From: Rhodococcus coprophilus NBRC 100603 | Lineage (GTDB): Bacteria > Actinomycetota > Actinomycetes > Mycobacteriales > Mycobacteriaceae | Length of the DNA stretch: 64,000 nucleotides | Reading direction: 5' to 3' | Assembly (NCBI RefSeq): GCF_001895045.1 | Contig: NZ_BDAM01000005.1 | Span: forward strand, 372,001 to 436,000 | In this document: positions 1 through 64,000 of the stretch, piece after piece | How the letters are laid out: each line of letters opens with the position of its first letter | How positions within the stretch are numbered: the first letter of the stretch is position 1 | Made by a program: the position numbers and the translations under genes | Notes under the pieces: model-generated | What the model was told of the DNA's origin: nothing | The model's database searches: none | The model's input: only the letters and a program-made list of their open reading frames with translations

Positions 1-7
1 CGAGGAG

Positions 8-484
8 ATGGAGCCGACATCAATCGAGTCTGCCCGAGTAGGTAAGCATGTAAAGACTGTCGGGGGAGCGGTGATCGCGGCGCTTCAAGATATTTCGCGA
101 GTTCGACCGGCTAAGTCCGCGCGGATGAAGAATCCCGGCTCGGAGTCCTCCAGTGGGGGGGTGGGTGACTGGTCGCCCTCCGAAGTGCTCGCCGCAGCCA
201 CTGCAGTGTGGAAGCTTGCGCAAGTGGTTCTGGACGAGTGGGAGGATTACCGCGCTGCTCGTGAAACTGCCTTGCATAGCGAGAAACTGGCGAAAGCACG
301 GGCCGAGAAGCTCGCTGTAGACCTAGTAGCGATCGCCCAAACCGTGTGGGACAAGGTGATGGTCGAGACGGAGCATAGGCTGCGAGTCGTCGATTTCTCG
401 AAACCGGAGATCACGGACGGCCTACGCGAATCCGTCGATCAATTGCGCAAAGCTATCAATGCTGCGGAGACGCTCTTGGCGTAA
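8..484 (+). CDS. Hypothetical protein, 158 aa, at left edge of defence island
   Basis: I do not recognise this protein. The C-terminal two thirds (about residues 55-158) looks helical and rich in Ala, Glu, Lys and Arg, with an EKLAKARAEKLAVDL stretch that could form a short coiled coil. There are no membrane segments, no signal peptide and no obvious catalytic motif. The first ATG lies directly against a GAGGAG at 2-7, which is too close to act as its ribosome site, so the true start may be a later codon or lie upstream of the window. It is followed by a strong hairpin and then by a converging restriction gene, so it could be the last gene of an operon entering from the left. Confidence 0.5.
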   Translation: MEPTSIESARVGKHVKTVGGAVIAALQDISRVRPAKSARMKNPGSESSSGGVGDWSPSEVLAAATAVWKLAQVVLDEWEDYRAARETALHSEKLAKARAEKLAVDLVAIAQTVWDKVMVETEHRLRVVDFSKPEITDGLRESVDQLRKAINAAETLLA

Positions 485-514
485 GTCGGGTGCCGCGCTG
501 GGTCGAGTTGGGAC

Positions 515-560
515 TACGGGGTGTGTGCGGTTGACCCTAGTCGGCCGCACACACCCCGTA
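515..560. terminator. Strong bidirectional hairpin between converging genes
   Basis: A perfect 16-bp inverted repeat: TACGGGGTGTGTGCGG at 515-530 pairs with its complement at 545-560, leaving a 14-nt loop. It lies between two converging stop codons (482-484 on + and 565-567 on -). There is no clear U tract, as is common for actinobacterial terminators. Its placement is the main reason for calling it a terminator for both genes. Confidence 0.75.
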
Positions 561-564
561 CGCG

Positions 565-3430
565 TTAGTCTTCTAGCTCCGGTGCGTCCTGAACCGTGGT
601 GACACCGAAGAATTCGGTCACCCGATTCAGGGTGTGCTCGTCGCGGAGCCTGCAAGCGGAATTCTGGTTCGCGAACAACCCCGCTTCGCGGAGAGCCGAC
701 TCGCGGTCGACCGTCCGCTCCCAGATGACCGGGACGATCCACTCCTGGTAGTCCTCTTCGGGGTCCGGGTTATCGATCTCGTGCGTGTAAGGCCCGACGA
801 GATCGAGGCTGCGGAAGTCCACCTGCATGCCGTCGACCTCGAGAGTCGCCTGGTCCGCAGGCGCGGCAGACCCCGCAACTGTACCGGCACCGACATACCC
901 GACCTTCGGGACATAGACGAAAACGCGGTCGCCTACGTGGAGGTTCTTGAGGGTGTCCGAGTACCAGCGGCCGCCGCCGGCCGAGACGAACCCGTACTTG
1001 CGCGCGTCGTCCCAGTTGCGGGAATCGTTGACTTCGTCCAGGCAGACGTACCAGTCTTGTCCATTCCAGGCGGGCTTCTTCGAGGGAGATTCGGCGCTCT
1101 CGCCGTTGCCGTTGGGTGAATTCGGCGATGTGTTGGTGGAATGAGACGGCGTCCGTGTGGATGAGCTGGGCGAATAGCCGAACTGGGTGAGGCGATGCCG
1201 GGCGACGTCGAGCTCTGCGTCGGTGAACAGCGGTTCGAAGACAGGCTCGACGACAACGGCCTCGATGGTGAGATCGATGCGTCCTCGTTCCCACAACTCG
1301 GAGAATCCGTCCGAGATGGTCCTCGCGGCGAGGAGCTTCTTCGCCGTGGCCAAGGGACCTATGTTGGCGACCATGCTGATGAACTGGGTGGCGTTGTAGC
1401 CGGCCTCGCGCCGAGCTCGGTCATACAGTTCGCGGACCCGTGACCCGAATTCGGACTCGAGCTCCGTCGTGTTGTCGATGGTCGCTGCCGGGGGAACCTC
1501 GGTTTCGGTAGTCTCTGAGACTCCTGCCGCTGCCTCGTTCAGGTTGTTGACGAAGCCGAGCAATGCGTCGACCGACGTAAAGACCTTGTAGCCCAGTTCT
1601 TCGAGTCGTGGGAGATCGGCTTCGTCCGGATCGAGTTCGAGGATGACGGGGTCACCGAGTCCGTGCTGCAGTCCGTCGGACCAGAACGCTTCTGCCATGG
1701 ACAGGAAGCGCCCGCTCGCGGGCTCGGTGATCTCGGTATCGACTTCCGGTTCGGCGAACCCGAGGTCATGAAGCTCCGCTATCATGGCCTGAATCTGCAG
1801 GGTTCTGGGATCGTCGGGTTCTGTTTCAGTGACGGCGATCGGTTGTAGAGACTCTTCGGTGCTTTGTGAACCCGACCGCAGTTCTTCGAGGAATGACTGA
1901 GCGGCCTCGGCGAGCAGTTCACGTCGGGCGGCAAGGAAGTCGGGGTAGCGATCGACGGTCCAGAGCGCAGGGTCGGTCGGGATCCACTGAGAGGCAAGCA
2001 CGCCGGGATTCTTCGCCTCAACCTCTGCGAAGTACTCCTCGGGCGCACGTTTACCGATCTCGAGGTTCGTAGCCTGGGTGAGGAAGCAGAAGTTCGCGAT
2101 CGCGTTGACCTGACTCCGGTCGTAGTGGTCGCGCAGGTATGCCTTCGGGAAGACGTGATGCACCTGCAGACTGGTGAGTTTGCCCAACAGTTCTGCGCGC
2201 AATTCCAAACCGCTGCCGAAATCTCGTGCGCCCTTGACTCGGGTGAGTAGGTATAGAAGCGGGTAGAAGCGCGACCCTCTGGTGGAGCCATCGAAGTCGT
2301 GCGGAAGTACCTCGAGCTTCCCGCCGCGGATGCGTTCGAGGGTGGAGATCAAGCCGTCGACGCCCGAGTCGCGAACCGCGTCGTAGTCCTGCTGCAGGTA
2401 GCTTTCTGTCGATCCGCTGAAACGGCCCCAGAGTGCCGAGTGGACGTACCAGTACAGAACCTTGTCGCGCTGGGCTGCGTCGGTGAACTTGCCCCCGTTC
2501 AATTCGAGCAGGCGCGAAACGACGGGAACCGCGTAACGGCCCATCAGAACCCTGTCGTGGTCGAGTCCGAGCCGGCCGGAATACTGCATCGAGGAACGTG
2601 CCGATGTGGGCGACGGAGGACGTGAGAGAGCGCTCGAACTCATCGGCCTTTACGGTGCTGAGAGCGGTGAAAAGTGCGCGGCCTCTCGCCACCGCGGTCG
2701 CGTTGCGAAGCAGCCAGTCCAATGTGAAATCGAAGCCCGCCTTCTTCCACACCGCAAGGTGATCACGCATCTCCTGACGCGCGGGCGGCCACTGCGCACA
2801 AAGGGACGCAAGGGCAAGGTCGCCCTTCGACAACTTCGTACCACCAGAGTTCACGCGGTTGAAGATGTCGACTACTTCGTCGACGGTCTTGTCGGAACCG
2901 GTGATCTTCTCGACGTTGAATTCACGGTGCAGGATCTGCGACAGCGTGTTCAGACGGTCGAGGTAGGTGTTTGCCTTATCGGCGTGCTCCGTGAATGCCA
3001 TGAAGAACGGTTTCAGGCCCTCACGGAAGAGCTGGGTGACGCTCACCCAACACGGATCCTCGGCCATAGCCATCGGCCGATAGAACTCGAAAACCTCGGA
3101 TTCGACGTTGAAATACAAACCCGTGAATGCGGAGGGGTCGCCCTCGAAGAACGGGGGAGGGGTACCGCGAACTACGCCGTACAGCGGCGTAACGCGTTGC
3201 TGACCATCGAGCAGAAGCTGCCGGACGCCACCGCTGGTGACCTCGCCACGCACAGCAATGTCGCTGGTTGCGGTCTCCCACATCAGCAGGCCGCCCACGG
3301 GGTAACTGCGATAGAGCGAGCGCATCAACCCGCGCACCTGGTCTCGGTTCCACACGTAGCCGCGCTGGAATTCGGGCAGCAGGACGGTGCCAGAATCAAT
3401 CTCGTCGAGCAGGGTGGACAACTTCGGCAT
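565..3430 (-). pseudogene. DUF262-DUF1524 (GmrSD/BrxU-like) nuclease with EVE/PUA-like C-terminus, frameshifted
   Basis: Two overlapping minus-strand reading frames together make one protein of about 950 aa. The first frame (from ATG 3430, with GGAAGG just upstream) starts LPEFQRGYVWNRDQVRGL and has LLDGQQRVT and FNRVNSGGTKLSKGDLALA, the hallmarks of DUF262 (ParB/sulfiredoxin-like NTP-binding fold). The second frame continues GLDHDRVLMGRYAVPVV and carries the DUF1524 HNH-type motif QVHHVFPKAYL with a following N residue. Near its end, WYVCLDEVNDSRNWDDARK and a GDRVFVYVP stretch resemble an EVE/PUA-like base-recognition domain. The frame changes once near 2575 (one extra base in GCCGGCCG), so full-length product needs an error correction, slippage or reversal. 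Relatives are modification-dependent (type IV) restriction enzymes. It lies 41 bp downstream of the helicase gene in the same direction. Confidence 0.8.
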
Positions 3431-3471
3431 AGCGAACCTTCCGAACAGAATGGCGAGTCACAGGCTGTCTA

Positions 3472-5562
3472 TCAGATGAGGGGGACAAGAAACGGACTCG
3501 GTGTCTCGTTCCATGTCACGAGAAGATCCTCACGTGCTCGTGTACACGCGACGAAGAGAACGCAGCGCTCACGTTGCATATCCTGCTGGTGGGACTGGGG
3601 GTCTTCTCCGACCGGCGTCACGGCTGCAGCGGCCGGTACCTGCTTCGCGCTTACGCTCACCACCGTCATGCAGCGGAACTCCAATCCTTTCATCGCATGC
3701 ATGGTGCCGATCAGTACGGAATCGGTAGCACCTTTCGACTTGGCCAACAGGCGCACCGGGATGCCGCGGGTGAAGAGGGCGTCCTGAATCTTCTTGTGCT
3801 GCCACTTCGCTCGCGTCGCGATACCGATCTCGCCGGGCTCGACGCCACTGGCGATCCATGCCTCCACGGTCTCCGCGACGTAGTTCGCCTCGTCTGTCTG
3901 AGTGGTGAATCCCTTCGCCGTAGGCGGAGGGCCGTGTACGTCGGAGCGGCAACCTGCGATCGAGTCGAGGTGGCCGTCCATGTCGTCGATGCGCGCACCG
4001 TGCAGGAGCTGCATGCTCCACGCCAAGATTTCGGCTGTAGTTCGGTAGTTGAGATTCAGTCGACTCGACCGTCCGGTGACCTTGATTCCAACTTCGCGCA
4101 AACTCACGCGACTGTCGTAGATCCGCTGGTGGGTGTCACCGGCGATGAAAATGTCGTCCTGGTGTTCGGGTACGGCTGCGCGGACGAGTCGCCATTGTTC
4201 GGGGCTGAGGTCCTGGGCTTCATCCACAATGATGTGGACGTAGGGTTTGTCGGATCGTCCGCCCAGGATGCGTGTCGCTTCTCGACAGACGGTTTCGTGG
4301 GTCCACACCGATGTTTCTCGAAGCGCATTCTCGAATTCCCACACTGCCTGCCAGACTTGAGCTTTCTGGTTCGTACCCAACCGACGGCCGCGGCCGATGC
4401 GCTTGGCGGAGAGGTAGTCGGCTGCAGTGGAAACGTCCTGAGCGAGAACTACCTGACGCCATTCTGCGGCGAGGAAAGCTTCGGTGAACGGTAGCTCCAG
4501 ACGCTGAACTATCGATGCCCACAGCTGTTTTTCGTCGTCGTCGCCAACCATCGTCGGCGCGCCATGGACCTCGCGAAAGATCTGATGAGCGAGCTTGTCG
4601 ACGTGTTGAACATCGATACGTTCGAGGACGTCCGGAGAGTTGGCCAGGAGTTTCACGCCGGCTCTGAGCGAATCTGTCAACGTCGACGTGAACGTCGTGA
4701 CCAAGACCGGTCCGGTGGACTTCGACGCCAGCCGTTGAGCGCGATGCAACGCGACCACGGTCTTCCCTGTCCCGGGTCCTCCAGTTACGCGCGCAGGACC
4801 CCGAAAGTTGGCGTCAACCACGGCTCGTTGAGTGGGATGAAGATACACGCGCCACAACGCGAACGGGTGCGCGAAGATCGCCATCAGATCGTCCGGTCCG
4901 TCGACAAGGACGATTCTGTCGGAGCTGCGAGCGACCGCGGCGTCGAGGTCGTCGGGGTCGTAAGGCTCTTCGACGATTCTCGCACCGAGCTCCGCCCAGA
5001 CCTGTTCGGGTGTCAGGCCGGATGCGAGGCCCGCCAATACATCCCACTGGGTCTCGGGCAAGAAGGCTTTCAATGCATCAAGCTGCGTGGTGTCAGTTAT
5101 CGTCCGAGCTACCTTGAGGATCTCCTCGTCTATACCGAGGCGAGTCAGATCAGCGTCGTTGACCTCCTCGAACAGCAGTTTCGGGGCCGATTCGGCGCCT
5201 CGTGCAAGTTCTGGAATAGCCTCGTCGATTGTTATCACGTCTCGGACTTCGAGCCCGCCTGTGGCGCGATTCACCGAGACGTGATGTCTACGGGCCCACG
5301 TGTACGCATCGTCATGCGGCAGCACCGTCAAAAGCGTGTACGTTTCCCCAGTTTCGGGGCTGAGGACGATGCCGCGATAGAACTGGTCGATGCGGATCGA
5401 GCGATAAAGGGGATGGCGTGTGTCCGCGATCTTTTCGAGGTGGATGCCTGTGTGCGTGGCTGCTTCGAACTTCGACAGGGTTTCGGTGATCTTGTCCTGC
5501 AGAGGCTTGTCGAGTCGGCCGAACTCCTTCAAACACTGTCGGGCGATGGCGAGTTTTGGCAT
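3472..5562 (-). CDS. UvrD/Rep-type superfamily 1 helicase with RelE/ParE-like N-terminal region
   Basis: A 696-aa protein. Superfamily 1A helicase motifs are visible in order: Q-like motif HPTQRAVVDAN, Walker A GGPGTGKT at residues 261-268, Walker B VDEAQDLSP, motif III GDTHQRIYD, motif IV NYRTTAEIL, motif V GTMHAMKGLEF and motif VI ACTRAREDLLVTW. Residues 1-95 (GRLDKPLQDKITETLSKF, then LYRSIRIDQFYRGIVL and a cluster of histidines and arginines) resemble the RelE/ParE/HigB toxin fold rather than a helicase element. I see no separate nuclease motif. ATG 5562 has GGGGGGA 9 bp upstream. It probably forms an operon with the DUF262 gene and acts in anti-phage defence; that role is inferred from context. 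Confidence 0.8.
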   Translation of the reverse strand: MPKLAIARQCLKEFGRLDKPLQDKITETLSKFEAATHTGIHLEKIADTRHPLYRSIRIDQFYRGIVLSPETGETYTLLTVLPHDDAYTWARRHHVSVNRATGGLEVRDVITIDEAIPELARGAESAPKLLFEEVNDADLTRLGIDEEILKVARTITDTTQLDALKAFLPETQWDVLAGLASGLTPEQVWAELGARIVEEPYDPDDLDAAVARSSDRIVLVDGPDDLMAIFAHPFALWRVYLHPTQRAVVDANFRGPARVTGGPGTGKTVVALHRAQRLASKSTGPVLVTTFTSTLTDSLRAGVKLLANSPDVLERIDVQHVDKLAHQIFREVHGAPTMVGDDDEKQLWASIVQRLELPFTEAFLAAEWRQVVLAQDVSTAADYLSAKRIGRGRRLGTNQKAQVWQAVWEFENALRETSVWTHETVCREATRILGGRSDKPYVHIIVDEAQDLSPEQWRLVRAAVPEHQDDIFIAGDTHQRIYDSRVSLREVGIKVTGRSSRLNLNYRTTAEILAWSMQLLHGARIDDMDGHLDSIAGCRSDVHGPPPTAKGFTTQTDEANYVAETVEAWIASGVEPGEIGIATRAKWQHKKIQDALFTRGIPVRLLAKSKGATDSVLIGTMHAMKGLEFRCMTVVSVSAKQVPAAAAVTPVGEDPQSHQQDMQRERCVLFVACTRAREDLLVTWNETPSPFLVPLI

Positions 5563-5663
5563 CAGCGGATCCCCCCGTGGTTATGTCGACTCATTGGGAC
5601 ATCTTTACCATCCGGGTTGATGATCTACGGACCTAGACGGTATGCGTAGCCGAGAGGCGTTGA

Positions 5664-6017
5664 GTCAGGGGTTGCGGACGAGGTCCGCTCACCCACGTTC
5701 GTGGGTCCGACATCGGGCAGCACCTGCGCCCCAGCGGTGACACGGTTTACCGGGACGGCGTAGCAATCAAGACCGTCGTCCCACTTCACCGCCTCGCCGT
5801 CCGCGGGATCGGTTCCCGCTATCTGTCCGAAGACGAGCGGATCCAGATCGCCGAGCTCCGTCGGGACGGCGTAAGCGTTGCGACGATCGCCGAACAGGTG
5901 AACCGAGCCCGGTCGACGATCTGCCGCGAACTCAAACGCAACGTCGGCTCTTCCTGCGCAGTTCGACCGCATGGGGTCCTGCTGCCGCCCCCGAACGTGC
6001 GTGCACGCCCCCCATGA
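5664..6017 (+). pseudogene. IS30-family transposase N-terminal remnant
   Basis: An open frame with no clear start reads GSRYLSEDERIQIAELRRD followed by VATIAEQVNRARSTICRELK, the N-terminal helix-turn-helix typical of IS30-family transposases. The homology stops right after ELKRN. The frame then runs out into unrelated sequence and ends at TGA 6015, so the DDE catalytic domain is missing. I could not identify inverted terminal repeats. A short palindrome ACCCACGTTCGTGGGT lies inside it near 5691-5706. It sits between two defence units and marks a past insertion or rearrangement. Confidence 0.65.
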
Positions 6018-6620
6018 GGTGTCGAGCGATCGTCGCACCTTGATCTTGAAGCGTGCCATCGCTGAGGCAGACGGTGAGATGTCGGCGACCATCGGCCTGC
6101 CGCACGAGATCGAACCAGGCAAGTTCACCTTCAATTCATGGTCGACCTAGGTGGCGATCGGCCGAGCGCACACGAGATAACCCTCGACTGAGAGGGGGGA
6201 TGGACCGCGAGCTGGACAGAGGACATCTCCTCTGACGAGGACATCTCTCCAGGCTCGAGCGCTCCCGCCTTCGGATCAGCCTCCTGGCGCAATGACAGAG
6301 ATTTGTTGTGGCCTGCACTTGGCCAGATCTTGCGCTCGACGGTTGGGCACACTCCCGGTGCTGCCCCGGGAGCGCCCTACCCACCGAGGAGGCGGAGGAC
6401 GCGCTATACGAACCCCCGACGTGGGTCGAGCTGGCACGTGTGATCCCACATGTGCTGCAAGGAACGGATATCCCCGGCCGAACCGGGCAGACCTACGAGT
6501 AATCCATTTTCTTGATGATCCTGCCCCACCTCGGCGAGTGACAGCGTGATCCACTCCAGCCCCCACACGGAAATCTCGTTCTAAGGCACGCCGATCGCGC
6601 TTACGAAACTGCGGCCGAGC
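6018..6620. other. Non-coding or decayed segment between IS30 remnant and mcrB
   Basis: About 600 bp without a convincing gene. Short open frames exist on both strands, but none resembles a known family and none has a good ribosome site. It is probably further debris of the mobile element plus the promoter region of mcrB. Confidence 0.5.
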
Positions 6621-8813
6621 GTGCCCTATGGTGCGAACGTGCCGAAGTTCTGGGGGACTCACAACGACCAACCGAGTATCGATCCTGTCGCCGATGGTGC
6701 GGTGCGCCTCGGCTGGGACGAACTCGGAGATCTCGCGCTTCTGCATCCGACACGGGACGCTTTCAAAGAAGCTGTAGCCGGCGCGTTTCCCGACAGGCCG
6801 GAATCGGTCGCGTCCTGGGCCGGCACCCTCTACCGATTCGTGCATGCACTCGCCGTAGGAGATGTCGTCGTATGTCCGGACCGCGCGACCCGGACGATCA
6901 ACATCGGTCGGGTCCGCGGTGGGTACGAGTTTCATCCGGAAGTCGAGCAGTACCGGCACTGGCGTCCGATTCAATGGCTCGTGACCGGAGTTCCACGAGA
7001 CGAACTGTCGGTCTCAGCCCAGAACCAGATCAGCGCAGCGCTGTCCCTGTTCACCCTCACCACCGCTGGAGAGGAAATCGCCAGGCTTATTGACGAGCCC
7101 CATTCGGCGACCGAGCAGGACGACTTCCTATGGGTGCCGTTCTACCAAGAACTCGCCGATGTGATTCTGACGTTCCGCAACAATCGGGAAGGACTGCTCG
7201 ATCGGTTGTGGAACGTCGCAGAGACACCGGGCCTGGAGCGTTACTTCCGCTATCTGCGTACAGACGTTCACAAGGATGGATCACGGGGGGCAATTCGAGA
7301 CATCGATCCGTTCACTGCGTTCGGGCCGTTCAACAGGGGAATCACGGATTCGACCCGCGCACGGATCGCAGAAACCTACCGGATCGTCTTCGAGATCACC
7401 GCCGCAGCACCCACCTCGTTCGTAGGAATACCGGTGGTCAGCAACTTGAACTCATGGTTCATCCGCTACGAAAACGGCCGCAGCCCCGGCGAGGTCGACC
7501 GATTATGGGACCTGGCAGAGGCAACCACCGCCTACGCTGCAGTTGGCAACGAGGACACCCGCGAGAGGCTAGTGGCAGCCTTCGACGCCGCTGCCAGAGG
7601 AAACACCCGGCAACTGTCCATGGGGATCTATTGGATTCGCCCCGAGACCTTCGCCGCCTACGATCAGGTCAACGCCGGTTTTCTGGTCGGCCAGTATCCC
7701 GAGTTCGCCGCGATCCTGGCGTTGCGGTCGAAGATCGACGGTGAACATTTCTTGGCGAACACGGAGCAGATACGGAGCTGGATCCAGGACGAATCCACGC
7801 CCTTCAGCTCGATACCCGAGTTGTCCGCCGCAGCGTGGCGCTACACGAAGATGAAGCACGAGCCTTCCACGGAACCGAGCGAAACAGCTCTGTCGGCCGC
7901 GTCCGACAGCGAACCAATCGAAGGTGACATATACACCCTTGACTCCATCATCGAGGACGGGTGTTTCGTCCCGCGTTCCGAACTTGAGACGTTCCAGGAA
8001 CGACTTCTGTCGAAGAAGAACCTGATCTTCCAAGGCCCTCCAGGTACAGGGAAGACTTGGCTGGCAAGACGACTAGCCTGGACGATTTGTAACGAGCGCC
8101 GCAGCGATCGTGTCACTGTCCTCCAATTCCACCCCTCCTTGTCCTACGAAGACTTCGTGCGAGGATGGCGCCCGGCGACCGAAGGGCGCCTTGAGTTGGC
8201 GGACGGACCGTTCCTGGATTTGTGCCGAAACGCCGATGCTCACCGCGACGACAATCATGTATTGGTGATCGAAGAGATCAACCGAGGGAACCCGGCACAG
8301 ATTTTCGGCGAGCTGTTGACCCTTCTCGAAGCGGACAAACGCAGCCCGGATAACGCCATGCGTCTGGCATATCCCATAGACGAGGACGAACGTTTCCATA
8401 TCCCGCCGAACTTATATGTCATCGGCACGATGAACCTCGCCGACCGATCCCTTGCCCTTGTGGACATGGCGCTGCGCCGCCGCTTTGCCTTCATCGAACT
8501 CGAACCTCAGTTTGGCAGCGCCTGGACCGAACACGTCAGCGGATTGGGCTACGACTTGGAAACCCTCGAACGCTTCGGGGCACGCATGCAGGAGCTGAAC
8601 ACCCAGATCATCGAGGACCGAACACTGGGTCGGCAGTTTCGCATCGGGCACAGTTTCTTCACTCCCGGACCCTCCACGGGAGCAGTAACACTGACGACGC
8701 AACAGTGGCTCGACCGGGTGGTCCAGACCGAGATCAAACCGCTCCTCGAGGAGTACTGGTTCGATCGTCCCGGCACGGTCGACGACGCGCTTGCCAAACT
8801 GCGAGAGCTATGA
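6621..8813 (+). CDS. mcrB: McrB-like AAA+ GTPase subunit of modification-dependent restriction system
   Basis: A 730-aa protein. The C-terminal half is an McrB-type AAA+ motor: Walker A GPPGTGKT at 472-479, FHPSLSYEDFVRG, Walker B region VIEEINRGNPAQIFGELL from about 549, and MNLADRSLALVD from 604, matching the McrB MNTADRS guanine-nucleotide signature, followed by the arginine-rich ALRRRFAF. In the family it uses GTP to translocate DNA and drives McrC cleavage of DNA with modified cytosines. The N-terminal part (WGTHNDQP, then SWAGTLYRFVHALAVGDVVV) is not the E. coli DUF3578 domain and probably sets target specificity. The start is uncertain: ATG 6621 lacks a good ribosome site and GTG 6639 is an alternative. 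It lies 4 bp upstream of mcrC. Confidence 0.88.
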   Translation: MPYGANVPKFWGTHNDQPSIDPVADGAVRLGWDELGDLALLHPTRDAFKEAVAGAFPDRPESVASWAGTLYRFVHALAVGDVVVCPDRATRTINIGRVRGGYEFHPEVEQYRHWRPIQWLVTGVPRDELSVSAQNQISAALSLFTLTTAGEEIARLIDEPHSATEQDDFLWVPFYQELADVILTFRNNREGLLDRLWNVAETPGLERYFRYLRTDVHKDGSRGAIRDIDPFTAFGPFNRGITDSTRARIAETYRIVFEITAAAPTSFVGIPVVSNLNSWFIRYENGRSPGEVDRLWDLAEATTAYAAVGNEDTRERLVAAFDAAARGNTRQLSMGIYWIRPETFAAYDQVNAGFLVGQYPEFAAILALRSKIDGEHFLANTEQIRSWIQDESTPFSSIPELSAAAWRYTKMKHEPSTEPSETALSAASDSEPIEGDIYTLDSIIEDGCFVPRSELETFQERLLSKKNLIFQGPPGTGKTWLARRLAWTICNERRSDRVTVLQFHPSLSYEDFVRGWRPATEGRLELADGPFLDLCRNADAHRDDNHVLVIEEINRGNPAQIFGELLTLLEADKRSPDNAMRLAYPIDEDERFHIPPNLYVIGTMNLADRSLALVDMALRRRFAFIELEPQFGSAWTEHVSGLGYDLETLERFGARMQELNTQIIEDRTLGRQFRIGHSFFTPGPSTGAVTLTTQQWLDRVVQTEIKPLLEEYWFDRPGTVDDALAKLREL

Positions 8814-8817
8814 CCCG

Positions 8818-9951
8818 ATGAAAATTCCGATCCGTAACCTCTGGCTCTTGCAGTTGTTCGCGTCCGATCTGTACCGACATCACGGCCACGAGTTTGCCGG
8901 TGCGGAGAGGATCGCCGACAATCTGCCCCAGCTGGTAGCGCAGATGCTGGCCGACGAAGTCGAAACCAGGCTGCACATGGGCTTGTCTGTAGGTTTCACC
9001 CGAACGGTGTCGGATTTGCACCGAGTTCGAGGCAGGATCGATGTACTCGGCACGACGCGACATCGACTTCTCGAGCGGGGACTGGTCCGGTGCCGATACG
9101 ACACCCTGGTCACCGACACCGTGGCCAATCGCCTGGTCCGCTCCGCGCTTCGAGCTGCCGCCACATCGCTCCCGCATCATCCGCGGTTCCGGTCTCTGGC
9201 GCTCCAACTGGAAGTTGCCGGAGTGACGGGACCGGCACCGCGACCGGACATCGTGCCGTCGCTGCGCCGGCAACGACTGCTGGCCCGCGACCATCGGATG
9301 CTCTCCCTCGCCGAACTCCTGCTGACAATGTCGATACCGGACCCCGGCCAAGATAAGTTCGTCACCGTAGCCCCCGAGGATTCGGACCGCTACCTGCGCA
9401 GACTCTTCGAGCGCGCCGTCTACGGCTTCTACCACCACACTCTCGGCTCCCGAGGATGGTCGGTGGAGCCTGGCACCCGACTGTCGTGGAGTATCGACCG
9501 GATTTCTGAGGGCATGCAGGCGGTGCTGCCAGGGATGTACACCGACATCACCCTCCGCGCACCGCTGCGCCCGGGAGAAAGTATTCGGCGGCGGATAGTA
9601 GTCGACACCAAGTTCACAGCCATCACGCAGGCCGGCTATCACCGCCCTACAACCCTGAACAGCGGACATCTATACCAGATCTACGCTTACTTGATGTCTC
9701 AGCAGGAGAGGAGCGACGATCATCGTCACGCCGAAGGCCTCATGCTGCACCCCGTCGTCGACGGACACTTCGATGAAGACATGGTCATCCAAACGCACAG
9801 AATCCGATTCGCCACTGTTGATCTGCGTGCCTCCGGAGAGACCATCGCTGCACATCTAATAAGAGCTACCTCCCGAGGCAGTCATTCTGAGACCGTCGCT
9901 GGGACCTTGTTAACGCCGTCTGCCGACCAATTGGACGACGACGTTCCCTAA
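8818..9951 (+). CDS. mcrC: McrC-like PD-(D/E)xK nuclease subunit
   Basis: A 377-aa protein counted from ATG 8818, which directly follows the McrB stop at 8811-8813; a start at 8791 inside mcrB is also open but less likely. The N-terminus IPIRNLWLLQLFASDLY is typical of McrC. The conserved nuclease core is visible as MYTDITL followed about 20 residues later by RIVVDTKF, the D...DxK of the PD-(D/E)xK fold, then a histidine/tyrosine helix (GHLYQIYAYL). It forms the cleavage subunit of the McrBC complex with the preceding gene. The context suggests restriction of incoming DNA carrying modified cytosine. Confidence 0.88.
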   Translation: MKIPIRNLWLLQLFASDLYRHHGHEFAGAERIADNLPQLVAQMLADEVETRLHMGLSVGFTRTVSDLHRVRGRIDVLGTTRHRLLERGLVRCRYDTLVTDTVANRLVRSALRAAATSLPHHPRFRSLALQLEVAGVTGPAPRPDIVPSLRRQRLLARDHRMLSLAELLLTMSIPDPGQDKFVTVAPEDSDRYLRRLFERAVYGFYHHTLGSRGWSVEPGTRLSWSIDRISEGMQAVLPGMYTDITLRAPLRPGESIRRRIVVDTKFTAITQAGYHRPTTLNSGHLYQIYAYLMSQQERSDDHRHAEGLMLHPVVDGHFDEDMVIQTHRIRFATVDLRASGETIAAHLIRATSRGSHSETVAGTLLTPSADQLDDDVP

Positions 9952-10899
9952 GTTGATGCCGCGTTTGCGCTTGAAAGGACGAGCAGCCCCGAGCTTCTCA
10001 GTCGCCGACATCAGTCAATCCGACGGCCGAACACGAGGGTCGAGGCCAATGTCGGTCGATAGGTCGTCGCCTTCTGCCAGCAGATCGTTTTCGGTCGCCC
10101 TGGCCTTTTTTCGCGCTCCGAATCGCAGATGTCGACTTTGCAAGGCGCTGCAATCCGGTTCAGGACACCGCCCTCATCCCCGGGCGACAGCAGAACATGC
10201 ACGAAGGGGGCGGAACTGCGTACCGCAGGAGGGTTGTTCCCTGGCTGATGCTCGCAGGCAGGTCACGTCGGAGATCGTGGTATCACTTCGGGCAGTGTGG
10301 TCGCAGCTCGAGGCCGAAGCGGGCGCCTAAGCGAAAGGACCATCCCTGCCACGCAGGGTAACGTGGTCCGCTCCCGGTGCGATAGAGCTGGTGTCCAATA
10401 GTGGTCTTCGAAGCAATGCAGAGGGCCGACCCGGCGACGTGGAAGCTCAAGGATTGCGGTGCCAAGGTACAAGTGGTCCCATCGAATGCTCGAAACCCCT
10501 GCAGGAGCTGTGCAACGAACTGGTCGAGGTACATGCCAGGACATGGATCCGGCTGTTGCATTGCGGGCGGTCCACGGTGCTCGCCCCAGGGTGGAGTTCG
10601 TGCGGGAAGCATGGGCCACCCTCAGAGAGTTGTGGCTCAAGACCGCCACAGAGTCCCGGCACCGGGTTGTTGAGGAGCTCCAGGCGGCCCGGAATGGGCG
10701 GGGTCTTCTGAAGGGCTCAAGCTCTCGAGCAATCCAAGGAGGTAGCAACACGGATAGCCGAAACTCGGACGCGGGCCTGCCGAGAACCAGACCCGCTTCC
10801 CGCGTCCGGACCAACGACAGCGATAGTAAGGACGATGCTGGCATCACAGCCCGCAGTAAGTCGCCGTCATCGAGAGATATCGGAAAGTGGGTTGCCGAC
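9952..10899. other. Upstream region of the DISARM operon; no confident gene
   Basis: About 950 bp between mcrC and the preferred drmD start. An open frame joins drmD from 10459, but its first 147 codons (GLPRTRPASRVRTNDSDSK and similar) are low-complexity and match nothing I recognise. Other frames here are short and unconvincing. The stretch presumably contains the DISARM promoter. I could not pick out a clear -10/-35 pair or a regulator gene. Confidence 0.45.
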
Positions 10900-13800
10900 G
10901 TGAGCACCTCGTTGAGTTCCGCTGAGTTGCCAGTGTTGGGACAGTTGGCGCGGGTCCGCGGTCGACATTGGGTGGTCACCGATGTGGCCCCGACTGCGCT
11001 CCCGTTCGATATCAAATCCAGTGCTGTCGGTGAGGGACAAACGCTGGTCACGTTGTCCAGCGTGGAGGACGACGGACTCGGCGAAGAGCTCCGGGTGCTG
11101 TGGGAGCTCGAGGCCGGCCGCAGGATCCTCGACGCTGCCACACTGCCAGACTTGTCCCGCGGGCAATTCGATGACCCGGCGACGCTGGGTGCGTTCCTGG
11201 ACGCTCTGCGTTGGGGTGCGGTCACAAATGCCGAGACCACGGTCCTGCAGGCGCCGTTTCGTGCAGGCATAGCGATCGAGGACTATCAGCTCGAACCCGT
11301 CACCCGCGCGCTGACCATGCCGCGGGTGAATTTGTTGGTCGCGGACGATGTCGGTCTCGGTAAGACCATCGAGGCCGGGCTGGTCATTCAGGAACTGTTG
11401 CTGCGCCAGCGCGCGCGACGCGTGATGATCGTGTGTCCGGCACCGTTGACGATCAAGTGGCAGGAGGAGATGGCGACCCGCTTCGGTCTGGATTTCCAGA
11501 TTGTCGACACCGCCGAGGTGCGTCGCGTCCGCCGAGAAAGAGGCCTGCACGCCAACCCATTTCGGGTGTATCCCCACACGATTGTCAGTCTGCCGTGGCT
11601 ACGCGGTGCCCGGTGTCAACGCCTCCTTGCCGAAGTTCTCGATGATGGCGGCCTGACCCAGCCCCGGGCAATCGATCTTCTTGTCGTGGACGAGGCGCAT
11701 CATTGCGCGCCACCCGGCAGGGGAAAATACGCGGTCGACAGCCAGCAGACGCGCGCGATTGCTCGTCTGTCCGCGCACAGTGAGCACCGCCTGTTCCTGA
11801 CCGCGACACCGCATAACGGGTATGCCGAGTCGTGGTCGGCGTTGTTGGCGATGTTGGACCCGCAACGGTTCGCCCGGGGGGTATCACCGGACCCAGCGGC
11901 TCTGAAGCAGGTCCTGATCAGGCGGCTCAAGTCCGAGCTGACCAACACTGACGGAACCCCCCGCTACCCGGAGCGGGTGGTGGAAGAGATCACCGTCGAC
12001 TACCCCGAACATGAGCGAGAAGTCCACGCGCTGCTGCGGGACTACACCATCGCTCGGCGGAAACGACTCGCACGTGAATCGTTCCGAGGCGCAGGTCAAG
12101 CAGCAGATTTGGTGACGCTGTTGCTGAAAAAGCGGTTGTTCTCGAGCCCTGCGGCCTTTACCCGGACCATGGCGTTGCATCAGCGAAGTGTCCGAGGCGC
12201 CGGTCAGCCACTGGACATGGACATCGTCTGGCTCGGCGAGCGTCAAATCGAGTTGGTGTATGGAGACTGGTCGGCGGACGAGGCGTTGGACGAGGCCGAG
12301 GACGCCGCGACGGAGGCCGCCACAATAGTCGCCGGGCACCCCGGCGCCGTCGAGCAGGACTTGCTCGACAAGCTCGAAACCTGGGTGCATGAGCACGGAA
12401 TGGACAGCGACGCCAAGGCCAGGGCGCTGATCGACTACCTCCACGAAGTGTGTAGGACCGATGGGCAGTGGAACGACGAACGCGTCGTCATTTTCACCGA
12501 GTACCGCGACACGCAACGCTGGTTGAAAGATCTGCTCGAGAAATATGATCTCGGCGAGGGTGGACGCCTGGAACTGCTCTACGGCGGCATGGACGAGGAG
12601 CAGCGCGAACGCATCAAGGGCGATTTTCAGAAGCCGCCCCACATGCATCCGGTGCGGATCATATTGGCCACCGACACCGCCAGCGAGGGCATCGACCTGC
12701 AGGACCATTGCTACCGACTGGTCAACTACGACATCCCGTTCAACCCCAACCGGTTGGAGCAACGCGCTGGTCGGATCGACCGCTATGGGCAGACCCACCG
12801 CCCGCAGATCCTCCACTTCGTCGGGGCGCACTGGAAGAGCGCACCGCCCGAAAGTGCCGAAGCCGACCTGGATTTCCTTACCCGGGTCGCGGTGAAAGTC
12901 GCGACCATGCGCGAGGACCTGGGCAGCGTCAACCCCGTGCTCGCCGCTGCGGTCGAGCGACGGATGCTAGGCCGCCCCGACCGGGCCTTCCGAGTGGAGA
13001 CGGTGCAACCGAAATCGGCCACGCGAGATGCGCTGAAGGTAGAGCGGAACCTGCGTGCCGAGGCGGACCGGCTCCGCGCTGCCCTGGCCGAGTCCGTCCA
13101 GGAACTGCACAGCACCCCCGGCGACGTCGAACGCGTCGTCCGGATGGGTCTGGAGCTGGGCCGTCAGTCCTCTCTGCAGCCGGTCACTGACGCCCAGACC
13201 GGCCAGACCGTGTGGCGGGTGCCGCCGCTGACCGGTTCGTGGGCTCGGACCACAGCCGACCTCGTCGACCGCGACTACGGCGCCCGCCCCATCAGCTTCG
13301 ACGCGTCGCTGGCAGCGAAACGCGACGACGTTGTTCTGGCCCACCTGAATCATCCGTTGGTCGCGATGGCCACCCGGCTGCTACGCGCCGAGGTATGGGG
13401 CGCCGGCCATCTTCAGCGAGCCGCGAGCCTGGTGGTCGACGACCCCAACCTGACCGACCCGGTGTTGGCCGCATACTCGCGGCTGGTCCTGGTCGGAGCC
13501 GACGGTAAAAGGCTCCATGAGGAACTTTTCCCCGCCGGTGGTTGGGTGCGCGGCGCCGCGTTCTCCAGGCTGGGGGTCACTGCGCTTACTGCTCTTCTCG
13601 ACACCGCCCTCGGACCGGCGTCCTCCCCCCGCGAAAGTGGTCGGGCAGACAAAGAAGAGTTGGTCCGGTCCTGGCCGAAACTGTCCAGCAACCTCGAGGC
13701 GGCGATCACCGCGCGGGCGAAGGAACGGGAAACCTCCCTGGAAAAGTCGTTGGCCAAGCGGCAGGCGGACGAGGAGACCCGCACCGCCGCACTGATCTCC

Positions 13801-14052
13801 GGATTCGAGAAGTCCCTGCGGGAGGCGCTTGCAGGACAGGACCAGGCGCAGCAGCTGTCCTTCGCCGACCTCGAACCCGACGAACGCGATCAGCTCACTG
13901 CGGATCGCTCCGCATGGCGGCAGCGTCTCGACTCGCTGCCCGGGGAGCGGGAGGCTGCCATGGCCGCGATCGCGCGTCGCTACACCTCGGTGCAGGTGCT
14001 GTGGTTTCCCGCTGCGGTCGTGCACCTCGTTCCCGCCAGGAGGATCCGATGA
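10900..14052 (+). CDS. drmD: DISARM class 1 SNF2-like helicase DrmD
   Basis: A 1050-aa protein from GTG 10900 (GGAAAG at 10882-10887); the frame stays open upstream to ATG 10459, giving 1197 aa. The chosen start puts the family-typical LPVLGQLARVRGRHWVVTDV near the N-terminus. SNF2/RapA-like motor motifs are Walker A DDVGLGKT at 149-156, DEAH at 264-267, FLTATPHNG, a helicase C region with TDTASEGIDLQ, and motif VI LEQRAGRIDRYGQ. The charged C-terminal third is probably a helical linker. DrmD is the signature of class 1 DISARM, which restricts phage DNA and coexists with host methylation. Its stop overlaps the drmMI start (ATGA), so the two are translationally coupled. Confidence 0.9.
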   Translation: MSTSLSSAELPVLGQLARVRGRHWVVTDVAPTALPFDIKSSAVGEGQTLVTLSSVEDDGLGEELRVLWELEAGRRILDAATLPDLSRGQFDDPATLGAFLDALRWGAVTNAETTVLQAPFRAGIAIEDYQLEPVTRALTMPRVNLLVADDVGLGKTIEAGLVIQELLLRQRARRVMIVCPAPLTIKWQEEMATRFGLDFQIVDTAEVRRVRRERGLHANPFRVYPHTIVSLPWLRGARCQRLLAEVLDDGGLTQPRAIDLLVVDEAHHCAPPGRGKYAVDSQQTRAIARLSAHSEHRLFLTATPHNGYAESWSALLAMLDPQRFARGVSPDPAALKQVLIRRLKSELTNTDGTPRYPERVVEEITVDYPEHEREVHALLRDYTIARRKRLARESFRGAGQAADLVTLLLKKRLFSSPAAFTRTMALHQRSVRGAGQPLDMDIVWLGERQIELVYGDWSADEALDEAEDAATEAATIVAGHPGAVEQDLLDKLETWVHEHGMDSDAKARALIDYLHEVCRTDGQWNDERVVIFTEYRDTQRWLKDLLEKYDLGEGGRLELLYGGMDEEQRERIKGDFQKPPHMHPVRIILATDTASEGIDLQDHCYRLVNYDIPFNPNRLEQRAGRIDRYGQTHRPQILHFVGAHWKSAPPESAEADLDFLTRVAVKVATMREDLGSVNPVLAAAVERRMLGRPDRAFRVETVQPKSATRDALKVERNLRAEADRLRAALAESVQELHSTPGDVERVVRMGLELGRQSSLQPVTDAQTGQTVWRVPPLTGSWARTTADLVDRDYGARPISFDASLAAKRDDVVLAHLNHPLVAMATRLLRAEVWGAGHLQRAASLVVDDPNLTDPVLAAYSRLVLVGADGKRLHEELFPAGGWVRGAAFSRLGVTALTALLDTALGPASSPRESGRADKEELVRSWPKLSSNLEAAITARAKERETSLEKSLAKRQADEETRTAALISGFEKSLREALAGQDQAQQLSFADLEPDERDQLTADRSAWRQRLDSLPGEREAAMAAIARRYTSVQVLWFPAAVVHLVPARRIR

Positions 14053-17000
14053 CCCGGACCGGTAGCCGCTCCCGCCCTCGGGGACAGTCGGGTACCACCG
14101 AATGGCTGGAACTGCTCGCGGTAGACGGCCCTTTCCTGGCCGCCCCGGTCGTCAAGGACGTCTGGCCCGGCGGACTGCCCGCCCTGACCAAGGACGACGT
14201 CAGCTCCCTGCGGGAGGCCAGCAGCGTCCTCGACGCCAGCCCGGGCACCCGCGACACCTTCATCCGCCATGTGCTGACCACCTTTCTGGGCTGGAAGTCC
14301 AATCTGATCGGTGCCGGGCATGTGCCCTCCACGCTGACCACGCCGGTCCCCGAATACGGCACCGAGGTCCGCCCCGACTTCGCGTTGCTGACCGACCCGG
14401 ACGATCCCGCCTCGCCGCCGTTGCTACTGGGTCTCGTCCTCGACCCCGGGGTACGCGCGACCGCCCGCCCCCACCCAAACACCCCCGGGGCGGGGAAGTG
14501 GCCGGCGAGTTACGCCGACCGACTCGCCCACGCCCTGCGTGCACGCAGAGCCCCCCTTGGCATGGTGACCGACGGCACAGAATGGACGCTGGTCTGCGCC
14601 CCCGCTGGCGGGGCTACCACCACCGCCACCTGGACCCGGCACACCTGGTTCGACGAACCCGACACTCTCAAGGCCTTCGCCGCGCTGCTGGGCCGGCTCC
14701 GTTTCTTCGGAGTTCCTGAGAACCAGACCCTGCCCGCACTGCTCGCGGCCAGCCTGGACCGGCAGGAAGAGATCACTACCCGGCTGTCCGAACAGTCCCA
14801 AGCGGTGGTCGAGATGCTGGTCGCGACCATCGGCCGTCTCGATGCCGAAAACCGTGCGCAACATGGTGAGTCGTTGCTGCCTGCCGTGGTTGAACCCGCC
14901 GAGGTGTACCAGGGCGCCGTCACCGTGCTGATGCGCCTGGTGTTCCTGCTCTACGCCGAAGAACGTGGCCTGTTGCCCGTCGACGACGACACCTACGCCG
15001 ACGCCTACGCGGTCAGCACCCTCGCGGCGCAACTACGCGAACGCGCCAGCGACGTCGGCGAGGACACCCTGGAGCGATCCAGCACCGCCTGGCACCGCAT
15101 GCTCGCTACCTTCCGCGCCGTCCATCGAGGTGCCCGCCATGACCAATTCACCTTGCCGGGCTACGGCGGCAGCCTGTTCGACCCCGACCGATTCCCGTGG
15201 CTCGAAGGCCGCCCCGACGCGGCGACCGGACTCGACGAGGCAGATCCCCTCCCCATCGACGACCGCACCCTGCTGCGTGCCCTCGAAGCGCTGCAATGGT
15301 TGCGGTTCGCCGGCGAACGACGCCACGTCTCCTTCCGAGTACTGGACGTCGAACAGATCGGCTACGTCTACGAGGGTCTGCTCGACCAGGACGCCCGCCG
15401 CGCCCACGACTGGATTCTGGGTATCGCCGGGGACAGCAAGGGCGAGAAGGACGGCCCCGAGGTTCCGCTGACCGACCTGATCGAGCACCTCGACCAGGGC
15501 GCCGAGCATTTCGCCACATGGCTGTCGGGTGCGATCAAGGCAGGAGGCGGCAACCGCAGCCCCGCCGCGATCATCAAATCCCTCACCGTGCCCACCGGTG
15601 TCGCCGCCGACACCGCCTGGACCGGGGTGCTCGAGGCCTGCGCCGGGAACGAGGCCACCGCGAAGTCGATCCTGCCGTTCGCGGGGCTGCTGCGGCGTGA
15701 CCCGCGCGACCTGCCCGTCATCTATCCTCCCGGCAGCCTGTACCTCACCGACAGCGAGCTACGCGCGCACACCGGCGCCGTCTACACCCCCCGAGCCCTG
15801 GCCGAAGAGGTCGTTGCCCGCACCCTCGAACCGCTGGTGAAATCACCGGGACCGCTGGACACCGAGGACGAAGCCGCATGGAGGATCCGGACTCCTCAGG
15901 AGATCCTGTGCTTGAAGGTCATCGACATCGCCGCGGGAAGCGGCGCATTCTTGGTGGCCGCCACCCGGTATCTCGCCGACCGGCTCCTCGACGCCCGACG
16001 TGTCCATGAGCCCGCCCGAGACGGTATCGAGGTCGATGACGAGCAGGCCGTGATCGATGCCCGCCGTGAAATTCTCGATCACTGCATCTACGGCGTCGAC
16101 ATCAATCCGATGGCCTTGGAAATGGCGAAGCTGTCACTGTGGTTGGTCACCCTCGATCGGACCCGTCCTTTCGGGTTCCTCGACGACCGTCTCGCCTTGG
16201 GAGATAGCCTCCTTGGTCTGACCAGCCCCGAGCAACTCCTGGATATGCACCTCGACCCCAAGGAGGGACGAAAGACCCGCAATCACGAGCAGATCGCCGC
16301 CTACACCGCAGATGTGCCAGGATTGCTGAAGCAGGCTGCTGCGCTGCGCCAACGGATAACTGAAATCGATCTCATCGACAGCCACTCTGCCGAACATAAA
16401 GCTCGACTACTCACCGAGTCCCAACAGCTGACCCATCGATTGACCGTCCTGGCCAACGCGCTGTCAGGCGCCAGCCTGGCAGGTGGAACCGCGGGCCACT
16501 ATGGGGAAGTCGCGGCCGGATTCGGTTTGGCTACCAGTGGATCGGGCAGTGGCACGGCATGGACGAAATTCTGTGAAGATACCCGGTTCTCCCTCACCGA
16601 CGAACGCGGTCAGCTCCGGCACCCAGCGCACTTTCCGCTGCTGTTCCCCGAAGTCTTCACCGCGCCACGGACCGGATTCGACGCAGTCATCGGGAACCCC
16701 CCTTTCCTCGGAGGGAAGAAGCTCACTGGCGCGTATGGTGCGCCCTACCGGGAACACCTGGTCCGAGTTATTGGCCGTGGCGTACGTGGCCACGCCGACC
16801 TTATTGCGTATATGTTCCTCACCGCGGCTGCACTCTGCGACCGCGGTCATGGCAACTTCGGCCTCATCGCTACCAACACTGTCGCCCAAGGTGATACGCG
16901 AGAGGTCGGGCTTGACCAGATCACTGCCAATGGCTTTGACATCTATGCCGGAGTTAAGAGCGAGAAGTGGCCCACTAAGGGGGCGAACCTCGAATACAGC

Positions 17001-18152
17001 ATCGTCTGGGCGTCGCGTCACACCCGAGCCAGCGGCGTGCGTGCGAATGCCGATGGTGTTCCTTCCAAACGGATAACACCTAGTCTCGATCGTGCCAGCC
17101 GTGTTACCGGCAACCCACACAGACTTGCTGCCAGCAATGGTCTCGCGTTCGTCGGCTCCTATGTACTCGGCCTGGGATTTACGATGGATCAGTCTGTGGC
17201 GCGGGACCTGATCGATCGCGACCCGCGTAATGCCGAGGTGTTGTTCCCCTACGTCAACGGGGAAGATCTCAATAGCAGGCCCGACTCAAGTGGAAGGCGT
17301 TGGATCATCAACTTCTTCGACTGGTCCGAAGAACGCGCACAGCAGTATCCCGACTGTTTCGAGGTTGTGGAGAGAGAAGTGAAACCGGAACGGCAGCGGG
17401 TGAACGACGCGGGGGCCTACGTTTTGCGCCGGCCGCTTCCTCAGCGTTACTGGCAGTACGCGGACAAGCGTCCGGCGCTCTATAGGGCGATCGCGGGGAT
17501 GTCGCACGTCCTCGCGATCACGTTAGTGAGCAAAGTTGTCATGCCGGTACGGGTGCCAAGTGGTCAAGTCTTCTCGCATGCGACGGCAGTGTTCGCGACC
17601 GAAGACATGGCGGACTTCGCTCTGTTGTCGAGCGCACCGCACTATTGGTGGGCCATCACGCGGGCATCGACGATGAGGAACGATCTTCGGTACACGCCGT
17701 CGGATGTGGTTGAGACTCTGCCACGCCCGGTCGCTACGGACCGGATGCGAGCGGCCGGTGAAGCACTTGATCGGGAGCGGCGCACATTCATGCTGCATCG
17801 TCAGTTGGGGTTGACGAAGACCTACAACCTCGTCCACGATCCGGCGGTCGTTGATATGGAAGTCAAGCACCTGAGGGTCTTGCATGTGGAGATCGATGAG
17901 GCGGTATGCGCTGCCTACGGCTGGGACGACCTGCCCCTGGAACACGGTCATTACGACACCCGACAGGGCGTCCGCTGGACCGTCTCCCCGACGGCGCGCC
18001 TCGAACTACTCGACCGGTTGCTCCTGCTAAACCAGGAACGGTATGCCGACGAGCAAGCGTCTTCGACCGCCTCGCCTGCCCGTCGGAAGGGGCGCGGCAA
18101 ATCCACTCAGCCCGCGGAAGCCACGTTGTTCGACACCGATGAGGACGCATGA
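14049..18152 (+). CDS. drmMI: DISARM class 1 adenine-specific DNA methyltransferase DrmMI
   Basis: A 1367-aa protein. The start is well fixed: ATG 14049 has AGGAGG at 14038-14043 and overlaps the drmD stop. The middle holds a class I methyltransferase core: SAM-binding motif I IDIAAGSGAFLV near 625-636, YGVDINPMALEMAKLSLWL, and catalytic NPPF at 883-886, the N6-adenine type. The N-terminal 500 residues resemble type IIG/Eco57I-like scaffolds, and the C-terminal third (PYVNGEDLN, then a YTPSDVVETLPRP stretch) resembles target-recognition regions. In DISARM the methylase marks host DNA so that self is spared. The ATGA overlap with drmA continues the operon. Confidence 0.92.
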   Translation: MTRTGSRSRPRGQSGTTEWLELLAVDGPFLAAPVVKDVWPGGLPALTKDDVSSLREASSVLDASPGTRDTFIRHVLTTFLGWKSNLIGAGHVPSTLTTPVPEYGTEVRPDFALLTDPDDPASPPLLLGLVLDPGVRATARPHPNTPGAGKWPASYADRLAHALRARRAPLGMVTDGTEWTLVCAPAGGATTTATWTRHTWFDEPDTLKAFAALLGRLRFFGVPENQTLPALLAASLDRQEEITTRLSEQSQAVVEMLVATIGRLDAENRAQHGESLLPAVVEPAEVYQGAVTVLMRLVFLLYAEERGLLPVDDDTYADAYAVSTLAAQLRERASDVGEDTLERSSTAWHRMLATFRAVHRGARHDQFTLPGYGGSLFDPDRFPWLEGRPDAATGLDEADPLPIDDRTLLRALEALQWLRFAGERRHVSFRVLDVEQIGYVYEGLLDQDARRAHDWILGIAGDSKGEKDGPEVPLTDLIEHLDQGAEHFATWLSGAIKAGGGNRSPAAIIKSLTVPTGVAADTAWTGVLEACAGNEATAKSILPFAGLLRRDPRDLPVIYPPGSLYLTDSELRAHTGAVYTPRALAEEVVARTLEPLVKSPGPLDTEDEAAWRIRTPQEILCLKVIDIAAGSGAFLVAATRYLADRLLDARRVHEPARDGIEVDDEQAVIDARREILDHCIYGVDINPMALEMAKLSLWLVTLDRTRPFGFLDDRLALGDSLLGLTSPEQLLDMHLDPKEGRKTRNHEQIAAYTADVPGLLKQAAALRQRITEIDLIDSHSAEHKARLLTESQQLTHRLTVLANALSGASLAGGTAGHYGEVAAGFGLATSGSGSGTAWTKFCEDTRFSLTDERGQLRHPAHFPLLFPEVFTAPRTGFDAVIGNPPFLGGKKLTGAYGAPYREHLVRVIGRGVRGHADLIAYMFLTAAALCDRGHGNFGLIATNTVAQGDTREVGLDQITANGFDIYAGVKSEKWPTKGANLEYSIVWASRHTRASGVRANADGVPSKRITPSLDRASRVTGNPHRLAASNGLAFVGSYVLGLGFTMDQSVARDLIDRDPRNAEVLFPYVNGEDLNSRPDSSGRRWIINFFDWSEERAQQYPDCFEVVEREVKPERQRVNDAGAYVLRRPLPQRYWQYADKRPALYRAIAGMSHVLAITLVSKVVMPVRVPSGQVFSHATAVFATEDMADFALLSSAPHYWWAITRASTMRNDLRYTPSDVVETLPRPVATDRMRAAGEALDRERRTFMLHRQLGLTKTYNLVHDPAVVDMEVKHLRVLHVEIDEAVCAAYGWDDLPLEHGHYDTRQGVRWTVSPTARLELLDRLLLLNQERYADEQASSTASPARRKGRGKSTQPAEATLFDTDEDA

Positions 18153-21100
18153 AAACCCAGGCGACAAACACCGGGCAGGCCAGTACCGACGGATCGGAAC
18201 CGACGCCGACTACGTCGGAAGCCTGGACGCCACGCCAGGTCCGTGCGGAACTCGAACGGTTCCTGGTCCGGGATCTTCTGGGTCCGTGGGGAGGGGACAC
18301 GGAGGAGCTGCCCGCTGGCACCATCCCGTCCGAGCGGTACATCCTCGGGGTGTTGTCTCCGGCCCGTGTATCGCTGGACGCGGAGGTTACCGACGCGACC
18401 GCCAGTGACGATGGTTCGGGAGAGGGGACAGCCGAGGTGACCGCGGCCGCGGCCGCGGGTTCGATGGCCCCAGCCTCGCTGGGTCTGTCCTTCAGCCTTC
18501 CCCTCGACGTCTCCTCGGTGCACGTTCGCGGGTCGTGGGGACGATATGTGCAGGTCCAATCTGCCACCGACGTCACCGACGCCGGGGCGCCTCGCCTGGT
18601 GTGGCGGCGCGAGTCCGCAGGGGGAGCGGTTGATCTGAATGTGACCGAACCGGAATCGACCGAGGTACCGGACCCGGCGCAGCCCGGCGTGGTGGTGCGG
18701 GCTCGGTGCCGCCCCCAAGCTAAGTGCCGAGTCGTTGATGTGGCGATCGTCAACGCCCAGCCAGAGCCTCCTGAGCGCAAGGACACCGTCAAGATTTTCC
18801 AGGTTCGCATCGAGGTCACCGCCCAGGATGGACACAAAGCTGTCTTCCTGCCGCACAACGACCCCTCCCACGTCGTGGCCGACGACACCACGCCCAATAC
18901 CGATATGGAGATGCAGGGCCTGGCAATGACTTACCGACATGCCCGCCAATTCGCGGTCGGCCGCAATGCCGGGGTCGATGTGGGTCGGCGCACCGGAGAC
19001 GGGTGTGCGTGGCGGGTCGCGACCACCAACATGCCGGCCTACGAGGTGGAGCAGACCGTCGCCCCCGCACCTGCCCAGGTTCCGCAGCTGACGGGACTCG
19101 AGGTCGACATGCGTACCCTGGCGACCTCACCCCGTGCCGAGGTGATGGCGGCGCTGCGTCCGTTGACCGATGGATACCTGCAGTGGTTGGAGGAGCAGGA
19201 CCACCGACTCACCTCCGATCCGACCCTGACCGGACACGAAGGCGCGGCCCGCAGTCACCTAGAAAACGCACGCGAGGCGGCACGGCGCATCGCGGCCGGA
19301 ATCGACCTGCTAGGCACAGACGAGAACGCTTGGCAGGCATGGAAGTTCGCCAACCTGGCCATGGCACTTCAGCGGGAGCACACCGAAATCGCGGCAGAAC
19401 GAGCCAAAAACCCCGACCTCACCCTCGCCGCCGCCGCCGATCTGGTCGACGAGCCGCGTCGGCGGTCGTGGCGACCGTTTCAGCTCGCATTCGTGCTGCT
19501 TAACCTGCCGTCCCTCGCCGACCCCACGCATCCGGACCGAGCGTTAGCCAGCGCCGAGAACGGGCCCGGCCTCGCGGATCTGTTGTTCTTCCCCACCGGT
19601 GGCGGCAAAACCGAGGCCTACCTCGGCCTGACCGCGTTCACACTCGCCATCCGCCGACTCCACGGCGTGATCGGGGAAGGCGCCGACGCCCGTGATGGTC
19701 GGGCAGGAGTAGCGGTCCTTATGCGATACACCCTGCGGTTGTTGACGGCTCAGCAGTTTCAGCGCGCCGCCACCTTGATCTGCGCTGCCGAACACCTGCG
19801 CCGAACCGCGGCGGCGGCACAACAGGCCGGTGGGCCGCGAAACCCGTGGGGGGAAGAACCTTTCCGGATCGGGTTGTGGGTCGGCTCCAAGGTCACCCCG
19901 AACTGGTACGACCAGGCCAAATCGGCCCTGGATGCGATGCGCCACCGGTATGCCGGGGCGGGGGCGACCAACCCGATTCAGGTCCTGGTCTGCCCGTGGT
20001 GCGGGCGGGACATCGAACCCGGACAGGACGCCGAATGCGACGACTCCCGCCGGCGGGTGCTGGTGTGGTGCGGCGACCCGGACGGGCAGTGCACGTTCTC
20101 CCGCAGACAATCCACCAAATGGGGCGAGGGCCTGCCGGTGGTCACCGTCGACGAGGAGGTGTTCCGGCTGGCCCCCTCCCTGGTGATCGGAACCGTCGAC
20201 AAATTCGCGCAACTGCCGCTGCGGGGACAAACCGGGCTGCTGTTCGGCCGAACATCCTCATGGTGTGAACGCCACGGCTACCGCCACCCGGATCTGACCC
20301 GCAAAACCGAATGCAAGGACGGCGGACACCCGCGGCGCGGGAACCGACCAGGTACCAAACCGCAGAACTGCGGGCCCTTGCGGCCACCGGATCTGATCAT
20401 CCAGGACGAGCTGCACCTGATCTCCGGGGCACTGGGCACCATGGTCGGACTCTACGAAACCGCGGTGGACCGGCTCGGCGGATGGTCGGTCAAAGGCACT
20501 ACCATCCGGCCGAAGGTGGTGGCGTCCACGGCGACGGTGCGCCGAGCCAAGGAGCAGGTGCATGGCCTGTTCAACCGGGACCTGGCGATCTTCCCGCCCC
20601 CGGTCCTCGACGCCGGGGAAACCTTCTTCTCCACCCAGATTCCCGTCGACGAACAGCATCCCGGCCGGCGCTACCTCGGGGTGTGCGCACACGGTCAACG
20701 CCTCAAACAGGTCCAGATCCGGGTCGCACAGCTGCTGCTCGCCGCGGGCCAGTTGTTGTTCGACGAACACGGCGGCGCCGCGGACCCGTACATGACGCTC
20801 GTGGACTACTTCTCTTCCACCACCGAGCTCGCCGGGATGCGTCGACTGGTCGACGACGACATTTCGACGCGGTTGCGGCAGCAGTCTCGGCGCGGTCTGC
20901 GCGATCGCCGCAACTTGGAGGTTCGCGAACTCACCGCCCGGATCAACAGCCAGGACATCGGCAAAGCGCTCAGTGCGCTGGCCAACCCATTCGATACGGA
21001 CATCGACTCGAGCGCCGCCAAGGCCACCGCCGCGAGACTCCGCAAAGAATCACGGGCCGGTGGCGGAAAAACACCGGACGCCCGGGCGGCCCGCGTCGAA

Positions 21101-21949
21101 CTCGAGGCCCTGCCCCGGCACGAGTGGGATAAGAAGCCGATCGACGTGCTGCTCGCCACCAGCATGCTGCAGGTCGGCGTCGACGTCTCGCGGCTCGGAC
21201 TGATGGTCGTGACCGGCCAACCGAAGAACAGCGCCGAATACATCCAGGCCTCCTCCCGGGTCGGCCGAGACCCCTCCCGGCCCGGTTTGGTGGTGACCCT
21301 GTTCAACTGGGCCCGCCCCCGCGACCTCGGGCATCTGGAAACCTTCACCCACTTCCACGAAACTTTCTACGCGCGAGTGGAACCGCTCTCGGTGACCCCG
21401 TTCGCCGATCGGGCCCTCGACCGCGGGCTGGCGGCGGTGCTCGTCGCCGCACTGCGCCACGCCCGCGACGACTGGGAGAGCGAACCGGGCGCCCACGCCG
21501 TCCCGGTGACCGCTCCGGAGGTCGACGCCGCGATCGAGTGGATCTCCGAACGCGCTGGCGACGTGCTCGGTGACGCCGTCAAGGTGGCCGAAATCGAGGC
21601 CATGTGCCGCGCCCTGCTCGACGACTGGGACCGACGCCGCAAGGGCCTCGAAGTCGGCAGCCTGTCCTACACCAGCGACCGGAACGGCCTCGACCCACTC
21701 CTGGACTCCGGCGTCGGCCGGTGGGGCACCTGGTCGGCCGGATGGTCGCTGCGCGAGGTCGAGCCGGAAACGAACCTGCTGATCACCCTCGCCGCCCCCG
21801 AAGTAGCCGATCGACCCGAGTGGGCCTTCGGCGACGGATCCGGTCCGGCAGTCGACGACGAGGACGAGGACGAGACGGAACCGGCCGACGAGGCGGGACT
21901 GCTTACCGCGGAACCGGTCCCGGCGGCAGAGGGAGAGCCCCACCGATGA
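18149..21949 (+). CDS. drmA: DISARM helicase DrmA
   Basis: A 1266-aa protein with a superfamily 2 helicase core. Walker A is FPTGGGKTEAYLGL with TGGGKT at 483-488, motif II is DELH at 753-756 in IIQDELHLISGALG, motif III is ASTATVRRA, and motifs V-VI are SMLQVGVDVSRLGLMVV and QASSRVGRDPSRPGLVV. Between motifs I and II lies a cysteine cluster (CPWCGRDIEPGQDAEC and later WCGD) likely to bind zinc. The C-terminus is acidic (DDEDEDETEPADE). DrmA with DrmB forms the DISARM core found in all classes; the family binds and loads on phage DNA. It overlaps drmMI and drmB by 4 bp each. Confidence 0.92.
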   Translation: MKTQATNTGQASTDGSEPTPTTSEAWTPRQVRAELERFLVRDLLGPWGGDTEELPAGTIPSERYILGVLSPARVSLDAEVTDATASDDGSGEGTAEVTAAAAAGSMAPASLGLSFSLPLDVSSVHVRGSWGRYVQVQSATDVTDAGAPRLVWRRESAGGAVDLNVTEPESTEVPDPAQPGVVVRARCRPQAKCRVVDVAIVNAQPEPPERKDTVKIFQVRIEVTAQDGHKAVFLPHNDPSHVVADDTTPNTDMEMQGLAMTYRHARQFAVGRNAGVDVGRRTGDGCAWRVATTNMPAYEVEQTVAPAPAQVPQLTGLEVDMRTLATSPRAEVMAALRPLTDGYLQWLEEQDHRLTSDPTLTGHEGAARSHLENAREAARRIAAGIDLLGTDENAWQAWKFANLAMALQREHTEIAAERAKNPDLTLAAAADLVDEPRRRSWRPFQLAFVLLNLPSLADPTHPDRALASAENGPGLADLLFFPTGGGKTEAYLGLTAFTLAIRRLHGVIGEGADARDGRAGVAVLMRYTLRLLTAQQFQRAATLICAAEHLRRTAAAAQQAGGPRNPWGEEPFRIGLWVGSKVTPNWYDQAKSALDAMRHRYAGAGATNPIQVLVCPWCGRDIEPGQDAECDDSRRRVLVWCGDPDGQCTFSRRQSTKWGEGLPVVTVDEEVFRLAPSLVIGTVDKFAQLPLRGQTGLLFGRTSSWCERHGYRHPDLTRKTECKDGGHPRRGNRPGTKPQNCGPLRPPDLIIQDELHLISGALGTMVGLYETAVDRLGGWSVKGTTIRPKVVASTATVRRAKEQVHGLFNRDLAIFPPPVLDAGETFFSTQIPVDEQHPGRRYLGVCAHGQRLKQVQIRVAQLLLAAGQLLFDEHGGAADPYMTLVDYFSSTTELAGMRRLVDDDISTRLRQQSRRGLRDRRNLEVRELTARINSQDIGKALSALANPFDTDIDSSAAKATAARLRKESRAGGGKTPDARAARVELEALPRHEWDKKPIDVLLATSMLQVGVDVSRLGLMVVTGQPKNSAEYIQASSRVGRDPSRPGLVVTLFNWARPRDLGHLETFTHFHETFYARVEPLSVTPFADRALDRGLAAVLVAALRHARDDWESEPGAHAVPVTAPEVDAAIEWISERAGDVLGDAVKVAEIEAMCRALLDDWDRRRKGLEVGSLSYTSDRNGLDPLLDSGVGRWGTWSAGWSLREVEPETNLLITLAAPEVADRPEWAFGDGSGPAVDDEDEDETEPADEAGLLTAEPVPAAEGEPHR

Positions 21950-23868
21950 ACCCCACACCCACGACCGCCGGCACCGACAAGTACCTACGCCGGGTGGGCA
22001 GCCAACGCCCCAACGCCCTGCTGTACTCCGACGGTGTCGGCTCCGTCGTCGACCTGCCACACTTGTCGGTGGTAGTGCAGGGATTGGACTTTTGGGACTA
22101 CCGGCAGGCTACCGAGTTCGAACTGACCGAACCGCGCCTACTTCAACGGGTCCGACAAATCCTCGGCCCGCACGTGCGCCAGCTCCGCGCCACCCCCCAA
22201 CGAGAGGACAACGCCGACCCGGACGACACCGAAGCAAACCGGGTCGGCGTGCCGGTCACCCCGTTCCCGCGCTGGATGCGCTGTACCGGTTGCAACACCC
22301 TGGCTGGCATCAACGCCGAAGGCACCGGCCCGTTCCGATTCGAGAACAAGAACAAATACCGTCCCGACGAGGCTCGATTCGTCCACGACTGCCGCCCCAC
22401 CGCCCCCGGAGGGAAGAAGGCTCTGCAGCCCACCGTGGTGCCGGCGCGGTTCGTTACCGCCTGCACCGGTGGACATCTCGATGAATTCCCCTACGTCGAG
22501 TACGTCCACCGTGCGGGATCTTGCCCGAAAGGCCGCGAGGGCCGGCTGACGCTGCTCGATCCCGGTGGCAACTACGGCTCCCAGATCACCATTCGGTGCT
22601 CGTGCGGGGCCAAGCGCACCATGCGCGACGCCCTGAAACATCACCGGACGGCGGGCAGCAACGCCCTGCCCGGGTGTCGGGCACGCCACCCCCACCTCGG
22701 GTGGTTCGACCCCAAAGGGTGCACCGCGCAAGTGCGGGCGATGGTTCTCGGGGCGAGCAATCAATGGTTCAGCCTCCTGGCGAAAGCCCTCTACATTCCC
22801 GCCCTGGGCAGCGAACTGGCGGCACTGGTCGACAAACACTGGGGACCGCTGTCCAAGGTCCGCAGCCCCGAAATCCTGGCATACGCCCTGGATACCATCC
22901 CCGAACTCTCACCGCTGCGCGAACACGACCTCGCGGCGATCTGGGCGCAGATCCAAGCACGGCAGAAGGCCGACGAGGACCTGCCGGACGAGCCGGTGGA
23001 TCTGACAGCGAGGGAATACGAGGCGCTGACCGATCCCACGAAGGCCCGGCGGGATCGAAACTTCACCGCGGACGTGGTCCCCACACCCACCGCATGGACG
23101 GGCCTGGTGTCCAAGGTGGTCCGGCTGAGCCGACTGCGGGAAACCAAGGCTATGGTCGGCTTCACCCGCGTCGACGCCCCCGACTGGGGCGAGCCCGACA
23201 GCAGCCAACGCGCGCCGCTGAGCAGGGCGGAACTGGACTGGGTACCAGCGTCCACAACCCACGGAGAAGGCATCTTCCTGGTGCTCCAACCCGATGTCAT
23301 TGCGGCATGGGAGGAAACGGCGGAACGCAGCACCCACCTGAACCGGTTACGGGCGGCGCATGTCCGGTGGCGCAACAATCGCCAGCTGGAAGGACCCCCC
23401 GAAGACCACTGGCCGGGCGACCGGTACCTTTTGCTGCACACCCTCTCTCATCTCCTGGTTCGCGAGATAGCCCTCGAATGCGGGTATTCCTCGGCCAGCA
23501 TCACCGAGCGGATCTACTCCAACACCGAACGTGATGAGGCGGGAATTCTGCTCTACACCGCGGCCAGTGACAGCGAGGGAACCCTCGGAGGTCTCGTCCG
23601 GCTCTCCGACCCCCTCCAGATGGACAGGCTTCTGCGGGCTGCGTTCGCGAACGCCCGTCGTTGTTCGTCCGATCCGCTGTGCGCGGAGCACGCCCCCCTG
23701 GTCACGGAGGAAACCCTGCACGGGGCCGCGTGCCATGCATGCCTTTTCGCGTCCGAAACCACGTGCGAGCGGGGCAACCGATTTCTCGACCGCCGGCTGA
23801 TCGTGCCGATCGATTCGGCCGAGCCGGAACTGGCGCTGAACGGATACTTCAAAGTCGGGACCGGCTGA
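21946..23868 (+). CDS. drmB: DISARM DUF1998 protein DrmB
   Basis: A 640-aa protein starting at ATG 21946, which overlaps the drmA stop and follows a GAGGGAGAG purine run. The N-terminus (RVGSQRPNALLYSDGVGSVV) and the C-terminal DUF1998 region (HTLSHLLVREIALECGYSSAS, then DPLCAEH and HGAACHACLF with several cysteines) are characteristic of DrmB. The cysteine pairs CTGCNT, CSCGAKR and the C-terminal group suggest zinc sites. In characterised DISARM, DrmB binds DrmA as a heterodimer whose autoinhibition is released by a 5' DNA end; that mechanism is family knowledge. Confidence 0.92.
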   Translation: MNPTPTTAGTDKYLRRVGSQRPNALLYSDGVGSVVDLPHLSVVVQGLDFWDYRQATEFELTEPRLLQRVRQILGPHVRQLRATPQREDNADPDDTEANRVGVPVTPFPRWMRCTGCNTLAGINAEGTGPFRFENKNKYRPDEARFVHDCRPTAPGGKKALQPTVVPARFVTACTGGHLDEFPYVEYVHRAGSCPKGREGRLTLLDPGGNYGSQITIRCSCGAKRTMRDALKHHRTAGSNALPGCRARHPHLGWFDPKGCTAQVRAMVLGASNQWFSLLAKALYIPALGSELAALVDKHWGPLSKVRSPEILAYALDTIPELSPLREHDLAAIWAQIQARQKADEDLPDEPVDLTAREYEALTDPTKARRDRNFTADVVPTPTAWTGLVSKVVRLSRLRETKAMVGFTRVDAPDWGEPDSSQRAPLSRAELDWVPASTTHGEGIFLVLQPDVIAAWEETAERSTHLNRLRAAHVRWRNNRQLEGPPEDHWPGDRYLLLHTLSHLLVREIALECGYSSASITERIYSNTERDEAGILLYTAASDSEGTLGGLVRLSDPLQMDRLLRAAFANARRCSSDPLCAEHAPLVTEETLHGAACHACLFASETTCERGNRFLDRRLIVPIDSAEPELALNGYFKVGTG

Positions 23869-23871
23869 CCC

Positions 23872-24666
23872 GTGGACGGCGAACCAGCATCTCGGCAGCT
23901 CCTCGAAACGGTGGCGAGCGTGGGACGCGGGCTGCGGCCCGCCCACGCCGAACGGCTCGCGTCCGCTCTCGCGCCGTTGGCCGAGGCGACCGAGGCGCAA
24001 CATCTTGTCGGTCTGATCCCGACGCCCGCGTTCGGGCATAGCGTGCAACGTCTGCTCGCCGCCTGGGCTGAGCACCCCGGACCACGGGGTGTCACCGTCG
24101 GCGCCGCGATCGCCGCCGCTGCCCACGCCCACCAGGATGCACGGCGTAACCCGCATCTCGAGCTCGTCGTCAGTGGACCAACGAGCAAGGCAATCCATGC
24201 CCGCCGAACCGAGCAGGTTCTGCTCCAACTGATCGCTGAAGCCACCCATAAGATCTTGCTCATCACCTTCGCTTTGCACATGCACGAGCACCTGAGGGCC
24301 GCGCTATCGGCAGCCACCGCCCGAGGGGTGATAGTGACCGTTTTGGCTGAAGACCCCGACGACAACGCCAGCTTCTCCGGCGCTCCCGCCAAGTCGTTAT
24401 CGGACGTGTTCGTCAACCGGTTGCGATGGCCGACCGATCAGCGCCCTCCGTCCGGGGCGGCCCTGCATGCGAAGGTCGTCGTCATCGACGAGGACATGGC
24501 CCTGATCACCAGCGCGAATCTCACCAAACGCGCTGCCAGCGACAACCTTGAAGCCGGCTTGCTTGTGCGCGGAGGAGACATCCCGCCACGTCTCGTCGGC
24601 CACATAGATCAACTGGTACAGCAGAAGATCTTGCGTAAGGCGCCACTTGGGTCGTTACCGACGTGA
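23872..24666 (+). CDS. drmC: DISARM phospholipase D-like protein DrmC
   Basis: A 264-aa protein from GTG 23872, 3 bp after drmB. One HKD-type motif is clear: H199-x-K201 in HAKVVVIDEDMALITSANLT, with D206, S and N, the phospholipase D/nuclease signature. PLD nucleases of this size normally act as dimers with one motif each. The segment KILLITFALHMHE matches the strand-helix before the catalytic lobe. DrmC is the last gene of the DISARM cassette and in tested systems is accessory or dispensable. Confidence 0.9.
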   Translation: MDGEPASRQLLETVASVGRGLRPAHAERLASALAPLAEATEAQHLVGLIPTPAFGHSVQRLLAAWAEHPGPRGVTVGAAIAAAAHAHQDARRNPHLELVVSGPTSKAIHARRTEQVLLQLIAEATHKILLITFALHMHEHLRAALSAATARGVIVTVLAEDPDDNASFSGAPAKSLSDVFVNRLRWPTDQRPPSGAALHAKVVVIDEDMALITSANLTKRAASDNLEAGLLVRGGDIPPRLVGHIDQLVQQKILRKAPLGSLPT

Positions 24667-25067
24667 CGTCTCGTTGAGCAAGTCGACCCACACGTGCGTT
24701 TCACCTGAAACCGGGGATGAGGGCCCACGCCACCCATTTGTAGCGTGCAGACCGGGTATGGTCCTCGCGCAGGTACATGACGCCTGTAGCGATCGCAAGG
24801 AGTTTGAAGACTGCTGCCAGGCCCCACGCTCTTGTGAAGCCGGCCAATGCAAATATCGGCTGCCGATGCTTCGAACCCACCGATGGACTTCGTGCCAACC
24901 CCTCGATACGTGATCTTGGCGATCACGTCTACACGACGCACCAGACCGTGGGTGACGCCCGTGGTTTGCAATATTGTGACCGAACGACGGAGCGCCCTGA
25001 TGGTGTGTTGGTGGCGCAGCCGAGTGTGCGGGAGGATCCCCGATTCGGCGCGGTGAGACCCAGATCG
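24667..25067. other. Intergenic stretch after DISARM; possible decayed minus-strand membrane ORF
   Basis: About 400 bp at the right edge of the defence island. On the minus strand, 24701-24898 encodes 65 aa from a TTG with one likely membrane helix (AWGLAAVFKLLAIATGVMYL), but there is no good ribosome site and adjacent frames look broken, so it may be a remnant. I see no attachment-site repeat or tRNA that would mark an island border. Confidence 0.35.
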
Positions 25068-25457
25068 TTATCTGGTCGCCGCCAACAGCCCCGCAGCCAC
25101 CATCACCTGGCCCACTATCAACGCTGCCGGCAGCGCCACGAGCTCCCACCCGCTCGAGGCAAACCCGAGAGCCCACACCACCATGGCCGCCGCCAGAGCC
25201 ACCGTGGTCACCTGTCCGAGCGTCATGAGAACCGTCGCAGTCCCGCGACTGCGTCGCCGGAGAACGCAGGCCGTCCCGACGATGGCTCCGGCGAGAGAAC
25301 AGGGCAATCCGACCAATGTCGGCAGCACCACCAGCAGTTCGAGACCACGGCCGCCGACTTCGACCACTCCCGACACGACCAGCTGAGGCACCACGTAGAT
25401 CAGGACCGCAACCGTGCACAACACCGAGACGATCGAGACGGTCCGGAGCATCTTCAT
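25068..25457 (-). CDS. Small four-TM membrane protein of unknown function
   Basis: A 129-aa protein from ATG 25457 (MKMLRTVSIVSVLCTVAVL). The frame is open further upstream to 25610, but those residues look non-coding. Four hydrophobic segments can be seen: about residues 6-28, 38-62, 72-96 and 103-122. Short loops and no charged or catalytic motif are visible. I do not recognise the family. It is divergent from the 421-aa membrane gene at 25671 with about 210 bp between them that should hold both promoters. Confidence 0.6.
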   Translation of the reverse strand: MKMLRTVSIVSVLCTVAVLIYVVPQLVVSGVVEVGGRGLELLVVLPTLVGLPCSLAGAIVGTACVLRRRSRGTATVLMTLGQVTTVALAAAMVVWALGFASSGWELVALPAALIVGQVMVAAGLLAATR

Positions 25458-25670
25458 GAAGGCAAGGTAACGGACGAGGTGATCCGTTCGAGGATGCCCT
25501 GCACGGGTGGCAGGGTTTCGGTCGAAAGCAGCCGCAACCGAGCGGCGAAAGGCACAGAATGGAGCGGTAACCAATAGCAGGCAAGTGGGAAAGGTGCTTG
25601 CAGGATCCATCGTCCGCCCCGCTTCTCGGCTCTTGAAGATGCTGGGGGACTAGCAGTTTCAGGATGTGCG

Positions 25671-26936
25671 ATGATCGAGGCACTCGTGGGGATCCACGCG
25701 ACGGATGGCGAGCCCGACCAGGCTCGGTCTGGACCGCCGACACGAACCGACGACGATGCAGACGTGGTCGGCGTCTCCCTGGAGAGGCTGCTCGCGATCG
25801 CGAAGCTGACCCCTGCGCAGGCGGCCGTGCTCGTCACCGATGTGGTCGATCAGGTCGGGTCGGCACACGAGCCGGGGCGTTCTCGGGCGAGTTTTCGAGC
25901 AAATGCCGTGACGGTGTCCGGCAGCGGGCACCTCACGATCGAGCGCGGCGAGAACGCGGGATCTCGGGACGAGGTCCGTGATGCGCTCGCGGTCCTGCTT
26001 CGAGAGATCGCGGTGAACTGTCGCAGCGCCGCATTTGCGGACCAACTGGACGAATCGATCGCCGAGGCGTCGGACCCGGTCGTCCTCGCGCAGCTCGTGC
26101 GTAGCACTGTCGCAACAGAATTCGGTCCGGACGAGGTGGAGGCGACGCGGCGTCAGCTTGCAGCGCTCGTCTCGGCGGTGCTGGGACGGGGACGTGCCCG
26201 TCCGGAAGGTCGAGGGCACGAACGGCCGGACGCGCCGGATCAGCCGCCCCCGGCCGCCGGATCCTCTCTTGCCTCGCCCGGCTGGCAGCCACCCACAGGG
26301 AAGATCTGGCATCGCAGGAGAAGGCGACCCTCGTGGCGCCGAGGTCTACTCGCGCTGCTCGCCCTCCTCGCACTCGCCGGGATGGTGTGGGTGGCTCCGA
26401 AAGCATGGTCGGAGCTGAGGCAGGGATGGAACACCCTCCTCGACCCCGGGGAGTCGTCGATGGACGATCAGATCAGTCCGGTTTCGCCGCCGCCCCCGGC
26501 ACCCGACGCCGCATCCCCTCCGGCCGAGCCGGGGTCCACCGAGCCGGGCCCCGTCCCCGTCGATCTCCCGGGTGAAGCCGGACCGATCACCCGGATGGTC
26601 GCGAGCTTTGCCAACGGCGCCTGTGAGCCGGGACGATCGTGCAACCTGCGCGTGGACGTCGGTGTCGATCCCGCAGCGAATGTCGGTGCGGTGACCTGGA
26701 ATCTGACCGTCTACGACAGATGTACGGGTGCGGTCGGTCCGGGTGGCGAGGTCACGGTGCCGGTACCGCCCGGCGCGCAGGAGGCCTACGGCGTCGGACG
26801 CGTCGACCTGCCACCGGGCTCTGCGCTGGCTCTCGCCGCGGTCAGCACGGCTCCCGCTGCCGCCGCGTCGGAGCCGCTGTACGTGCCCGCCGAGAACGTC
26901 ACCTGCCCGCCGGGAGGCTCTCGTGCAGGCGGATAG
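25671..26936 (+). CDS. Single-TM protein coupled to the SEDS-PBP fusion
   Basis: A 421-aa protein from ATG 25671 (AGGA upstream). The N-terminal 200 residues look cytoplasmic and helical. Next comes a Pro-rich linker, a basic patch (HRRRRRPSWRRG) and one membrane helix near 224-243 (LLALLALLALAGMVWVA). A second Pro/Glu-rich linker leads to a C-terminal extracytoplasmic domain of about 110 aa with four cysteines (CEPGRSCNLRVDVG, DRCTG, NVTCPP). Its last 14 bp overlap the start of the SEDS-PBP gene, which uses a GGGAGG inside this gene as ribosome site. The topology and coupling suggest a membrane partner of that enzyme. I do not recognise a named family. Confidence 0.75.
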   Translation: MIEALVGIHATDGEPDQARSGPPTRTDDDADVVGVSLERLLAIAKLTPAQAAVLVTDVVDQVGSAHEPGRSRASFRANAVTVSGSGHLTIERGENAGSRDEVRDALAVLLREIAVNCRSAAFADQLDESIAEASDPVVLAQLVRSTVATEFGPDEVEATRRQLAALVSAVLGRGRARPEGRGHERPDAPDQPPPAAGSSLASPGWQPPTGKIWHRRRRRPSWRRGLLALLALLALAGMVWVAPKAWSELRQGWNTLLDPGESSMDDQISPVSPPPPAPDAASPPAEPGSTEPGPVPVDLPGEAGPITRMVASFANGACEPGRSCNLRVDVGVDPAANVGAVTWNLTVYDRCTGAVGPGGEVTVPVPPGAQEAYGVGRVDLPPGSALALAAVSTAPAAAASEPLYVPAENVTCPPGGSRAGG

Positions 26937-29736
26937 GCGCCGATCCGATCCCTGGCTCGTCGCTGCGGCAGTCGTCCTGGTCGCTCTCGGCGTGCTCAAC
27001 ATGTGGACGACGGGAATGACGGCACCGGCAGTGCGTCACGCGGTTCTCGCGGCCGTCGGCCTCGGCGCCATGTGGGCGACCTCGAGAATGCGGATCGCTA
27101 CCCTGAGCCGTTTCGGCTGGATCCTCTACATCGTCTCGGTTGTCCTGCTCGTGGCGGTGCCGCTGATCGGGATCGCGACGATGGGCGCGCAGCGCTGGCT
27201 GAATCTCGGCGTATTCACCCTGCAGCCCTCCGAGATCGCCAAGCTCGCGCTGGTTCTGGTGCCCGCATCGATACTCGCTCGTGACTACACGGTCCGCAGG
27301 TTCCTGGCGGTCCTGGCGGTTGCGTCCGTGCCGATCGCGCTGGTCGCACTGCAACCCGACCTGTCGACGGCCGTGGTCCTCGTCTTCACCGTGGTGCTCA
27401 TGCTGATCCTGGCCCGGGTGCCGATGCGGTCACTGCTCCCGCTGTTCGCGCTCGGCGTCGCCTCGCTACCGCTGGCGTTGCTGTTCCTCCGCCCGTACCA
27501 ACTCGATCGGATCAATGTCTTCCTCTCGCGCGACGCGGATCCGCAGGGTTCGGGCTGGGCTGCCTGGCAGGCGGACATCGCGATCGGCAGCGCGGGATGG
27601 TGGGGCCTCGGCCGGGAACCGGACTACGGCCTCCGGGCCACCTACTTGCCCGAATCCGAGCACGACCTGGCCTTCGCGAGCTTGGTGTACGGATGGGGTC
27701 TGGTCGCCGGACTGGCCGTCGTGCTGGCCGTCGTGGTCATCGTGTGGCGCGCCGTCCTCGCTGCCCGACACGCACGGACGAGGGAAGCGGCACTCGTCGC
27801 GGCAGGTGTCGCCGGACTGTTCGGAATTCACACGGTGGTCTCGGTCGCCCAGAGCCTGTCGCTGCTGCCGCACACCGGCATGCCCATCCCCTTGTTCAGT
27901 TACGGGGGCACCGCCTCGATCGTCGGATTCGTCTCCCTCGGCCTGGTGCTCGCGGTGCGCCGCGACGGCGTGACGCGGTCGCTGTGGGCCACCGAATCCC
28001 GGAAGCGACGGCTCCCTCGCGGAGTGTCGACGAGCGCGGTGGCGGTGACCGCGTCGCTCGTCGCGATGTCGATGTTCGCCTGGCAACTCCAGACCGCTCA
28101 CGGCGGCGATCTGCGGGCCACCAGCGACACGCAGATGCTGCGCTGTCTCCGCCTGCCTGCCGAACGAGGTGACATTCTCGACCGAAACGGTGTTCCGGTC
28201 GCGGTCAATGTCGCCGAATACTCCGTTGCGGTGGTTCCGCGGATGTTCGCCGACGGTGACCCCGGGATAGGCGACGAACTCGCCGCACTCCTCGCCATCA
28301 CGCCTGACGAACTCGCGGACGACCTGACGAGCGCGGAACAGGAGATGCAGCTCGTGCTCGGACGCGTCGGGGCCGAGCAGGCCCGGCGAATCGTGGATGC
28401 CCAGCTGCCCTGGGTGCTCGTGTACCCGACCGGACGCAGGCAGTACCCGCAGGGGGAGTCGCTGGCGTCCGTCCTCGGGTACGTCGGGACCGCGGACGAG
28501 CAGGGCATGCAGTACTGGCCGAACCTCCCGCTCGGAGCGCGGGTGGGCAAGGCGGGACTCGAGATGCAGTACGACGCGTTGCTCCGCGGCGTCGACGGCC
28601 GGCAGTGCATGTACGTCGATCCGTCCGGGCGTCCGGTCGGCACAGGGGAGAGGGTGGACCCGGTACGGGGTCACGACCTGCGGTTGCACCTCGATCTCGG
28701 CATGCAACAGGCCGCGACCGATGCGCTCGCACAGGCAATGCGCACCAGCGGAGGCGACCTCGGTGCCGCAGTCGTGATGGATGCCCGCACCGGTGGGGTG
28801 CTGGCACTGGCAAGTGTTCCCGGCTACGACAACAACGTCTTCGAACCACCGGTCGACCCGGTTGCGCTCGCGGCGCAAACCGAGGGCACGGGGCCGGGTC
28901 GGATGCTCAACCACGCTGCGCAGACTGCCGTGCCTCCGGGCTCGACGTTCAAGATCGTTACCGCCGCGGCGAATGCGTCGTCGCACGTGTTGTCGCCGGA
29001 CACCGTGCTCGCGGGCGGCGCCTCCTATGCCTACGGAGGGCACACTTTTGCGAACTGGCAGCCCATGGGCGGGAACAGTCTGCTGGGGGCCATCCAGTGG
29101 TCGGACAACGTCTACTTCTACCAGCTCGCCGACCTCCTCGGCCCCGAGCGCATAGCGGCGACCGCGGGTGAGCTGGGTGCCGGCTCGCCGACCGGCATCG
29201 ATCTGCCTAACGAGTCCGCGGGTTTCCTCGGCACACCGGAGAACGTCGGCAGCATCGGTGGGGCCTGGTATCCGGGTTCGACCCTGTTGATGGGAATCGG
29301 TCAGGGCACCGTCAGCTCGACCCCGCTGCAGGTGGCGCGCTGGACGTCGGGCATCGCCTCCGGTGCGATGGTGACGCCCCAACTCGCAGCGTCCTACGGG
29401 CCGGCGGAGGGTGTGCCTGTTTCGACCGAGGAACCGCATCGACTGTCCTTCGCGGACGAACTCGGACCTGTGCGAGCCGGGATGCGGGCATCGGCCGCCG
29501 CCGGCACCGCCGGCCAGCTCGCGAGCCTGCCGGTGCCTGCCGGGGCGAAGACCGGTACCGCCGAGGATCCCTCGGCCCCCGGAAAGGGCCTCAATGCCTG
29601 GTTCTCCGCGGTTGTGCCCTTCGATGCACCCGAGGTCGTGGTGACGGCACTCGTGCGGGGCGGTGGATTCGGTTCGGCGACATCGGGTCCGGTGGTCAAG
29701 ACTCTGCTCGAGCGCTATCTCGCGGAGACCCGCTGA
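26923..29736 (+). CDS. SEDS (RodA/FtsW) glycosyltransferase fused to class B penicillin-binding protein
   Basis: A 937-aa protein from GTG 26923, with GGGAGG at 26912-26917. Residues 10-375 are a polytopic SEDS domain: RWLNLGVFTLQPSEIAKLAL, then GSGWAAWQADIAIGSAGWWG, and LPESEHD ending at D248, aligned with the catalytic aspartate of RodA/FtsW. After one more helix (near 380-400), residues about 420-937 form a class B PBP: the N-terminal motif RGDILDRNG, SxxK as S674-T-F-K677, SxN as S727-D-N729, and KTG at 876-878. Both polymerase and transpeptidase activities should therefore be intact in one chain, building peptidoglycan at the membrane. It could be a RodA-PBP2 equivalent. Most bacteria encode these as two proteins. 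Confidence 0.9.
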   Translation: MQADRRRSDPWLVAAAVVLVALGVLNMWTTGMTAPAVRHAVLAAVGLGAMWATSRMRIATLSRFGWILYIVSVVLLVAVPLIGIATMGAQRWLNLGVFTLQPSEIAKLALVLVPASILARDYTVRRFLAVLAVASVPIALVALQPDLSTAVVLVFTVVLMLILARVPMRSLLPLFALGVASLPLALLFLRPYQLDRINVFLSRDADPQGSGWAAWQADIAIGSAGWWGLGREPDYGLRATYLPESEHDLAFASLVYGWGLVAGLAVVLAVVVIVWRAVLAARHARTREAALVAAGVAGLFGIHTVVSVAQSLSLLPHTGMPIPLFSYGGTASIVGFVSLGLVLAVRRDGVTRSLWATESRKRRLPRGVSTSAVAVTASLVAMSMFAWQLQTAHGGDLRATSDTQMLRCLRLPAERGDILDRNGVPVAVNVAEYSVAVVPRMFADGDPGIGDELAALLAITPDELADDLTSAEQEMQLVLGRVGAEQARRIVDAQLPWVLVYPTGRRQYPQGESLASVLGYVGTADEQGMQYWPNLPLGARVGKAGLEMQYDALLRGVDGRQCMYVDPSGRPVGTGERVDPVRGHDLRLHLDLGMQQAATDALAQAMRTSGGDLGAAVVMDARTGGVLALASVPGYDNNVFEPPVDPVALAAQTEGTGPGRMLNHAAQTAVPPGSTFKIVTAAANASSHVLSPDTVLAGGASYAYGGHTFANWQPMGGNSLLGAIQWSDNVYFYQLADLLGPERIAATAGELGAGSPTGIDLPNESAGFLGTPENVGSIGGAWYPGSTLLMGIGQGTVSSTPLQVARWTSGIASGAMVTPQLAASYGPAEGVPVSTEEPHRLSFADELGPVRAGMRASAAAGTAGQLASLPVPAGAKTGTAEDPSAPGKGLNAWFSAVVPFDAPEVVVTALVRGGGFGSATSGPVVKTLLERYLAETR

Positions 29737-29753
29737 CCGACGACACCCCTGAA

Positions 29754-30764
29754 TCAGGCGCTGTAGGCGGCAACCACCTCGGGGTGGTCCATGCAGGCGG
29801 TCGCGCCTTCCGCAACGCAGGTGAGAGGACGCTCGGCTGTCTTCACGGGAAGGCCGAAGGCTTCTTCGAGCAGTTGCGGCAGACCCCGCAGCATCGATCC
29901 ACCGCCGATCGCCAGCATGCCTTCTGCCATTACGTCACCGATGGCCCGCGCCGGTAAGTCGTCGAGGCACGCGGACAGCGTCTGCACGATGCTCGTCATG
30001 GTGGGGCGCACCGCATCCATGATCTCCTCGGTTTCGAGAGTGACCAGCCGGACCCGGCCGGTCGCGGCGTCACGGCCCTCCACCACGAGCGGCTGTTCCT
30101 CGGCGGTCTCGGGTGCTCCCACCTTGGCCCGCTCCGCGGTGAATTCGCCGACGACGAGTTCGTGTTCCGCACGCAGGTAGCGGAGTATCGCCCTGTTCAG
30201 GTCGTTTCCCGCAATTCGGCAACTGCGGTGCGACAGGACACCGCCGTAACAGAGCGCAGTGACTTCCGAAGTGCCACCGCCGATGTCGACGACGAGATGG
30301 GTGGACGGCTCGAGCGGATTGAGACCGCAGCCGAGGGCGCCGGCCACCGGTTCCGGTACCAGGCCGACCTTCCGCAGACCCGCCTCGTGTGCGACTTCGA
30401 GCATCGCGCGACGCTCGAGCGGGGTCACGCCGGCGGGAACCGCGACGACACCCGTCGGCCGTGTACCGAATCGGCGGCGGGGGGCGGCCCGCTCGAGAAC
30501 GGCACTGACGAACGTCCGAGCCGTCCCGAGATCCACGATGACACCGTCACGTATCGGGTGAATCGCCGTTATTCCGGAGGGAATACGGTCGACGAGGTCG
30601 CTCGCCTCGTGGCCGATCGTGAGCGCTTTGTGGGGTTCCCTCGTCCGAACCATCAACAGCGACGGTTCGTTCAGGACTATGCCGTCTTCGGGAGTGCCGA
30701 CGACAGTATTGGCTGTTCCGAGATCGATACCGAATCCACGCACGTCGGCCTCCGAGCGGATCAC
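29754..30764 (-). CDS. mreB: MreB-like actin homologue
   Basis: A 336-aa protein from GTG 30764; GTG 30743, preceded by GGAG, is an equally good start. Actin-superfamily motifs are clear: phosphate 1 DLGTANTVVG, NEPSLLMV, HPIRDGVI, connect 1/phosphate 2 VVDIGGGTSEVTAL, the TAERAK region, and adenosine motif AIGGGSMLRGLP. The order and wording match MreB rather than Hsp70 or ParM. MreB filaments guide the elongation synthase in rod-shaped bacteria. The gene converges on the SEDS-PBP fusion with 17 bp between stops. Mycobacterium and Corynebacterium lack MreB, so its presence here is unusual if the host is Corynebacteriales. Confidence 0.85.
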   Translation of the reverse strand: MIRSEADVRGFGIDLGTANTVVGTPEDGIVLNEPSLLMVRTREPHKALTIGHEASDLVDRIPSGITAIHPIRDGVIVDLGTARTFVSAVLERAAPRRRFGTRPTGVVAVPAGVTPLERRAMLEVAHEAGLRKVGLVPEPVAGALGCGLNPLEPSTHLVVDIGGGTSEVTALCYGGVLSHRSCRIAGNDLNRAILRYLRAEHELVVGEFTAERAKVGAPETAEEQPLVVEGRDAATGRVRLVTLETEEIMDAVRPTMTSIVQTLSACLDDLPARAIGDVMAEGMLAIGGGSMLRGLPQLLEEAFGLPVKTAERPLTCVAEGATACMDHPEVVAAYSA

Positions 30765-30932
30765 CCGCGAGAATGTTCAGATGCTGTTCAGCGGCATCCG
30801 AAGATGTCGAATAGCACCAAGGCTACCGCTGTCGAATTCGCCTCGGCGCGTTGTTCGCCGGAATACATGACAGTCGGTTGGGCGGATGTCCCGCTCGTCG
30901 GGGATGACCGGATCAGGGGAGCGAGAATTCGG

Positions 30933-32369
30933 CTACAGCGCGACGTACTTGGTCTCCAGATACTCCTCGATCCCTTCCGTGCCACCCTCACGACCGAACC
31001 CCGACTCCTTCACCCCGCCGAACGGGGCGGCGACGTCGGAGACGACTCCTCGGTTCACGCCCACCATCCCAGCCTTCAGCGCCGACGCGACGCGCATCGC
31101 GCGGTCGAGATCGCGGGTGTAGAAATATGCGGCTAGGCCGTATTCGGTGTCGTTTGCAGCGGTGATCGCTTCGGCCTCGGTGTCGAAGGTGGTGATGGCG
31201 ACGACCGGGCCGAAGATCTCCTCGCGCACCACACGGGCGTCGGCGGGAACCTGGTCGAGAACGGTGGGTGGGTAGAAGGTGCCGGGGCCGCCGGGGACAA
31301 CGCCGCCGACCAGGAGACGCGCGCCTTGCGCGATCGCATCGACGACCAGCTCGTGTACCCGGCCACGCTGCACAGCGGTGATGAGGGGGCCGAGGTCGGT
31401 GCCGTCGTCGAGACCGTGGCCCATCCGCAGTGCGGACATCCGGGCGACCAGTCTTTCGGTGAAGTCCTCCGAGACCTCTTTCGCTACATAGAAGCGGTTC
31501 GCGGCGGTGCACGCTTCGCCACCGTTCCGCATTTTCGCCGCCATGGCGCCGTCGACGGCGGCGTCGATGTCGGCGTCGTCGAACACGAGGAACGGTGCGT
31601 TGCCGCCGAGTTCCATGGAGGTGCGCAGCAGGCGGTCGGCTGACTGGCGAACCAGCAGTTTGCCGACGCCGGTGGAGCCGGTGAAGGTGATCTTCCGCAG
31701 GCGCGGATCGGTGATCAGAGATTCGGTCAGCGCGGCAGCGTCCGAAGTCGGCAGGATCGACAGCACCCCTTCAGGGAGTCCGGCGTCGGCGAAGACCTGT
31801 CCGAGCATCAGCATCGTCAAGGGTGTCTCGGCAGCGGGTTTGACGATGATTGTGCAGCCCGCAGCGAGCGCGGGGCCGATCTTGCGAGTTGCCATGGCCA
31901 ACGGGAAGTTCCACGGAGTCACCGCCAGGACAGGCCCGACGGGTTCTTTGGTGACCAGGATTCGGCCGTTGCCGGAGGGTGGCGTGGTGGTGCGCCCACC
32001 GATGCGTACGGCTTCCTCGGCGTTCCACCGCAGGAACTCGGCACCGTAGTTCACTTCGCCGTGGGCCTCGGCGAGGGTTTTGCCCATTTCGAGAGTGATG
32101 GTGCGGGCGAAGCCGTCGGCACGTTTCTTCACGAGTTCGAATGCGGTGCGGAGGATTTCACCCCGCTCACGAGGGGGTTTTGCTGCCCACGCGGCTTGCG
32201 CTTCGTCGGCAAGATCGAGAGCCCGCGCACTGTCTGCGGGGGACGCGTCGGCGACCTCGGCGAGCGTCTCACCGGTCGCGGGATCCTCGACGGGGAACGT
32301 GGCACCCGTGGATGAGGTGGTGAGAGTGCCGCCGAGCCACAGCCGGTTCGGAATGTCGAGCGCGGTCAC
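30933..32369 (-). CDS. gabD: Succinate-semialdehyde dehydrogenase
   Basis: A 478-aa aldehyde dehydrogenase, close to the usual GabD length. The catalytic cysteine is C287 in GGEACTAANR and the general base is E253 in MELGGNAP. The Rossmann motif FTGSTGVGK and PWNFPLAM are present. It oxidises succinate semialdehyde to succinate with NAD(P)+. GTG 32369 overlaps the gabT stop (GTGA), so the two are coupled and should work in sequence on GABA. It is the last gene of the long catabolic unit. Confidence 0.9.
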   Translation of the reverse strand: MTALDIPNRLWLGGTLTTSSTGATFPVEDPATGETLAEVADASPADSARALDLADEAQAAWAAKPPRERGEILRTAFELVKKRADGFARTITLEMGKTLAEAHGEVNYGAEFLRWNAEEAVRIGGRTTTPPSGNGRILVTKEPVGPVLAVTPWNFPLAMATRKIGPALAAGCTIIVKPAAETPLTMLMLGQVFADAGLPEGVLSILPTSDAAALTESLITDPRLRKITFTGSTGVGKLLVRQSADRLLRTSMELGGNAPFLVFDDADIDAAVDGAMAAKMRNGGEACTAANRFYVAKEVSEDFTERLVARMSALRMGHGLDDGTDLGPLITAVQRGRVHELVVDAIAQGARLLVGGVVPGGPGTFYPPTVLDQVPADARVVREEIFGPVVAITTFDTEAEAITAANDTEYGLAAYFYTRDLDRAMRVASALKAGMVGVNRGVVSDVAAPFGGVKESGFGREGGTEGIEEYLETKYVAL

Positions 32370-33745
32370 TGCGGGGCTCCCACGAGCGCACCCGCGACAG
32401 CGCGGACGGCGTCGCCGAGAACCTCGAGCCCGTCGAGGAGCAGGTCGTCGGAGATCACCAGCGGCGGCAGCAACCGGATGACGTTGCCGTACGTGCCGCA
32501 CGTGAGGAGGATGACGCCCTCGGCGAGCGCCCGAGCGGCAATCGCCGCTGCAGCTTCGGGATTCGGCTCACGGGTGCCGGGAAGGACCAGCTCGATTGCG
32601 AGCATCGCACCGCGACCACGGACCTCGCCGATCACATCCACCTCGTCGGCGAGGGCGCGCAGACGTTCGGTGGCGATCTGCTCGATGTGCCGCGCGCGGC
32701 CACACAGATCGAGTTCTTCCATTCGTTCCATGGTGGCGAGCGCGGCGGCGCACGCGACCGGGTTGCCACCGTAGGTGCCGCCGAGTCCGCCACCGTGCAC
32801 GGCGTCGATCAGATCGGCGCGGCCCGTGACCGCAGCGAGTGGCATACCACCCGCGACACCCTTGGCGATGGTCACGAGGTCGGGCACGACGCCCTCGTCG
32901 TCACATGCGAACCACCGGCCGGTGCGGGCGAGGCCGGTCTGCACCTCGTCGGCGACGAAAACGATGCCGTGCGCTTTGGCCCAGTCGGCGAGCGCGGGCA
33001 GGAAGCCCCGGGCGGGAACGATGAATCCGCCCTCGCCCTGGATCGGTTCGATCACGATCGCCGCGACGTTGTGCGTTCCGATCTGCTTGTCGATCTGCAT
33101 GATTGCGCGCTGTGCCGCCTGAGGACCGGAGATCGGAGTGCCGTCGTGATTGAGGTCGTCGCGGAACGGGTACGACGCCGCCACCCTGTGGACGTCGGCC
33201 GCGAACGGGCCGAAACCCTCCTTGTACGGCTTGTTCTTCGCGGTCATCGCCATCGTCAGGTTGGTACGCCCGTGGTAGCCGTGGTCGAAGACGACGACGG
33301 TCTTGCGTCCGGTGGCGACGCGGGCAATCTTCACCGCATTCTCCACGGCCTCGGCGCCGCTGTTGAACAGCACCGTGCGTTTGGCGTGGTCGCCCGGGGT
33401 GAGCTCGGCGAGCTTTTCCGCAACAGCGATGTAGCCCTCGTACGGGGTGACCATGAAGCAGGTGTGAGTGAAGTGCGCCGCCTGCTCCTGGATCGCCTTC
33501 ACCACAGCGGGATCCGAGGCGCCGACGGAGGTGACGGCGATTCCGGAGCCGAGGTCGACGAGCGAGTTGCCGTCGACATCGATGATGATGCCGCCGTCGG
33601 CGTCCGCCGTGTAGACGGGGACGGACGACATGACCCCGGCGCCGACGGCATTGCGCCGACGCTCGGTCAGCTCGACCGACCGTGGGCCGGGCAGGTCGGT
33701 GACGAGGCGACGTTGCTGGGGGATGCGGTATGCGATCTCGGACAT
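32366..33745 (-). CDS. gabT: 4-aminobutyrate aminotransferase
   Basis: A 459-aa class III pyridoxal-phosphate aminotransferase. K295 in TIAKGVAGGMPLAAV is the PLP lysine, VFVADEVQTGLARTG holds the cofactor-binding aspartate, and NSGAEAVENAVKIAR is the phosphate-binding region. It moves the amino group of GABA to 2-oxoglutarate, yielding succinate semialdehyde for GabD. It lies 36 bp downstream of the ureohydrolase, whose expected product in this setting would be GABA. Confidence 0.92.
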   Translation of the reverse strand: MSEIAYRIPQQRRLVTDLPGPRSVELTERRRNAVGAGVMSSVPVYTADADGGIIIDVDGNSLVDLGSGIAVTSVGASDPAVVKAIQEQAAHFTHTCFMVTPYEGYIAVAEKLAELTPGDHAKRTVLFNSGAEAVENAVKIARVATGRKTVVVFDHGYHGRTNLTMAMTAKNKPYKEGFGPFAADVHRVAASYPFRDDLNHDGTPISGPQAAQRAIMQIDKQIGTHNVAAIVIEPIQGEGGFIVPARGFLPALADWAKAHGIVFVADEVQTGLARTGRWFACDDEGVVPDLVTIAKGVAGGMPLAAVTGRADLIDAVHGGGLGGTYGGNPVACAAALATMERMEELDLCGRARHIEQIATERLRALADEVDVIGEVRGRGAMLAIELVLPGTREPNPEAAAAIAARALAEGVILLTCGTYGNVIRLLPPLVISDDLLLDGLEVLGDAVRAVAGALVGAPQ

Positions 33746-33781
33746 CGACGGGCCTTTCGGTGGAGCAAAGTGAGGAAGAGG

Positions 33782-34723
33782 TCAGGCCTTCGGCAGGGCC
33801 ATGGCGGAGAGCAGTTCGTAGCCGACGTGCGCGGCCGCGATACCCGTGATCTCGGCGTGGTCGTAGGACGGGGACACCTCGACGATGTCGGCGCCGACGA
33901 GATTCGTTCCGGCAAACGCGCGCAGCATACGCAGCAATTCCCGGCTCGTCATGCCGCCGGCTTCGGGGGTGCCGGTGCCCGGGGCGTGGGCGGGGTCGAG
34001 CACGTCGATGTCGACGGACACATACACCGGCCGGTCGCCGATGCGAGCCAGCATCCGCTCGATCGCCGCAGCGACACCGTCGATTTCGATCTCTGGTGAG
34101 GTGACGGCGGCGAAGCCGAGCATCTTGTCGTCGGACAGGTCCTGGTCGCTGTAGAGCGGCCCGCGGGTGCCGATGTGCATGCTGGCCTCGCGGTCGATCA
34201 GGCCCTCCTCGGACGCCCGGCGGAACGGCGTGCCGTGGGTGATCGAGGCGCCGAAGTAGGTGTCCCACGTATCGAGGTGCGCGTCGAAGTGGACGACGGC
34301 GACGGGGCCGTGGCGACGCGCGACCGAGCGGAGCAGCGGAAGGGCGATGGTGTGGTCACCGCCGATGGTGAGCAGGCGCGTGCCGTCACCCGTCAGAGCG
34401 TCGGCGCCACGTTCGATGTCGGTGACGGCCTCGTCGATGTTGAACGGGTTGCACGCAATGTCGCCGGCATCGGATACCTGCATCTCCTTGAACGGTGAGA
34501 CGTCCAGCGCCGGGTTGTAGGGGCGCAGCAGCTTCGAGGACGCGCGGACGTGTGCCGGTCCTAGTCGGGCGCCGGGCCGGTAGCTCACACCGGTGTCGAA
34601 GGGGACACCGACGATCGCGACGTCGGTGCTGGTGACCTCGTCGAGGCGGGGGAGGCGCGCGAAGGTGCCGGGACCGTTGTAGCGGGGAACCTGTGAGGCG
34701 TCGACGGGTCCGATGGGGCTCAT
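33782..34723 (-). CDS. Agmatinase/guanidinobutyrase-type ureohydrolase
   Basis: A 313-aa protein of the arginase superfamily from ATG 34723 (AAAGGA upstream). The two-manganese site is visible in [18 protein letters not shown] and [19 protein letters not shown], all at the family spacing. These enzymes hydrolyse a guanidino compound to an amine plus urea. Because gabT and gabD follow directly, 4-guanidinobutyrate (giving GABA) is a more likely substrate than agmatine, but sequence alone cannot settle this. It follows the class II aldolase gene by 26 bp. Confidence 0.85.
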
Positions 34724-34749
34724 GGTGGAAGGTCCTTTGCTGGAAGGTG

Positions 34750-35511
34750 TCAGTCGGCGTAGCCGGGTGCGATGCGGTCGACCAGGCGCAGCAGCGCGGC
34801 CCACGCGAGGTCGGCGCCCGGGTCGGCGAAATCGTCGCCGGTGTTCGTGCCGGTGAGTTGACGTGCGCTGCGTTCGCACACGTTCGGTGGGGGCAGGATC
34901 AGTGGTCCGGCCGCAGCGGCGGTGACCTGGATCTCGCACGCCCGGTTGAGGTAGAACATGCGCAGAAATGCTTGCGCTGCAGTGCTTCCTACAGTGAGAA
35001 GCCCGTGGTTGCGGAGGATCATGACGGGGTGGTCGCCGAGATCGGCGACGAGGCGGGCCTGTTCGTCGAAGCTCAGCGCGACGCCTTCGTAGTCGTGGTA
35101 TCCGACGCGGTTGTAGAACTCCATCGACATCTGGTTGACCGGAAGCAGACCGTCGGTGGTCGCCGCGACCGCGCAGCCCGCCCTGGTGTGGGTGTGCATC
35201 ACACAGTGCGCGTCGGGTCGTGCGGTGTGCACTGCGCTGTGGATGACGAAGCCGGCCGGGTTGACCACGGCTCCGGTGTCCCCGATGGGTTGTCCGGAAG
35301 GATCGACGACCACCAGGTTCGACGCCGTGATCTCCTCGAAGAGCAACCCGTACGGGTTGATGAGGAAGCGCGGTTCCGGTCCGGGCAGCCGCAACGAAAT
35401 GTGCGTGAAGATCAGGTCGGTCATTCCGAAGTGTGCGACGAGCCGGTACACGGCGGCGAGATCGCGGCGCAGCCGCTGTTCCTCGGCGGATTCGATGTCG
35501 AGAACGGTCAC
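34750..35511 (-). CDS. Class II aldolase/adducin-family protein
   Basis: A 253-aa protein from GTG 35511, overlapping the reductase stop by GTGA. The metal-binding histidines are in [12 protein letters not shown], and [11 protein letters not shown] is the conserved NHG motif of this family. THISLRLPG and [12 protein letters not shown] mark the N-terminal half. Family members are zinc-dependent aldolases or decarboxylases on sugar phosphates and related hydroxy acids. The substrate is unknown; the coupling to the Rieske reductase suggests that it cleaves a hydroxylated intermediate. Confidence 0.8.
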
Positions 35512-36491
35512 AGGTCCAGCACCGCCTTCGATATCGGCCGGGACACGCAGGGGAAGAAGCACTTTCCTTCTGCTCGTTCCTCGTCGAGGAGGATGTTGTC
35601 CCGGTGTTCGATCTCCCCGGACAGGACACCGACTTCGCAGCTTCCGCACGTTCCCTCACGGCACGACCACATGACGTCGGCACCCGCGCGTTGGAGAGCG
35701 TCGAGGACCGATTCGTCGGCGGCGACCTCCACCACGGCGCCGTCGACGCCGAGTTGGACCGAGCACGTCGTCGACGCCGTGTCACCGGAAGGAGCGGCGG
35801 CAGGTTGTGCCGGTGCGGGATCGAAGGATTCGGTCCGCAGCACCTCGGCCGGGAGCAACTCGGTGAGTTCGGTCAGCATGCGCTCGGGCCCGCACGAGTA
35901 CACGAGCGTGCCGGGGATCTCGCCGGAGAACAGGGTGGGCAGATCGAGACGATCGGCATCGCCGCTCGGATACAGGTGAACCGGAGCGCCCGTCGCGGCC
36001 AGCCGTTCGACGAATGCGACCGGCGCGTCGCCCGAGTATGCGTAGTGCACCGAGACGTGCGCGCCACGCGCCGCGGTCAGTTCGATCATCGGCAGGAGCG
36101 GTGTGATGCCGATACCTCCGGCGACGAAGATGTAGCGAGACGCATTCTCGAGCGGGAAGTGCTGACGTGGGCCCTGTGCCCGCAGCAGGTCGCCGGGACG
36201 CAGTGTCGAGTGGACGTAGGCGGAGCCACCGCGTGAGTCGGTCGCGGCGCGCACCGCGACCGTCCAGGTCCGCAGGTCGGAGGGGTCGCCGCACAGTGAG
36301 TACTGGCGAGTCAGGCCGGGGGAGAGTTCGAGGTCGACGTGGGCGCCGGGTTCCCATTCCGGCATCGGTTCACCGGTGGGATCGGCAAGAGTGACCGACA
36401 GAATTCCCTCGGCCTCCCAAGCGATTCCGGTGACGCGGACGGTACGAGTGCGCGACGTGCGTTCGATCGAGGACTCGAGAAGTGCGGTCAT
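35508..36491 (-). CDS. Phthalate dioxygenase reductase-type FMN/2Fe-2S oxidoreductase
   Basis: A 327-aa protein with FMN, NAD and plant-type ferredoxin domains in that order. RQYSLCGDP is the flavin-binding motif, [15 protein letters not shown] the NAD-binding motif, and the C-terminal cluster ligands are C277, C282, C285 (CREGTCGSC) and C315. It passes electrons from NAD(P)H to the Rieske oxygenase encoded just upstream, whose stop it overlaps (ATGA). This one-protein reductase is typical of two-component class IA systems such as VanB or carnitine monooxygenase reductase. Confidence 0.9.
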
Positions 36492-37693
36492 CGGTAGCCT
36501 GCCTTGGTTGCGACGCGATCCTGGAACACTGCCGTGACCTGGTCCCAGTGCGACACCAGGTTCGTCGAATCCGAGCCGGGGGAGTTCCGGCCGATCTGCA
36601 GACGGTGCAGCATCGGCATGTCCTGTTCGTTGACCTCCCACAGCACCTCGCACAACTGGGCGCGGGTCTCGCTGTAGTCGTCTCCGGCGGCGGACGAGTC
36701 GACGAAAATCGACATGTACTCGACGGTGCGGTTCGGTGCGACGGGGTGATAGCCGATGACCTGGAACCAGTCGGCCTCGAGGAAGACCAGGGCATTGGGG
36801 AAGAGGCAGAAGATGTCCTGCCGTTCGAGCCGGTCGGCGGGCACGTCGCCGAGCCACGGCAGCGACTTCGACGTCTTCTCGGCCTTGCCCGCTGCACCGC
36901 GCGGATAGCTGCCGCCCATGATGTCCGGGTGCAGCGCTATGTCGTCGACATCGAGGGAGACGGTGACCGGACCGACCTGAGGATGGACGAACGGCAGGTG
37001 GTAGAAGTCGAGGAAGTTCTCGACGATGAGCTTCCAGTTGGCGTCGACGTCGAACTTCTTCTCCCCGGCAAGGTGGAGCCGGCTGAAGTCGATGTGCGAC
37101 CAGCGGCTCAGCAGCGGCTCGAGGTGCGCGGCAAAGCTCTCCGCGCACGCTTGTGGGTCGGTGTCGGTGGCGGACAGATCGATGAAGATCATCCCGGCCC
37201 AGGTGTGGCTCGCGACGAGCAGCAGGCTCAAACGCTCGGCGGTTTCCGGATCGAGCTTCGACCGCCGCTCACGTGTGTAATACGGTGCGGCAGCGAGTGT
37301 TCCGTCGAGCTTGAACGACCAGCAGTGGTAGGCGCACTGGATGCGGCCCTGCACGACGATCGGATCCTCGGTCAGTGCCATGCCGCGGTGGCGGCAGGAG
37401 TTGTGGAACACGCGGATCTGTCCGTCGTCGCCGTGTACGAGCAGGAGTGGTTTCCCGCCGATGGTCACAGGATGCACCGAGCCGACCTCACCCACCCAGT
37501 GCTCGTAACCGGCCCACACCCATCCGGACGAAAAGATCCGGTCCTGTTCGAGGGCGAACTCCTCGGCGCCCGTGTAGGCGCGCGCCGGGACGAGGGCGCG
37601 ACCGGTGGGCATAGCGGGCAGCGGGCCGTCGATCACGATGTTGCCGGTCGATGTGGTGGTCCGTTCCGGTACCGGAAACTGAAGGGTGCTCAT
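36488..37693 (-). CDS. Rieske non-haem iron oxygenase, alpha subunit
   Basis: A 401-aa protein from ATG 37693 (GAGGAG upstream). The Rieske cluster ligands are C100 and H102 in SCRHRGMAL and C120 and H123 in CAYHCW. The mononuclear iron site has H232 and H237 in FYHLPFVH, preceded by the bridging acidic residues of NWKLIVENFLD. No beta subunit is encoded nearby, so it is probably homo-oligomeric like the carnitine/betaine and vanillate demethylase types. It could hydroxylate or N-dealkylate the substrate brought in by the ABC importer; which substrate is not known. Confidence 0.9.
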   Translation of the reverse strand: MSTLQFPVPERTTTSTGNIVIDGPLPAMPTGRALVPARAYTGAEEFALEQDRIFSSGWVWAGYEHWVGEVGSVHPVTIGGKPLLLVHGDDGQIRVFHNSCRHRGMALTEDPIVVQGRIQCAYHCWSFKLDGTLAAAPYYTRERRSKLDPETAERLSLLLVASHTWAGMIFIDLSATDTDPQACAESFAAHLEPLLSRWSHIDFSRLHLAGEKKFDVDANWKLIVENFLDFYHLPFVHPQVGPVTVSLDVDDIALHPDIMGGSYPRGAAGKAEKTSKSLPWLGDVPADRLERQDIFCLFPNALVFLEADWFQVIGYHPVAPNRTVEYMSIFVDSSAAGDDYSETRAQLCEVLWEVNEQDMPMLHRLQIGRNSPGSDSTNLVSHWDQVTAVFQDRVATKAGYR

Positions 37694-38580
37694 CGTGACG
37701 CTCCTCGAGAAGTGATGGTGGTGGTGTGGTCCGTCGCCTCTGCGAACGCGGCGACGGCACGGTCGCGCAGAGTCAGGGTGTCGGCCCACCGGTCGGACAG
37801 TTCGATGCCGTCGCGGTCGGTAATGGCGTACGGAGTGGTGCCCAATTCGGTGCAGAACATGACCGGCGCGTCGCTCGCCTCTCGGGCGCGACGCTCGAGG
37901 ACAGCGGTGAATGCGCGTGTCCACCAGCCGGTGAACAACTCTTCCCACTCGCGGTGCTGCGGGAACCCGAGCGGGATCTGCACCTGGCACCGGGTGGCGA
38001 TGCGTCCCTGGACGGATTCGGCGCGGGCGAACAGCGCTTCGAGGTGCTGCTCGATCTCGGGAGTCGGCGTCACCGGGATCTCGCTGCCTGCCACGTAATG
38101 TGACAAGTCGATCGCGAGGTTGACGTCGTCGTCCAGGTCCTGCAGCAGACGCGTCGTGCGGCGCATGTCGTCGGTGAGAGTGTTCCGGTGGGTTTCGAGC
38201 TGCATCGCGACACCCGCGGCGCTGCTCCGACGGTGCCAGCGGTGCACGGTCTCGACGACCTTCGCATCGTCGGGGTCGAAGACGCACCCGCACACCACCA
38301 TCCGGTCCGCACCGATGGTCTCCGCGTAACGGAGCGCGGCGTCGAGATCGGAATCGTCGCGGAGAAAGGCGAACACCGCGGTCTGCAGCGGGCGATCGCG
38401 GAGCAGGGAAGCGAGAACGTCGGCGTCGGGTTTGCCCCGGGCGCCGAGATCGACGGCGACCCCGTCGAAGTTCTCGCCCACGAGCTGATCGAGTTGCTGC
38501 GCAAGGGTCCACGGTGCACCGCGCCACGGCAGATCCTCCATCGCCCACAGGGACTGGAACATCTCGAGCCGAATACTCAT
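37690..38580 (-). CDS. Sugar-phosphate isomerase/epimerase-like TIM-barrel protein
   Basis: A 296-aa protein whose frame fits the AP-endonuclease 2/xylose isomerase-like TIM barrel. NFDGVAVDLGA, DRMVVCGCVFD, MQLETHRNTL and LAIDLSHYV are the strand ends that carry metal ligands (E, D, H). The family includes hydroxypyruvate isomerase and inosose dehydratase. The first 100 residues upstream of ATG 38580 in the same frame look like non-coding shadow. It overlaps both neighbours by 4 bp. Its reaction is unknown. Confidence 0.75.
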   Translation of the reverse strand: MSIRLEMFQSLWAMEDLPWRGAPWTLAQQLDQLVGENFDGVAVDLGARGKPDADVLASLLRDRPLQTAVFAFLRDDSDLDAALRYAETIGADRMVVCGCVFDPDDAKVVETVHRWHRRSSAAGVAMQLETHRNTLTDDMRRTTRLLQDLDDDVNLAIDLSHYVAGSEIPVTPTPEIEQHLEALFARAESVQGRIATRCQVQIPLGFPQHREWEELFTGWWTRAFTAVLERRAREASDAPVMFCTELGTTPYAITDRDGIELSDRWADTLTLRDRAVAAFAEATDHTTTITSRGASR

Positions 38581-39551
38581 GCGATCACCTCGTTCGGGGT
38601 GGTGGGCTTCGTGACTGCGTGGGACGGGCACCCGGTGCGGTACCACTCGACGACGTTGGCCGCCTGCATGCGGACGTACTCGCGTGCGGTCCGGTCCGAC
38701 AGGTACGCCACGTGCGGGGTCAGCAGGACGTTGGGATGCTCGGCGAGGCGGTCGCCGGGAAGGGGTGGCTCGGTATCGAGCACGTCGAGAGCGGCACCGG
38801 CCAGGTGACCGGAGTCGAGGGCGTCGGCGAGGGCATCGGAGTCGACGATGCCGCCACGGGAGACGTTGATCAGCCACGAGCCCGGTTTCATCGCAGCGAT
38901 CAAGTCGGCGTCGAACAGTTTCTCGGTGGACTCGTCGAGCGGCAGGTGGATGGAGACGACGTCGGACTGTGCGACGACGTCGGCGAGTGACGACGCTGTC
39001 ACTCCCTCGGGCACCTGCCGGCCGGCGCGGTCGACGCCGAGGACCGATCCGACCGAGCCGGCCGCGAGCGCGGCGACCTCGCTGCCGATCCGACCGAGTC
39101 CGACGAGCCCGAGGGTGGTGTCGGACAGCCGGCGCGGTGCGTACCGTGGCCGGTCGAGCCAGTCACGACGGCCGTGCAGTGTGAAGAAGTCGAGCCGGCG
39201 TACCGCGGCGAGCGTCAGTGCCCAGGTGTGGGTCGCTACCTCCGTGGAGGCGATGTCTCCTACGGTCGCCACCCACACGTCGTGCGCGGTGGCCGCGTCG
39301 ACATCGACGGAGTCGTAGCCGCGCGAGAGCATCGAGATGATTCCGAGACCGGGCAGCCGCTCGATGAGGTCGGCATGGACCGGGGCGTAACCGACGAGGA
39401 GTGCGGACGCATCCGTCGCCGCCGCCACGATGGTGTCGGGGTCGCGGGTTTCCAGTACGCGTACCTCGAAGCCTTCGGCCTCCAGCAGGGCGATGCCCTC
39501 CGAGGGGTCGAGGTCGTCGAGATCCGTGTAGACCGCGATCGGGGATGCCAT
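38577..39551 (-). CDS. D-2-hydroxyacid dehydrogenase family protein
   Basis: A 324-aa protein of the D-isomer-specific 2-hydroxyacid dehydrogenase family. The NAD-binding motif is GLVGLGRIGSEVA, followed by a VDRAG strand. Catalytic features are INVSRGGIVD with R, DVLDTEPPLP with E, and LTPHVAYLS with H. Family members reduce 2-oxo acids or oxidise D-2-hydroxy acids with NAD(P). The substrate is not predictable. It follows the ABC ATPase gene by 20 bp and overlaps the TIM-barrel gene. Confidence 0.85.
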   Translation of the reverse strand: MASPIAVYTDLDDLDPSEGIALLEAEGFEVRVLETRDPDTIVAAATDASALLVGYAPVHADLIERLPGLGIISMLSRGYDSVDVDAATAHDVWVATVGDIASTEVATHTWALTLAAVRRLDFFTLHGRRDWLDRPRYAPRRLSDTTLGLVGLGRIGSEVAALAAGSVGSVLGVDRAGRQVPEGVTASSLADVVAQSDVVSIHLPLDESTEKLFDADLIAAMKPGSWLINVSRGGIVDSDALADALDSGHLAGAALDVLDTEPPLPGDRLAEHPNVLLTPHVAYLSDRTAREYVRMQAANVVEWYRTGCPSHAVTKPTTPNEVIA

Positions 39552-39571
39552 GATGCTCCGTTCGGCGTGGA

Positions 39572-40342
39572 TCAGTGGATGTGGGACAGGAAGGCGCGGG
39601 TGCGTTCGTGCTCGGGTGCGGTGAAGAACTGCTCGGGCGGTGCCTGCTCGACGATGACCCCGCTGTCGAACAAAGCGACCTCGTCGGCGACTCTGCGCGC
39701 GAAGCGGGTCTCGTGGGTGACCACGATCATCGTCATGCCCTGCTCGGCAAGATCTTCCATGACGGTGAGCACCTCGTTGACCAGCTCGGGATCGAGGGCC
39801 GATGTGGGTTCGTCGAACAGCATCACCGAGGGATCGAGGACCAGGGCCCGGGCGATCGCGACGCGTTGTTGCTGCCCGCCCGAGAGCTCCGACGGGTAGT
39901 GCCGCATGCGCTGGGACATTCCGACCCGTTCGAGCATGCGTTCGGCACGGTCCACGGCTTCCGCCTTCGATACGCCGTGGACCTCGGTGAGGCCGAGGAT
40001 GACGTTGTGGAGCACGTCGAGGTGTGCGAACAGGTTGAACTTCTGGAACACCATCCCGATGTCGGTGCGCTCGCGTGCGAGCTTGCGCTCCGGCAAGGGG
40101 ATGGAGCGTCCGTCGCGCCCGGTAGCCACACCGATTTCTCTGCCGCGGAGCAGAATCGAACCGCTGTCGACCGGTTCGAGCAATGCCATCAGGCGGAGGA
40201 TGGTGGACTTTCCGGAGCCGGACGGACCGAGCACCGCTTTGACCTGGCCGGGTTCGATCGCGAAATCGACGCCCTTGAGGATTTCGTTCTTGCCGTACGT
40301 CTTACGCAGCCCGACGGTCTCGAGCAGAGGGATGCTGGTCAT
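39572..40342 (-). CDS. Polar amino-acid-type ABC transporter, ATP-binding protein
   Basis: A 256-aa ATPase of the HisP/GlnQ group. Walker A is GPSGSGKST, the signature is LSGGQQQRVAIARAL, Walker B is VMLFDEPTSALDPE, and the switch histidine is in VVTHETRFA. The MVFQKFNLFAHLDVLHNV stretch is typical of amino-acid importers. ATG 40342 overlaps the permease stop. It powers the importer formed with the two preceding genes. Confidence 0.92.
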   Translation of the reverse strand: MTSIPLLETVGLRKTYGKNEILKGVDFAIEPGQVKAVLGPSGSGKSTILRLMALLEPVDSGSILLRGREIGVATGRDGRSIPLPERKLARERTDIGMVFQKFNLFAHLDVLHNVILGLTEVHGVSKAEAVDRAERMLERVGMSQRMRHYPSELSGGQQQRVAIARALVLDPSVMLFDEPTSALDPELVNEVLTVMEDLAEQGMTMIVVTHETRFARRVADEVALFDSGVIVEQAPPEQFFTAPEHERTRAFLSHIH

Positions 40343-41103
40343 GTGGATACCGCGTCTTTCTTCGTCCCGACATCCTTCTTCTTGCCGGTGTTCTTGCTCG
40401 TTCCTGCTGCCACGGAGTCGATTCCGGCCGACACCCAGCGGTATCGGCGTTCGATCAGGGTCTGCACACCCATGAGGGCGCTGACGATGACGAGGTAGTA
40501 GACCAGTGCGGCGCTGTAGTACTCGGCATACCGGAAGGTCGTCGACACACCGACCTGGGCGGTCGTGAGCAGTTCGCGGAGCGAAATCACCGATGCGATC
40601 GAGGTGTACTTGAGCATTGCGATGAATTCGTTGCCGGTAGGCGGCAGTGCGACCTTGATCGCTTGGGGAAGAACGACTTTCAGGAGGACCTTGTGCGGGG
40701 GAAGTCCGATGGCCCGGGCTGCTACCCGCTGGCCGTCGTCGACGCTCAGAAGCGCTGATCGGAGGATCTCCGCCATGTAGGCGGCTTCCACCACCGCGAA
40801 TCCGACGAACGCGGCGATGAACGGGCTGAACCAGTTCTCCCGCAGAGCGGGGAACAACTGAGGGCCGGCGTTCCAGATGATCAACAGCACCAGCAGTGTC
40901 GGGATGGCGCGGAAGAACCACACATACGCTCCACCGACCGTGCGTGCGAGCCGGTTGTCGCTGATGCGCAGCAGTGCGACACCGAACCCGATCACCGTCG
41001 CGAAGAGCATCGATACGGCCGCGAGTGCTATCGACAGCCAGGCGCCCCGGAAGAACTCGGACGAGGTCAGGGCTGTGAAGAAGATGTTCCAGTCGAAGGC
41101 CAT
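40339..41103 (-). CDS. Polar amino-acid-type ABC transporter, permease
   Basis: A 254-aa permease of the HisM/GlnP family with about five membrane helices. The cytoplasmic EAA loop reads AARAIGLPPHKVLLKVVLPQA. FFRAIPTLLVLLIIWN is the conserved second helix. The Lys/Thr-rich tail (GTSKNTGKKKDVGTKKD) after the last helix is unusual for the family. It pairs as a dimer with the ATPase below and the binding protein above. Confidence 0.9.
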   Translation of the reverse strand: MAFDWNIFFTALTSSEFFRGAWLSIALAAVSMLFATVIGFGVALLRISDNRLARTVGGAYVWFFRAIPTLLVLLIIWNAGPQLFPALRENWFSPFIAAFVGFAVVEAAYMAEILRSALLSVDDGQRVAARAIGLPPHKVLLKVVLPQAIKVALPPTGNEFIAMLKYTSIASVISLRELLTTAQVGVSTTFRYAEYYSAALVYYLVIVSALMGVQTLIERRYRWVSAGIDSVAAGTSKNTGKKKDVGTKKDAVST

Positions 41104-41107
41104 GGCG

Positions 41108-41941
41108 TCACCCGGTAGTGATGCGGGAAGGATCGAGGCCGTAGTCGGCGGCGATGCTCGCCAGTGTTCCGTTCTCGTCCAGCGTGCGGAGACCCTCGGC
41201 GACCGGCCCGCTCAGGGGTGAGCCCTTCTTGGTGAAGACACCGAACGTGGTGTCCACCGGGAACACGTCATCCACCGCGACGAGGGCACCATTCGACTTG
41301 GAGACCATGTCGACCACCGCGACGTCGGTCTCGATCAGGGCGTCGGCCTTGCCGTTGGTGACCGCTGCCACCGTCTCGGCGGTCTTGGGGTAGGCCTGGA
41401 TCGTGATGCCCGGCTTGCCGGCAGCCTCGAACTCGTCCGACAACGCCTTGACGGTCAGCTCGTTGCTGCCGCCACCCTGAACGGCAACGGTTTTGCCGGA
41501 AAGGTCATCGGTGGTGGTGATCGAGGTGTCACCGCTACGGACGATAAGGCCCGGTCCCGTTTCGAGGAACGGGGCACCATCGGCGACCTCGAGGCGTTCG
41601 GGACTCATATAGAGCGCGGTCCACAGGATGTCGCACCGGCCTGCCTGCAGCGCCGGCATCAAGCCGTCGAACGCGGTGATCTGCCACTTCACGTCGACCT
41701 CCCAGAGGTCGGCGAGGGCCTTTGCCCCGTCGGAGGTGAAGCCGATCGGGTTGCTCGTGTCGCCTTCGGCGAAGTACTCCATCGGGGGGTATTCGGGATC
41801 GGTGCAGAACGTCACCTCACCGCCGCGCATCAGCCCGGCGGGGGCTGCCCCGTTCGCCTCACTCCCTGCGGATTCGCCTCCGCATGCCGCGAGAAGCAGG
41901 GCGATGCCGGTTCCGGCTGCCAACAGACCTGGTTTTCTCAT
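41108..41941 (-). CDS. ABC transporter solute-binding lipoprotein (family 3)
   Basis: A 277-aa protein with a lipoprotein signal peptide ending LLLAAC (cleavage before C20). The mature part begins with VTFCTDPEYPPMEYF and continues FDGLMPALQAGRCDILW, typical of family 3 binding proteins for amino acids and opines. GGAG lies 8 bp before ATG 41941. The ligand is unknown; the downstream pathway points to a guanidino or other basic nitrogen compound. It is the first gene of the unit, divergent from the Lrp-like regulator. Confidence 0.9.
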   Translation of the reverse strand: MRKPGLLAAGTGIALLLAACGGESAGSEANGAAPAGLMRGGEVTFCTDPEYPPMEYFAEGDTSNPIGFTSDGAKALADLWEVDVKWQITAFDGLMPALQAGRCDILWTALYMSPERLEVADGAPFLETGPGLIVRSGDTSITTTDDLSGKTVAVQGGGSNELTVKALSDEFEAAGKPGITIQAYPKTAETVAAVTNGKADALIETDVAVVDMVSKSNGALVAVDDVFPVDTTFGVFTKKGSPLSGPVAEGLRTLDENGTLASIAADYGLDPSRITTG

Positions 41942-42189
41942 TGATCAATCTCCTGTCGAAGCGCGGATGTAAAGCAACGCCTACGGGTCGGCGTCGGTAC
42001 CCGTTCGGTTGGAATGAAATCTAGGAAATGCGATATGTTCTGTCCATGACCAAATTTGTGCAGTACAGGTCACAGAATGAGTTTTAGGAAACAGAAATCT
42101 AGATGTTGGTCACTAGATGAGGGAAAAGTGGGGTATCGACTGATGGAACGTAAAACCGAAGTGCATCGGATCTCGTTTGTAAACATCCG
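41942..42189. promoter_or_regulatory. Divergent promoter region with AT-rich direct and inverted repeats
   Basis: A 248-bp region between the binding-protein gene and the regulator. Its right half is clearly more AT-rich than the surroundings. The 9-mer GAAATCTAG occurs twice in the same direction at 42016-42024 and 42094-42102. TGACCAA at 42047-42053 is inverted as TTGGTCA at 42106-42112, and GGTCAC occurs at 42068-42073 and 42108-42113. These are good candidates for operator sites of the Lrp/AsnC-like protein. Exact -10 and -35 boxes cannot be assigned with confidence. Confidence 0.6.
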
Positions 42190-42192
42190 ATG
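42164..42192 (+). promoter_or_regulatory. Inverted repeat spanning the regulator start codon
   Basis: CATCGGAT at 42164-42171 is a perfect inverted copy of ATCCGATG at 42185-42192, with 13 nt between. The right arm contains the ATG start of the Lrp-like gene, and no Shine-Dalgarno sequence precedes it. It may be an autoregulatory operator or, in RNA, a hairpin that covers the start codon. Confidence 0.45.
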
Positions 42193-43125
42193 ACCAGCCC
42201 CGTAACATTCGCTGTGCAAGACCTCGATGCACGCATCCTCGAGGAGTTGCGACTCGACGGCCGCATCGGTCGCAACGAACTGGCAGCCAAGCTCGAGGTC
42301 TCGCGTCCCACCGTGTCGAAGAGGCTCAACGCCATGCTCGAGAGTGGCCGGGTGCGGGTCGTGGGAATCGTGCATCCCTCGACAATCGGGCTGGACGCAC
42401 TCGGGCACGTCGCCATCGCCGTCGACCAACCGGTGCGGCAGGTTGCAGCCCGTATCGCAGCTCTGCACGACGTCCCCTATGTGTCGCTGACCAGCGGCGG
42501 ATACCCACTGATCGCGGAAATTCGCACCGCCGGCGCGGCTCGGCTCGCCTCATCGCTCGAACGCATCCGCAGCATCGACGGGGTTCGTGAGACGAATACC
42601 CTCGTGTACTCGGACCTCATCGTCGACATCGGCCGACCGGACAAAGTGCCGGCCACGAGGCTCGACCATTTGGACGTCCGGTTGCTGGGAGTGCTGCAGG
42701 ACGACGGACGAGCGTCGTACACCGAACTCGCCGAGGCGACAGGGACGTCGCCGGGCACCGCCCGCCTCCGGGTCAAGCGCCTGATCGACGACGGAGTATT
42801 GCGTATCGGGGCGCTCGTCGGCGCGGGACAACACGAGTCCGGAGTCGCAGTCGGGTTCGGCATCCGGGCAACCGGACGTATGTCGGATCTTTCGTCCACC
42901 ATCGCCGAGATCCCCGGCGTCAGATTCCTGGCCAGCACGATCGGGCGATTCGATCTACTGGGTACCGTCCATGCCACCCGCCTCGAAGACGTCGTGGCCT
43001 CGCTCGATACGGTGCGGGCACTCCGGTCCGTTCTCGACGTGGACAGCTGGGTTCATCTCCACACCGTGAAAGAGCGATACAACAACGTTCCGGCGCTCTC
43101 CACCATCAGGGAGGAACAATCGTGA
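42190..43125 (+). CDS. Lrp/AsnC-family transcriptional regulator with two HTH-Lrp modules
   Basis: A 311-aa protein, about twice the usual Lrp length. Residues 8-60 (LDARILEELRLDGRIGRNEL, then SRPTVSKRLNAM) form one AsnC-type winged helix, and residues 155-210 (LDHLDVRLLGVLQDDGRASY, then GTSPGTARLRVKRLIDDGVL) form a second. Each is followed by a ligand-sensing RAM-like region. Tandem proteins of this type control amino-acid and nitrogen compound genes. It is divergent from the importer and catabolic unit and is the obvious candidate regulator. Its stop overlaps the next gene by GTGA. Confidence 0.88.
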   Translation: MTSPVTFAVQDLDARILEELRLDGRIGRNELAAKLEVSRPTVSKRLNAMLESGRVRVVGIVHPSTIGLDALGHVAIAVDQPVRQVAARIAALHDVPYVSLTSGGYPLIAEIRTAGAARLASSLERIRSIDGVRETNTLVYSDLIVDIGRPDKVPATRLDHLDVRLLGVLQDDGRASYTELAEATGTSPGTARLRVKRLIDDGVLRIGALVGAGQHESGVAVGFGIRATGRMSDLSSTIAEIPGVRFLASTIGRFDLLGTVHATRLEDVVASLDTVRALRSVLDVDSWVHLHTVKERYNNVPALSTIREEQS

Positions 43126-43811
43126 CGACCATTATCGACTTGCCTTGGGCGGCCATACCCGTGCGGGGCCGCACGACAGTCTCTCGTCATGACTCCCTCG
43201 CGTCGACAACCGCATTGCTCCTCGCGGGGGTCGTCACCGGCGGCACGGTGATGGTGCGTGAACCATTGAACTTGGATCCCGGCACCGCACGCGGGTTGCG
43301 CGCAGCCATCGCCTCGACCGGCGCGTACGTCGTGGCGTCGGCCGATGGGGTGACGGCGACAACCCGTGCGACGGCCGGTGAACTGCCGCAGTTCCGCTGC
43401 TCGGTGCCCGCTGAGGTGCTTCCGTTGTACGCGGTGGTCGCCACCCGGGCCGCCGGCGAGTGCGTTCTGTCCTGCACGGACGGGATTGCGGGGGAAGCCC
43501 TTCCGATTCTCGCGGAACTCGGAATCACCGCCCGCGACGGAGAGACGGGCCTTGTCGTCTCGCCCGGATTGGCCCGGACGGACGACGCGGTCGCCCCCGG
43601 AGGAGACGTGCGTGTCGCGCTGGCCGCATTGCTGGCGGCGCTCGTTCGACCCGGCGGGCGTCTCTGCGACTCCGCAGTACTCGACGCGGCGCTGCCGGGG
43701 TTCCTCGAACGTTGGAACGCGTTGCTCCACGCCGACGAGTACTTGTTGCCGGGCAGTGCACTGCTTCCGGGCGACTACACGAAGCGGTCGTCGTCCGAAA
43801 TCGGCCACTGA
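43122..43811 (+). CDS. Half-length EPSP-synthase-like (enolpyruvyl transferase fold) protein
   Basis: A 229-aa protein from GTG 43122, overlapping the regulator stop. The start IPVRGRTTVSRHDSLASTTA, with LLLAGVVTGGTVMVREPL and a DPGTARGLRAAIASTGAYV helix-strand pair, resembles the GSKSxTNRALLLAALAxGxS region and the first repeat unit of AroA. The active-site lysine of that motif is absent, and the length is only about half of the 430 aa of AroA. It therefore cannot be a normal EPSP synthase. It may be a ligand-binding partner of the regulator or a new enzyme; the fold call is based on motif resemblance only. Confidence 0.55.
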   Translation: MTTIIDLPWAAIPVRGRTTVSRHDSLASTTALLLAGVVTGGTVMVREPLNLDPGTARGLRAAIASTGAYVVASADGVTATTRATAGELPQFRCSVPAEVLPLYAVVATRAAGECVLSCTDGIAGEALPILAELGITARDGETGLVVSPGLARTDDAVAPGGDVRVALAALLAALVRPGGRLCDSAVLDAALPGFLERWNALLHADEYLLPGSALLPGDYTKRSSSEIGH

Positions 43812-44072
43812 GCGTCTTCGTCCTTCCGACTCCTGGGGTCGGGAAAACGATGTCGCGGAATCTGGTGCTACGAATGGGCTGGTCGATAGACAAAGGAGAG
43901 ATCGGCAGGGACCGATCAATTGTCCTGCAGTGGTGTAGGTGCGAATGAATCCCTACCCGCTGCGGGACCAAAACTGATGCCTATTCCCGGGTCCGGCTTG
44001 CCCTCGTCCCCATCTGGTCCGAGGGCGTACCGATCCGGTTGTGCGGTTCAGACCAGTGGTCGATCCTGATCG

Positions 44073-44501
44073 CTATCCCGCAATCGCGTAGTTGTATCCG
44101 CCGTAACTGTCATGGCTCTCGTCCCTCGCGACCAGGGTGTACTGCGGAGGAGCTCCCGTGCTGCCCGAGAACAAGGGGTAGGAGACCGAGTAGATCGCGG
44201 TATAGACGTAGTGCGAGTCGTAGTTGCTGATCGAAGACCAGACATACGAATCCGGCTCGATGCTGACCTCGATGACTCCGCAAAAGGCGTTTCCATCAGG
44301 GGTGGGCAGGCTCACGATCTTTTCGACCTTGCCGTACCGGTCGTAGTAGCTGATTTCGTTGTTGTGCTGGTTCGCACTGCAGAACACATACTCGACCCCG
44401 CTGCCCGAGATGGTCACAGCCTGTGCCGCCGGTGCGGTGAGTACTGCCGAACCGGCGGCAAGCGTGGCGGCGGCAACGAGGGTACTGATCAACTTCTTCA
44501 C
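44073..44501 (-). CDS. Small secreted protein
   Basis: A 142-aa protein. GTG 44501 is preferred because AAGGAG lies 10 bp before it; an in-frame TTG at 44510 is too close to that site. The N-terminus MKKLISTLVAAATLAAGSAV is a Sec signal peptide with likely cleavage after TAPAAQA. The mature part of about 115 aa is rich in Ser and Tyr and has two cysteines (FCSANQ and FCGVIE) that could form a disulphide. I do not recognise the family. Confidence 0.7.
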   Translation of the reverse strand: MKKLISTLVAAATLAAGSAVLTAPAAQAVTISGSGVEYVFCSANQHNNEISYYDRYGKVEKIVSLPTPDGNAFCGVIEVSIEPDSYVWSSISNYDSHYVYTAIYSVSYPLFSGSTGAPPQYTLVARDESHDSYGGYNYAIAG

Positions 44502-45179
44502 GGATTCCAAACTCCTTGTGGGGTGTGTGCTTGCGGATCGATGCCTCCGCGCCCGTGCCTTTCTCGACTCGGCGCGGGTGGTAGTGGCGGGAAGTGCCGG
44601 AGGGCTCGTTCAACGGCCTGCGAGACAGAACAGAGACCGGAACGGGCGGGTTGCAGCAGGTGGTGACGCGGTGGGTGACTGCGACAGATCGAGAGATCCG
44701 GTGTCCTTCTGCTTCGGGTCCGGCCTTTCGGATCGCTGGGTCTGCTCCAGGACGAGAAGCCGAGCACTGGCCCGTCGACCGTCGACCGGATCAGCGCAGT
44801 GGGCGACCCGATCTCGCATGAGGATGGCCCTGATCGATGGGATAGCCGAACTTCGACACACGGTGCGTTGTCACCAGTGAAGAATACGTCCGATATCTAC
44901 GGAGTCTACAGTGCCCCAATCGATGTCATTCGATCAGACGACGTCCACCGCGCTGATCGAAACTGCTTGCGCAGGGGCAGTGTTTCGACTCTTGAACAGG
45001 TTCCACCAGGCTTATTCGCAAGAGCCAGTTCGTCAGGGCCGACCCGAGAATGAGGTCCTGCGCGCCCCAGGTGACTTGCGTTTCGTGCGACCGCAGAGGG
45101 ACCTACACGTACGATTTGGTGGTTCGAACCTCGCGTGCCGGGGCCGACGATGAAGAGGGACGACAGAAGGAGGGCTCCG
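44502..45179. other. Intergenic region without a convincing gene
   Basis: About 680 bp between the secreted protein and the sulfurtransferase. Several short frames are open on both strands, but none has a ribosome site and a protein-like sequence. The right end carries the AAGGAGG of the sulfurtransferase at 45167-45173. A GGTTCGAACC at 45121 resembles a T-arm, but I could not fold a tRNA around it. Confidence 0.5.
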
Positions 45180-46058
45180 ATGAGCGACCCGACACCCCAG
45201 TCCGTCGGTCGCGAGTGGTTGTACGAGCACCTCGACGACGAAGACCTCGTCATCGTCGACGCCACGACCCACCTGAGCATGCCGCCGGACGGATCAGTGC
45301 ACATCGAGCCTGGTCTGGATACGTACGCCGAGGCGCATATCCCGGGGGCGGTCTACGCGGATCTGTTCACCGACTTTTCCGATCATCAAGCGCCGCAACC
45401 GTTTACCGCTGTGTCGTCGGATCGGTTCGCAATCGCAGCAGGTGCGGTGGGTATCGGGGACGGACGTCGGGTGGTCGTCTACGACCAGTCGAGCGGCATC
45501 TGGGCGGCTCGGTTGTGGTGGCAGTTGCGGCTCGAGGGATTCGACGACGCGGCAGTCCTCGACGGTGGATTTCCGGCGTGGCGTGCCGCTGGATACCCGG
45601 TCTCGGAAGAGCAGGTGATTCCGCGTGCCGCGACGTTCACCGCGCATCGTCGTCCGGAACTGCTGACGTCGACGCAGGACGTTCTCAGCGCTATCGACGA
45701 TCCCCACATGCTCATCATCAACGCGCTCGACGCGGCGACCTACCGGGGTGAAAGCCCGTCGTATCCGCGTCGCGGGCACATCCCGGGCAGCATCAACATC
45801 CCCTTCGACGACCTCGTCGATCCGTCCACGGGCAGGCTCAGGCCGCGGGCCGAACTGCGCGAGATCTTCGATCAGGCGGGTGCGCTGGACCCGGACGTGC
45901 GACCGGTGACCTACTGCGGTGGCGGCATCGCCGCGTCGGGGGTCGCGCATGCTCTCGCCGTAGCGGGTAGGTCGGACGCAGCGGTCTACGACGGGTCGCT
46001 CAACGCCTGGACGGCCGACGAGTCGCTGCCGCTCGTCGAGGGACCGGATCCGCGTTGA
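45180..46058 (+). CDS. Rhodanese-type sulfurtransferase with two domains
   Basis: A 292-aa protein with tandem rhodanese domains. The N-terminal inactive domain has DATTHLSMPPD and AHIPGAVYADL. The C-terminal domain has GHIPGSINIPF and the active-site loop CGGGIAASG with C246. It moves sulfur from thiosulfate or 3-mercaptopyruvate to an acceptor; the loop does not decide between them. ATG 45180 has AAGGAGG at 45167-45173. Its last 73 bp overlap the converging TetR gene. Confidence 0.88.
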   Translation: MSDPTPQSVGREWLYEHLDDEDLVIVDATTHLSMPPDGSVHIEPGLDTYAEAHIPGAVYADLFTDFSDHQAPQPFTAVSSDRFAIAAGAVGIGDGRRVVVYDQSSGIWAARLWWQLRLEGFDDAAVLDGGFPAWRAAGYPVSEEQVIPRAATFTAHRRPELLTSTQDVLSAIDDPHMLIINALDAATYRGESPSYPRRGHIPGSINIPFDDLVDPSTGRLRPRAELREIFDQAGALDPDVRPVTYCGGGIAASGVAHALAVAGRSDAAVYDGSLNAWTADESLPLVEGPDPR

Positions 46059-46666
46059 CCCCCTGAGCGATTCGGCCATCGCTCGATCGGATTGTCCAGG
46101 ACTGCGAGGATCGTCGTCGTGATGCGTTCGGATGCGTCGCGGGGATCGAGGCGCGCGGTCGAGATCTCGGTGGCTGCGCCGTGCAGGATCTGGTGGATCA
46201 CGGTGACGAGCCAGGACGTGGGCATATCCGTCCGGAACACGCCTTCGCTTCGTCCGCGTTCGATGAGCGCTTCGACGCGCGCAGCCGGGTCGGCGTGCAG
46301 TTCCTGCATTCTTCCGGGTGGTAATTCCTCTTCGGCGGCGGCGATGATCGACGCTGCCTGACTCGTCAGGACCCAACTGTTTTCGATCAGGCGCCGCAAC
46401 GCGTCGCGGGGATTGCCGGACAGGTCGACGGCACCGAGGGCCCGTTCACCCTGTTCGAGCACCCGCGTGACGACCGCCTCGAGTAACTCGGCGCGTGACG
46501 CGAAGTGGCCGTACAAGGTGACTCTGCCGAGGCTCGCTCGTTTGGCGATGTCGGCCATCGACGCCGTGGGTCGTTCTGTAAGGCAGTCGATGGCGGCGTC
46601 GAGGATGCGCTCTACGTTGCGCACCGCGTCGGCACGCTTGGTGACACGGGGCGCCTGTGTCGGCAT
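45986..46666 (-). CDS. TetR-family transcriptional regulator
   Basis: A 226-aa protein from ATG 46666 with GAGGAAG upstream; ATG 46684 is also in frame but lacks a site. The HTH is at residues about 20-60 (ILDAAIDCLTERPTASMADI, then KRASLGRVTLYGHFASRAEL). The C-terminal ligand domain ends with a Ser/Gly-rich tail that overlaps the sulfurtransferase gene. It is divergent from a membrane-protein gene at 46798, a usual target arrangement for TetR repressors. Confidence 0.88.
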   Translation of the reverse strand: MPTQAPRVTKRADAVRNVERILDAAIDCLTERPTASMADIAKRASLGRVTLYGHFASRAELLEAVVTRVLEQGERALGAVDLSGNPRDALRRLIENSWVLTSQAASIIAAAEEELPPGRMQELHADPAARVEALIERGRSEGVFRTDMPTSWLVTVIHQILHGAATEISTARLDPRDASERITTTILAVLDNPIERWPNRSGGQRGSGPSTSGSDSSAVQALSDPS

Positions 46667-46697
46667 AGGTCTTCCTCTTCCCATACACGGTTGTACG

Positions 46698-46721
46698 AGT
46701 TACGGTAGCAGGGTCATAACT
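46698..46721. promoter_or_regulatory. Possible TetR operator
   Basis: A weak inverted repeat AGTTA at 46698-46702 and TAACT at 46717-46721, with 14 bp between, in the 131-bp divergent promoter of the TetR gene and the membrane-protein gene. The arms are only 5 bp, so this may be chance. Confidence 0.25.
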
Positions 46722-46797
46722 TGGACATCACTGTTCGACTTATTTGCGCCACACGAGGGCTGCCACGGACAAGGCGTATGGACGATCGGAGCTCGCC

Positions 46798-47439
46798 ATG
46801 CTCGACAGAACAGAACACACGTCGGCCGCGGTCTCGTCGAACAGCGCGCCCGAGGCAGGTCGGTTCGTGCGTTGGGTCGAGGGGCTGCCCGCACCCGTGC
46901 GGTGGACTTTGCGCCGATGGCCGGCCCTGCTCGCCCTCGCCCTTGTCGGACCCGATGTGGTCGCGGCAGCGTTCGGCGAGAAGGGCGGTTCAGCCGAGTT
47001 TCTCGGCGAGGCGCTGCCGATGCTCGCGCTGGTCTACCTGATCATGGCCAAGATCGGCAACCGGAAGATCACGTGGCCGGTGGTCGTGCTGGTAGTCGCG
47101 TCGGTCGGGATCGCTCGGGTGACGGGGATCGTGGCGCCGTCTACCCTTCTCATCGGTGCCTCTCTCGTCCTGCTGGGCTGGGTGATGTTCACCGGTGAAA
47201 TCGACTCGAAGCCGAACATGCGCCTTCAAGTGGTGGGTGTTGTGTTCTTCTGCGGTGTGGCGCTCGCCGGTCTTGCCATCGATCCGACCGTCGGGGTGTA
47301 CGTGATCGCGGCCGGCTGGTTCCTGCACGGGGTGTGGGACTTCGTGCATATCTGGCGGGACCGGGTGGTCTCGAAGACGTTCGCCGAATGGTGCGGAGTG
47401 ATCGATGTCCTGATCGCGGCGCAGCTGGTTCTGATGTGA
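46798..47439 (+). CDS. Polytopic membrane protein of unknown function
   Basis: A 213-aa protein from ATG 46798 with GGAG 6 bp before it. It has about six hydrophobic segments from residue 38 on (for example LALALVGPDVVAAAF, PVVVLVVASVGIARVTGIVA and VGVVFFCGVALAGLAI). The C-terminal part HGVWDFVHIWRDRVV resembles a short signature seen in several actinobacterial membrane proteins. The family is not recognised. It is probably controlled by the divergent TetR protein. Confidence 0.65.
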   Translation: MLDRTEHTSAAVSSNSAPEAGRFVRWVEGLPAPVRWTLRRWPALLALALVGPDVVAAAFGEKGGSAEFLGEALPMLALVYLIMAKIGNRKITWPVVVLVVASVGIARVTGIVAPSTLLIGASLVLLGWVMFTGEIDSKPNMRLQVVGVVFFCGVALAGLAIDPTVGVYVIAAGWFLHGVWDFVHIWRDRVVSKTFAEWCGVIDVLIAAQLVLM

Positions 47440-47442
47440 CCA

Positions 47443-47491
47443 AACTTTGGTTGGTTGGTGCCCGCCAGGCGGGCACCAACCAACCAAAGTT
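47443..47491. terminator. Long perfect palindrome, probable terminator
   Basis: The 24 bases at 47443-47466 are an exact inverted copy of 47468-47491, with a single base at the centre, so the RNA would fold into a hairpin of about 22 bp with a small loop. It starts 4 bp after the stop of the membrane-protein gene and ends 28 bp before the next gene in the same direction. There is no T tract. Terminator is the simplest reading. Confidence 0.65.
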
Positions 47492-47519
47492 CGTCGCAGG
47501 TGAACACTATGGTGGCGCC

Positions 47520-48728
47520 ATGACGCTGCGACCGATCGACGCTAACGAACGCCGGGCGAGACTGGCCGCACGACACTGTCTGGCTCCGGAATTCCACGCG
47601 AAGGATGCTGTCGAGGCCGCGACCAGCGTCGTCTGCCTGCACGGCACCGATCCCGCGACGGTGTATCTGTCAGCTTGGGCGCGCGTCGACGATTTCGAAG
47701 TGCCCGACCTCGACCGCGCGTTGTACGTCGACCGTTCGCTGGTCAAGCACCTCGCTATGCGTCGGACGATCTTCGTGTTTCCGCGGCACGTGCTGCCTTT
47801 CGCTCAAGCCGGCGCGAGCAACCGGGTTGCAGCGGCGCAACGCCGTAGCGTCGCCAAGGATGTCGAGGCCGCCGGTCTGCACACCGACGGCGAGCAGTGG
47901 CTGAACGAGGCGTGCACGCACGTCCTCGCCGCGCTGTCCGGTGGCAGAGAAGCGACGTCCACAGAGCTTCGCAAGGAGATTCCCCATATCGACAGCGCCA
48001 TGGACTACGGCGCCGGGAAGTCGTGGGCCGGGAAGATCGCCTTCGCTCCCCGCGTGCTGACGGTGTTGTCGGCATCGGGAAAAGTGGTGCGCGCCTCCAA
48101 CAATGGAGCATGGCGGATTTCGCGGCCGAGTTGGGCCGCCACGGAGTCGTGGCTTGGTGCGGAGATCGAACCGTGCAGCGAGGACGACGGCGTACGTGGG
48201 CTGGTGGACTTGTGGTTACGCGCCTTCGGACCCGGCACCGAAGCCGACATCAAGTGGTGGCTCGGCTCGACGTTGAAGGCGGTCCGCGCCGCACTGCACG
48301 AGTTGAGCGCCGTCGAGGTGGATCTCGGCGGCCGCACCGGGTACGTGATGCCCGACGACGTGGACGAGGCGCCATCCGTCGAACCGTGGGGTGCGTTGCT
48401 GCCGTCGCTGGACCCGACGACCATGGGCTGGTTCGAACGCGACTGGTATCTCGGTTCGTACAAGCAAGCCCTGTTCGACTCCAACGGGAATGCCGGACCC
48501 ACCGCATGGTGGGACGGGCGGATCGTCGGAACGTGGTGGCAGGACGACGACGGCGCCGTCACCCTCCACCTGCTCGAGGACATCGGTGCGGACGGGTCGG
48601 CATTCCTGGAACGGGAAGCCGCCCGTCTGAACGACTGGCTCGGGGGAGTGCAGGTGATGCCGAGGTTTCCGACGCCGCTGGCAAAGGAACTGTCGCAGGG
48701 CGGTGGCTCGAACCGTCGAATGCGTTAG
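47520..48728 (+). CDS. Winged-helix DNA-binding domain protein (HTH_42/YcaQ-like)
   Basis: A 402-aa protein with the family features ARHCLAPEF, VCLHGTDPATVYLSAWAR, LVKHLAMRRTIFVFP and a C-terminal LPSLDPTTMGWFERDWYLG plus WDGRIVGTWWQ. These proteins carry three winged-helix units, and relatives such as AlkX/YcaQ act on damaged DNA or interstrand crosslinks as glycosylases. Whether this member is catalytic is unknown. The start is uncertain because no strong ribosome site precedes ATG 47520. The stop overlaps the converging methyltransferase gene by a few bases. Confidence 0.8.
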   Translation: MTLRPIDANERRARLAARHCLAPEFHAKDAVEAATSVVCLHGTDPATVYLSAWARVDDFEVPDLDRALYVDRSLVKHLAMRRTIFVFPRHVLPFAQAGASNRVAAAQRRSVAKDVEAAGLHTDGEQWLNEACTHVLAALSGGREATSTELRKEIPHIDSAMDYGAGKSWAGKIAFAPRVLTVLSASGKVVRASNNGAWRISRPSWAATESWLGAEIEPCSEDDGVRGLVDLWLRAFGPGTEADIKWWLGSTLKAVRAALHELSAVEVDLGGRTGYVMPDDVDEAPSVEPWGALLPSLDPTTMGWFERDWYLGSYKQALFDSNGNAGPTAWWDGRIVGTWWQDDDGAVTLHLLEDIGADGSAFLEREAARLNDWLGGVQVMPRFPTPLAKELSQGGGSNRRMR

Positions 48729-49852
48729 GGACGGTCCCGAACGCCGAGTCGCCACAGTGACGTCACTTCCTTCTTTCGCGCGGTGTGCAGCGCATCCGAG
48801 CGGTCGTCGACCTTGCTGTGCCGCGGCGCCACATCCCGGCGGCCGAGGACGATCAGACCGGCGTCGTCGATCATCGTCAGCAGTTCCTCGCGCGTGCGCA
48901 GTCCGAGATGCTCGGCGATGTCGGACAGGATGAGCCAGCCCTCTCCCGCGGGTTCGAGGTGCTCGGGCAGTCCCCGGATGAATCCCCGGAGCATCGCGCT
49001 GTCCGGGTCGTAGATCGCGTACTCGATCGGCGATGTCGGCCGGGCGGGAATCCACGGCGGATTGCACACGACCAGCGGTGCCCGGCCCTCTGGGAAGAGG
49101 TCCGTCTCCATGACCTCCACCCGGTCGGCGTACCCGAGCCGGTCGAGGTTCGCCCGCGCGCAGGCGAGGGCTTTCGCGTCGACCTCCGTCGCGACGACCT
49201 TCTGGACGCCGCGGTGGGCGAGAACGGCGGCCAGCACGCCGGTACCGGTACCGATGTCGAACGCCTTGGCGAGCGAGGGCAGCGGGGTGTCGGCGACGAG
49301 ATCGACGTACTCGCCGCGAATCGGGGAGAACACGCCGTATCCGGGGTGGATGCGCGCGCCGAGGGCGGAGATCTCGACGCCCTTCTTCTGCCATTCATAG
49401 GCACCGATCGCGCCCAGCAGATCCCGCAAGGTGGTGACGGTGGGCTGATCGATCGGCCCGTACGCCTCATGTACAGCCTGCCGCACGTCGGGGGCACGTC
49501 GGAGCGGGATCGACTGGTCGGCGTCGAACGGCACCAGCAGCATGCCGAGGATGCTTGCCCGCCGGGATTGTGTCTGCCGGTGCAGGTGGAACGCGGCGGC
49601 GGGATCGGTGGACGTCTTGCGGGTCTTACGGTCGGCGCGGGCGGCGACGGCGGTACCGAGCTGGCGGGCGTTGTGGAAGTCGCCGCGCCACAGCAGCGCC
49701 GTCCCCTCGCACGCCAGGCGATATGCCTCGTCCGCCGTCATGGAGTCGTCGGCCACCCGGATCTTCTTCGGGGGTGTCGCTCCGCTGGTGGACCGCCACA
49801 CCGCCGAATGCTCGATGCCGTCCTCGGTCCAGCGGACCAACTGCGTTTCCAT
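48725..49852 (-). CDS. Class I SAM-dependent methyltransferase (RsmC/PrmC-like)
   Basis: A 375-aa protein. SAM motif I is FDIGTGTGVLAAVLA with D199, and the catalytic motif is NPPW at 264-267, as in HemK/PrmC and RsmC enzymes that methylate Gln or exocyclic amines. The N-terminal 150 residues form an extra domain (DEAYRLACEGTALLWRGDFH) that I cannot name. The target, whether RNA or protein, is not predictable. Confidence 0.85.
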   Translation of the reverse strand: METQLVRWTEDGIEHSAVWRSTSGATPPKKIRVADDSMTADEAYRLACEGTALLWRGDFHNARQLGTAVAARADRKTRKTSTDPAAAFHLHRQTQSRRASILGMLLVPFDADQSIPLRRAPDVRQAVHEAYGPIDQPTVTTLRDLLGAIGAYEWQKKGVEISALGARIHPGYGVFSPIRGEYVDLVADTPLPSLAKAFDIGTGTGVLAAVLAHRGVQKVVATEVDAKALACARANLDRLGYADRVEVMETDLFPEGRAPLVVCNPPWIPARPTSPIEYAIYDPDSAMLRGFIRGLPEHLEPAGEGWLILSDIAEHLGLRTREELLTMIDDAGLIVLGRRDVAPRHSKVDDRSDALHTARKKEVTSLWRLGVRDRP

Positions 49853-50047
49853 CGCATAACCATAGGTGCCTGCGCGGGCCCGACGACCGCAGGGGCGCTG
49901 GGACGATACGGACGTAATGGTGCGCGTGGAGACCGGAACGCTGCCGGTGTACGAGGCCGGAGCGATCGATCTGCCGTTCGTTCGTCTGCCGGAACGTGGC
50001 GACCGGGCCTCCCGGACAGGCCCTCGTCACCAGGAAGAACGTACAGC

Positions 50048-50308
50048 TCAGTACACGTGCCGAATCGCATCGAGCGCGGTGGTGCAGGGAATATCTGCGG
50101 CGCGCAACGCGTCGACCATCCGCGCAGGTGTACCCGATGTCGCGTTGTCGAGGACACCGCCGGCTGCCACCGCCCACACCACCTCACCAGGCTCGAACTT
50201 ACGGGTGGGAACCAATCCGCGCTGGGGAGCGAGATCGCGCAGCGCACTCCACTGCGCGACTTCCCCGGCGTCAGGATGGCCGATGAACAGCAGCCGGTCG
50301 TGTGCCAC
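50048..50308 (-). CDS. Small protein, 86 aa, possibly BRCT-like
   Basis: GTG 50308 has AAAGGGG 6 bp upstream, which supports a real gene. The sequence LLFIGHPDAGEVAQWSALRD followed by VVWAVAAGGVLDNATSGTP and ARMVDALRAADIPCTTALDA has the alternating strand-helix pattern of a BRCT domain, including the end where ligase-type BRCT domains read SGKxxKAxxLGI. The match is weak. The neighbours give no clue. Confidence 0.6.
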   Translation of the reverse strand: MAHDRLLFIGHPDAGEVAQWSALRDLAPQRGLVPTRKFEPGEVVWAVAAGGVLDNATSGTPARMVDALRAADIPCTTALDAIRHVY

Positions 50309-50420
50309 GATGAACCCCTTTGTGCTCTACATACCTTTAGTAGGGATGTCGTGGCAGATGTGGTCTTCGTTACATTTCGCCTGAGAGTTGTGCGGCCGAA
50401 GTCGGCGGGCTCCGGAGGAA

Positions 50421-51698
50421 TCAGGCCTCGAACAGCGACTGCCCCCAGTATTCGCCGTCGCGGAGGCCGGGCGGACACGCGAACACCGCCGACCCGACGT
50501 GCTGGATGTACTCGTTGAGCGCGTCGCTGCGGGCGAGTTCGAGTTGCATCGGCACGAACTGGTCGAGCGGGTTGCGGCAGAAGGCGATGAAGAAGAGCCC
50601 GGCATCGAGGTGCCCGAAACCGTCGGAACCGTCGGTGAAGTTGTAGCCGCGGCGCAGAATGCGGATGCCGCCGAGGTGCTGCGCGGAGGCGAGGCGCACA
50701 TGAGCGGTGACCGGTACGAACGGACCGTCGGGTCCCTTCGACTCGAGGTCGAGTTCGTCGAATTCCGTCGTCTGCCCGAGTGGTGCGCCTTCGCGTTTGT
50801 CGCGGCCGATCACCGCTTCCTGTTCCTTGAGCACCGCACGGTCCCACTGTTCGATGAGCATCCGTATCCGCCGGGCAACCAGATAGCTGCCGCCGGCCAT
50901 CCATGCCTGGTCGTCGTCCCCGGCGACCCACACCGACTCGGACAGGGCGTCGGGATCTTCCGCTTTGAGGTTGTTGGTGCCGTCCTTGAAGCCGAACAGG
51001 TTCCGGGGTGTCGCCTGGGCGGTCGAAGTGGAGGACGTGCGGCCGAACCCTAGCTGTGACCAGCGCACCGACGCGGTGCCGAACGCGACCCGCGCGAGGT
51101 TGCGGATCGCGTGGACGGCGACCTGCGGATCGTTGGCGCACGCCTGGATGGCGATGTCGCCACCGCTGCGGGTCGGGTCGAGGTTGTCCGCGGGGAAGTG
51201 GGGAAGGTCCTGCAGTGCTGCGGGCTTGAGCGGTGCCAGCCCGAAGCGGTCGTCGAACAGGGAAGGCCCGAAGCCGATGGTCAGTGTCAGCTGGGACGGA
51301 TCGAGATCGAGGGCTTCGCCGGTGTCGCTCGGCGCCTGGTACGCACCGTCGCCGGTGGCGCCGTCCTCGGTCGCCTCGAGGCCTGCTGTCATGCGTGCGG
51401 CCATCTCGGTCCACGTCTTGAGCATCGCGACGACCTGGGCGCGGTCGGTCGTGGTGATGTCGAACGCGACGAAATGCATCCGGTCCTGAGCGGGAGTGAC
51501 GATGCCGGCCTGGTGTTCGCCGCGGAAGTCGACCACTCCGTGAGCGGCCACCCCGGTGTCGTCGGGTCCGGTGGCACGGCCGGCGACCGCGCCCGCACCG
51601 GCGATCACGGCGCCGGCCCCTACCGCGCCGAACAGACGACGGCGGGAGATGCCCGACCCCGTGTCTCGGCCGGGTGTGTTCGTCGGCCGATCGGTCAT
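50421..51698 (-). CDS. efeB: EfeB haem peroxidase/deferrochelatase, Dyp type
   Basis: A 425-aa Dyp-type peroxidase with a Tat signal peptide (SRRRLFGAVGAGAVIAGAGA). The family motif GFKDGTN is present and the distal arginine and haem-ligand histidine regions fit. It acts outside the membrane in the EfeUOB ferrous iron uptake system. ATG 51698 overlaps the efeO stop (ATGA), confirming the operon. Confidence 0.92.
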   Translation of the reverse strand: MTDRPTNTPGRDTGSGISRRRLFGAVGAGAVIAGAGAVAGRATGPDDTGVAAHGVVDFRGEHQAGIVTPAQDRMHFVAFDITTTDRAQVVAMLKTWTEMAARMTAGLEATEDGATGDGAYQAPSDTGEALDLDPSQLTLTIGFGPSLFDDRFGLAPLKPAALQDLPHFPADNLDPTRSGGDIAIQACANDPQVAVHAIRNLARVAFGTASVRWSQLGFGRTSSTSTAQATPRNLFGFKDGTNNLKAEDPDALSESVWVAGDDDQAWMAGGSYLVARRIRMLIEQWDRAVLKEQEAVIGRDKREGAPLGQTTEFDELDLESKGPDGPFVPVTAHVRLASAQHLGGIRILRRGYNFTDGSDGFGHLDAGLFFIAFCRNPLDQFVPMQLELARSDALNEYIQHVGSAVFACPPGLRDGEYWGQSLFEA

Positions 51699-52834
51699 AG
51701 CCCCGCTGCCTCCGCGACGACGCCTTGGACCTTGCTGACCTCCGCAGCCAGAGCATCGATCAACCGGGACAGTTCTTGTCGCTGCGGTTCGGTGACGGTG
51801 TCGTACGAGACGAATCCTTCGCCGACGCGGTACTGGTCGAGCGCGGCGTCGAGTTCGGCGAACCGTGCGTCGATCGCGGTACCGAGTGCCGGGTCCTGGG
51901 CGTCGAGCACGGGCCGCAACGCGGCGACCGCGGCCTGCGAGCCGTCGACGTTCGCCCGGAAGTCGTACAGATCGGTGTGCGAGAAGATGTCTTCCTCGCC
52001 GGTGATCTTGGAGGTGGAGATCTCGTCGAGCAGACCCTGGGCGTCGCCCGCGATACGCGTCGGGTCGATGGTGTAATCCTCCGCGTTCACCAGTCCCGAA
52101 AGCTCCTGGACGTCTGCGGTGAGCTGGTCGGCGACTGCAGCGCTGTCAGGCTGGAGCCCGGTCACCCACAAGTCTTTTTCGAGCCGATGGAAGCCGGTCC
52201 ACTCCTGACCGGGCTCGAGGTCGGCTTCGCGGAGATCGAGCCGAGGGTCGAGGTCGCCGAAGCTTTCCGCTTCCGGTTCGATCCGCTCGAAGTAGGTGCG
52301 CGCGAGCGGGAACAGCCGCTTGGCTTCCTCGACGTTGCCTGCCTTGACCGCGGCGACGAATTCGCCGGTCGTGGCGACCAGCGCCTCGGTCTGGCTCCGG
52401 ATGTACCGACGGTAACCGTCGGCGGCTTCCGTGAGTCGGCCGTCGGCGTCGGTAGCGGCCTGGGAGTCACCGGTCACGGTGAACGGTTGCCGGATGCCGT
52501 CGCCCACCATGCCCGGTCGGCACGACAGTTCGTAGTCGCCCGGTTCGGGGATGTTGACGATGAGCTGGCGTGTGAGACCGGGCCCGATGTTCTCGACCTC
52601 GCCCATGGCCCGGTCGCCACCGGCGAAGACGTAGAACTCGGTGACCTTGTTGCCGTTGTTGGTGACCGCGAAGGTCGAGTGCCCGGTGACGCCCTCGGTG
52701 GTGGAGACCTCACAGGACGAATCGGTTGCCGTCACCGTGACCGCGTCGGAGTCGGTCGCCGATTTCTCGGTGCAGGCTGCGAGTGCGAGCGGCAGTACGG
52801 CGACTGCGGTGAGGGCGTATGCGGTGCGACGCAT
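51695..52834 (-). CDS. efeO: EfeO iron-uptake lipoprotein (cupredoxin + M75)
   Basis: A 379-aa protein from ATG 52834 with AAAGG upstream. A lipoprotein signal ends LALAAC. An N-terminal cupredoxin-like domain (about residues 30-125, with NIPEPGDYELSCRPGM) is followed by a peptidase M75 domain whose metal motif HxxE appears in TGFHRLEKDLW. It captures ferrous iron for EfeU. It lies 72 bp downstream of efeU. Confidence 0.92.
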   Translation of the reverse strand: MRRTAYALTAVAVLPLALAACTEKSATDSDAVTVTATDSSCEVSTTEGVTGHSTFAVTNNGNKVTEFYVFAGGDRAMGEVENIGPGLTRQLIVNIPEPGDYELSCRPGMVGDGIRQPFTVTGDSQAATDADGRLTEAADGYRRYIRSQTEALVATTGEFVAAVKAGNVEEAKRLFPLARTYFERIEPEAESFGDLDPRLDLREADLEPGQEWTGFHRLEKDLWVTGLQPDSAAVADQLTADVQELSGLVNAEDYTIDPTRIAGDAQGLLDEISTSKITGEEDIFSHTDLYDFRANVDGSQAAVAALRPVLDAQDPALGTAIDARFAELDAALDQYRVGEGFVSYDTVTEPQRQELSRLIDALAAEVSKVQGVVAEAAGL

Positions 52835-52906
52835 CGGGTGGTGCCTTTCGAGAGGAAGGAGGGTAAGCAAGTTTTTGCTCGGCGCGAGGTCTCGTTCGGC
52901 GCGAGG

Positions 52907-53794
52907 TCAGGTCGCAGCGGGTTCCTGCACCGGCTGAGAGCGCCGAGAGGGTGCGCTGGGCCGCAAGAACAGGAACAGCACGATCACCAGGTATGCCGCC
53001 CACGCCGCGAACTGCAGCACCGTGGGGTCGGGACGGAGATTGAGGATGCCGCCGAGGACCGTGCCGTACCAGCTACCGGCGTCGTAGATGCCGGAGACGT
53101 CGAACGCGGGCATGGTCGCGCCCGGGAGGACTCCGCCGATCTGCAGTGCCCGCACGCCGTAACCGAGGATCCCGGCTGCCACCACGACGAGTGCCACGCC
53201 GGTGTACTTGAAGAAGGTCGCCATGTTGATCCGGATGGCGCCGAGGTACATCAGGACGGTGACGACTGCGGCGACGACGATTCCGAGGAGCAGTCCGATG
53301 AGCGGCCAGGGGCTGCCCGCGGTGTTCTCGGCGTAGCCGACCATGAGCAGCGCCGTTTCGAGGCCTTCGCGCCCGACTGCGAAGAACGCCAGCGACAACA
53401 CCGCGTAAGGACCGACGACCAGGGCCTTCTCCATTCCGGATTTCAGATCTCCGGATATGGACCGGGACGCCTTCCGCATCCACAGCACCATGGCGGTGAC
53501 GATCACGACGGCGACGAGGGAGGCGATGCCTGCTGCGATTTCTGCGGCGACTCCGTCGAGGGTGCTGGTGCCGAAGTGGATGATCAGGAAGGTCGCGGCG
53601 ACCATGGCCACGGCGGTACCCACCCCGAGCCACACCCATTTGAGTGCGTCGCGACGTTCGGACTTGACCAGAAATGCCACGAGGATCATGACGACGATCC
53701 CCGCTTCGAGTCCTTCCCGGAGTCCGATGAGACCGGAGCCGGCCAGTTGGGTGGCGACGGACGGGGCAGTGGCACCCGCGGCGAGCAAGGACAT
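52907..53794 (-). CDS. efeU: EfeU/FTR1-family iron permease
   Basis: A 295-aa protein with seven hydrophobic segments. The two REGLE iron-binding motifs of the FTR1 family are visible as LREGLEAG (near residue 26) and VGREGLETA (near residue 144). It carries iron across the membrane. GGGA lies about 8 bp before ATG 53794. It is the first gene of efeUOB and has an IdeR/DtxR-type box 16 bp upstream of its start. Confidence 0.92.
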   Translation of the reverse strand: MSLLAAGATAPSVATQLAGSGLIGLREGLEAGIVVMILVAFLVKSERRDALKWVWLGVGTAVAMVAATFLIIHFGTSTLDGVAAEIAAGIASLVAVVIVTAMVLWMRKASRSISGDLKSGMEKALVVGPYAVLSLAFFAVGREGLETALLMVGYAENTAGSPWPLIGLLLGIVVAAVVTVLMYLGAIRINMATFFKYTGVALVVVAAGILGYGVRALQIGGVLPGATMPAFDVSGIYDAGSWYGTVLGGILNLRPDPTVLQFAAWAAYLVIVLFLFLRPSAPSRRSQPVQEPAAT

Positions 53795-53809
53795 AGAGCT
53801 GATCCCAAG

Positions 53810-53828
53810 TTAGGTGAGGCGTACCTCG
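53810..53828 (-). promoter_or_regulatory. IdeR/DtxR-type iron box upstream of efeU
   Basis: TTAGGTGAGGCGTACCTCG matches 14 of 19 positions of the TTAGGTTAGGCTAACCTAA consensus, with both AGGT/ACCT half-sites intact. It lies between efeU and its upstream region, so IdeR bound to Fe2+ would block efeUOB transcription. Confidence 0.75.
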
Positions 53829-53992
53829 GTGGTTATAGAAGGACAACGTACACCCGCGTCGCGCACTCGTATACGGGGACGCGTCTTTTCTCCGGTGCCT
53901 CGGCGCGGCCACTCTCGCACAGGCGGGAAGTCGCTCGTGCCGCGTCGCCGAAACCGCGCTGCGGGTGCGTTTCGGGGACGTACCGTGGTGCT

Positions 53993-55063
53993 GTGACCTG
54001 CGGTTCGACGACACCCGGCGGTGCTCGAGCCCTGACGTCCGCATGGGTGTTGCACGTCGACCTCGATCAGTTCATCGCCGCCGTCGAGGTCCTGCGCCGG
54101 CCCGAATTGGCGGGAAAGCCGGTTGTGGTGGGCGGACGGGGAGATCCCACCGAGCGGGGCGTGGTTTCCACCGCGTCGTACGAGGCGCGTGATCACGGGG
54201 TCGGGTCCGGGATGCCGCTGCGTGTCGCTGCGAAGAAGATTCCGGACGCGATCTTTCTGCCGGTCGACAAGGACGCCTACAACGAAGCCTCGGACGTGGT
54301 GATGAATACCTTGCGCAGCTTCGACGCGGTCGTGGACGTGCTCGGCTGGGACGAGGCATTTCTCGGCGTGGAGACCGACGACCCGGAATCGTTCGCGCGT
54401 CGAGTGCAGGCCGCGGTGCTGGACGCGACCGGATTGCACTGCTCGGTCGGTATCGGCGACAACATTCTGCGCGCCAAGATCGCTACCGGGTTCGGTAAGC
54501 CGCGCGGGGTCTTCCGCCTCACCCGCGACAACTGGTTCGCGGTGATGGGAGAGCGGGACCCGGCCGCCTTGTGGGGTATCGGATCACGCACCGCGAAGAA
54601 GTTGGCTGCACACGACATTCACACCGTCCGCGAACTCGCTCTGGCACCGGTCGATGAGATGGCGAGAAGCTTCGGGCCGAAGATCGGTCCGTGGCTCGTC
54701 GGTCTCGGTCGCGGGGCCGCGACGGCCACGGTCACCGGGGAGCCCTGGGTGGCGCGGTCGCACAGTCGCGAGACGACGTTTCAGCACAATGTCGCCGACT
54801 GGGACGAACTGGCCGAGCACGTGCGGCGACTCGCCGCGCAGGCGACCGACGACGTCCGGGCCGAGAATCGTGAGGGCGTTCGTGTCGGGCTGAAGATCAG
54901 ATACGCGCCGTTCGTCACCCACACGGCGAGCGCGCCTCTTGTGGAACCCACATTCGACACCTCCGTGATCGCGGATACTGCCGTCGCACTGCTGGAACGG
55001 TTCGATCACGAACGCGAGGTGCGTCTGGTGGGAGTCCGGGTCGAAATGACCCCTCCGCACTAG
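53993..55063 (+). CDS. dinB: DNA polymerase IV (Y family)
   Basis: A 356-aa protein if GTG 53993 is used; the start is not certain, and a later GTG before LHVDLDQF is possible. Palm motifs are HVDLDQFIAAVE, with the first metal aspartate, and GWDEAFLGV, with D and E of the second site. The thumb HhH region WGIGSRTAKKLAAHDIHTV and a little-finger domain (SRETTFQHN onward) are present. It performs error-prone translesion synthesis. The long open frame upstream is antisense to efeUOB and not coding. Confidence 0.88.
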   Translation: MTCGSTTPGGARALTSAWVLHVDLDQFIAAVEVLRRPELAGKPVVVGGRGDPTERGVVSTASYEARDHGVGSGMPLRVAAKKIPDAIFLPVDKDAYNEASDVVMNTLRSFDAVVDVLGWDEAFLGVETDDPESFARRVQAAVLDATGLHCSVGIGDNILRAKIATGFGKPRGVFRLTRDNWFAVMGERDPAALWGIGSRTAKKLAAHDIHTVRELALAPVDEMARSFGPKIGPWLVGLGRGAATATVTGEPWVARSHSRETTFQHNVADWDELAEHVRRLAAQATDDVRAENREGVRVGLKIRYAPFVTHTASAPLVEPTFDTSVIADTAVALLERFDHEREVRLVGVRVEMTPPH

Positions 55064-55686
55064 ACCGTTGCCGTGAACTGTTCGGCCCGTGCCCCTTTCA
55101 GTAATCCCGGCGGCAACGCGCGGCCCGTGAGCACCAGCAGCAGGTGTTGGGCGTCGCCGCTGACGATGTCTCCGGACCCGTACTCCCAGTCGTGATCGTC
55201 GGCCCGCAGACGGATGCCGTCGAGGTTCGCTCCGAAGTAGCCGACACTCTCCGGCGAGACCGAGCCGAGCAGCATCGCGATCCGCTCGTCCGGAACCCGC
55301 CGCTCGAGTCCGAGGGCGACGGTGATGTCGAGTCCGTGAATCACCTCGTGCCACAGTGGCGCCGAGGAGTCGCTGCGCGGCGGCTGCCACGGATGCGCCA
55401 CGTTGCTGCGCAGGCAGTCGAGGAGTTCGGCGTCGGTCATCTCCCGTGCGTCGGCGCGGGCGCATGTGTCGGCGGCGCGGTCGAAGTTTCCTCGCGCCTT
55501 GGTCATCGCGACGAGCAGGCGAACCATGCCGTAGCGGTAGGGCATCGTCGTGTGCGCGACCACCTCGCGGACACGCCATCCGTGGCACAACGAAGGGGCG
55601 CTCCACTGTTCTTCGGTGAGTTGTTCGAGTACGGCGACAAGATCGCGCCGTTCGGCTTCGACGAGGGGGTGTGCGGTGGCAGGCAT
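55060..55686 (-). CDS. Maleylpyruvate isomerase N-terminal/DinB-like family protein
   Basis: A 208-aa protein from ATG 55686. The family pattern of a CHGWRVREVVAHTTMP helix and a WHEVIHGLDITVALG histidine helix is clear; these three-histidine helical bundles bind metal and in actinobacteria often use mycothiol. It matches the TIGR03083-type architecture. The substrate is unknown. It converges on dinB with the stops overlapping. Confidence 0.8.
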   Translation of the reverse strand: MPATAHPLVEAERRDLVAVLEQLTEEQWSAPSLCHGWRVREVVAHTTMPYRYGMVRLLVAMTKARGNFDRAADTCARADAREMTDAELLDCLRSNVAHPWQPPRSDSSAPLWHEVIHGLDITVALGLERRVPDERIAMLLGSVSPESVGYFGANLDGIRLRADDHDWEYGSGDIVSGDAQHLLLVLTGRALPPGLLKGARAEQFTATV

Positions 55687-55801
55687 GGTCGTCCCTTCTC
55701 TCCGGGGATTGGTCCGGACTCGGTCGTCGTGCCGATATCGACTTGCGCGCTCGCCGGAAGTCATCGGCGAGGGGACGGCCGCGCGCTGGCACACTGGGAC
55801 G

Positions 55802-57814
55802 GTGCACTCGGTAACCACTTCCCGGACTCGGGGTCCTCTCCGGCCACCAGAGGCTGCTGCGGCAGCTGTGTTCGGGTCGTTGACCGCGGTGCTGACGGTG
55901 ATCACGGGATTCATCCCGATCGGGATCGCGCAGGTGCTGGTGGCGCTGCCGATCGCATTTCTCGCGGCAGCCGGACGGTTACGGGCGGTGGTCGCCGCGA
56001 CGGTGGCGTCGGGTGTCGTGGCTCTCGTCGCGGCAGGACCGTTCGCTGTGGCGACGGTGTTCGTGCTCGCCGGGGTCGGCGCGCTCGTCGGATATGCCGA
56101 GCGGAGGTGGGGAAGAGAGGCGGTGTTCGTCGTCTTCGCCGGTGCGCTGCCGATCGGTCTTCTGATCGCCGCGCTGGTGAACGGACTCCTGCTGTTGTTC
56201 GCGCAGACCCGGGTGCTGCTGCTCGAGGCGCTCGCGTCGTCGATGAGGGGCACCGCTCGTGCATTCGAGGCGGCGGGAGCGGGCGAGGACTTCGTACGTA
56301 CCTTCGAGCAGACCATCGATCTGATGGTGCGGTTGTGGTGGGTGTGGATCGGCAGTGCCGTGGTCGTGGGAATCGTAGGCACTGCGCTCCTGTGTTTCGG
56401 CATCTTTCGTCTGGTGGCTGCGCGGAGTACGTGGAGCACGCAAGCAGCGGAATGGCCCGCACACGTCCGGGCCGGTGAGCCGGATCCACTGCCGCTGGCC
56501 CTGCGGATGGTCACCTACCGCTACCCGGATGCCTCCGCAGATGCTCTGACCGACATCGATCTCACGATCGGTCCGGGGGAGTTCGTCGCGGTGGTCGGCC
56601 GGAACGGGTCCGGCAAGTCGACCCTGGCGCGCATCCTGGCCGGACTCGAACCCACAGCCGGGCTCGTCGACAGGCCCGGGCCCGCCGGTCTGGGGCAGCC
56701 CGGTGGCACCGTCACGGTATTTCAGCATCCCGAGAGTCAGGTGCTCGGACGCACCGTCGAGGAAGACCTCCGGTGGGGAGTCGACGACGTCGACGTCGAG
56801 TCGCTGCTCGCCCGGGTCGGTCTCGCCGGAATGGGCGATCGGGCGACGGAAGATCTTTCGGGCGGGCAACTTCAGCGACTGGCACTGGCCGGTGCTCTGG
56901 CCCGCCGACCGGCATTGCTCATCGCCGACGAGATCACGGCGATGGTGGACGCGGACAGCCGAGCTGCGTTGATCGCGCTGCTCGCTGCCGTGGCACGAGA
57001 CGGCACCGCCGTCGTACTCGTCACTCACCTCGACGACGAAGCGGCCGTTGCCGACCGCGTCGTCCATCTCGACGCGGGGCGGATCGTGCCGGCTCCCGCG
57101 CCCAGTCCGGATCGTCCGGCCGTGCTCGCCGCCGCACCCTCGTTTCCGCAACCCGTCCTGGAACTTCGTGACGTCACCTACACGTATGCGGACCGCACTC
57201 CGTGGGCGCACACCGCGCTGCGAGACGTGTCACTCACCGTGTGCCGCGGGGAAGGGGTTCTGGTCGTGGGGGCGAACGGCTCCGGCAAATCCACCCTCGC
57301 GTGGATCATGGCGGGACTGTATCGGCCGACGAAGGGCACCTGCCTACTTCAGGACACACCCACCGCCGATCTGCGCGGTGACGTCGGGTTCGTCTTCCAG
57401 CAGGCGAGGCTGCAGCTTCAGCGCCCGACGGTCGCGGAGGAGATATCGGATGTCGCGGGTCTTCCACACACCGACCGGCACTACGTGGCAGCCGTCCTGC
57501 ACCGGGTGGGACTGCCGCCCGAACTCGTGGATCGTCCGATCGACCGGCTCAGCGGCGGCGAGATGCGCCGGGTCGCACTCGCCGCGCAGCTTTCCCGGAC
57601 CCCGCGCGTCCTGGTGCTCGACGAACCACTCGCGGGCCTCGACGTCCCCGGGCGGCGTGAACTGGTGTCGATCCTTGCTCACCTGCGGACAGTGGACCAT
57701 GTCACGATCGTGGTCATCTCCCACGACCTGCACGGAATGGAAGAGGTGTGTTCACGCACCGTGGTGCTCGACTCGGGGCGAATCGTCGAACAGATCGGTG
57801 CGGTGACGGAATGA
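55802..57814 (+). CDS. ECF transporter: fused membrane S-like domain and two ATPases (Rv2326c-like)
   Basis: A 670-aa protein from GTG 55802. Residues about 15-210 contain six membrane helices (AVFGSLTAVLTVITGFIPIG onward) like a DUF2232/substrate-binding S component. Two CbiO-type ATPases follow: Walker A GRNGSGKST at 266-274 and GANGSGKST at 490-498, signatures DLSGGQLQR and RLSGGEMRR, and Walker B LLIADEIT and VLVLDEPLAG. The layout matches M. tuberculosis Rv2326c. The substrate is unknown but is likely a vitamin or metal. It overlaps the EcfT gene (ATGA). Confidence 0.88.
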   Translation: MHSVTTSRTRGPLRPPEAAAAAVFGSLTAVLTVITGFIPIGIAQVLVALPIAFLAAAGRLRAVVAATVASGVVALVAAGPFAVATVFVLAGVGALVGYAERRWGREAVFVVFAGALPIGLLIAALVNGLLLLFAQTRVLLLEALASSMRGTARAFEAAGAGEDFVRTFEQTIDLMVRLWWVWIGSAVVVGIVGTALLCFGIFRLVAARSTWSTQAAEWPAHVRAGEPDPLPLALRMVTYRYPDASADALTDIDLTIGPGEFVAVVGRNGSGKSTLARILAGLEPTAGLVDRPGPAGLGQPGGTVTVFQHPESQVLGRTVEEDLRWGVDDVDVESLLARVGLAGMGDRATEDLSGGQLQRLALAGALARRPALLIADEITAMVDADSRAALIALLAAVARDGTAVVLVTHLDDEAAVADRVVHLDAGRIVPAPAPSPDRPAVLAAAPSFPQPVLELRDVTYTYADRTPWAHTALRDVSLTVCRGEGVLVVGANGSGKSTLAWIMAGLYRPTKGTCLLQDTPTADLRGDVGFVFQQARLQLQRPTVAEEISDVAGLPHTDRHYVAAVLHRVGLPPELVDRPIDRLSGGEMRRVALAAQLSRTPRVLVLDEPLAGLDVPGRRELVSILAHLRTVDHVTIVVISHDLHGMEEVCSRTVVLDSGRIVEQIGAVTE

Positions 57815-58548
57815 AGGAACAACGTCGACCTCTGATCCTGCTGCGTCCCGTGCCGCGGAGCACCCCGGTCCATCGGCTGTGGGCGGGCACGAAGATCCTC
57901 GCGGCGGTGGCGCTCTCGGTCGTCGTGAGCTTCATCCCGTCCTGGACCGCGCTCGGCATCATGGCGGTCGTGCTGCTGGCCGGCGTACTCGCAGCACGCA
58001 TCCCGCGTGGGGTGGTGCCCTCGATTCCGTGGTGGGTGTTCGCCTTCCTGGCGGTCGGTGCGGTGCTCAATGTCGCCGGGGGCGGACTCACCAGTTATGT
58101 GCGGGCGCTACTCCTCGGGGTGTGCCTGCTGGTACTGGCGTCCCTGGTGGGCTGGACGACGAGCCTGTCCCAACTCGTCGACGCCCTGCCTGTCCTCCTG
58201 TCGCCGCTGCGCTTGTTGCGGCTACCGGTCGACGAGTGGGTGACGGTGTGCGCGCTGGCGTTGAGGATGCTGCCGACGATCCGCGGTGAGCTGCGCATGC
58301 TCTTCGCTGCCCGGCGGCTGCGCGGACGCCCCGGGATCCGCAGGCCCACGCGGTGGTGGCCCGAACTGATCGACACGGTGGGCGCGGTGGCGTCGGTGTC
58401 CATGCGGCAGGTGCGCGATCTCGGCGACGCATTGTCGGTGCGGGGTTCCCGGCCCGTCGTCCGCACCCGGCCACGACTGGGTGTCGGCGACGCGGTGACA
58501 GTCGTGGTCGTGTCCGCGGCGTGTGCGGCCATCGTGATGTGGGGGTGA
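57811..58548 (+). CDS. ECF transporter transmembrane component EcfT (CbiQ-like)
   Basis: A 245-aa membrane protein with about five helices. The two coupling-helix motifs of EcfT, containing A-R-G-like triplets, appear as AARRLRGRPG and ALSVRGSRPVV. It links the S domain to the two ATPases encoded by the overlapping upstream gene and corresponds to Rv2325c in M. tuberculosis. Confidence 0.88.
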   Translation: MKEQRRPLILLRPVPRSTPVHRLWAGTKILAAVALSVVVSFIPSWTALGIMAVVLLAGVLAARIPRGVVPSIPWWVFAFLAVGAVLNVAGGGLTSYVRALLLGVCLLVLASLVGWTTSLSQLVDALPVLLSPLRLLRLPVDEWVTVCALALRMLPTIRGELRMLFAARRLRGRPGIRRPTRWWPELIDTVGAVASVSMRQVRDLGDALSVRGSRPVVRTRPRLGVGDAVTVVVVSAACAAIVMWG

Positions 58549-58573
58549 CGTCCTCGTCCGCGCGGGGCGGCGA

Positions 58574-59224
58574 TCAGGTGCGACCGGCCTTCGCGCGCCG
58601 CGATCGGATCCGGCGCTGCAGGCCGTAGACGATGAAGCCGACCACCGCGGCGAGAACCACGTACTGAAGAACCTCGGCGTACGGCTCGACTTTCTGCCAG
58701 TTCTCTCCGAGCTGATACCCGGCGACGACGAAGATGCTGTTCCAGATCAGGCTGCCCGCGGTGGTGAACGCGGTGAACTGCCATATCGGCATCTTGGTGA
58801 CCCCGGCCGGAATCGAGATCAGGCTGCGGAAGACAGGCACCATGCGGCCGAAGAACACGGCCTTGCGGCCGTGCTTCTGGAACCACTTCGCCGTACGGTC
58901 GAGGTCTTCCACGTCGACCAGAGGAAGTTTGTGCACGACGCTGCGCAGCCGGTCCTCACCTACCCACCGGCCGAGCGAATACAGCCCGAGTGCGCCCAGG
59001 ACGGAACCGAGGGTCGTCCAAAACAGCGCACCGACAAGAGTGAAGCTGCCGAGGCTGGCGGCGAACCCGGCGAGGGGGAGAATGACTTCGCTGGGAAGGG
59101 GAGGGAAGAAGTTCTCGAGTGCGATCGCGAGCCCCGCCCCCACACCGCCCAGTCGATCCATCAGGTCCAGTGCCCATCCGGCCAGTCCGTCGGTGGGCGC
59201 TGAGGGAGAATCCGCGACACTCAT
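58574..59224 (-). CDS. DedA-family membrane protein
   Basis: A 216-aa protein with about five hydrophobic segments and the DedA signatures ENFFPPLPSEVILPLAGF, FGRMVPVFRSLISIPAG and GSLIWNSIFVVAGYQLG. The family is linked to undecaprenyl or other phospholipid flipping and membrane homeostasis. ATG 59224 has no clear ribosome site, and an in-frame ATG 45 bp upstream is possible. It converges on EcfT. Confidence 0.88.
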   Translation of the reverse strand: MSVADSPSAPTDGLAGWALDLMDRLGGVGAGLAIALENFFPPLPSEVILPLAGFAASLGSFTLVGALFWTTLGSVLGALGLYSLGRWVGEDRLRSVVHKLPLVDVEDLDRTAKWFQKHGRKAVFFGRMVPVFRSLISIPAGVTKMPIWQFTAFTTAGSLIWNSIFVVAGYQLGENWQKVEPYAEVLQYVVLAAVVGFIVYGLQRRIRSRRAKAGRT

Positions 59225-59552
59225 CCAGTCAAGGTTACCGATCGTCAACAATCCCGCCCCGCCCGGCATGAGAACCGCTTCTGCTCGAGGAGAGCGAAAC
59301 GGTTCTCCTACGACTCGACGGCGCGACCCTTCGTCAAGTCTTCGCGCATATTCCGTCCGGCGTGGTCGCGATCTGCGCGGAGGTGCACGCGAGCGGGTCG
59401 GGCTCGCCGCGGCCCCGGGCTGAGGACAGTCTGTTTCGGGTCCAGGCCTGCGCCCGTTCCCGCCGCGTGAAGGAGCAACGGAATACACTGCGGGAGGCGA
59501 GTCTTCCGCACGTCCGGGAAGGTGGTGGCCTGCAAACGGGCCCAGGTGCTCC
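59225..59552. other. Intergenic region, no gene seen
   Basis: About 330 bp between the divergent DedA and GyrI-like genes. It should hold both promoters. I see no open frame with a plausible ribosome site and no repeat. Confidence 0.5.
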
Positions 59553-60179
59553 ATGACCGACAAGATCGACTTCAAGAAGACACTCGACTCCTATCGCGCG
59601 GTCCGAGGCGAGTTCCGGATCGTCGATGTGCCGGACATGCAGTACCTCATGGTCGACGGCAGCGGCGATCCGAACACGTCCCCGGCATTCCGGGATGCCG
59701 TCGAATCGCTCTACCCGGTCGCATACAAACTGAAGTTCTCGAGCAAACGCGAGATGGGCCGCGATTACGTCGTCCCGCCGCTCGAAGGACTGTGGTGGTC
59801 GAAGGACATGGCGTCGTTCACCTCCGCGCGGGACAAATCACGGTGGGACTGGACGTTGATGCTCATGGTTCCGGACTGGATCGGAAGCGATCTGGTTGCC
59901 CTCGTCACCGCGCAGGTGGGCGCCACCAGCGCGCCGGCACGACTCGACGACATCCGCCTCGAATCTCTTGCCGAGGGGCGGTGCGTGCAGACACTGCACA
60001 TCGGCTCGTTCGACGCGGAGACGGATGTACTCGCGCAACTGCACGACGAGTTCGTGCCGCGCAACGGACTACTCATGGTCGGCAAACACCACGAGATCTA
60101 TCTGAGCGACTTACGCAAGGTCGCACCCGACAAACTCCGCACCGTCCTCAGGCAACCCGTCGAGCCGCTCCCGACATGA
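59553..60179 (+). CDS. GyrI-like small-molecule-binding domain protein
   Basis: A 208-aa protein whose sequence RAVRGEFRIVDVPDMQYLMVD, LEGLWWSKDMASF, WTLMLMVPDWIG and QTLHIGSFDAETDV fits the GyrI-like/SOUL-related ligand-binding family of stand-alone domains. It has no DNA-binding part. The tryptophans and the His in HIGSF would line the pocket. Its function is unknown. Confidence 0.8.
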   Translation: MTDKIDFKKTLDSYRAVRGEFRIVDVPDMQYLMVDGSGDPNTSPAFRDAVESLYPVAYKLKFSSKREMGRDYVVPPLEGLWWSKDMASFTSARDKSRWDWTLMLMVPDWIGSDLVALVTAQVGATSAPARLDDIRLESLAEGRCVQTLHIGSFDAETDVLAQLHDEFVPRNGLLMVGKHHEIYLSDLRKVAPDKLRTVLRQPVEPLPT

Positions 60180-60232
60180 CAGACGCGAGTCTGCTCGTAC
60201 ACTTCAGCAAAAAGCACGTAGGGAGAGTCGCT

Positions 60233-60997
60233 GTGGATCTGTCCGAGTTCGACGCGCTGAGTTTCGATTGCTACGGCACCCTCATCGACTGGGAGACCGG
60301 AATCGCGTCGATCCTCGCTCCGTGGGCGAAGGAGACGGGACTGGAACTCTCCGACGAGGAACTGCTTCTCGCATACGCGGACAACGAAGCCCGGATCGAA
60401 AGAGACGCTCCCTCATTGCCGTACCCGGAGGTTCTCGCCGAGGCGTTCCGCCGGACGGGAAGTGCGCTCGGCGCGGCGGTGTCCGACGAATGGGCCGGGC
60501 GGCTCGGATCGTCGGTTCCCGAATGGCCGGCGTTCCCGGATTCTGCCGACGCGCTCGCCTCGCTGGCGGAGAACTACGCGCTGATCATCGTGTCGAACGT
60601 GCACCGCGAGGGGTTCGCGGGAAGCAACGCGCGCCTCGGTGTCGCATTCGACAGCATCATCACCGCCGAGGACGTCGGGGCCTACAAGCCCGCCCACAGT
60701 CACTTCCACGCACTCGACGGAGTCCTCGCCGACCTCGGTGTTCCACGAGAGCGACTGCTGCACGTGGCGCAGTCGCTGTTCCACGATCACGTTCCCGCCC
60801 GGCAACGTGGCCTGTCCTCGGTGTGGATCAACCGGCGCCACGACCGTCCCGGCTGGGGCGCGACCCCGGCGCCCGCCGGCGAGTACAGCTACGACCTCGA
60901 GTTCCCGACGATGCGTGCTTTCGCCGAGGCGGCGTGTGCCGCGAACGCCGGTGGCGCGGGCAGATCGCGGGGGAGCGGTCAGCGGGCGATGCCGTAG
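60233..60997 (+). CDS. HAD-superfamily hydrolase, haloacid dehalogenase type II-like
   Basis: A 254-aa protein from GTG 60233, which follows GGGAGAG at 60221-60227; an in-frame ATG at 60176 overlaps the previous gene but has no site. HAD motif I is FDCYGTLIDWE with the nucleophile aspartate, motif II SNVHRE, motif III lysine in GAYKPAHSHF, and motif IV region VAQSLFHDH. The shape matches 2-haloacid dehalogenase-like or phosphoglycolate-type enzymes; the substrate is not known. Confidence 0.85.
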   Translation: MDLSEFDALSFDCYGTLIDWETGIASILAPWAKETGLELSDEELLLAYADNEARIERDAPSLPYPEVLAEAFRRTGSALGAAVSDEWAGRLGSSVPEWPAFPDSADALASLAENYALIIVSNVHREGFAGSNARLGVAFDSIITAEDVGAYKPAHSHFHALDGVLADLGVPRERLLHVAQSLFHDHVPARQRGLSSVWINRRHDRPGWGATPAPAGEYSYDLEFPTMRAFAEAACAANAGGAGRSRGSGQRAMP

Positions 60998-61410
60998 AAC
61001 CGCTCGACCCGCACTCGCAGCAACAATCGCCGTTCGGCGACCATCGCCGCGCGGAACTCTTCCCAGTCGGGATGCTCTCCTTGAACCGCCCGGTAGAGCG
61101 CCACCAGTTGTTCGACGGTCGTATCGTGCGGATCGGCTGCCACTTCTGATAATTCGGCGTTGCCTTCGGCCACCGCGTACGACCAGCCCTCGGCGGCGTC
61201 GGCGAACAGACTGACCCGCGGGTCCCTCCGCATGTTCCGCGTTTTCGCACGACCGTCGGTGATCGACACCGAGAACGTGCGTTCGAGCGGGTCGTAGTAA
61301 TAGACGATGTTCGAGATCTGCGGTCGTCCGTCACGCTTCAAGGTGACCAGTGCTGCGATCCCGGTGAATCCGAAGAGTGCTTCGAGCGGCATTTCTGGTT
61401 CGCGCGCCAT
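60979..61410 (-). CDS. PPOX-class flavin/F420-binding protein
   Basis: A 143-aa protein of the split-barrel family. The N-terminal LVTLKRDGRPQISNIVYYYD and the following SITDGRAKTRNMRRDPRVSL are typical of PPOX-class F420-dependent members, which are common in actinobacteria. AAGGAC lies 7 bp before ATG 61410. Its substrate is unknown. Its 3' end overlaps the HAD gene by 19 bp in the opposite direction. Confidence 0.85.
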   Translation of the reverse strand: MAREPEMPLEALFGFTGIAALVTLKRDGRPQISNIVYYYDPLERTFSVSITDGRAKTRNMRRDPRVSLFADAAEGWSYAVAEGNAELSEVAADPHDTTVEQLVALYRAVQGEHPDWEEFRAAMVAERRLLLRVRVERFYGIAR

Positions 61411-61500
61411 GGATGTCCTTCCGGATCGCCGGGCAGACCCTGTGAAAGACACTCTGCCCCCCACGGTGTCCCGGCCGGGATTCACACGATGAGATCGCTT

Positions 61501-62073
61501 TCAGGATCCGGTGTTGGAACCGAGCGACGATCCGCCGTCCTCGGTGGAGCCCGAGCTGAACGGCGGACCGAGGACCAGGGCGCCGGTCGCGCCGAGCAGA
61601 TCGGGATTCAGGTTGCAGACGCTCACTACTGCATAGACACCGTTCGGGATGTCCTCGAAAGTCCCGGACACCACGTTGTCTCGGTTGGCGCCTCGCAGCG
61701 GATGTATCGCGGTGATCGCGTCGGCGTCGTCGAGTTGCTGGAGCAGGGCGAGAACGTCGATATCAGGGTTGCCGAGGATGTAGTCGAGCAAGACCGGTCC
61801 GACGATCGGCGCGGCCCGAAGCGCGTCGACCACGGCGGTGGTGCAGGAGCCCGGCAACGTGATCGACCCGACGAGCGGTACCCGCGGCACATCGGTGATC
61901 GTGTACGTGATGGACCGGCCGTCGACCTGGACGGAGTAACCGATCCCCTGGGCAATTCCCACGGCCGGAACAGGTCCGGCGGGTTGTGCGTCGACGAGCG
62001 CCGGAGTCGCGAGACCGAGTGCGAAGACGGTCGCGGGGACGAGGACGGTTCGTGCCAGAGCCTTACGAAGCAT
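61501..62073 (-). CDS. Secreted protein of unknown function
   Basis: A 190-aa protein with a Sec signal peptide (LARTVLVPATVFALGLATPA) and likely cleavage after LVDA. The mature part has a four-strand-like pattern (GYSVQVDGRSITYTITDVP), two cysteines (GSCTTA and SVCNLNP) that may pair, and a Ser/Gly-rich tail. It resembles short exported proteins seen in mycobacteria and rhodococci, but I cannot name the family. Confidence 0.75.
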   Translation of the reverse strand: MLRKALARTVLVPATVFALGLATPALVDAQPAGPVPAVGIAQGIGYSVQVDGRSITYTITDVPRVPLVGSITLPGSCTTAVVDALRAAPIVGPVLLDYILGNPDIDVLALLQQLDDADAITAIHPLRGANRDNVVSGTFEDIPNGVYAVVSVCNLNPDLLGATGALVLGPPFSSGSTEDGGSSLGSNTGS

Positions 62074-62254
62074 TGCTGCATCCCTAGGTCGGATTCACTG
62101 GTTGTCGGATCACTGGATACCGTGTCGATCGGGAATGCTAGCCGTGTATCTCTCTGTCCGCGCGGCAAATCGCGCACGCCGCCGGACGCGTTGCGCACCT
62201 GGAGATCGCACCCACAGCACAGGACGCCGATAGGGCGTAGCCGCCGAACGGGTC

Positions 62255-63112
62255 TCACTCCGCCCGCGGGTTTTCGCGGGAGTACCGATCGGCGAACGCG
62301 CCGGGAGTCATGCCCACGACATTCTTGAAGTCCCGTACGAAATGCGGTTGATCGGCATATCCGAGGACCGCCGCGACCTCCGAGAGCGAAGCGGGCTTCT
62401 CGCGCAGGCGCCCGGCGGCTTCCTGGAGGCGCCGGCGCTGGATGAGCCATTTCGGAGTCAGGCCGATGCGCCGGTGCACGAGTCGCTGCAAGGCGCGCTC
62501 CGAAAGCCCGAACTCGTTGCGCACCTGCTCCACGCGCAGCACGTCCGGGTTGTCCTCCACGAACGCGACGACGCGGTTGACGAGACGACCCTCGTCGTCG
62601 ACCGGCAGGTAGGAGCGAAGGACGTCGTCGTAGGCGGCCGTGGCGCTTCGGTGCGCGCCGGGGGAGCGTGGATCCCGCCGCATCACCTCCCGGATCTGCT
62701 CGACGGTGTCGCGACCGGCGTCGCCGAGCACTTCGCTCACGTCGACCACGCGGTCGGTGAACGCGGCGAGTTCGACGCCGGTCAGGAGGGCACCTGCGGC
62801 GGGAGTGAGCATCACGCCGACAGCCCAGCCGTCGCCGGTGAGCACGGTCGTCGACAGGCCGGACTCGACACCGTAGAACCGGGCGTACTCATCGGTGATC
62901 ACGATCAGGCACACGGGATACCGGAGCACGTGCTGCGGCGCGTCTCTTCCCTGCGGTACCCGCCACACCGGAATCCAGTAGCGCGACACCAGCTCGCGCA
63001 GGTCCGGTGGGGCCGGATATCGGAAGATCGTGTGGGTTGTGTCGTTCGGGTGTCTGAGATGTGCCCGCTCGATCGGCCCACCCGCGTCGGAACCCCCGGT
63101 GTCGGATTTCAT
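62255..63112 (-). CDS. AraC-family transcriptional regulator
   Basis: A 285-aa protein from ATG 63112 (GAGG upstream). The C-terminal double HTH is clear: GLSERALQRLVHRRIGLTPK, ASLSEVAAVLGYADQPHFVR and the end DFKNVVGMTPGAFADRY. The N-terminal 150 residues (FRYPAPPDLRELVSRYWIPV) form the DUF6597-type sensor. It is divergent from a TIGR03086-type gene only 37 bp away, a possible target. Confidence 0.88.
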   Translation of the reverse strand: MKSDTGGSDAGGPIERAHLRHPNDTTHTIFRYPAPPDLRELVSRYWIPVWRVPQGRDAPQHVLRYPVCLIVITDEYARFYGVESGLSTTVLTGDGWAVGVMLTPAAGALLTGVELAAFTDRVVDVSEVLGDAGRDTVEQIREVMRRDPRSPGAHRSATAAYDDVLRSYLPVDDEGRLVNRVVAFVEDNPDVLRVEQVRNEFGLSERALQRLVHRRIGLTPKWLIQRRRLQEAAGRLREKPASLSEVAAVLGYADQPHFVRDFKNVVGMTPGAFADRYSRENPRAE

Positions 63113-63149
63113 CAATACCTCGTGGTGGGCGAGCACTAGCGTCGCCACC

Positions 63150-63707
63150 ATGAATACAACAGCCGACCGACACAGCGAAGCAGAACGGCCCCTCGGTTCC
63201 GTGGTGAGCGCCGTGGACCCCGCGGCGTGGGATCGCCCGTCACCCTGCGAGGGCTGGACGACACGCGACGTGCTCGCCCACATCATCGACACCCAGCGCG
63301 AGTTCTTCGCCGGCCGCGACATCGACCTCGGGGAGCGTCCGTCGCTCGACGATCCGGCTCGCGCGTGGCGGCAGCACACCGCCCGGGTCGCCGACGTCGT
63401 CGCGGACGAGGGTGTCGTCGACACGGCGTACGACGGGTATTTCGGACCCACGACCATCGGCGCCACGTTCGAGCAGTTCTACATCTGGGACATGATCGTG
63501 CACCGGTGGGACATCGCCACCGGCGCGGGACTGGACGACACCTTCACCGATGCGGAAATCGCGGCGGTGGAAGCGGGCGCCGACAGCTTCGGCGACTCGC
63601 TCTACATGGACGGGGTCTGCGCTCCGGGTGTGGAGGTGCCGGACCGAGCGGATCGCGCCACGCGTCTGCTCGCACGGCTGGGACGCAGCCGCGCCCACGC
63701 CGTCTGA
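63150..63707 (+). CDS. TIGR03086-type metal-binding (DinB-like) protein
   Basis: A 185-aa protein from ATG 63150. The pattern PCEGWTTRDVLAHIIDTQ and FYIWDMIVHRWDIATGAG gives the histidines of the DinB/maleylpyruvate isomerase fold. These proteins are probable mycothiol-dependent enzymes. It is divergent from the AraC regulator. Confidence 0.85.
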   Translation: MNTTADRHSEAERPLGSVVSAVDPAAWDRPSPCEGWTTRDVLAHIIDTQREFFAGRDIDLGERPSLDDPARAWRQHTARVADVVADEGVVDTAYDGYFGPTTIGATFEQFYIWDMIVHRWDIATGAGLDDTFTDAEIAAVEAGADSFGDSLYMDGVCAPGVEVPDRADRATRLLARLGRSRAHAV

Positions 63708-63748
63708 GCTGAGGGTGCTCGCCCGGCCCGGACGCTAGGGTCGGGCGC

Positions 63749-64000
63749 ATGAGCGAATCGATCGTGGTATCCGAGACGGTTCGAGCGGCGCTGGACGAGC
63801 GTCGCCCGGTGGTCGCTCTCGAATCGACGATCTTCACCCACGGTCTGACCCGGCCCCGCAACGTGGAGGTTGCACTCGCCGCGGAACAGCAGTTGCGGGA
63901 CGCCGGGGTGGTGCCCGCAACAGTGGGTGTGGTCGAGGGCGTTCCCGTCGTCGGCCTCTCTGCACCGCAGATCCGCGCCCTCGGCGACGCCGCAACACCG
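63749..64000 (+). CDS. psuG: Pseudouridine-5'-phosphate glycosidase, N-terminal part (cut by window end)
   Basis: The first 84 codons from ATG 63749 are visible. VVALESTIFTHGLTRPRNVE and ATVGVVEGVPVVGLSAPQIR match the N-terminal core of PsuG, whose normal length is about 300 aa. The enzyme cleaves pseudouridine 5'-phosphate to uracil and ribose 5-phosphate. The frame is still open at the window end. Confidence 0.88.
   Translation, partial: MSESIVVSETVRAALDERRPVVALESTIFTHGLTRPRNVEVALAAEQQLRDAGVVPATVGVVEGVPVVGLSAPQIRALGDAATP

What the first reader, a model, noticed from the sequence alone, without database searches (positions are those of the whole stretch)
30933..41941. Eleven-gene unit linking a Rieske oxygenase to guanidino-acid and GABA breakdown
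The genes are coupled or close (many 4-bp overlaps) and read as import, oxidation, cleavage, urea release, GABA transamination and oxidation to succinate. The ureohydrolase-GabT-GabD end is the 4-guanidinobutyrate route; the Rieske pair, TIM barrel, class II aldolase and D-hydroxyacid dehydrogenase are not part of any such path that I know. The unit may break down a modified arginine or guanidino natural product.
Basis: inference. Interest (0 to 1): 0.75.

Follow-up and report, generated by a model that had tools for sequence, protein, structure and literature searches.

The report
Operon predicted to degrade a guanidino acid
Eleven soil-actinobacterial genes form one operon that probably imports an arginine-related compound, unmasks it with oxygen, shortens it with an unusual metal enzyme instead of the usual thiamine enzyme, and turns the rest into urea and succinate; the starting compound is still unknown.

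Summary
In detail: eleven minus-strand genes (41941->30933), six of ten junctions overlapping by 4 bp. Two steps have non-homologous stand-ins. Over 30 genomes, 21 have the 'class II aldolase' and 8 a TPP 2-ketoarginine decarboxylase, none both, one neither. 27 have the ureohydrolase; the other 3 are exactly those with a deiminase-like gene. So the 'aldolase' most likely handles 2-ketoarginine or a close analogue, before guanidine removal. Its solved relatives include NovR and TqaM, so I predict an O2-dependent oxidative decarboxylase giving 4-guanidinobutyrate, then GABA, urea and succinate. The switch rests on few evolutionary events. The oxygenase and TIM protein probably unmask the substrate; the TIM family also accompanies MocDEF in 10 of 13 fetched plasmid loci, and PhyH or P450 in one each. 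The true substrate and the dehydrogenase's position remain inferred. New variant of the known 4-guanidinobutyrate route.

The parts
41108..41941 (-). family-3 solute-binding protein of a polar amino-acid ABC importer (277 aa)
   Evidence: PF00497 80.5 bits; best NCBIfam lysine/arginine/ornithine binding subfamily 92.7 bits, below its cut-off 256
40339..41103 (-). ABC importer permease (254 aa)
   Evidence: PF00528 78.3 bits
39572..40342 (-). ABC importer ATPase (256 aa)
   Evidence: PF00005 118.3 bits; start chosen
38577..39551 (-). D-2-hydroxyacid dehydrogenase (324 aa)
   Evidence: PF02826 173.5 bits; R232, E261, H280 invariant in 24 of 24 aligned rows
37690..38580 (-). TIM-barrel metalloenzyme-like protein (296 aa), companion of oxygenases
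36488..37693 (-). Rieske non-heme iron oxygenase alpha subunit (401 aa)
   Evidence: PF00355 and PF00848; C100/H102/C120/H123, H232/H237/D358 and D229 invariant in 23 of 23 rows (window and 22 of the 23 loci; L021 was left out)
35508..36491 (-). NAD(P)H/flavin/[2Fe-2S] reductase of the oxygenase (327 aa)
   Evidence: PF00111 at the C-terminus; BenC and GbcB profiles match below cut-off
34750..35511 (-). class II aldolase/adducin-fold protein, predicted 2-oxoacid decarboxylase, probably O2-dependent (253 aa, GTG start)
   Evidence: PF00596 175 bits; TqaM and NovR among PDB matches; H91, H95, H106, H108, H169 invariant in 18 of 18 rows; excludes TPP 2-ketoarginine decarboxylase over 30 genomes
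33782..34723 (-). ureohydrolase, probable 4-guanidinobutyrase (313 aa)
   Evidence: PF00491 317 bits; best PDB match guanidinobutyrase 3nio 273.7 bits; H124, D147, H149, D151, D238, D240 invariant in 14 of 14 rows
32366..33745 (-). 4-aminobutyrate aminotransferase GabT (459 aa)
   Evidence: TIGR00700 588.7 bits, cut-off 506.65; PRK06058 774.8, cut-off 639
30933..32369 (-). succinate-semialdehyde dehydrogenase-like GabD (478 aa)
   Evidence: PF00171 545 bits; TIGR01780 552 bits, below its cut-off 646
42190..43125 (+). divergent tandem AsnC/Lrp-type regulator (311 aa)
   Evidence: two AsnC helix-turn-helix stretches and a ligand-binding domain; a homologue in the same place in most loci
43122..43811 (+). 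229-aa protein overlapping the regulator by 4 bp; a relative matches half of EPSP synthase
   Evidence: homologues beside the regulator in 14 of 23 loci; L025 copy PF00275 55 bits, profile 236-394; no Pfam hit for the window copy

Best explanation
A catabolic operon for an arginine-derived guanidino acid. The ABC importer brings in the compound. The Rieske oxygenase with its reductase, together with the TIM-barrel protein, unmasks it (most likely an oxidative O- or N-dealkylation or a hydroxylation). The D-2-hydroxyacid dehydrogenase oxidises the resulting 2-hydroxy acid to 2-ketoarginine or a close analogue and gives back the NADH the oxygenase uses. The class-II-aldolase-fold protein then acts as a metal-dependent decarboxylase, most likely a 3-His iron, O2-dependent oxidative one, giving 4-guanidinobutyrate directly. 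It replaces the TPP 2-ketoarginine decarboxylase (and the need for an aldehyde dehydrogenase) of relatives. The ureohydrolase releases urea and GABA, and GabT and GabD make succinate; the genome has a urease alpha gene for the urea. Shown here by computation: gene identities, conserved order, the two non-homologous replacements over whole genomes, intact motifs. Inferred: every reaction, all intermediates, the identity of the imported compound, and what the oxygenase and TIM steps do.
For: Replacement 1: over 30 genomes, 21 have the aldolase-fold orthologue (366 bits or more), 8 have a PRK07524 2-ketoarginine decarboxylase (489 bits or more; 7 over the cut-off of 500, G767 at 489.1), 0 have both, 1 (G242) has neither clearly (388 and 268 bits); 0 of 14 control genomes pass that cut-off. 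Replacement 2: ureohydrolase orthologue (E 1e-80) in 27 of 30; the 3 without it are exactly the 3 with the deiminase-like gene, which in those loci is followed by an M20 carbamoylase-like gene. Background in the order: ureohydrolase 28 of 101; dropping 7 genomes with the unit or a remnant leaves 21 of 94, against 27 of 30 (Fisher p 3e-11, kinship ignored and the 30 not all of that order). The aldolase-fold protein's solved relatives include TqaM and NovR; NovR/CloR use 3 His and O2 for oxidative decarboxylation of a 2-oxo acid and a 2-hydroxy acid (passages of PMC13111500). A 2-hydroxyacid dehydrogenase also lies beside or near its homologues in L078, L079, L080 and L088; a deiminase-family gene in L074 and L079. 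Ureohydrolase metal ligands and the dehydrogenase residues are invariant; GabT passes its cut-off.
Against: No assay; substrate unknown. The TPP/aldolase-fold switch needs two changes on the oxygenase tree, and one is not ruled out, so the exclusion is not 29 independent tests; L020-L022 are near-copies and counted three times. TqaM and NovR (98.8, 89.7 bits) rank below uncharacterised 3ocr (235.7), adducins and 4xxf, which is labelled fuculose-1-phosphate aldolase (118.7); the fold also holds decarboxylases with no stated need for O2 (profiles of OtnC 27.6 and PhtC 60 bits, far below cut-off), so 'oxidative' is less sure than 'decarboxylase'. Aldolase-fold homologues sit in many settings with no annotated deiminase or arginase gene (12 of 14 fetched plasmid loci). 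In L088 (G433) one pairs with the dehydrogenase without Rieske, TIM or ureohydrolase nearby (G433 is not among the 28). The ureohydrolase has Tyr156 where guanidinobutyrase 3nio has Met and guanidinopropionase 3nip has Tyr (that this site matters is recalled), so its acid may differ. GabD is below the SSADH cut-off. gabT and gabD are absent from most relatives' loci. Nothing explains why a D-2-hydroxy acid should arise.
Confidence: 0.55

Rival explanations
1. Aldol route: the oxygenase hydroxylates C4 of an arginine-type 2-oxo acid and the class II aldolase splits it into pyruvate and a short guanidino aldehyde, which the aldehyde dehydrogenase and ureohydrolase finish.
For: Class II aldolase family membership (PF00596); a solved match labelled fuculose-1-phosphate aldolase (4xxf, 118.7 bits) outranks TqaM and NovR; a hydroxylase upstream would make the needed hydroxyl.
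Against: In its place relatives have a 2-ketoarginine decarboxylase, which by its family name acts on an unhydroxylated C5 2-oxo acid. The position that I equate by hand with the catalytic Glu of E. coli fuculose aldolase (motif recalled, not from a call) is an invariant Gly87. GabT would have no obvious substrate.
Confidence: 0.12
2. N-demethylation of methylarginine-type or betaine-type guanidino compounds: the Rieske enzyme is a demethylase like those of glycine betaine, stachydrine or carnitine, formaldehyde is removed by the class III alcohol dehydrogenase-like gene of some relatives, and the rest runs as in the best explanation. This is a version of it with a named first step.
For: Best NCBIfam match of the oxygenase is glycine betaine monooxygenase GbcA (107 bits); best profile match in PDB is carnitine oxygenase CntA (109.5 bits). 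A gene resembling mycothiol-dependent formaldehyde dehydrogenase (L025 copy 245 bits, cut-off 513) lies in the locus in five of eight TPP-type loci (L025, L028-L031). Two plasmid relatives of the oxygenase (33% and 32%) lie with an aldehyde dehydrogenase and FAD oxidoreductases, one beside a BCCT transporter.
Against: All scores are far below family cut-offs; with the single sequence two other Rieske proteins outrank CntA (7yls 89.1, 9o71 88.4, CntA 85.1 bits) and ring-hydroxylating enzymes follow closely in the profile search. The Cys pair of CntA and Stc2 is missing, and the bridging residue is Asp, not the Glu of CntA. Does not explain the 2-hydroxyacid dehydrogenase or the TIM protein. No such alcohol dehydrogenase-like gene is in the window unit.
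Confidence: 0.3
3. Two pathways in one operon: Rieske-TIM-dehydrogenase-aldolase genes degrade an unrelated acid, and the ureohydrolase-GabT-GabD genes merely sit downstream.
For: gabT/gabD are in the unit only in the window and L011; the ureohydrolase lies outside the locus in several relatives; L088 has the aldolase-fold/dehydrogenase pair without a ureohydrolase or deiminase; TIM relatives occur in rhizopine-like settings.
Against: Exclusive replacement of the aldolase-fold gene by a 2-ketoarginine decarboxylase and of the ureohydrolase by deiminase plus carbamoylase, genome-wide, ties both halves to one guanidino path.
Confidence: 0.13

Closest known systems
Arginine transaminase / 4-guanidinobutyrate route of Pseudomonas (AruH, AruI, KauB, GbuA, GabT, GabD; recalled)
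   Same: C5 guanidino 2-oxo acid to 4-guanidinobutyrate to GABA, urea and succinate; TPP-type relatives of this unit keep a 2-ketoarginine decarboxylase-family gene.
   Different: No TPP decarboxylase in the window unit (best PRK07524 match in the own genome 309.6 bits against cut-off 500) and no arginine transaminase among its genes; instead Rieske, TIM, D-2-hydroxyacid dehydrogenase and an aldolase-fold protein.
NovR/CloR and TqaM, aldolase-fold enzymes of antibiotic and fungal pathways
   Same: Sequence relatives (TqaM 98.8, NovR 89.7 bits); HxH plus a further His conserved; role as 2-oxo/2-hydroxy acid decarboxylase predicted.
   Different: Under half the score of the nearest solved relative 3ocr (235.7 bits); here in a catabolic operon and predicted to act on an aliphatic guanidino acid.
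Other aldolase-fold decarboxylases in catabolism: PhtC (3,4-dihydroxyphthalate) and OtnC (3-oxo-tetronate 4-phosphate)
   Same: Same superfamily; profiles match weakly (60 and 27.6 bits).
   Different: Far below their cut-offs (200, 250); act on other acid types (by their names).
Rhizopine oxygenase MocDEF with the Msi119/XylA2-type TIM protein of rhizobia and Pseudomonas syringae
   Same: A TIM protein of the same family (31-36% identity in the best rows, all metal-site residues kept) beside an oxygenase; the TIM-MocDEF neighbourhood is in print (passages of PMC3538637 and PMC5132102). That those printed proteins are of this family is my inference from size and place.
   Different: Oxygenase is a Rieske alpha/reductase pair, not MocDEF; importer and regulator are amino-acid types, not sugar/LacI types; downstream genes are for a guanidino acid.
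Group V Rieske oxygenases (GbcA, CntA, Stc2)
   Same: Best-scoring named relatives in two searches.
   Different: No Cys pair, Asp bridge, low scores; guanidino setting.

Membership tests
Group V Rieske oxygenase (CntA/GbcA type) | Rieske Cys-His pairs and 2-His-1-carboxylate iron site | tested here: met
   C100, H102, C120, H123, H232, H237, D358 invariant in 23 of 23 rows; general to Rieske oxygenases
Group V Rieske oxygenase (CntA/GbcA type) | Cys-X-X-Cys beside the catalytic iron (present in some group V members) | tested here: not met
   F230/L233 at the places of CntA Cys206/Cys209, matched by hand on the xYHx motif (CntA residues from passages of PMC10952381)
Group V Rieske oxygenase (CntA/GbcA type) | score above the curated GbcA cut-off | tested here: not met
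   107.3 bits against 670
Class II (fuculose-type) aldolase | catalytic Glu next to the metal-binding histidines | tested here: inconclusive
   invariant Gly87 at the position equated by hand; fuculose aldolase motif recalled
NovR/CloR/TqaM oxidative decarboxylases | three metal-binding His in the aldolase fold | tested here: met
   H106, H108, H169 (plus H91, H95) invariant in 18 of 18; aligned with TqaM; such His are also general to the fold
NovR/CloR/TqaM oxidative decarboxylases | Fe(II)- and O2-dependent decarboxylation | not testable with these tools
   needs enzyme assay
4-guanidinobutyrase (GbuA) | six metal ligands of the ureohydrolase fold | tested here: met
   H124, D147, H149, D151, D238, D240 invariant in 14 of 14
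4-guanidinobutyrase (GbuA) | closest to characterised guanidinobutyrase; substrate-site residue as in GbuA | tested here: inconclusive
   best PDB match 3nio 273.7 bits, then 3nip 248.4; Tyr156 is as in guanidinopropionase 3nip, not Met as in 3nio
AruI-type arginine transaminase pathway | TPP 2-ketoarginine decarboxylase in the genome | tested here: not met
   best 309.6 bits against cut-off 500
GABA aminotransferase | score above TIGR00700 cut-off | tested here: met
   588.7 against 506.65
Succinate-semialdehyde dehydrogenase | score above TIGR01780 cut-off | tested here: not met
   552 against 646.35; still the best family
MocDEF rhizopine oxygenase system | MocD desaturase-like oxygenase with MocE and MocF | tested here: not met
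   the unit's eleven genes include no such oxygenase; only the TIM protein is shared
Xylose-isomerase-like TIM barrels (IolE, AsbF, epimerases) | fold | tested here: met

The most novel reading that the evidence does not exclude
The unit is an O2-dependent way to degrade arginine-type guanidino acids: an aldolase-fold iron enzyme turns 2-ketoarginine straight into 4-guanidinobutyrate, to my knowledge the first catabolic counterpart of NovR/TqaM, and a Rieske-TIM pair forms the unmasking step for an opine-like, O- or N-methylated arginine derivative. The TIM family would then be a general partner of at least four unrelated oxygenase folds (Rieske, MocDEF, Fe/2-oxoglutarate PhyH, P450), doing a chemically common job after (de)alkylation.
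Probability: 0.3. Interest if true: 0.78.

Novelty: new variant of a known kind. Interest (0 to 1): 0.6.

Why it matters
If right, a protein family filed as 'class II aldolase' contains a catabolic metal enzyme that decarboxylates 2-oxo acids, so annotations of many PRK07044-type proteins would change. It also gives actinobacteria an arginine-type catabolic path independent of TPP decarboxylase and aldehyde dehydrogenase. The TIM family's company with unrelated oxygenases, from rhizobia to actinobacteria, points to one shared, undescribed reaction that can be tested directly.

Tried and rejected
Literature (open-access PMC only, ten searches: 18, 19, 47, 62, 63, 68, 92, 95, 96, 130). In the listings of 18, 19, 63, 68, 95, 96 and 130 I saw no paper on this cluster; 'Rieske' with 'guanidinobutyrate' gave 0 papers. 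Only passages of five papers were read; the other listed titles were not opened. No search was aimed at TIM proteins beside PhyH or P450.

Opine (octopine) N-dealkylation, homoarginine alpha-oxidation, guanidino-cyclitols and a threonate-like 2-oxo/3-oxo isomerisation were weighed from chemistry alone; none explains the hydroxyacid dehydrogenase, TIM and 2-ketoarginine decarboxylase together, and no call decides between them. The plain aldol route is kept as a rival.

Structure of the oxygenase: mean pLDDT 62, active-site segment 221-285 under 50, so not used for pocket reasoning. TIM fold comparison gives isomerases, epimerases and dehydratases within about 2 Z units, so the reaction cannot be read from the fold.

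Aldolase-fold contexts in plasmids (14 loci fetched of 101 records): deiminase-family gene in 2, GhrA-like dehydrogenase in 3, PLP aminotransferase in 5, a 2-oxoglutarate or TauD oxygenase in 2; the rest uninformative. The aldolase-fold orthologue (E 1e-70) is in 6 of 101 genomes of the order: four carry the unit, G429 a remnant (L089: aldolase-fold gene and a shortened oxygenase, no TIM), G433 the aldolase-fold/dehydrogenase pair alone (L088). L066 (G242) has a short oxygenase and neither replacement gene nearby. G486's weak TIM match had no unit around it.

Full report

The unit is conserved but rare. A scan of GTDB contigs with the oxygenase gave 23 relatives, all actinobacterial by record title. 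All 23 have the TIM gene directly upstream of the oxygenase, and 22 of 23 the hydroxyacid dehydrogenase (the exception, L032, is a 3.9-kb contig). Searching by TIM found it in 2 of 394 genomes of the class (E 1e-20) and 8 of 397 of the order (E 1e-6, one of them weak), the own genome counted in both; the oxygenase lies next to it in all but the weak one. The importer is a polar amino-acid type in most loci and a SBP_bac_8-type ABC importer in L033 and L064 (in L065 by position and likeness only).

Two steps have non-homologous alternatives. In 17 of the 23 loci an aldolase-fold gene follows the oxygenase (or its reductase). In the other six (L017, L025, L028-L031) there is none; instead a TPP enzyme of NCBIfam family PRK07524, named 5-guanidino-2-oxopentanoate (2-ketoarginine) decarboxylase, lies beside the importer and dehydrogenase. 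Over the whole genomes behind 30 units the two never co-occur: 21 aldolase-fold, 8 TPP, 1 (G242) neither at that strength. If all genomes were independent, the chance of this exclusion among the 29 would be 2.3e-7, but they are not: on the oxygenase tree the TPP label needs two changes and one is not ruled out, and L020-L022 are near-copies. Genus g145 holds both states (G418 against G435, G448 and G496).

The ureohydrolase is likewise replaced. Its orthologue is in 27 of 30 genomes, in the locus or elsewhere; the three without it (those of L025, L028, L030) are exactly the three with a deiminase/dimethylargininase-like gene, followed in the locus by an M20 gene of the carbamoylase/allantoate amidohydrolase type. 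That pair could do the same job, guanidine to ureido to amine. The ureohydrolase is not universal: 28 of 101 genomes of the order have it, 21 of 94 without the carriers and a remnant.

Reading. A gene that stands in for a 2-ketoarginine decarboxylase should itself process 2-ketoarginine or a near analogue. The aldolase-fold protein is suited: its PDB relatives, after uncharacterised 3ocr, adducins and 4xxf (labelled fuculose-1-phosphate aldolase), are TqaM and NovR. In passages of PMC13111500, CloR/NovR are 3-His iron oxygenases that use O2 to decarboxylate a 2-oxo acid to a 2-hydroxy acid and that on to the acid. Five His around the metal motif are invariant in 18 of 18 unit members. So the likely reaction is 2-ketoarginine plus O2 to 4-guanidinobutyrate plus CO2, skipping the aldehyde. 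This is inference; TqaM's chemistry is recalled, and the fold also holds other catabolic decarboxylases (PhtC, OtnC profiles, weak), so a non-oxidative reaction is possible.

The dehydrogenase keeps Arg232, Glu261 and His280 in 24 of 24 rows (their role is general knowledge), so it should oxidise a D-2-hydroxy acid (or reduce a 2-oxo acid). It would feed the decarboxylase and return NADH to the oxygenase. Homologues of the aldolase-fold gene also lie beside or near D-2-hydroxyacid dehydrogenases in L078, L079, L080 and L088, and near deiminase-family genes in the acetic acid bacteria L074 and L079. Against a narrow reading, 12 of the 14 plasmid loci show no deiminase or arginase gene, and L088 pairs the two without the rest.

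The oxygenase and TIM protein. The oxygenase has all cluster and iron ligands in 23 of 23 rows and an Asp bridge. Its best named relatives are the quaternary-amine enzymes GbcA and, by profile, CntA; by single sequence two other Rieske proteins rank above CntA. It scores far below cut-off and lacks the Cys pair of CntA and Stc2. The TIM family is wider: 77 plasmid records. Of 13 loci fetched, 10 have MocDEF-type genes, 1 a phytanoyl-CoA-type dioxygenase, 1 a divergent P450 with ferredoxin and FAD oxidoreductase, and 1 none. The active-site residues are invariant across 19 compared rows. The TIM-MocDEF neighbourhood was noted for Mesorhizobium loti Msi119 and P. syringae xylA2 (passages of PMC3538637 and PMC5132102). 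I saw no paper that links this family to Rieske, PhyH or P450 enzymes, but no search was aimed at that. The mocD operon is required for use of an O-methyl compound, the rhizopine (passage of PMC3538637; PMC10107442); that MocDEF removes the methyl group is recalled. Class III alcohol dehydrogenase-like genes lie next to TIM in L058 and in the locus of five TPP-type units. So oxidative demethylation is the leading guess for the common theme, at about 0.4; what TIM does is open.

What is settled and what is not. Settled by computation: the unit, its conservation, two exclusive replacements, intact motifs. Probable: the direction from a C5 2-oxo guanidino acid to guanidinobutyrate to GABA. Open: the imported compound, the oxygenase reaction, TIM's reaction, the true specificity of the ureohydrolase (Tyr156), whether decarboxylation needs O2, and whether the 2-hydroxy acid is imported or made.

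Noticed in passing
26728-29736 (+) and 29754-30764 (-): A single 1002-aa ORF fuses a SEDS glycosyltransferase (FTSW_RODA_SPOVE, aa 90-412) to a class B penicillin-binding protein (dimerisation and transpeptidase domains, aa 476-995), next to an MreB/Mbl gene.
   Followed up: partly
43122-43811 (+), relatives such as L025:7233-8042 (-): A 229-aa protein in operon with the Lrp-type regulator; the L025 relative matches only the second half of EPSP synthase. A half EPSP-synthase-like domain beside a regulator is unexplained.
   Followed up: partly
L022 (Kitasatospora arboriphila NRRL B-24581, NZ_JNYV01000003.1): The locus and its flanks closely match the two Williamsia muralis loci L020 and L021, and its oxygenase end branch is 0.0045; the record may be mislabelled or contaminated.
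   Followed up: no
L072 (second TPP copy in G769, the genome of L030): A second 2-ketoarginine decarboxylase-like gene (509 bits) sits beside a flavin amine oxidoreductase in what looks, by eye, like a natural-product cluster, perhaps for a guanidinobutyryl starter unit.
   Followed up: no
L053, L054 (plasmids of Cupriavidus pauculus and Oceanisphaera): The nearest plasmid relatives of the oxygenase (32-33%) form a different shared set: Rieske, aldehyde dehydrogenase, two FAD oxidoreductases and a cupin/EutQ-like protein, one beside a BCCT transporter.
   Followed up: no
L064:1974-3260, L065:2325-3659 (+): A PLP aminotransferase of the CobD/HisC type, weakly like guanitoxin and capreomycidine enzymes, is convergent with the regulator in these two units.
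   Followed up: partly
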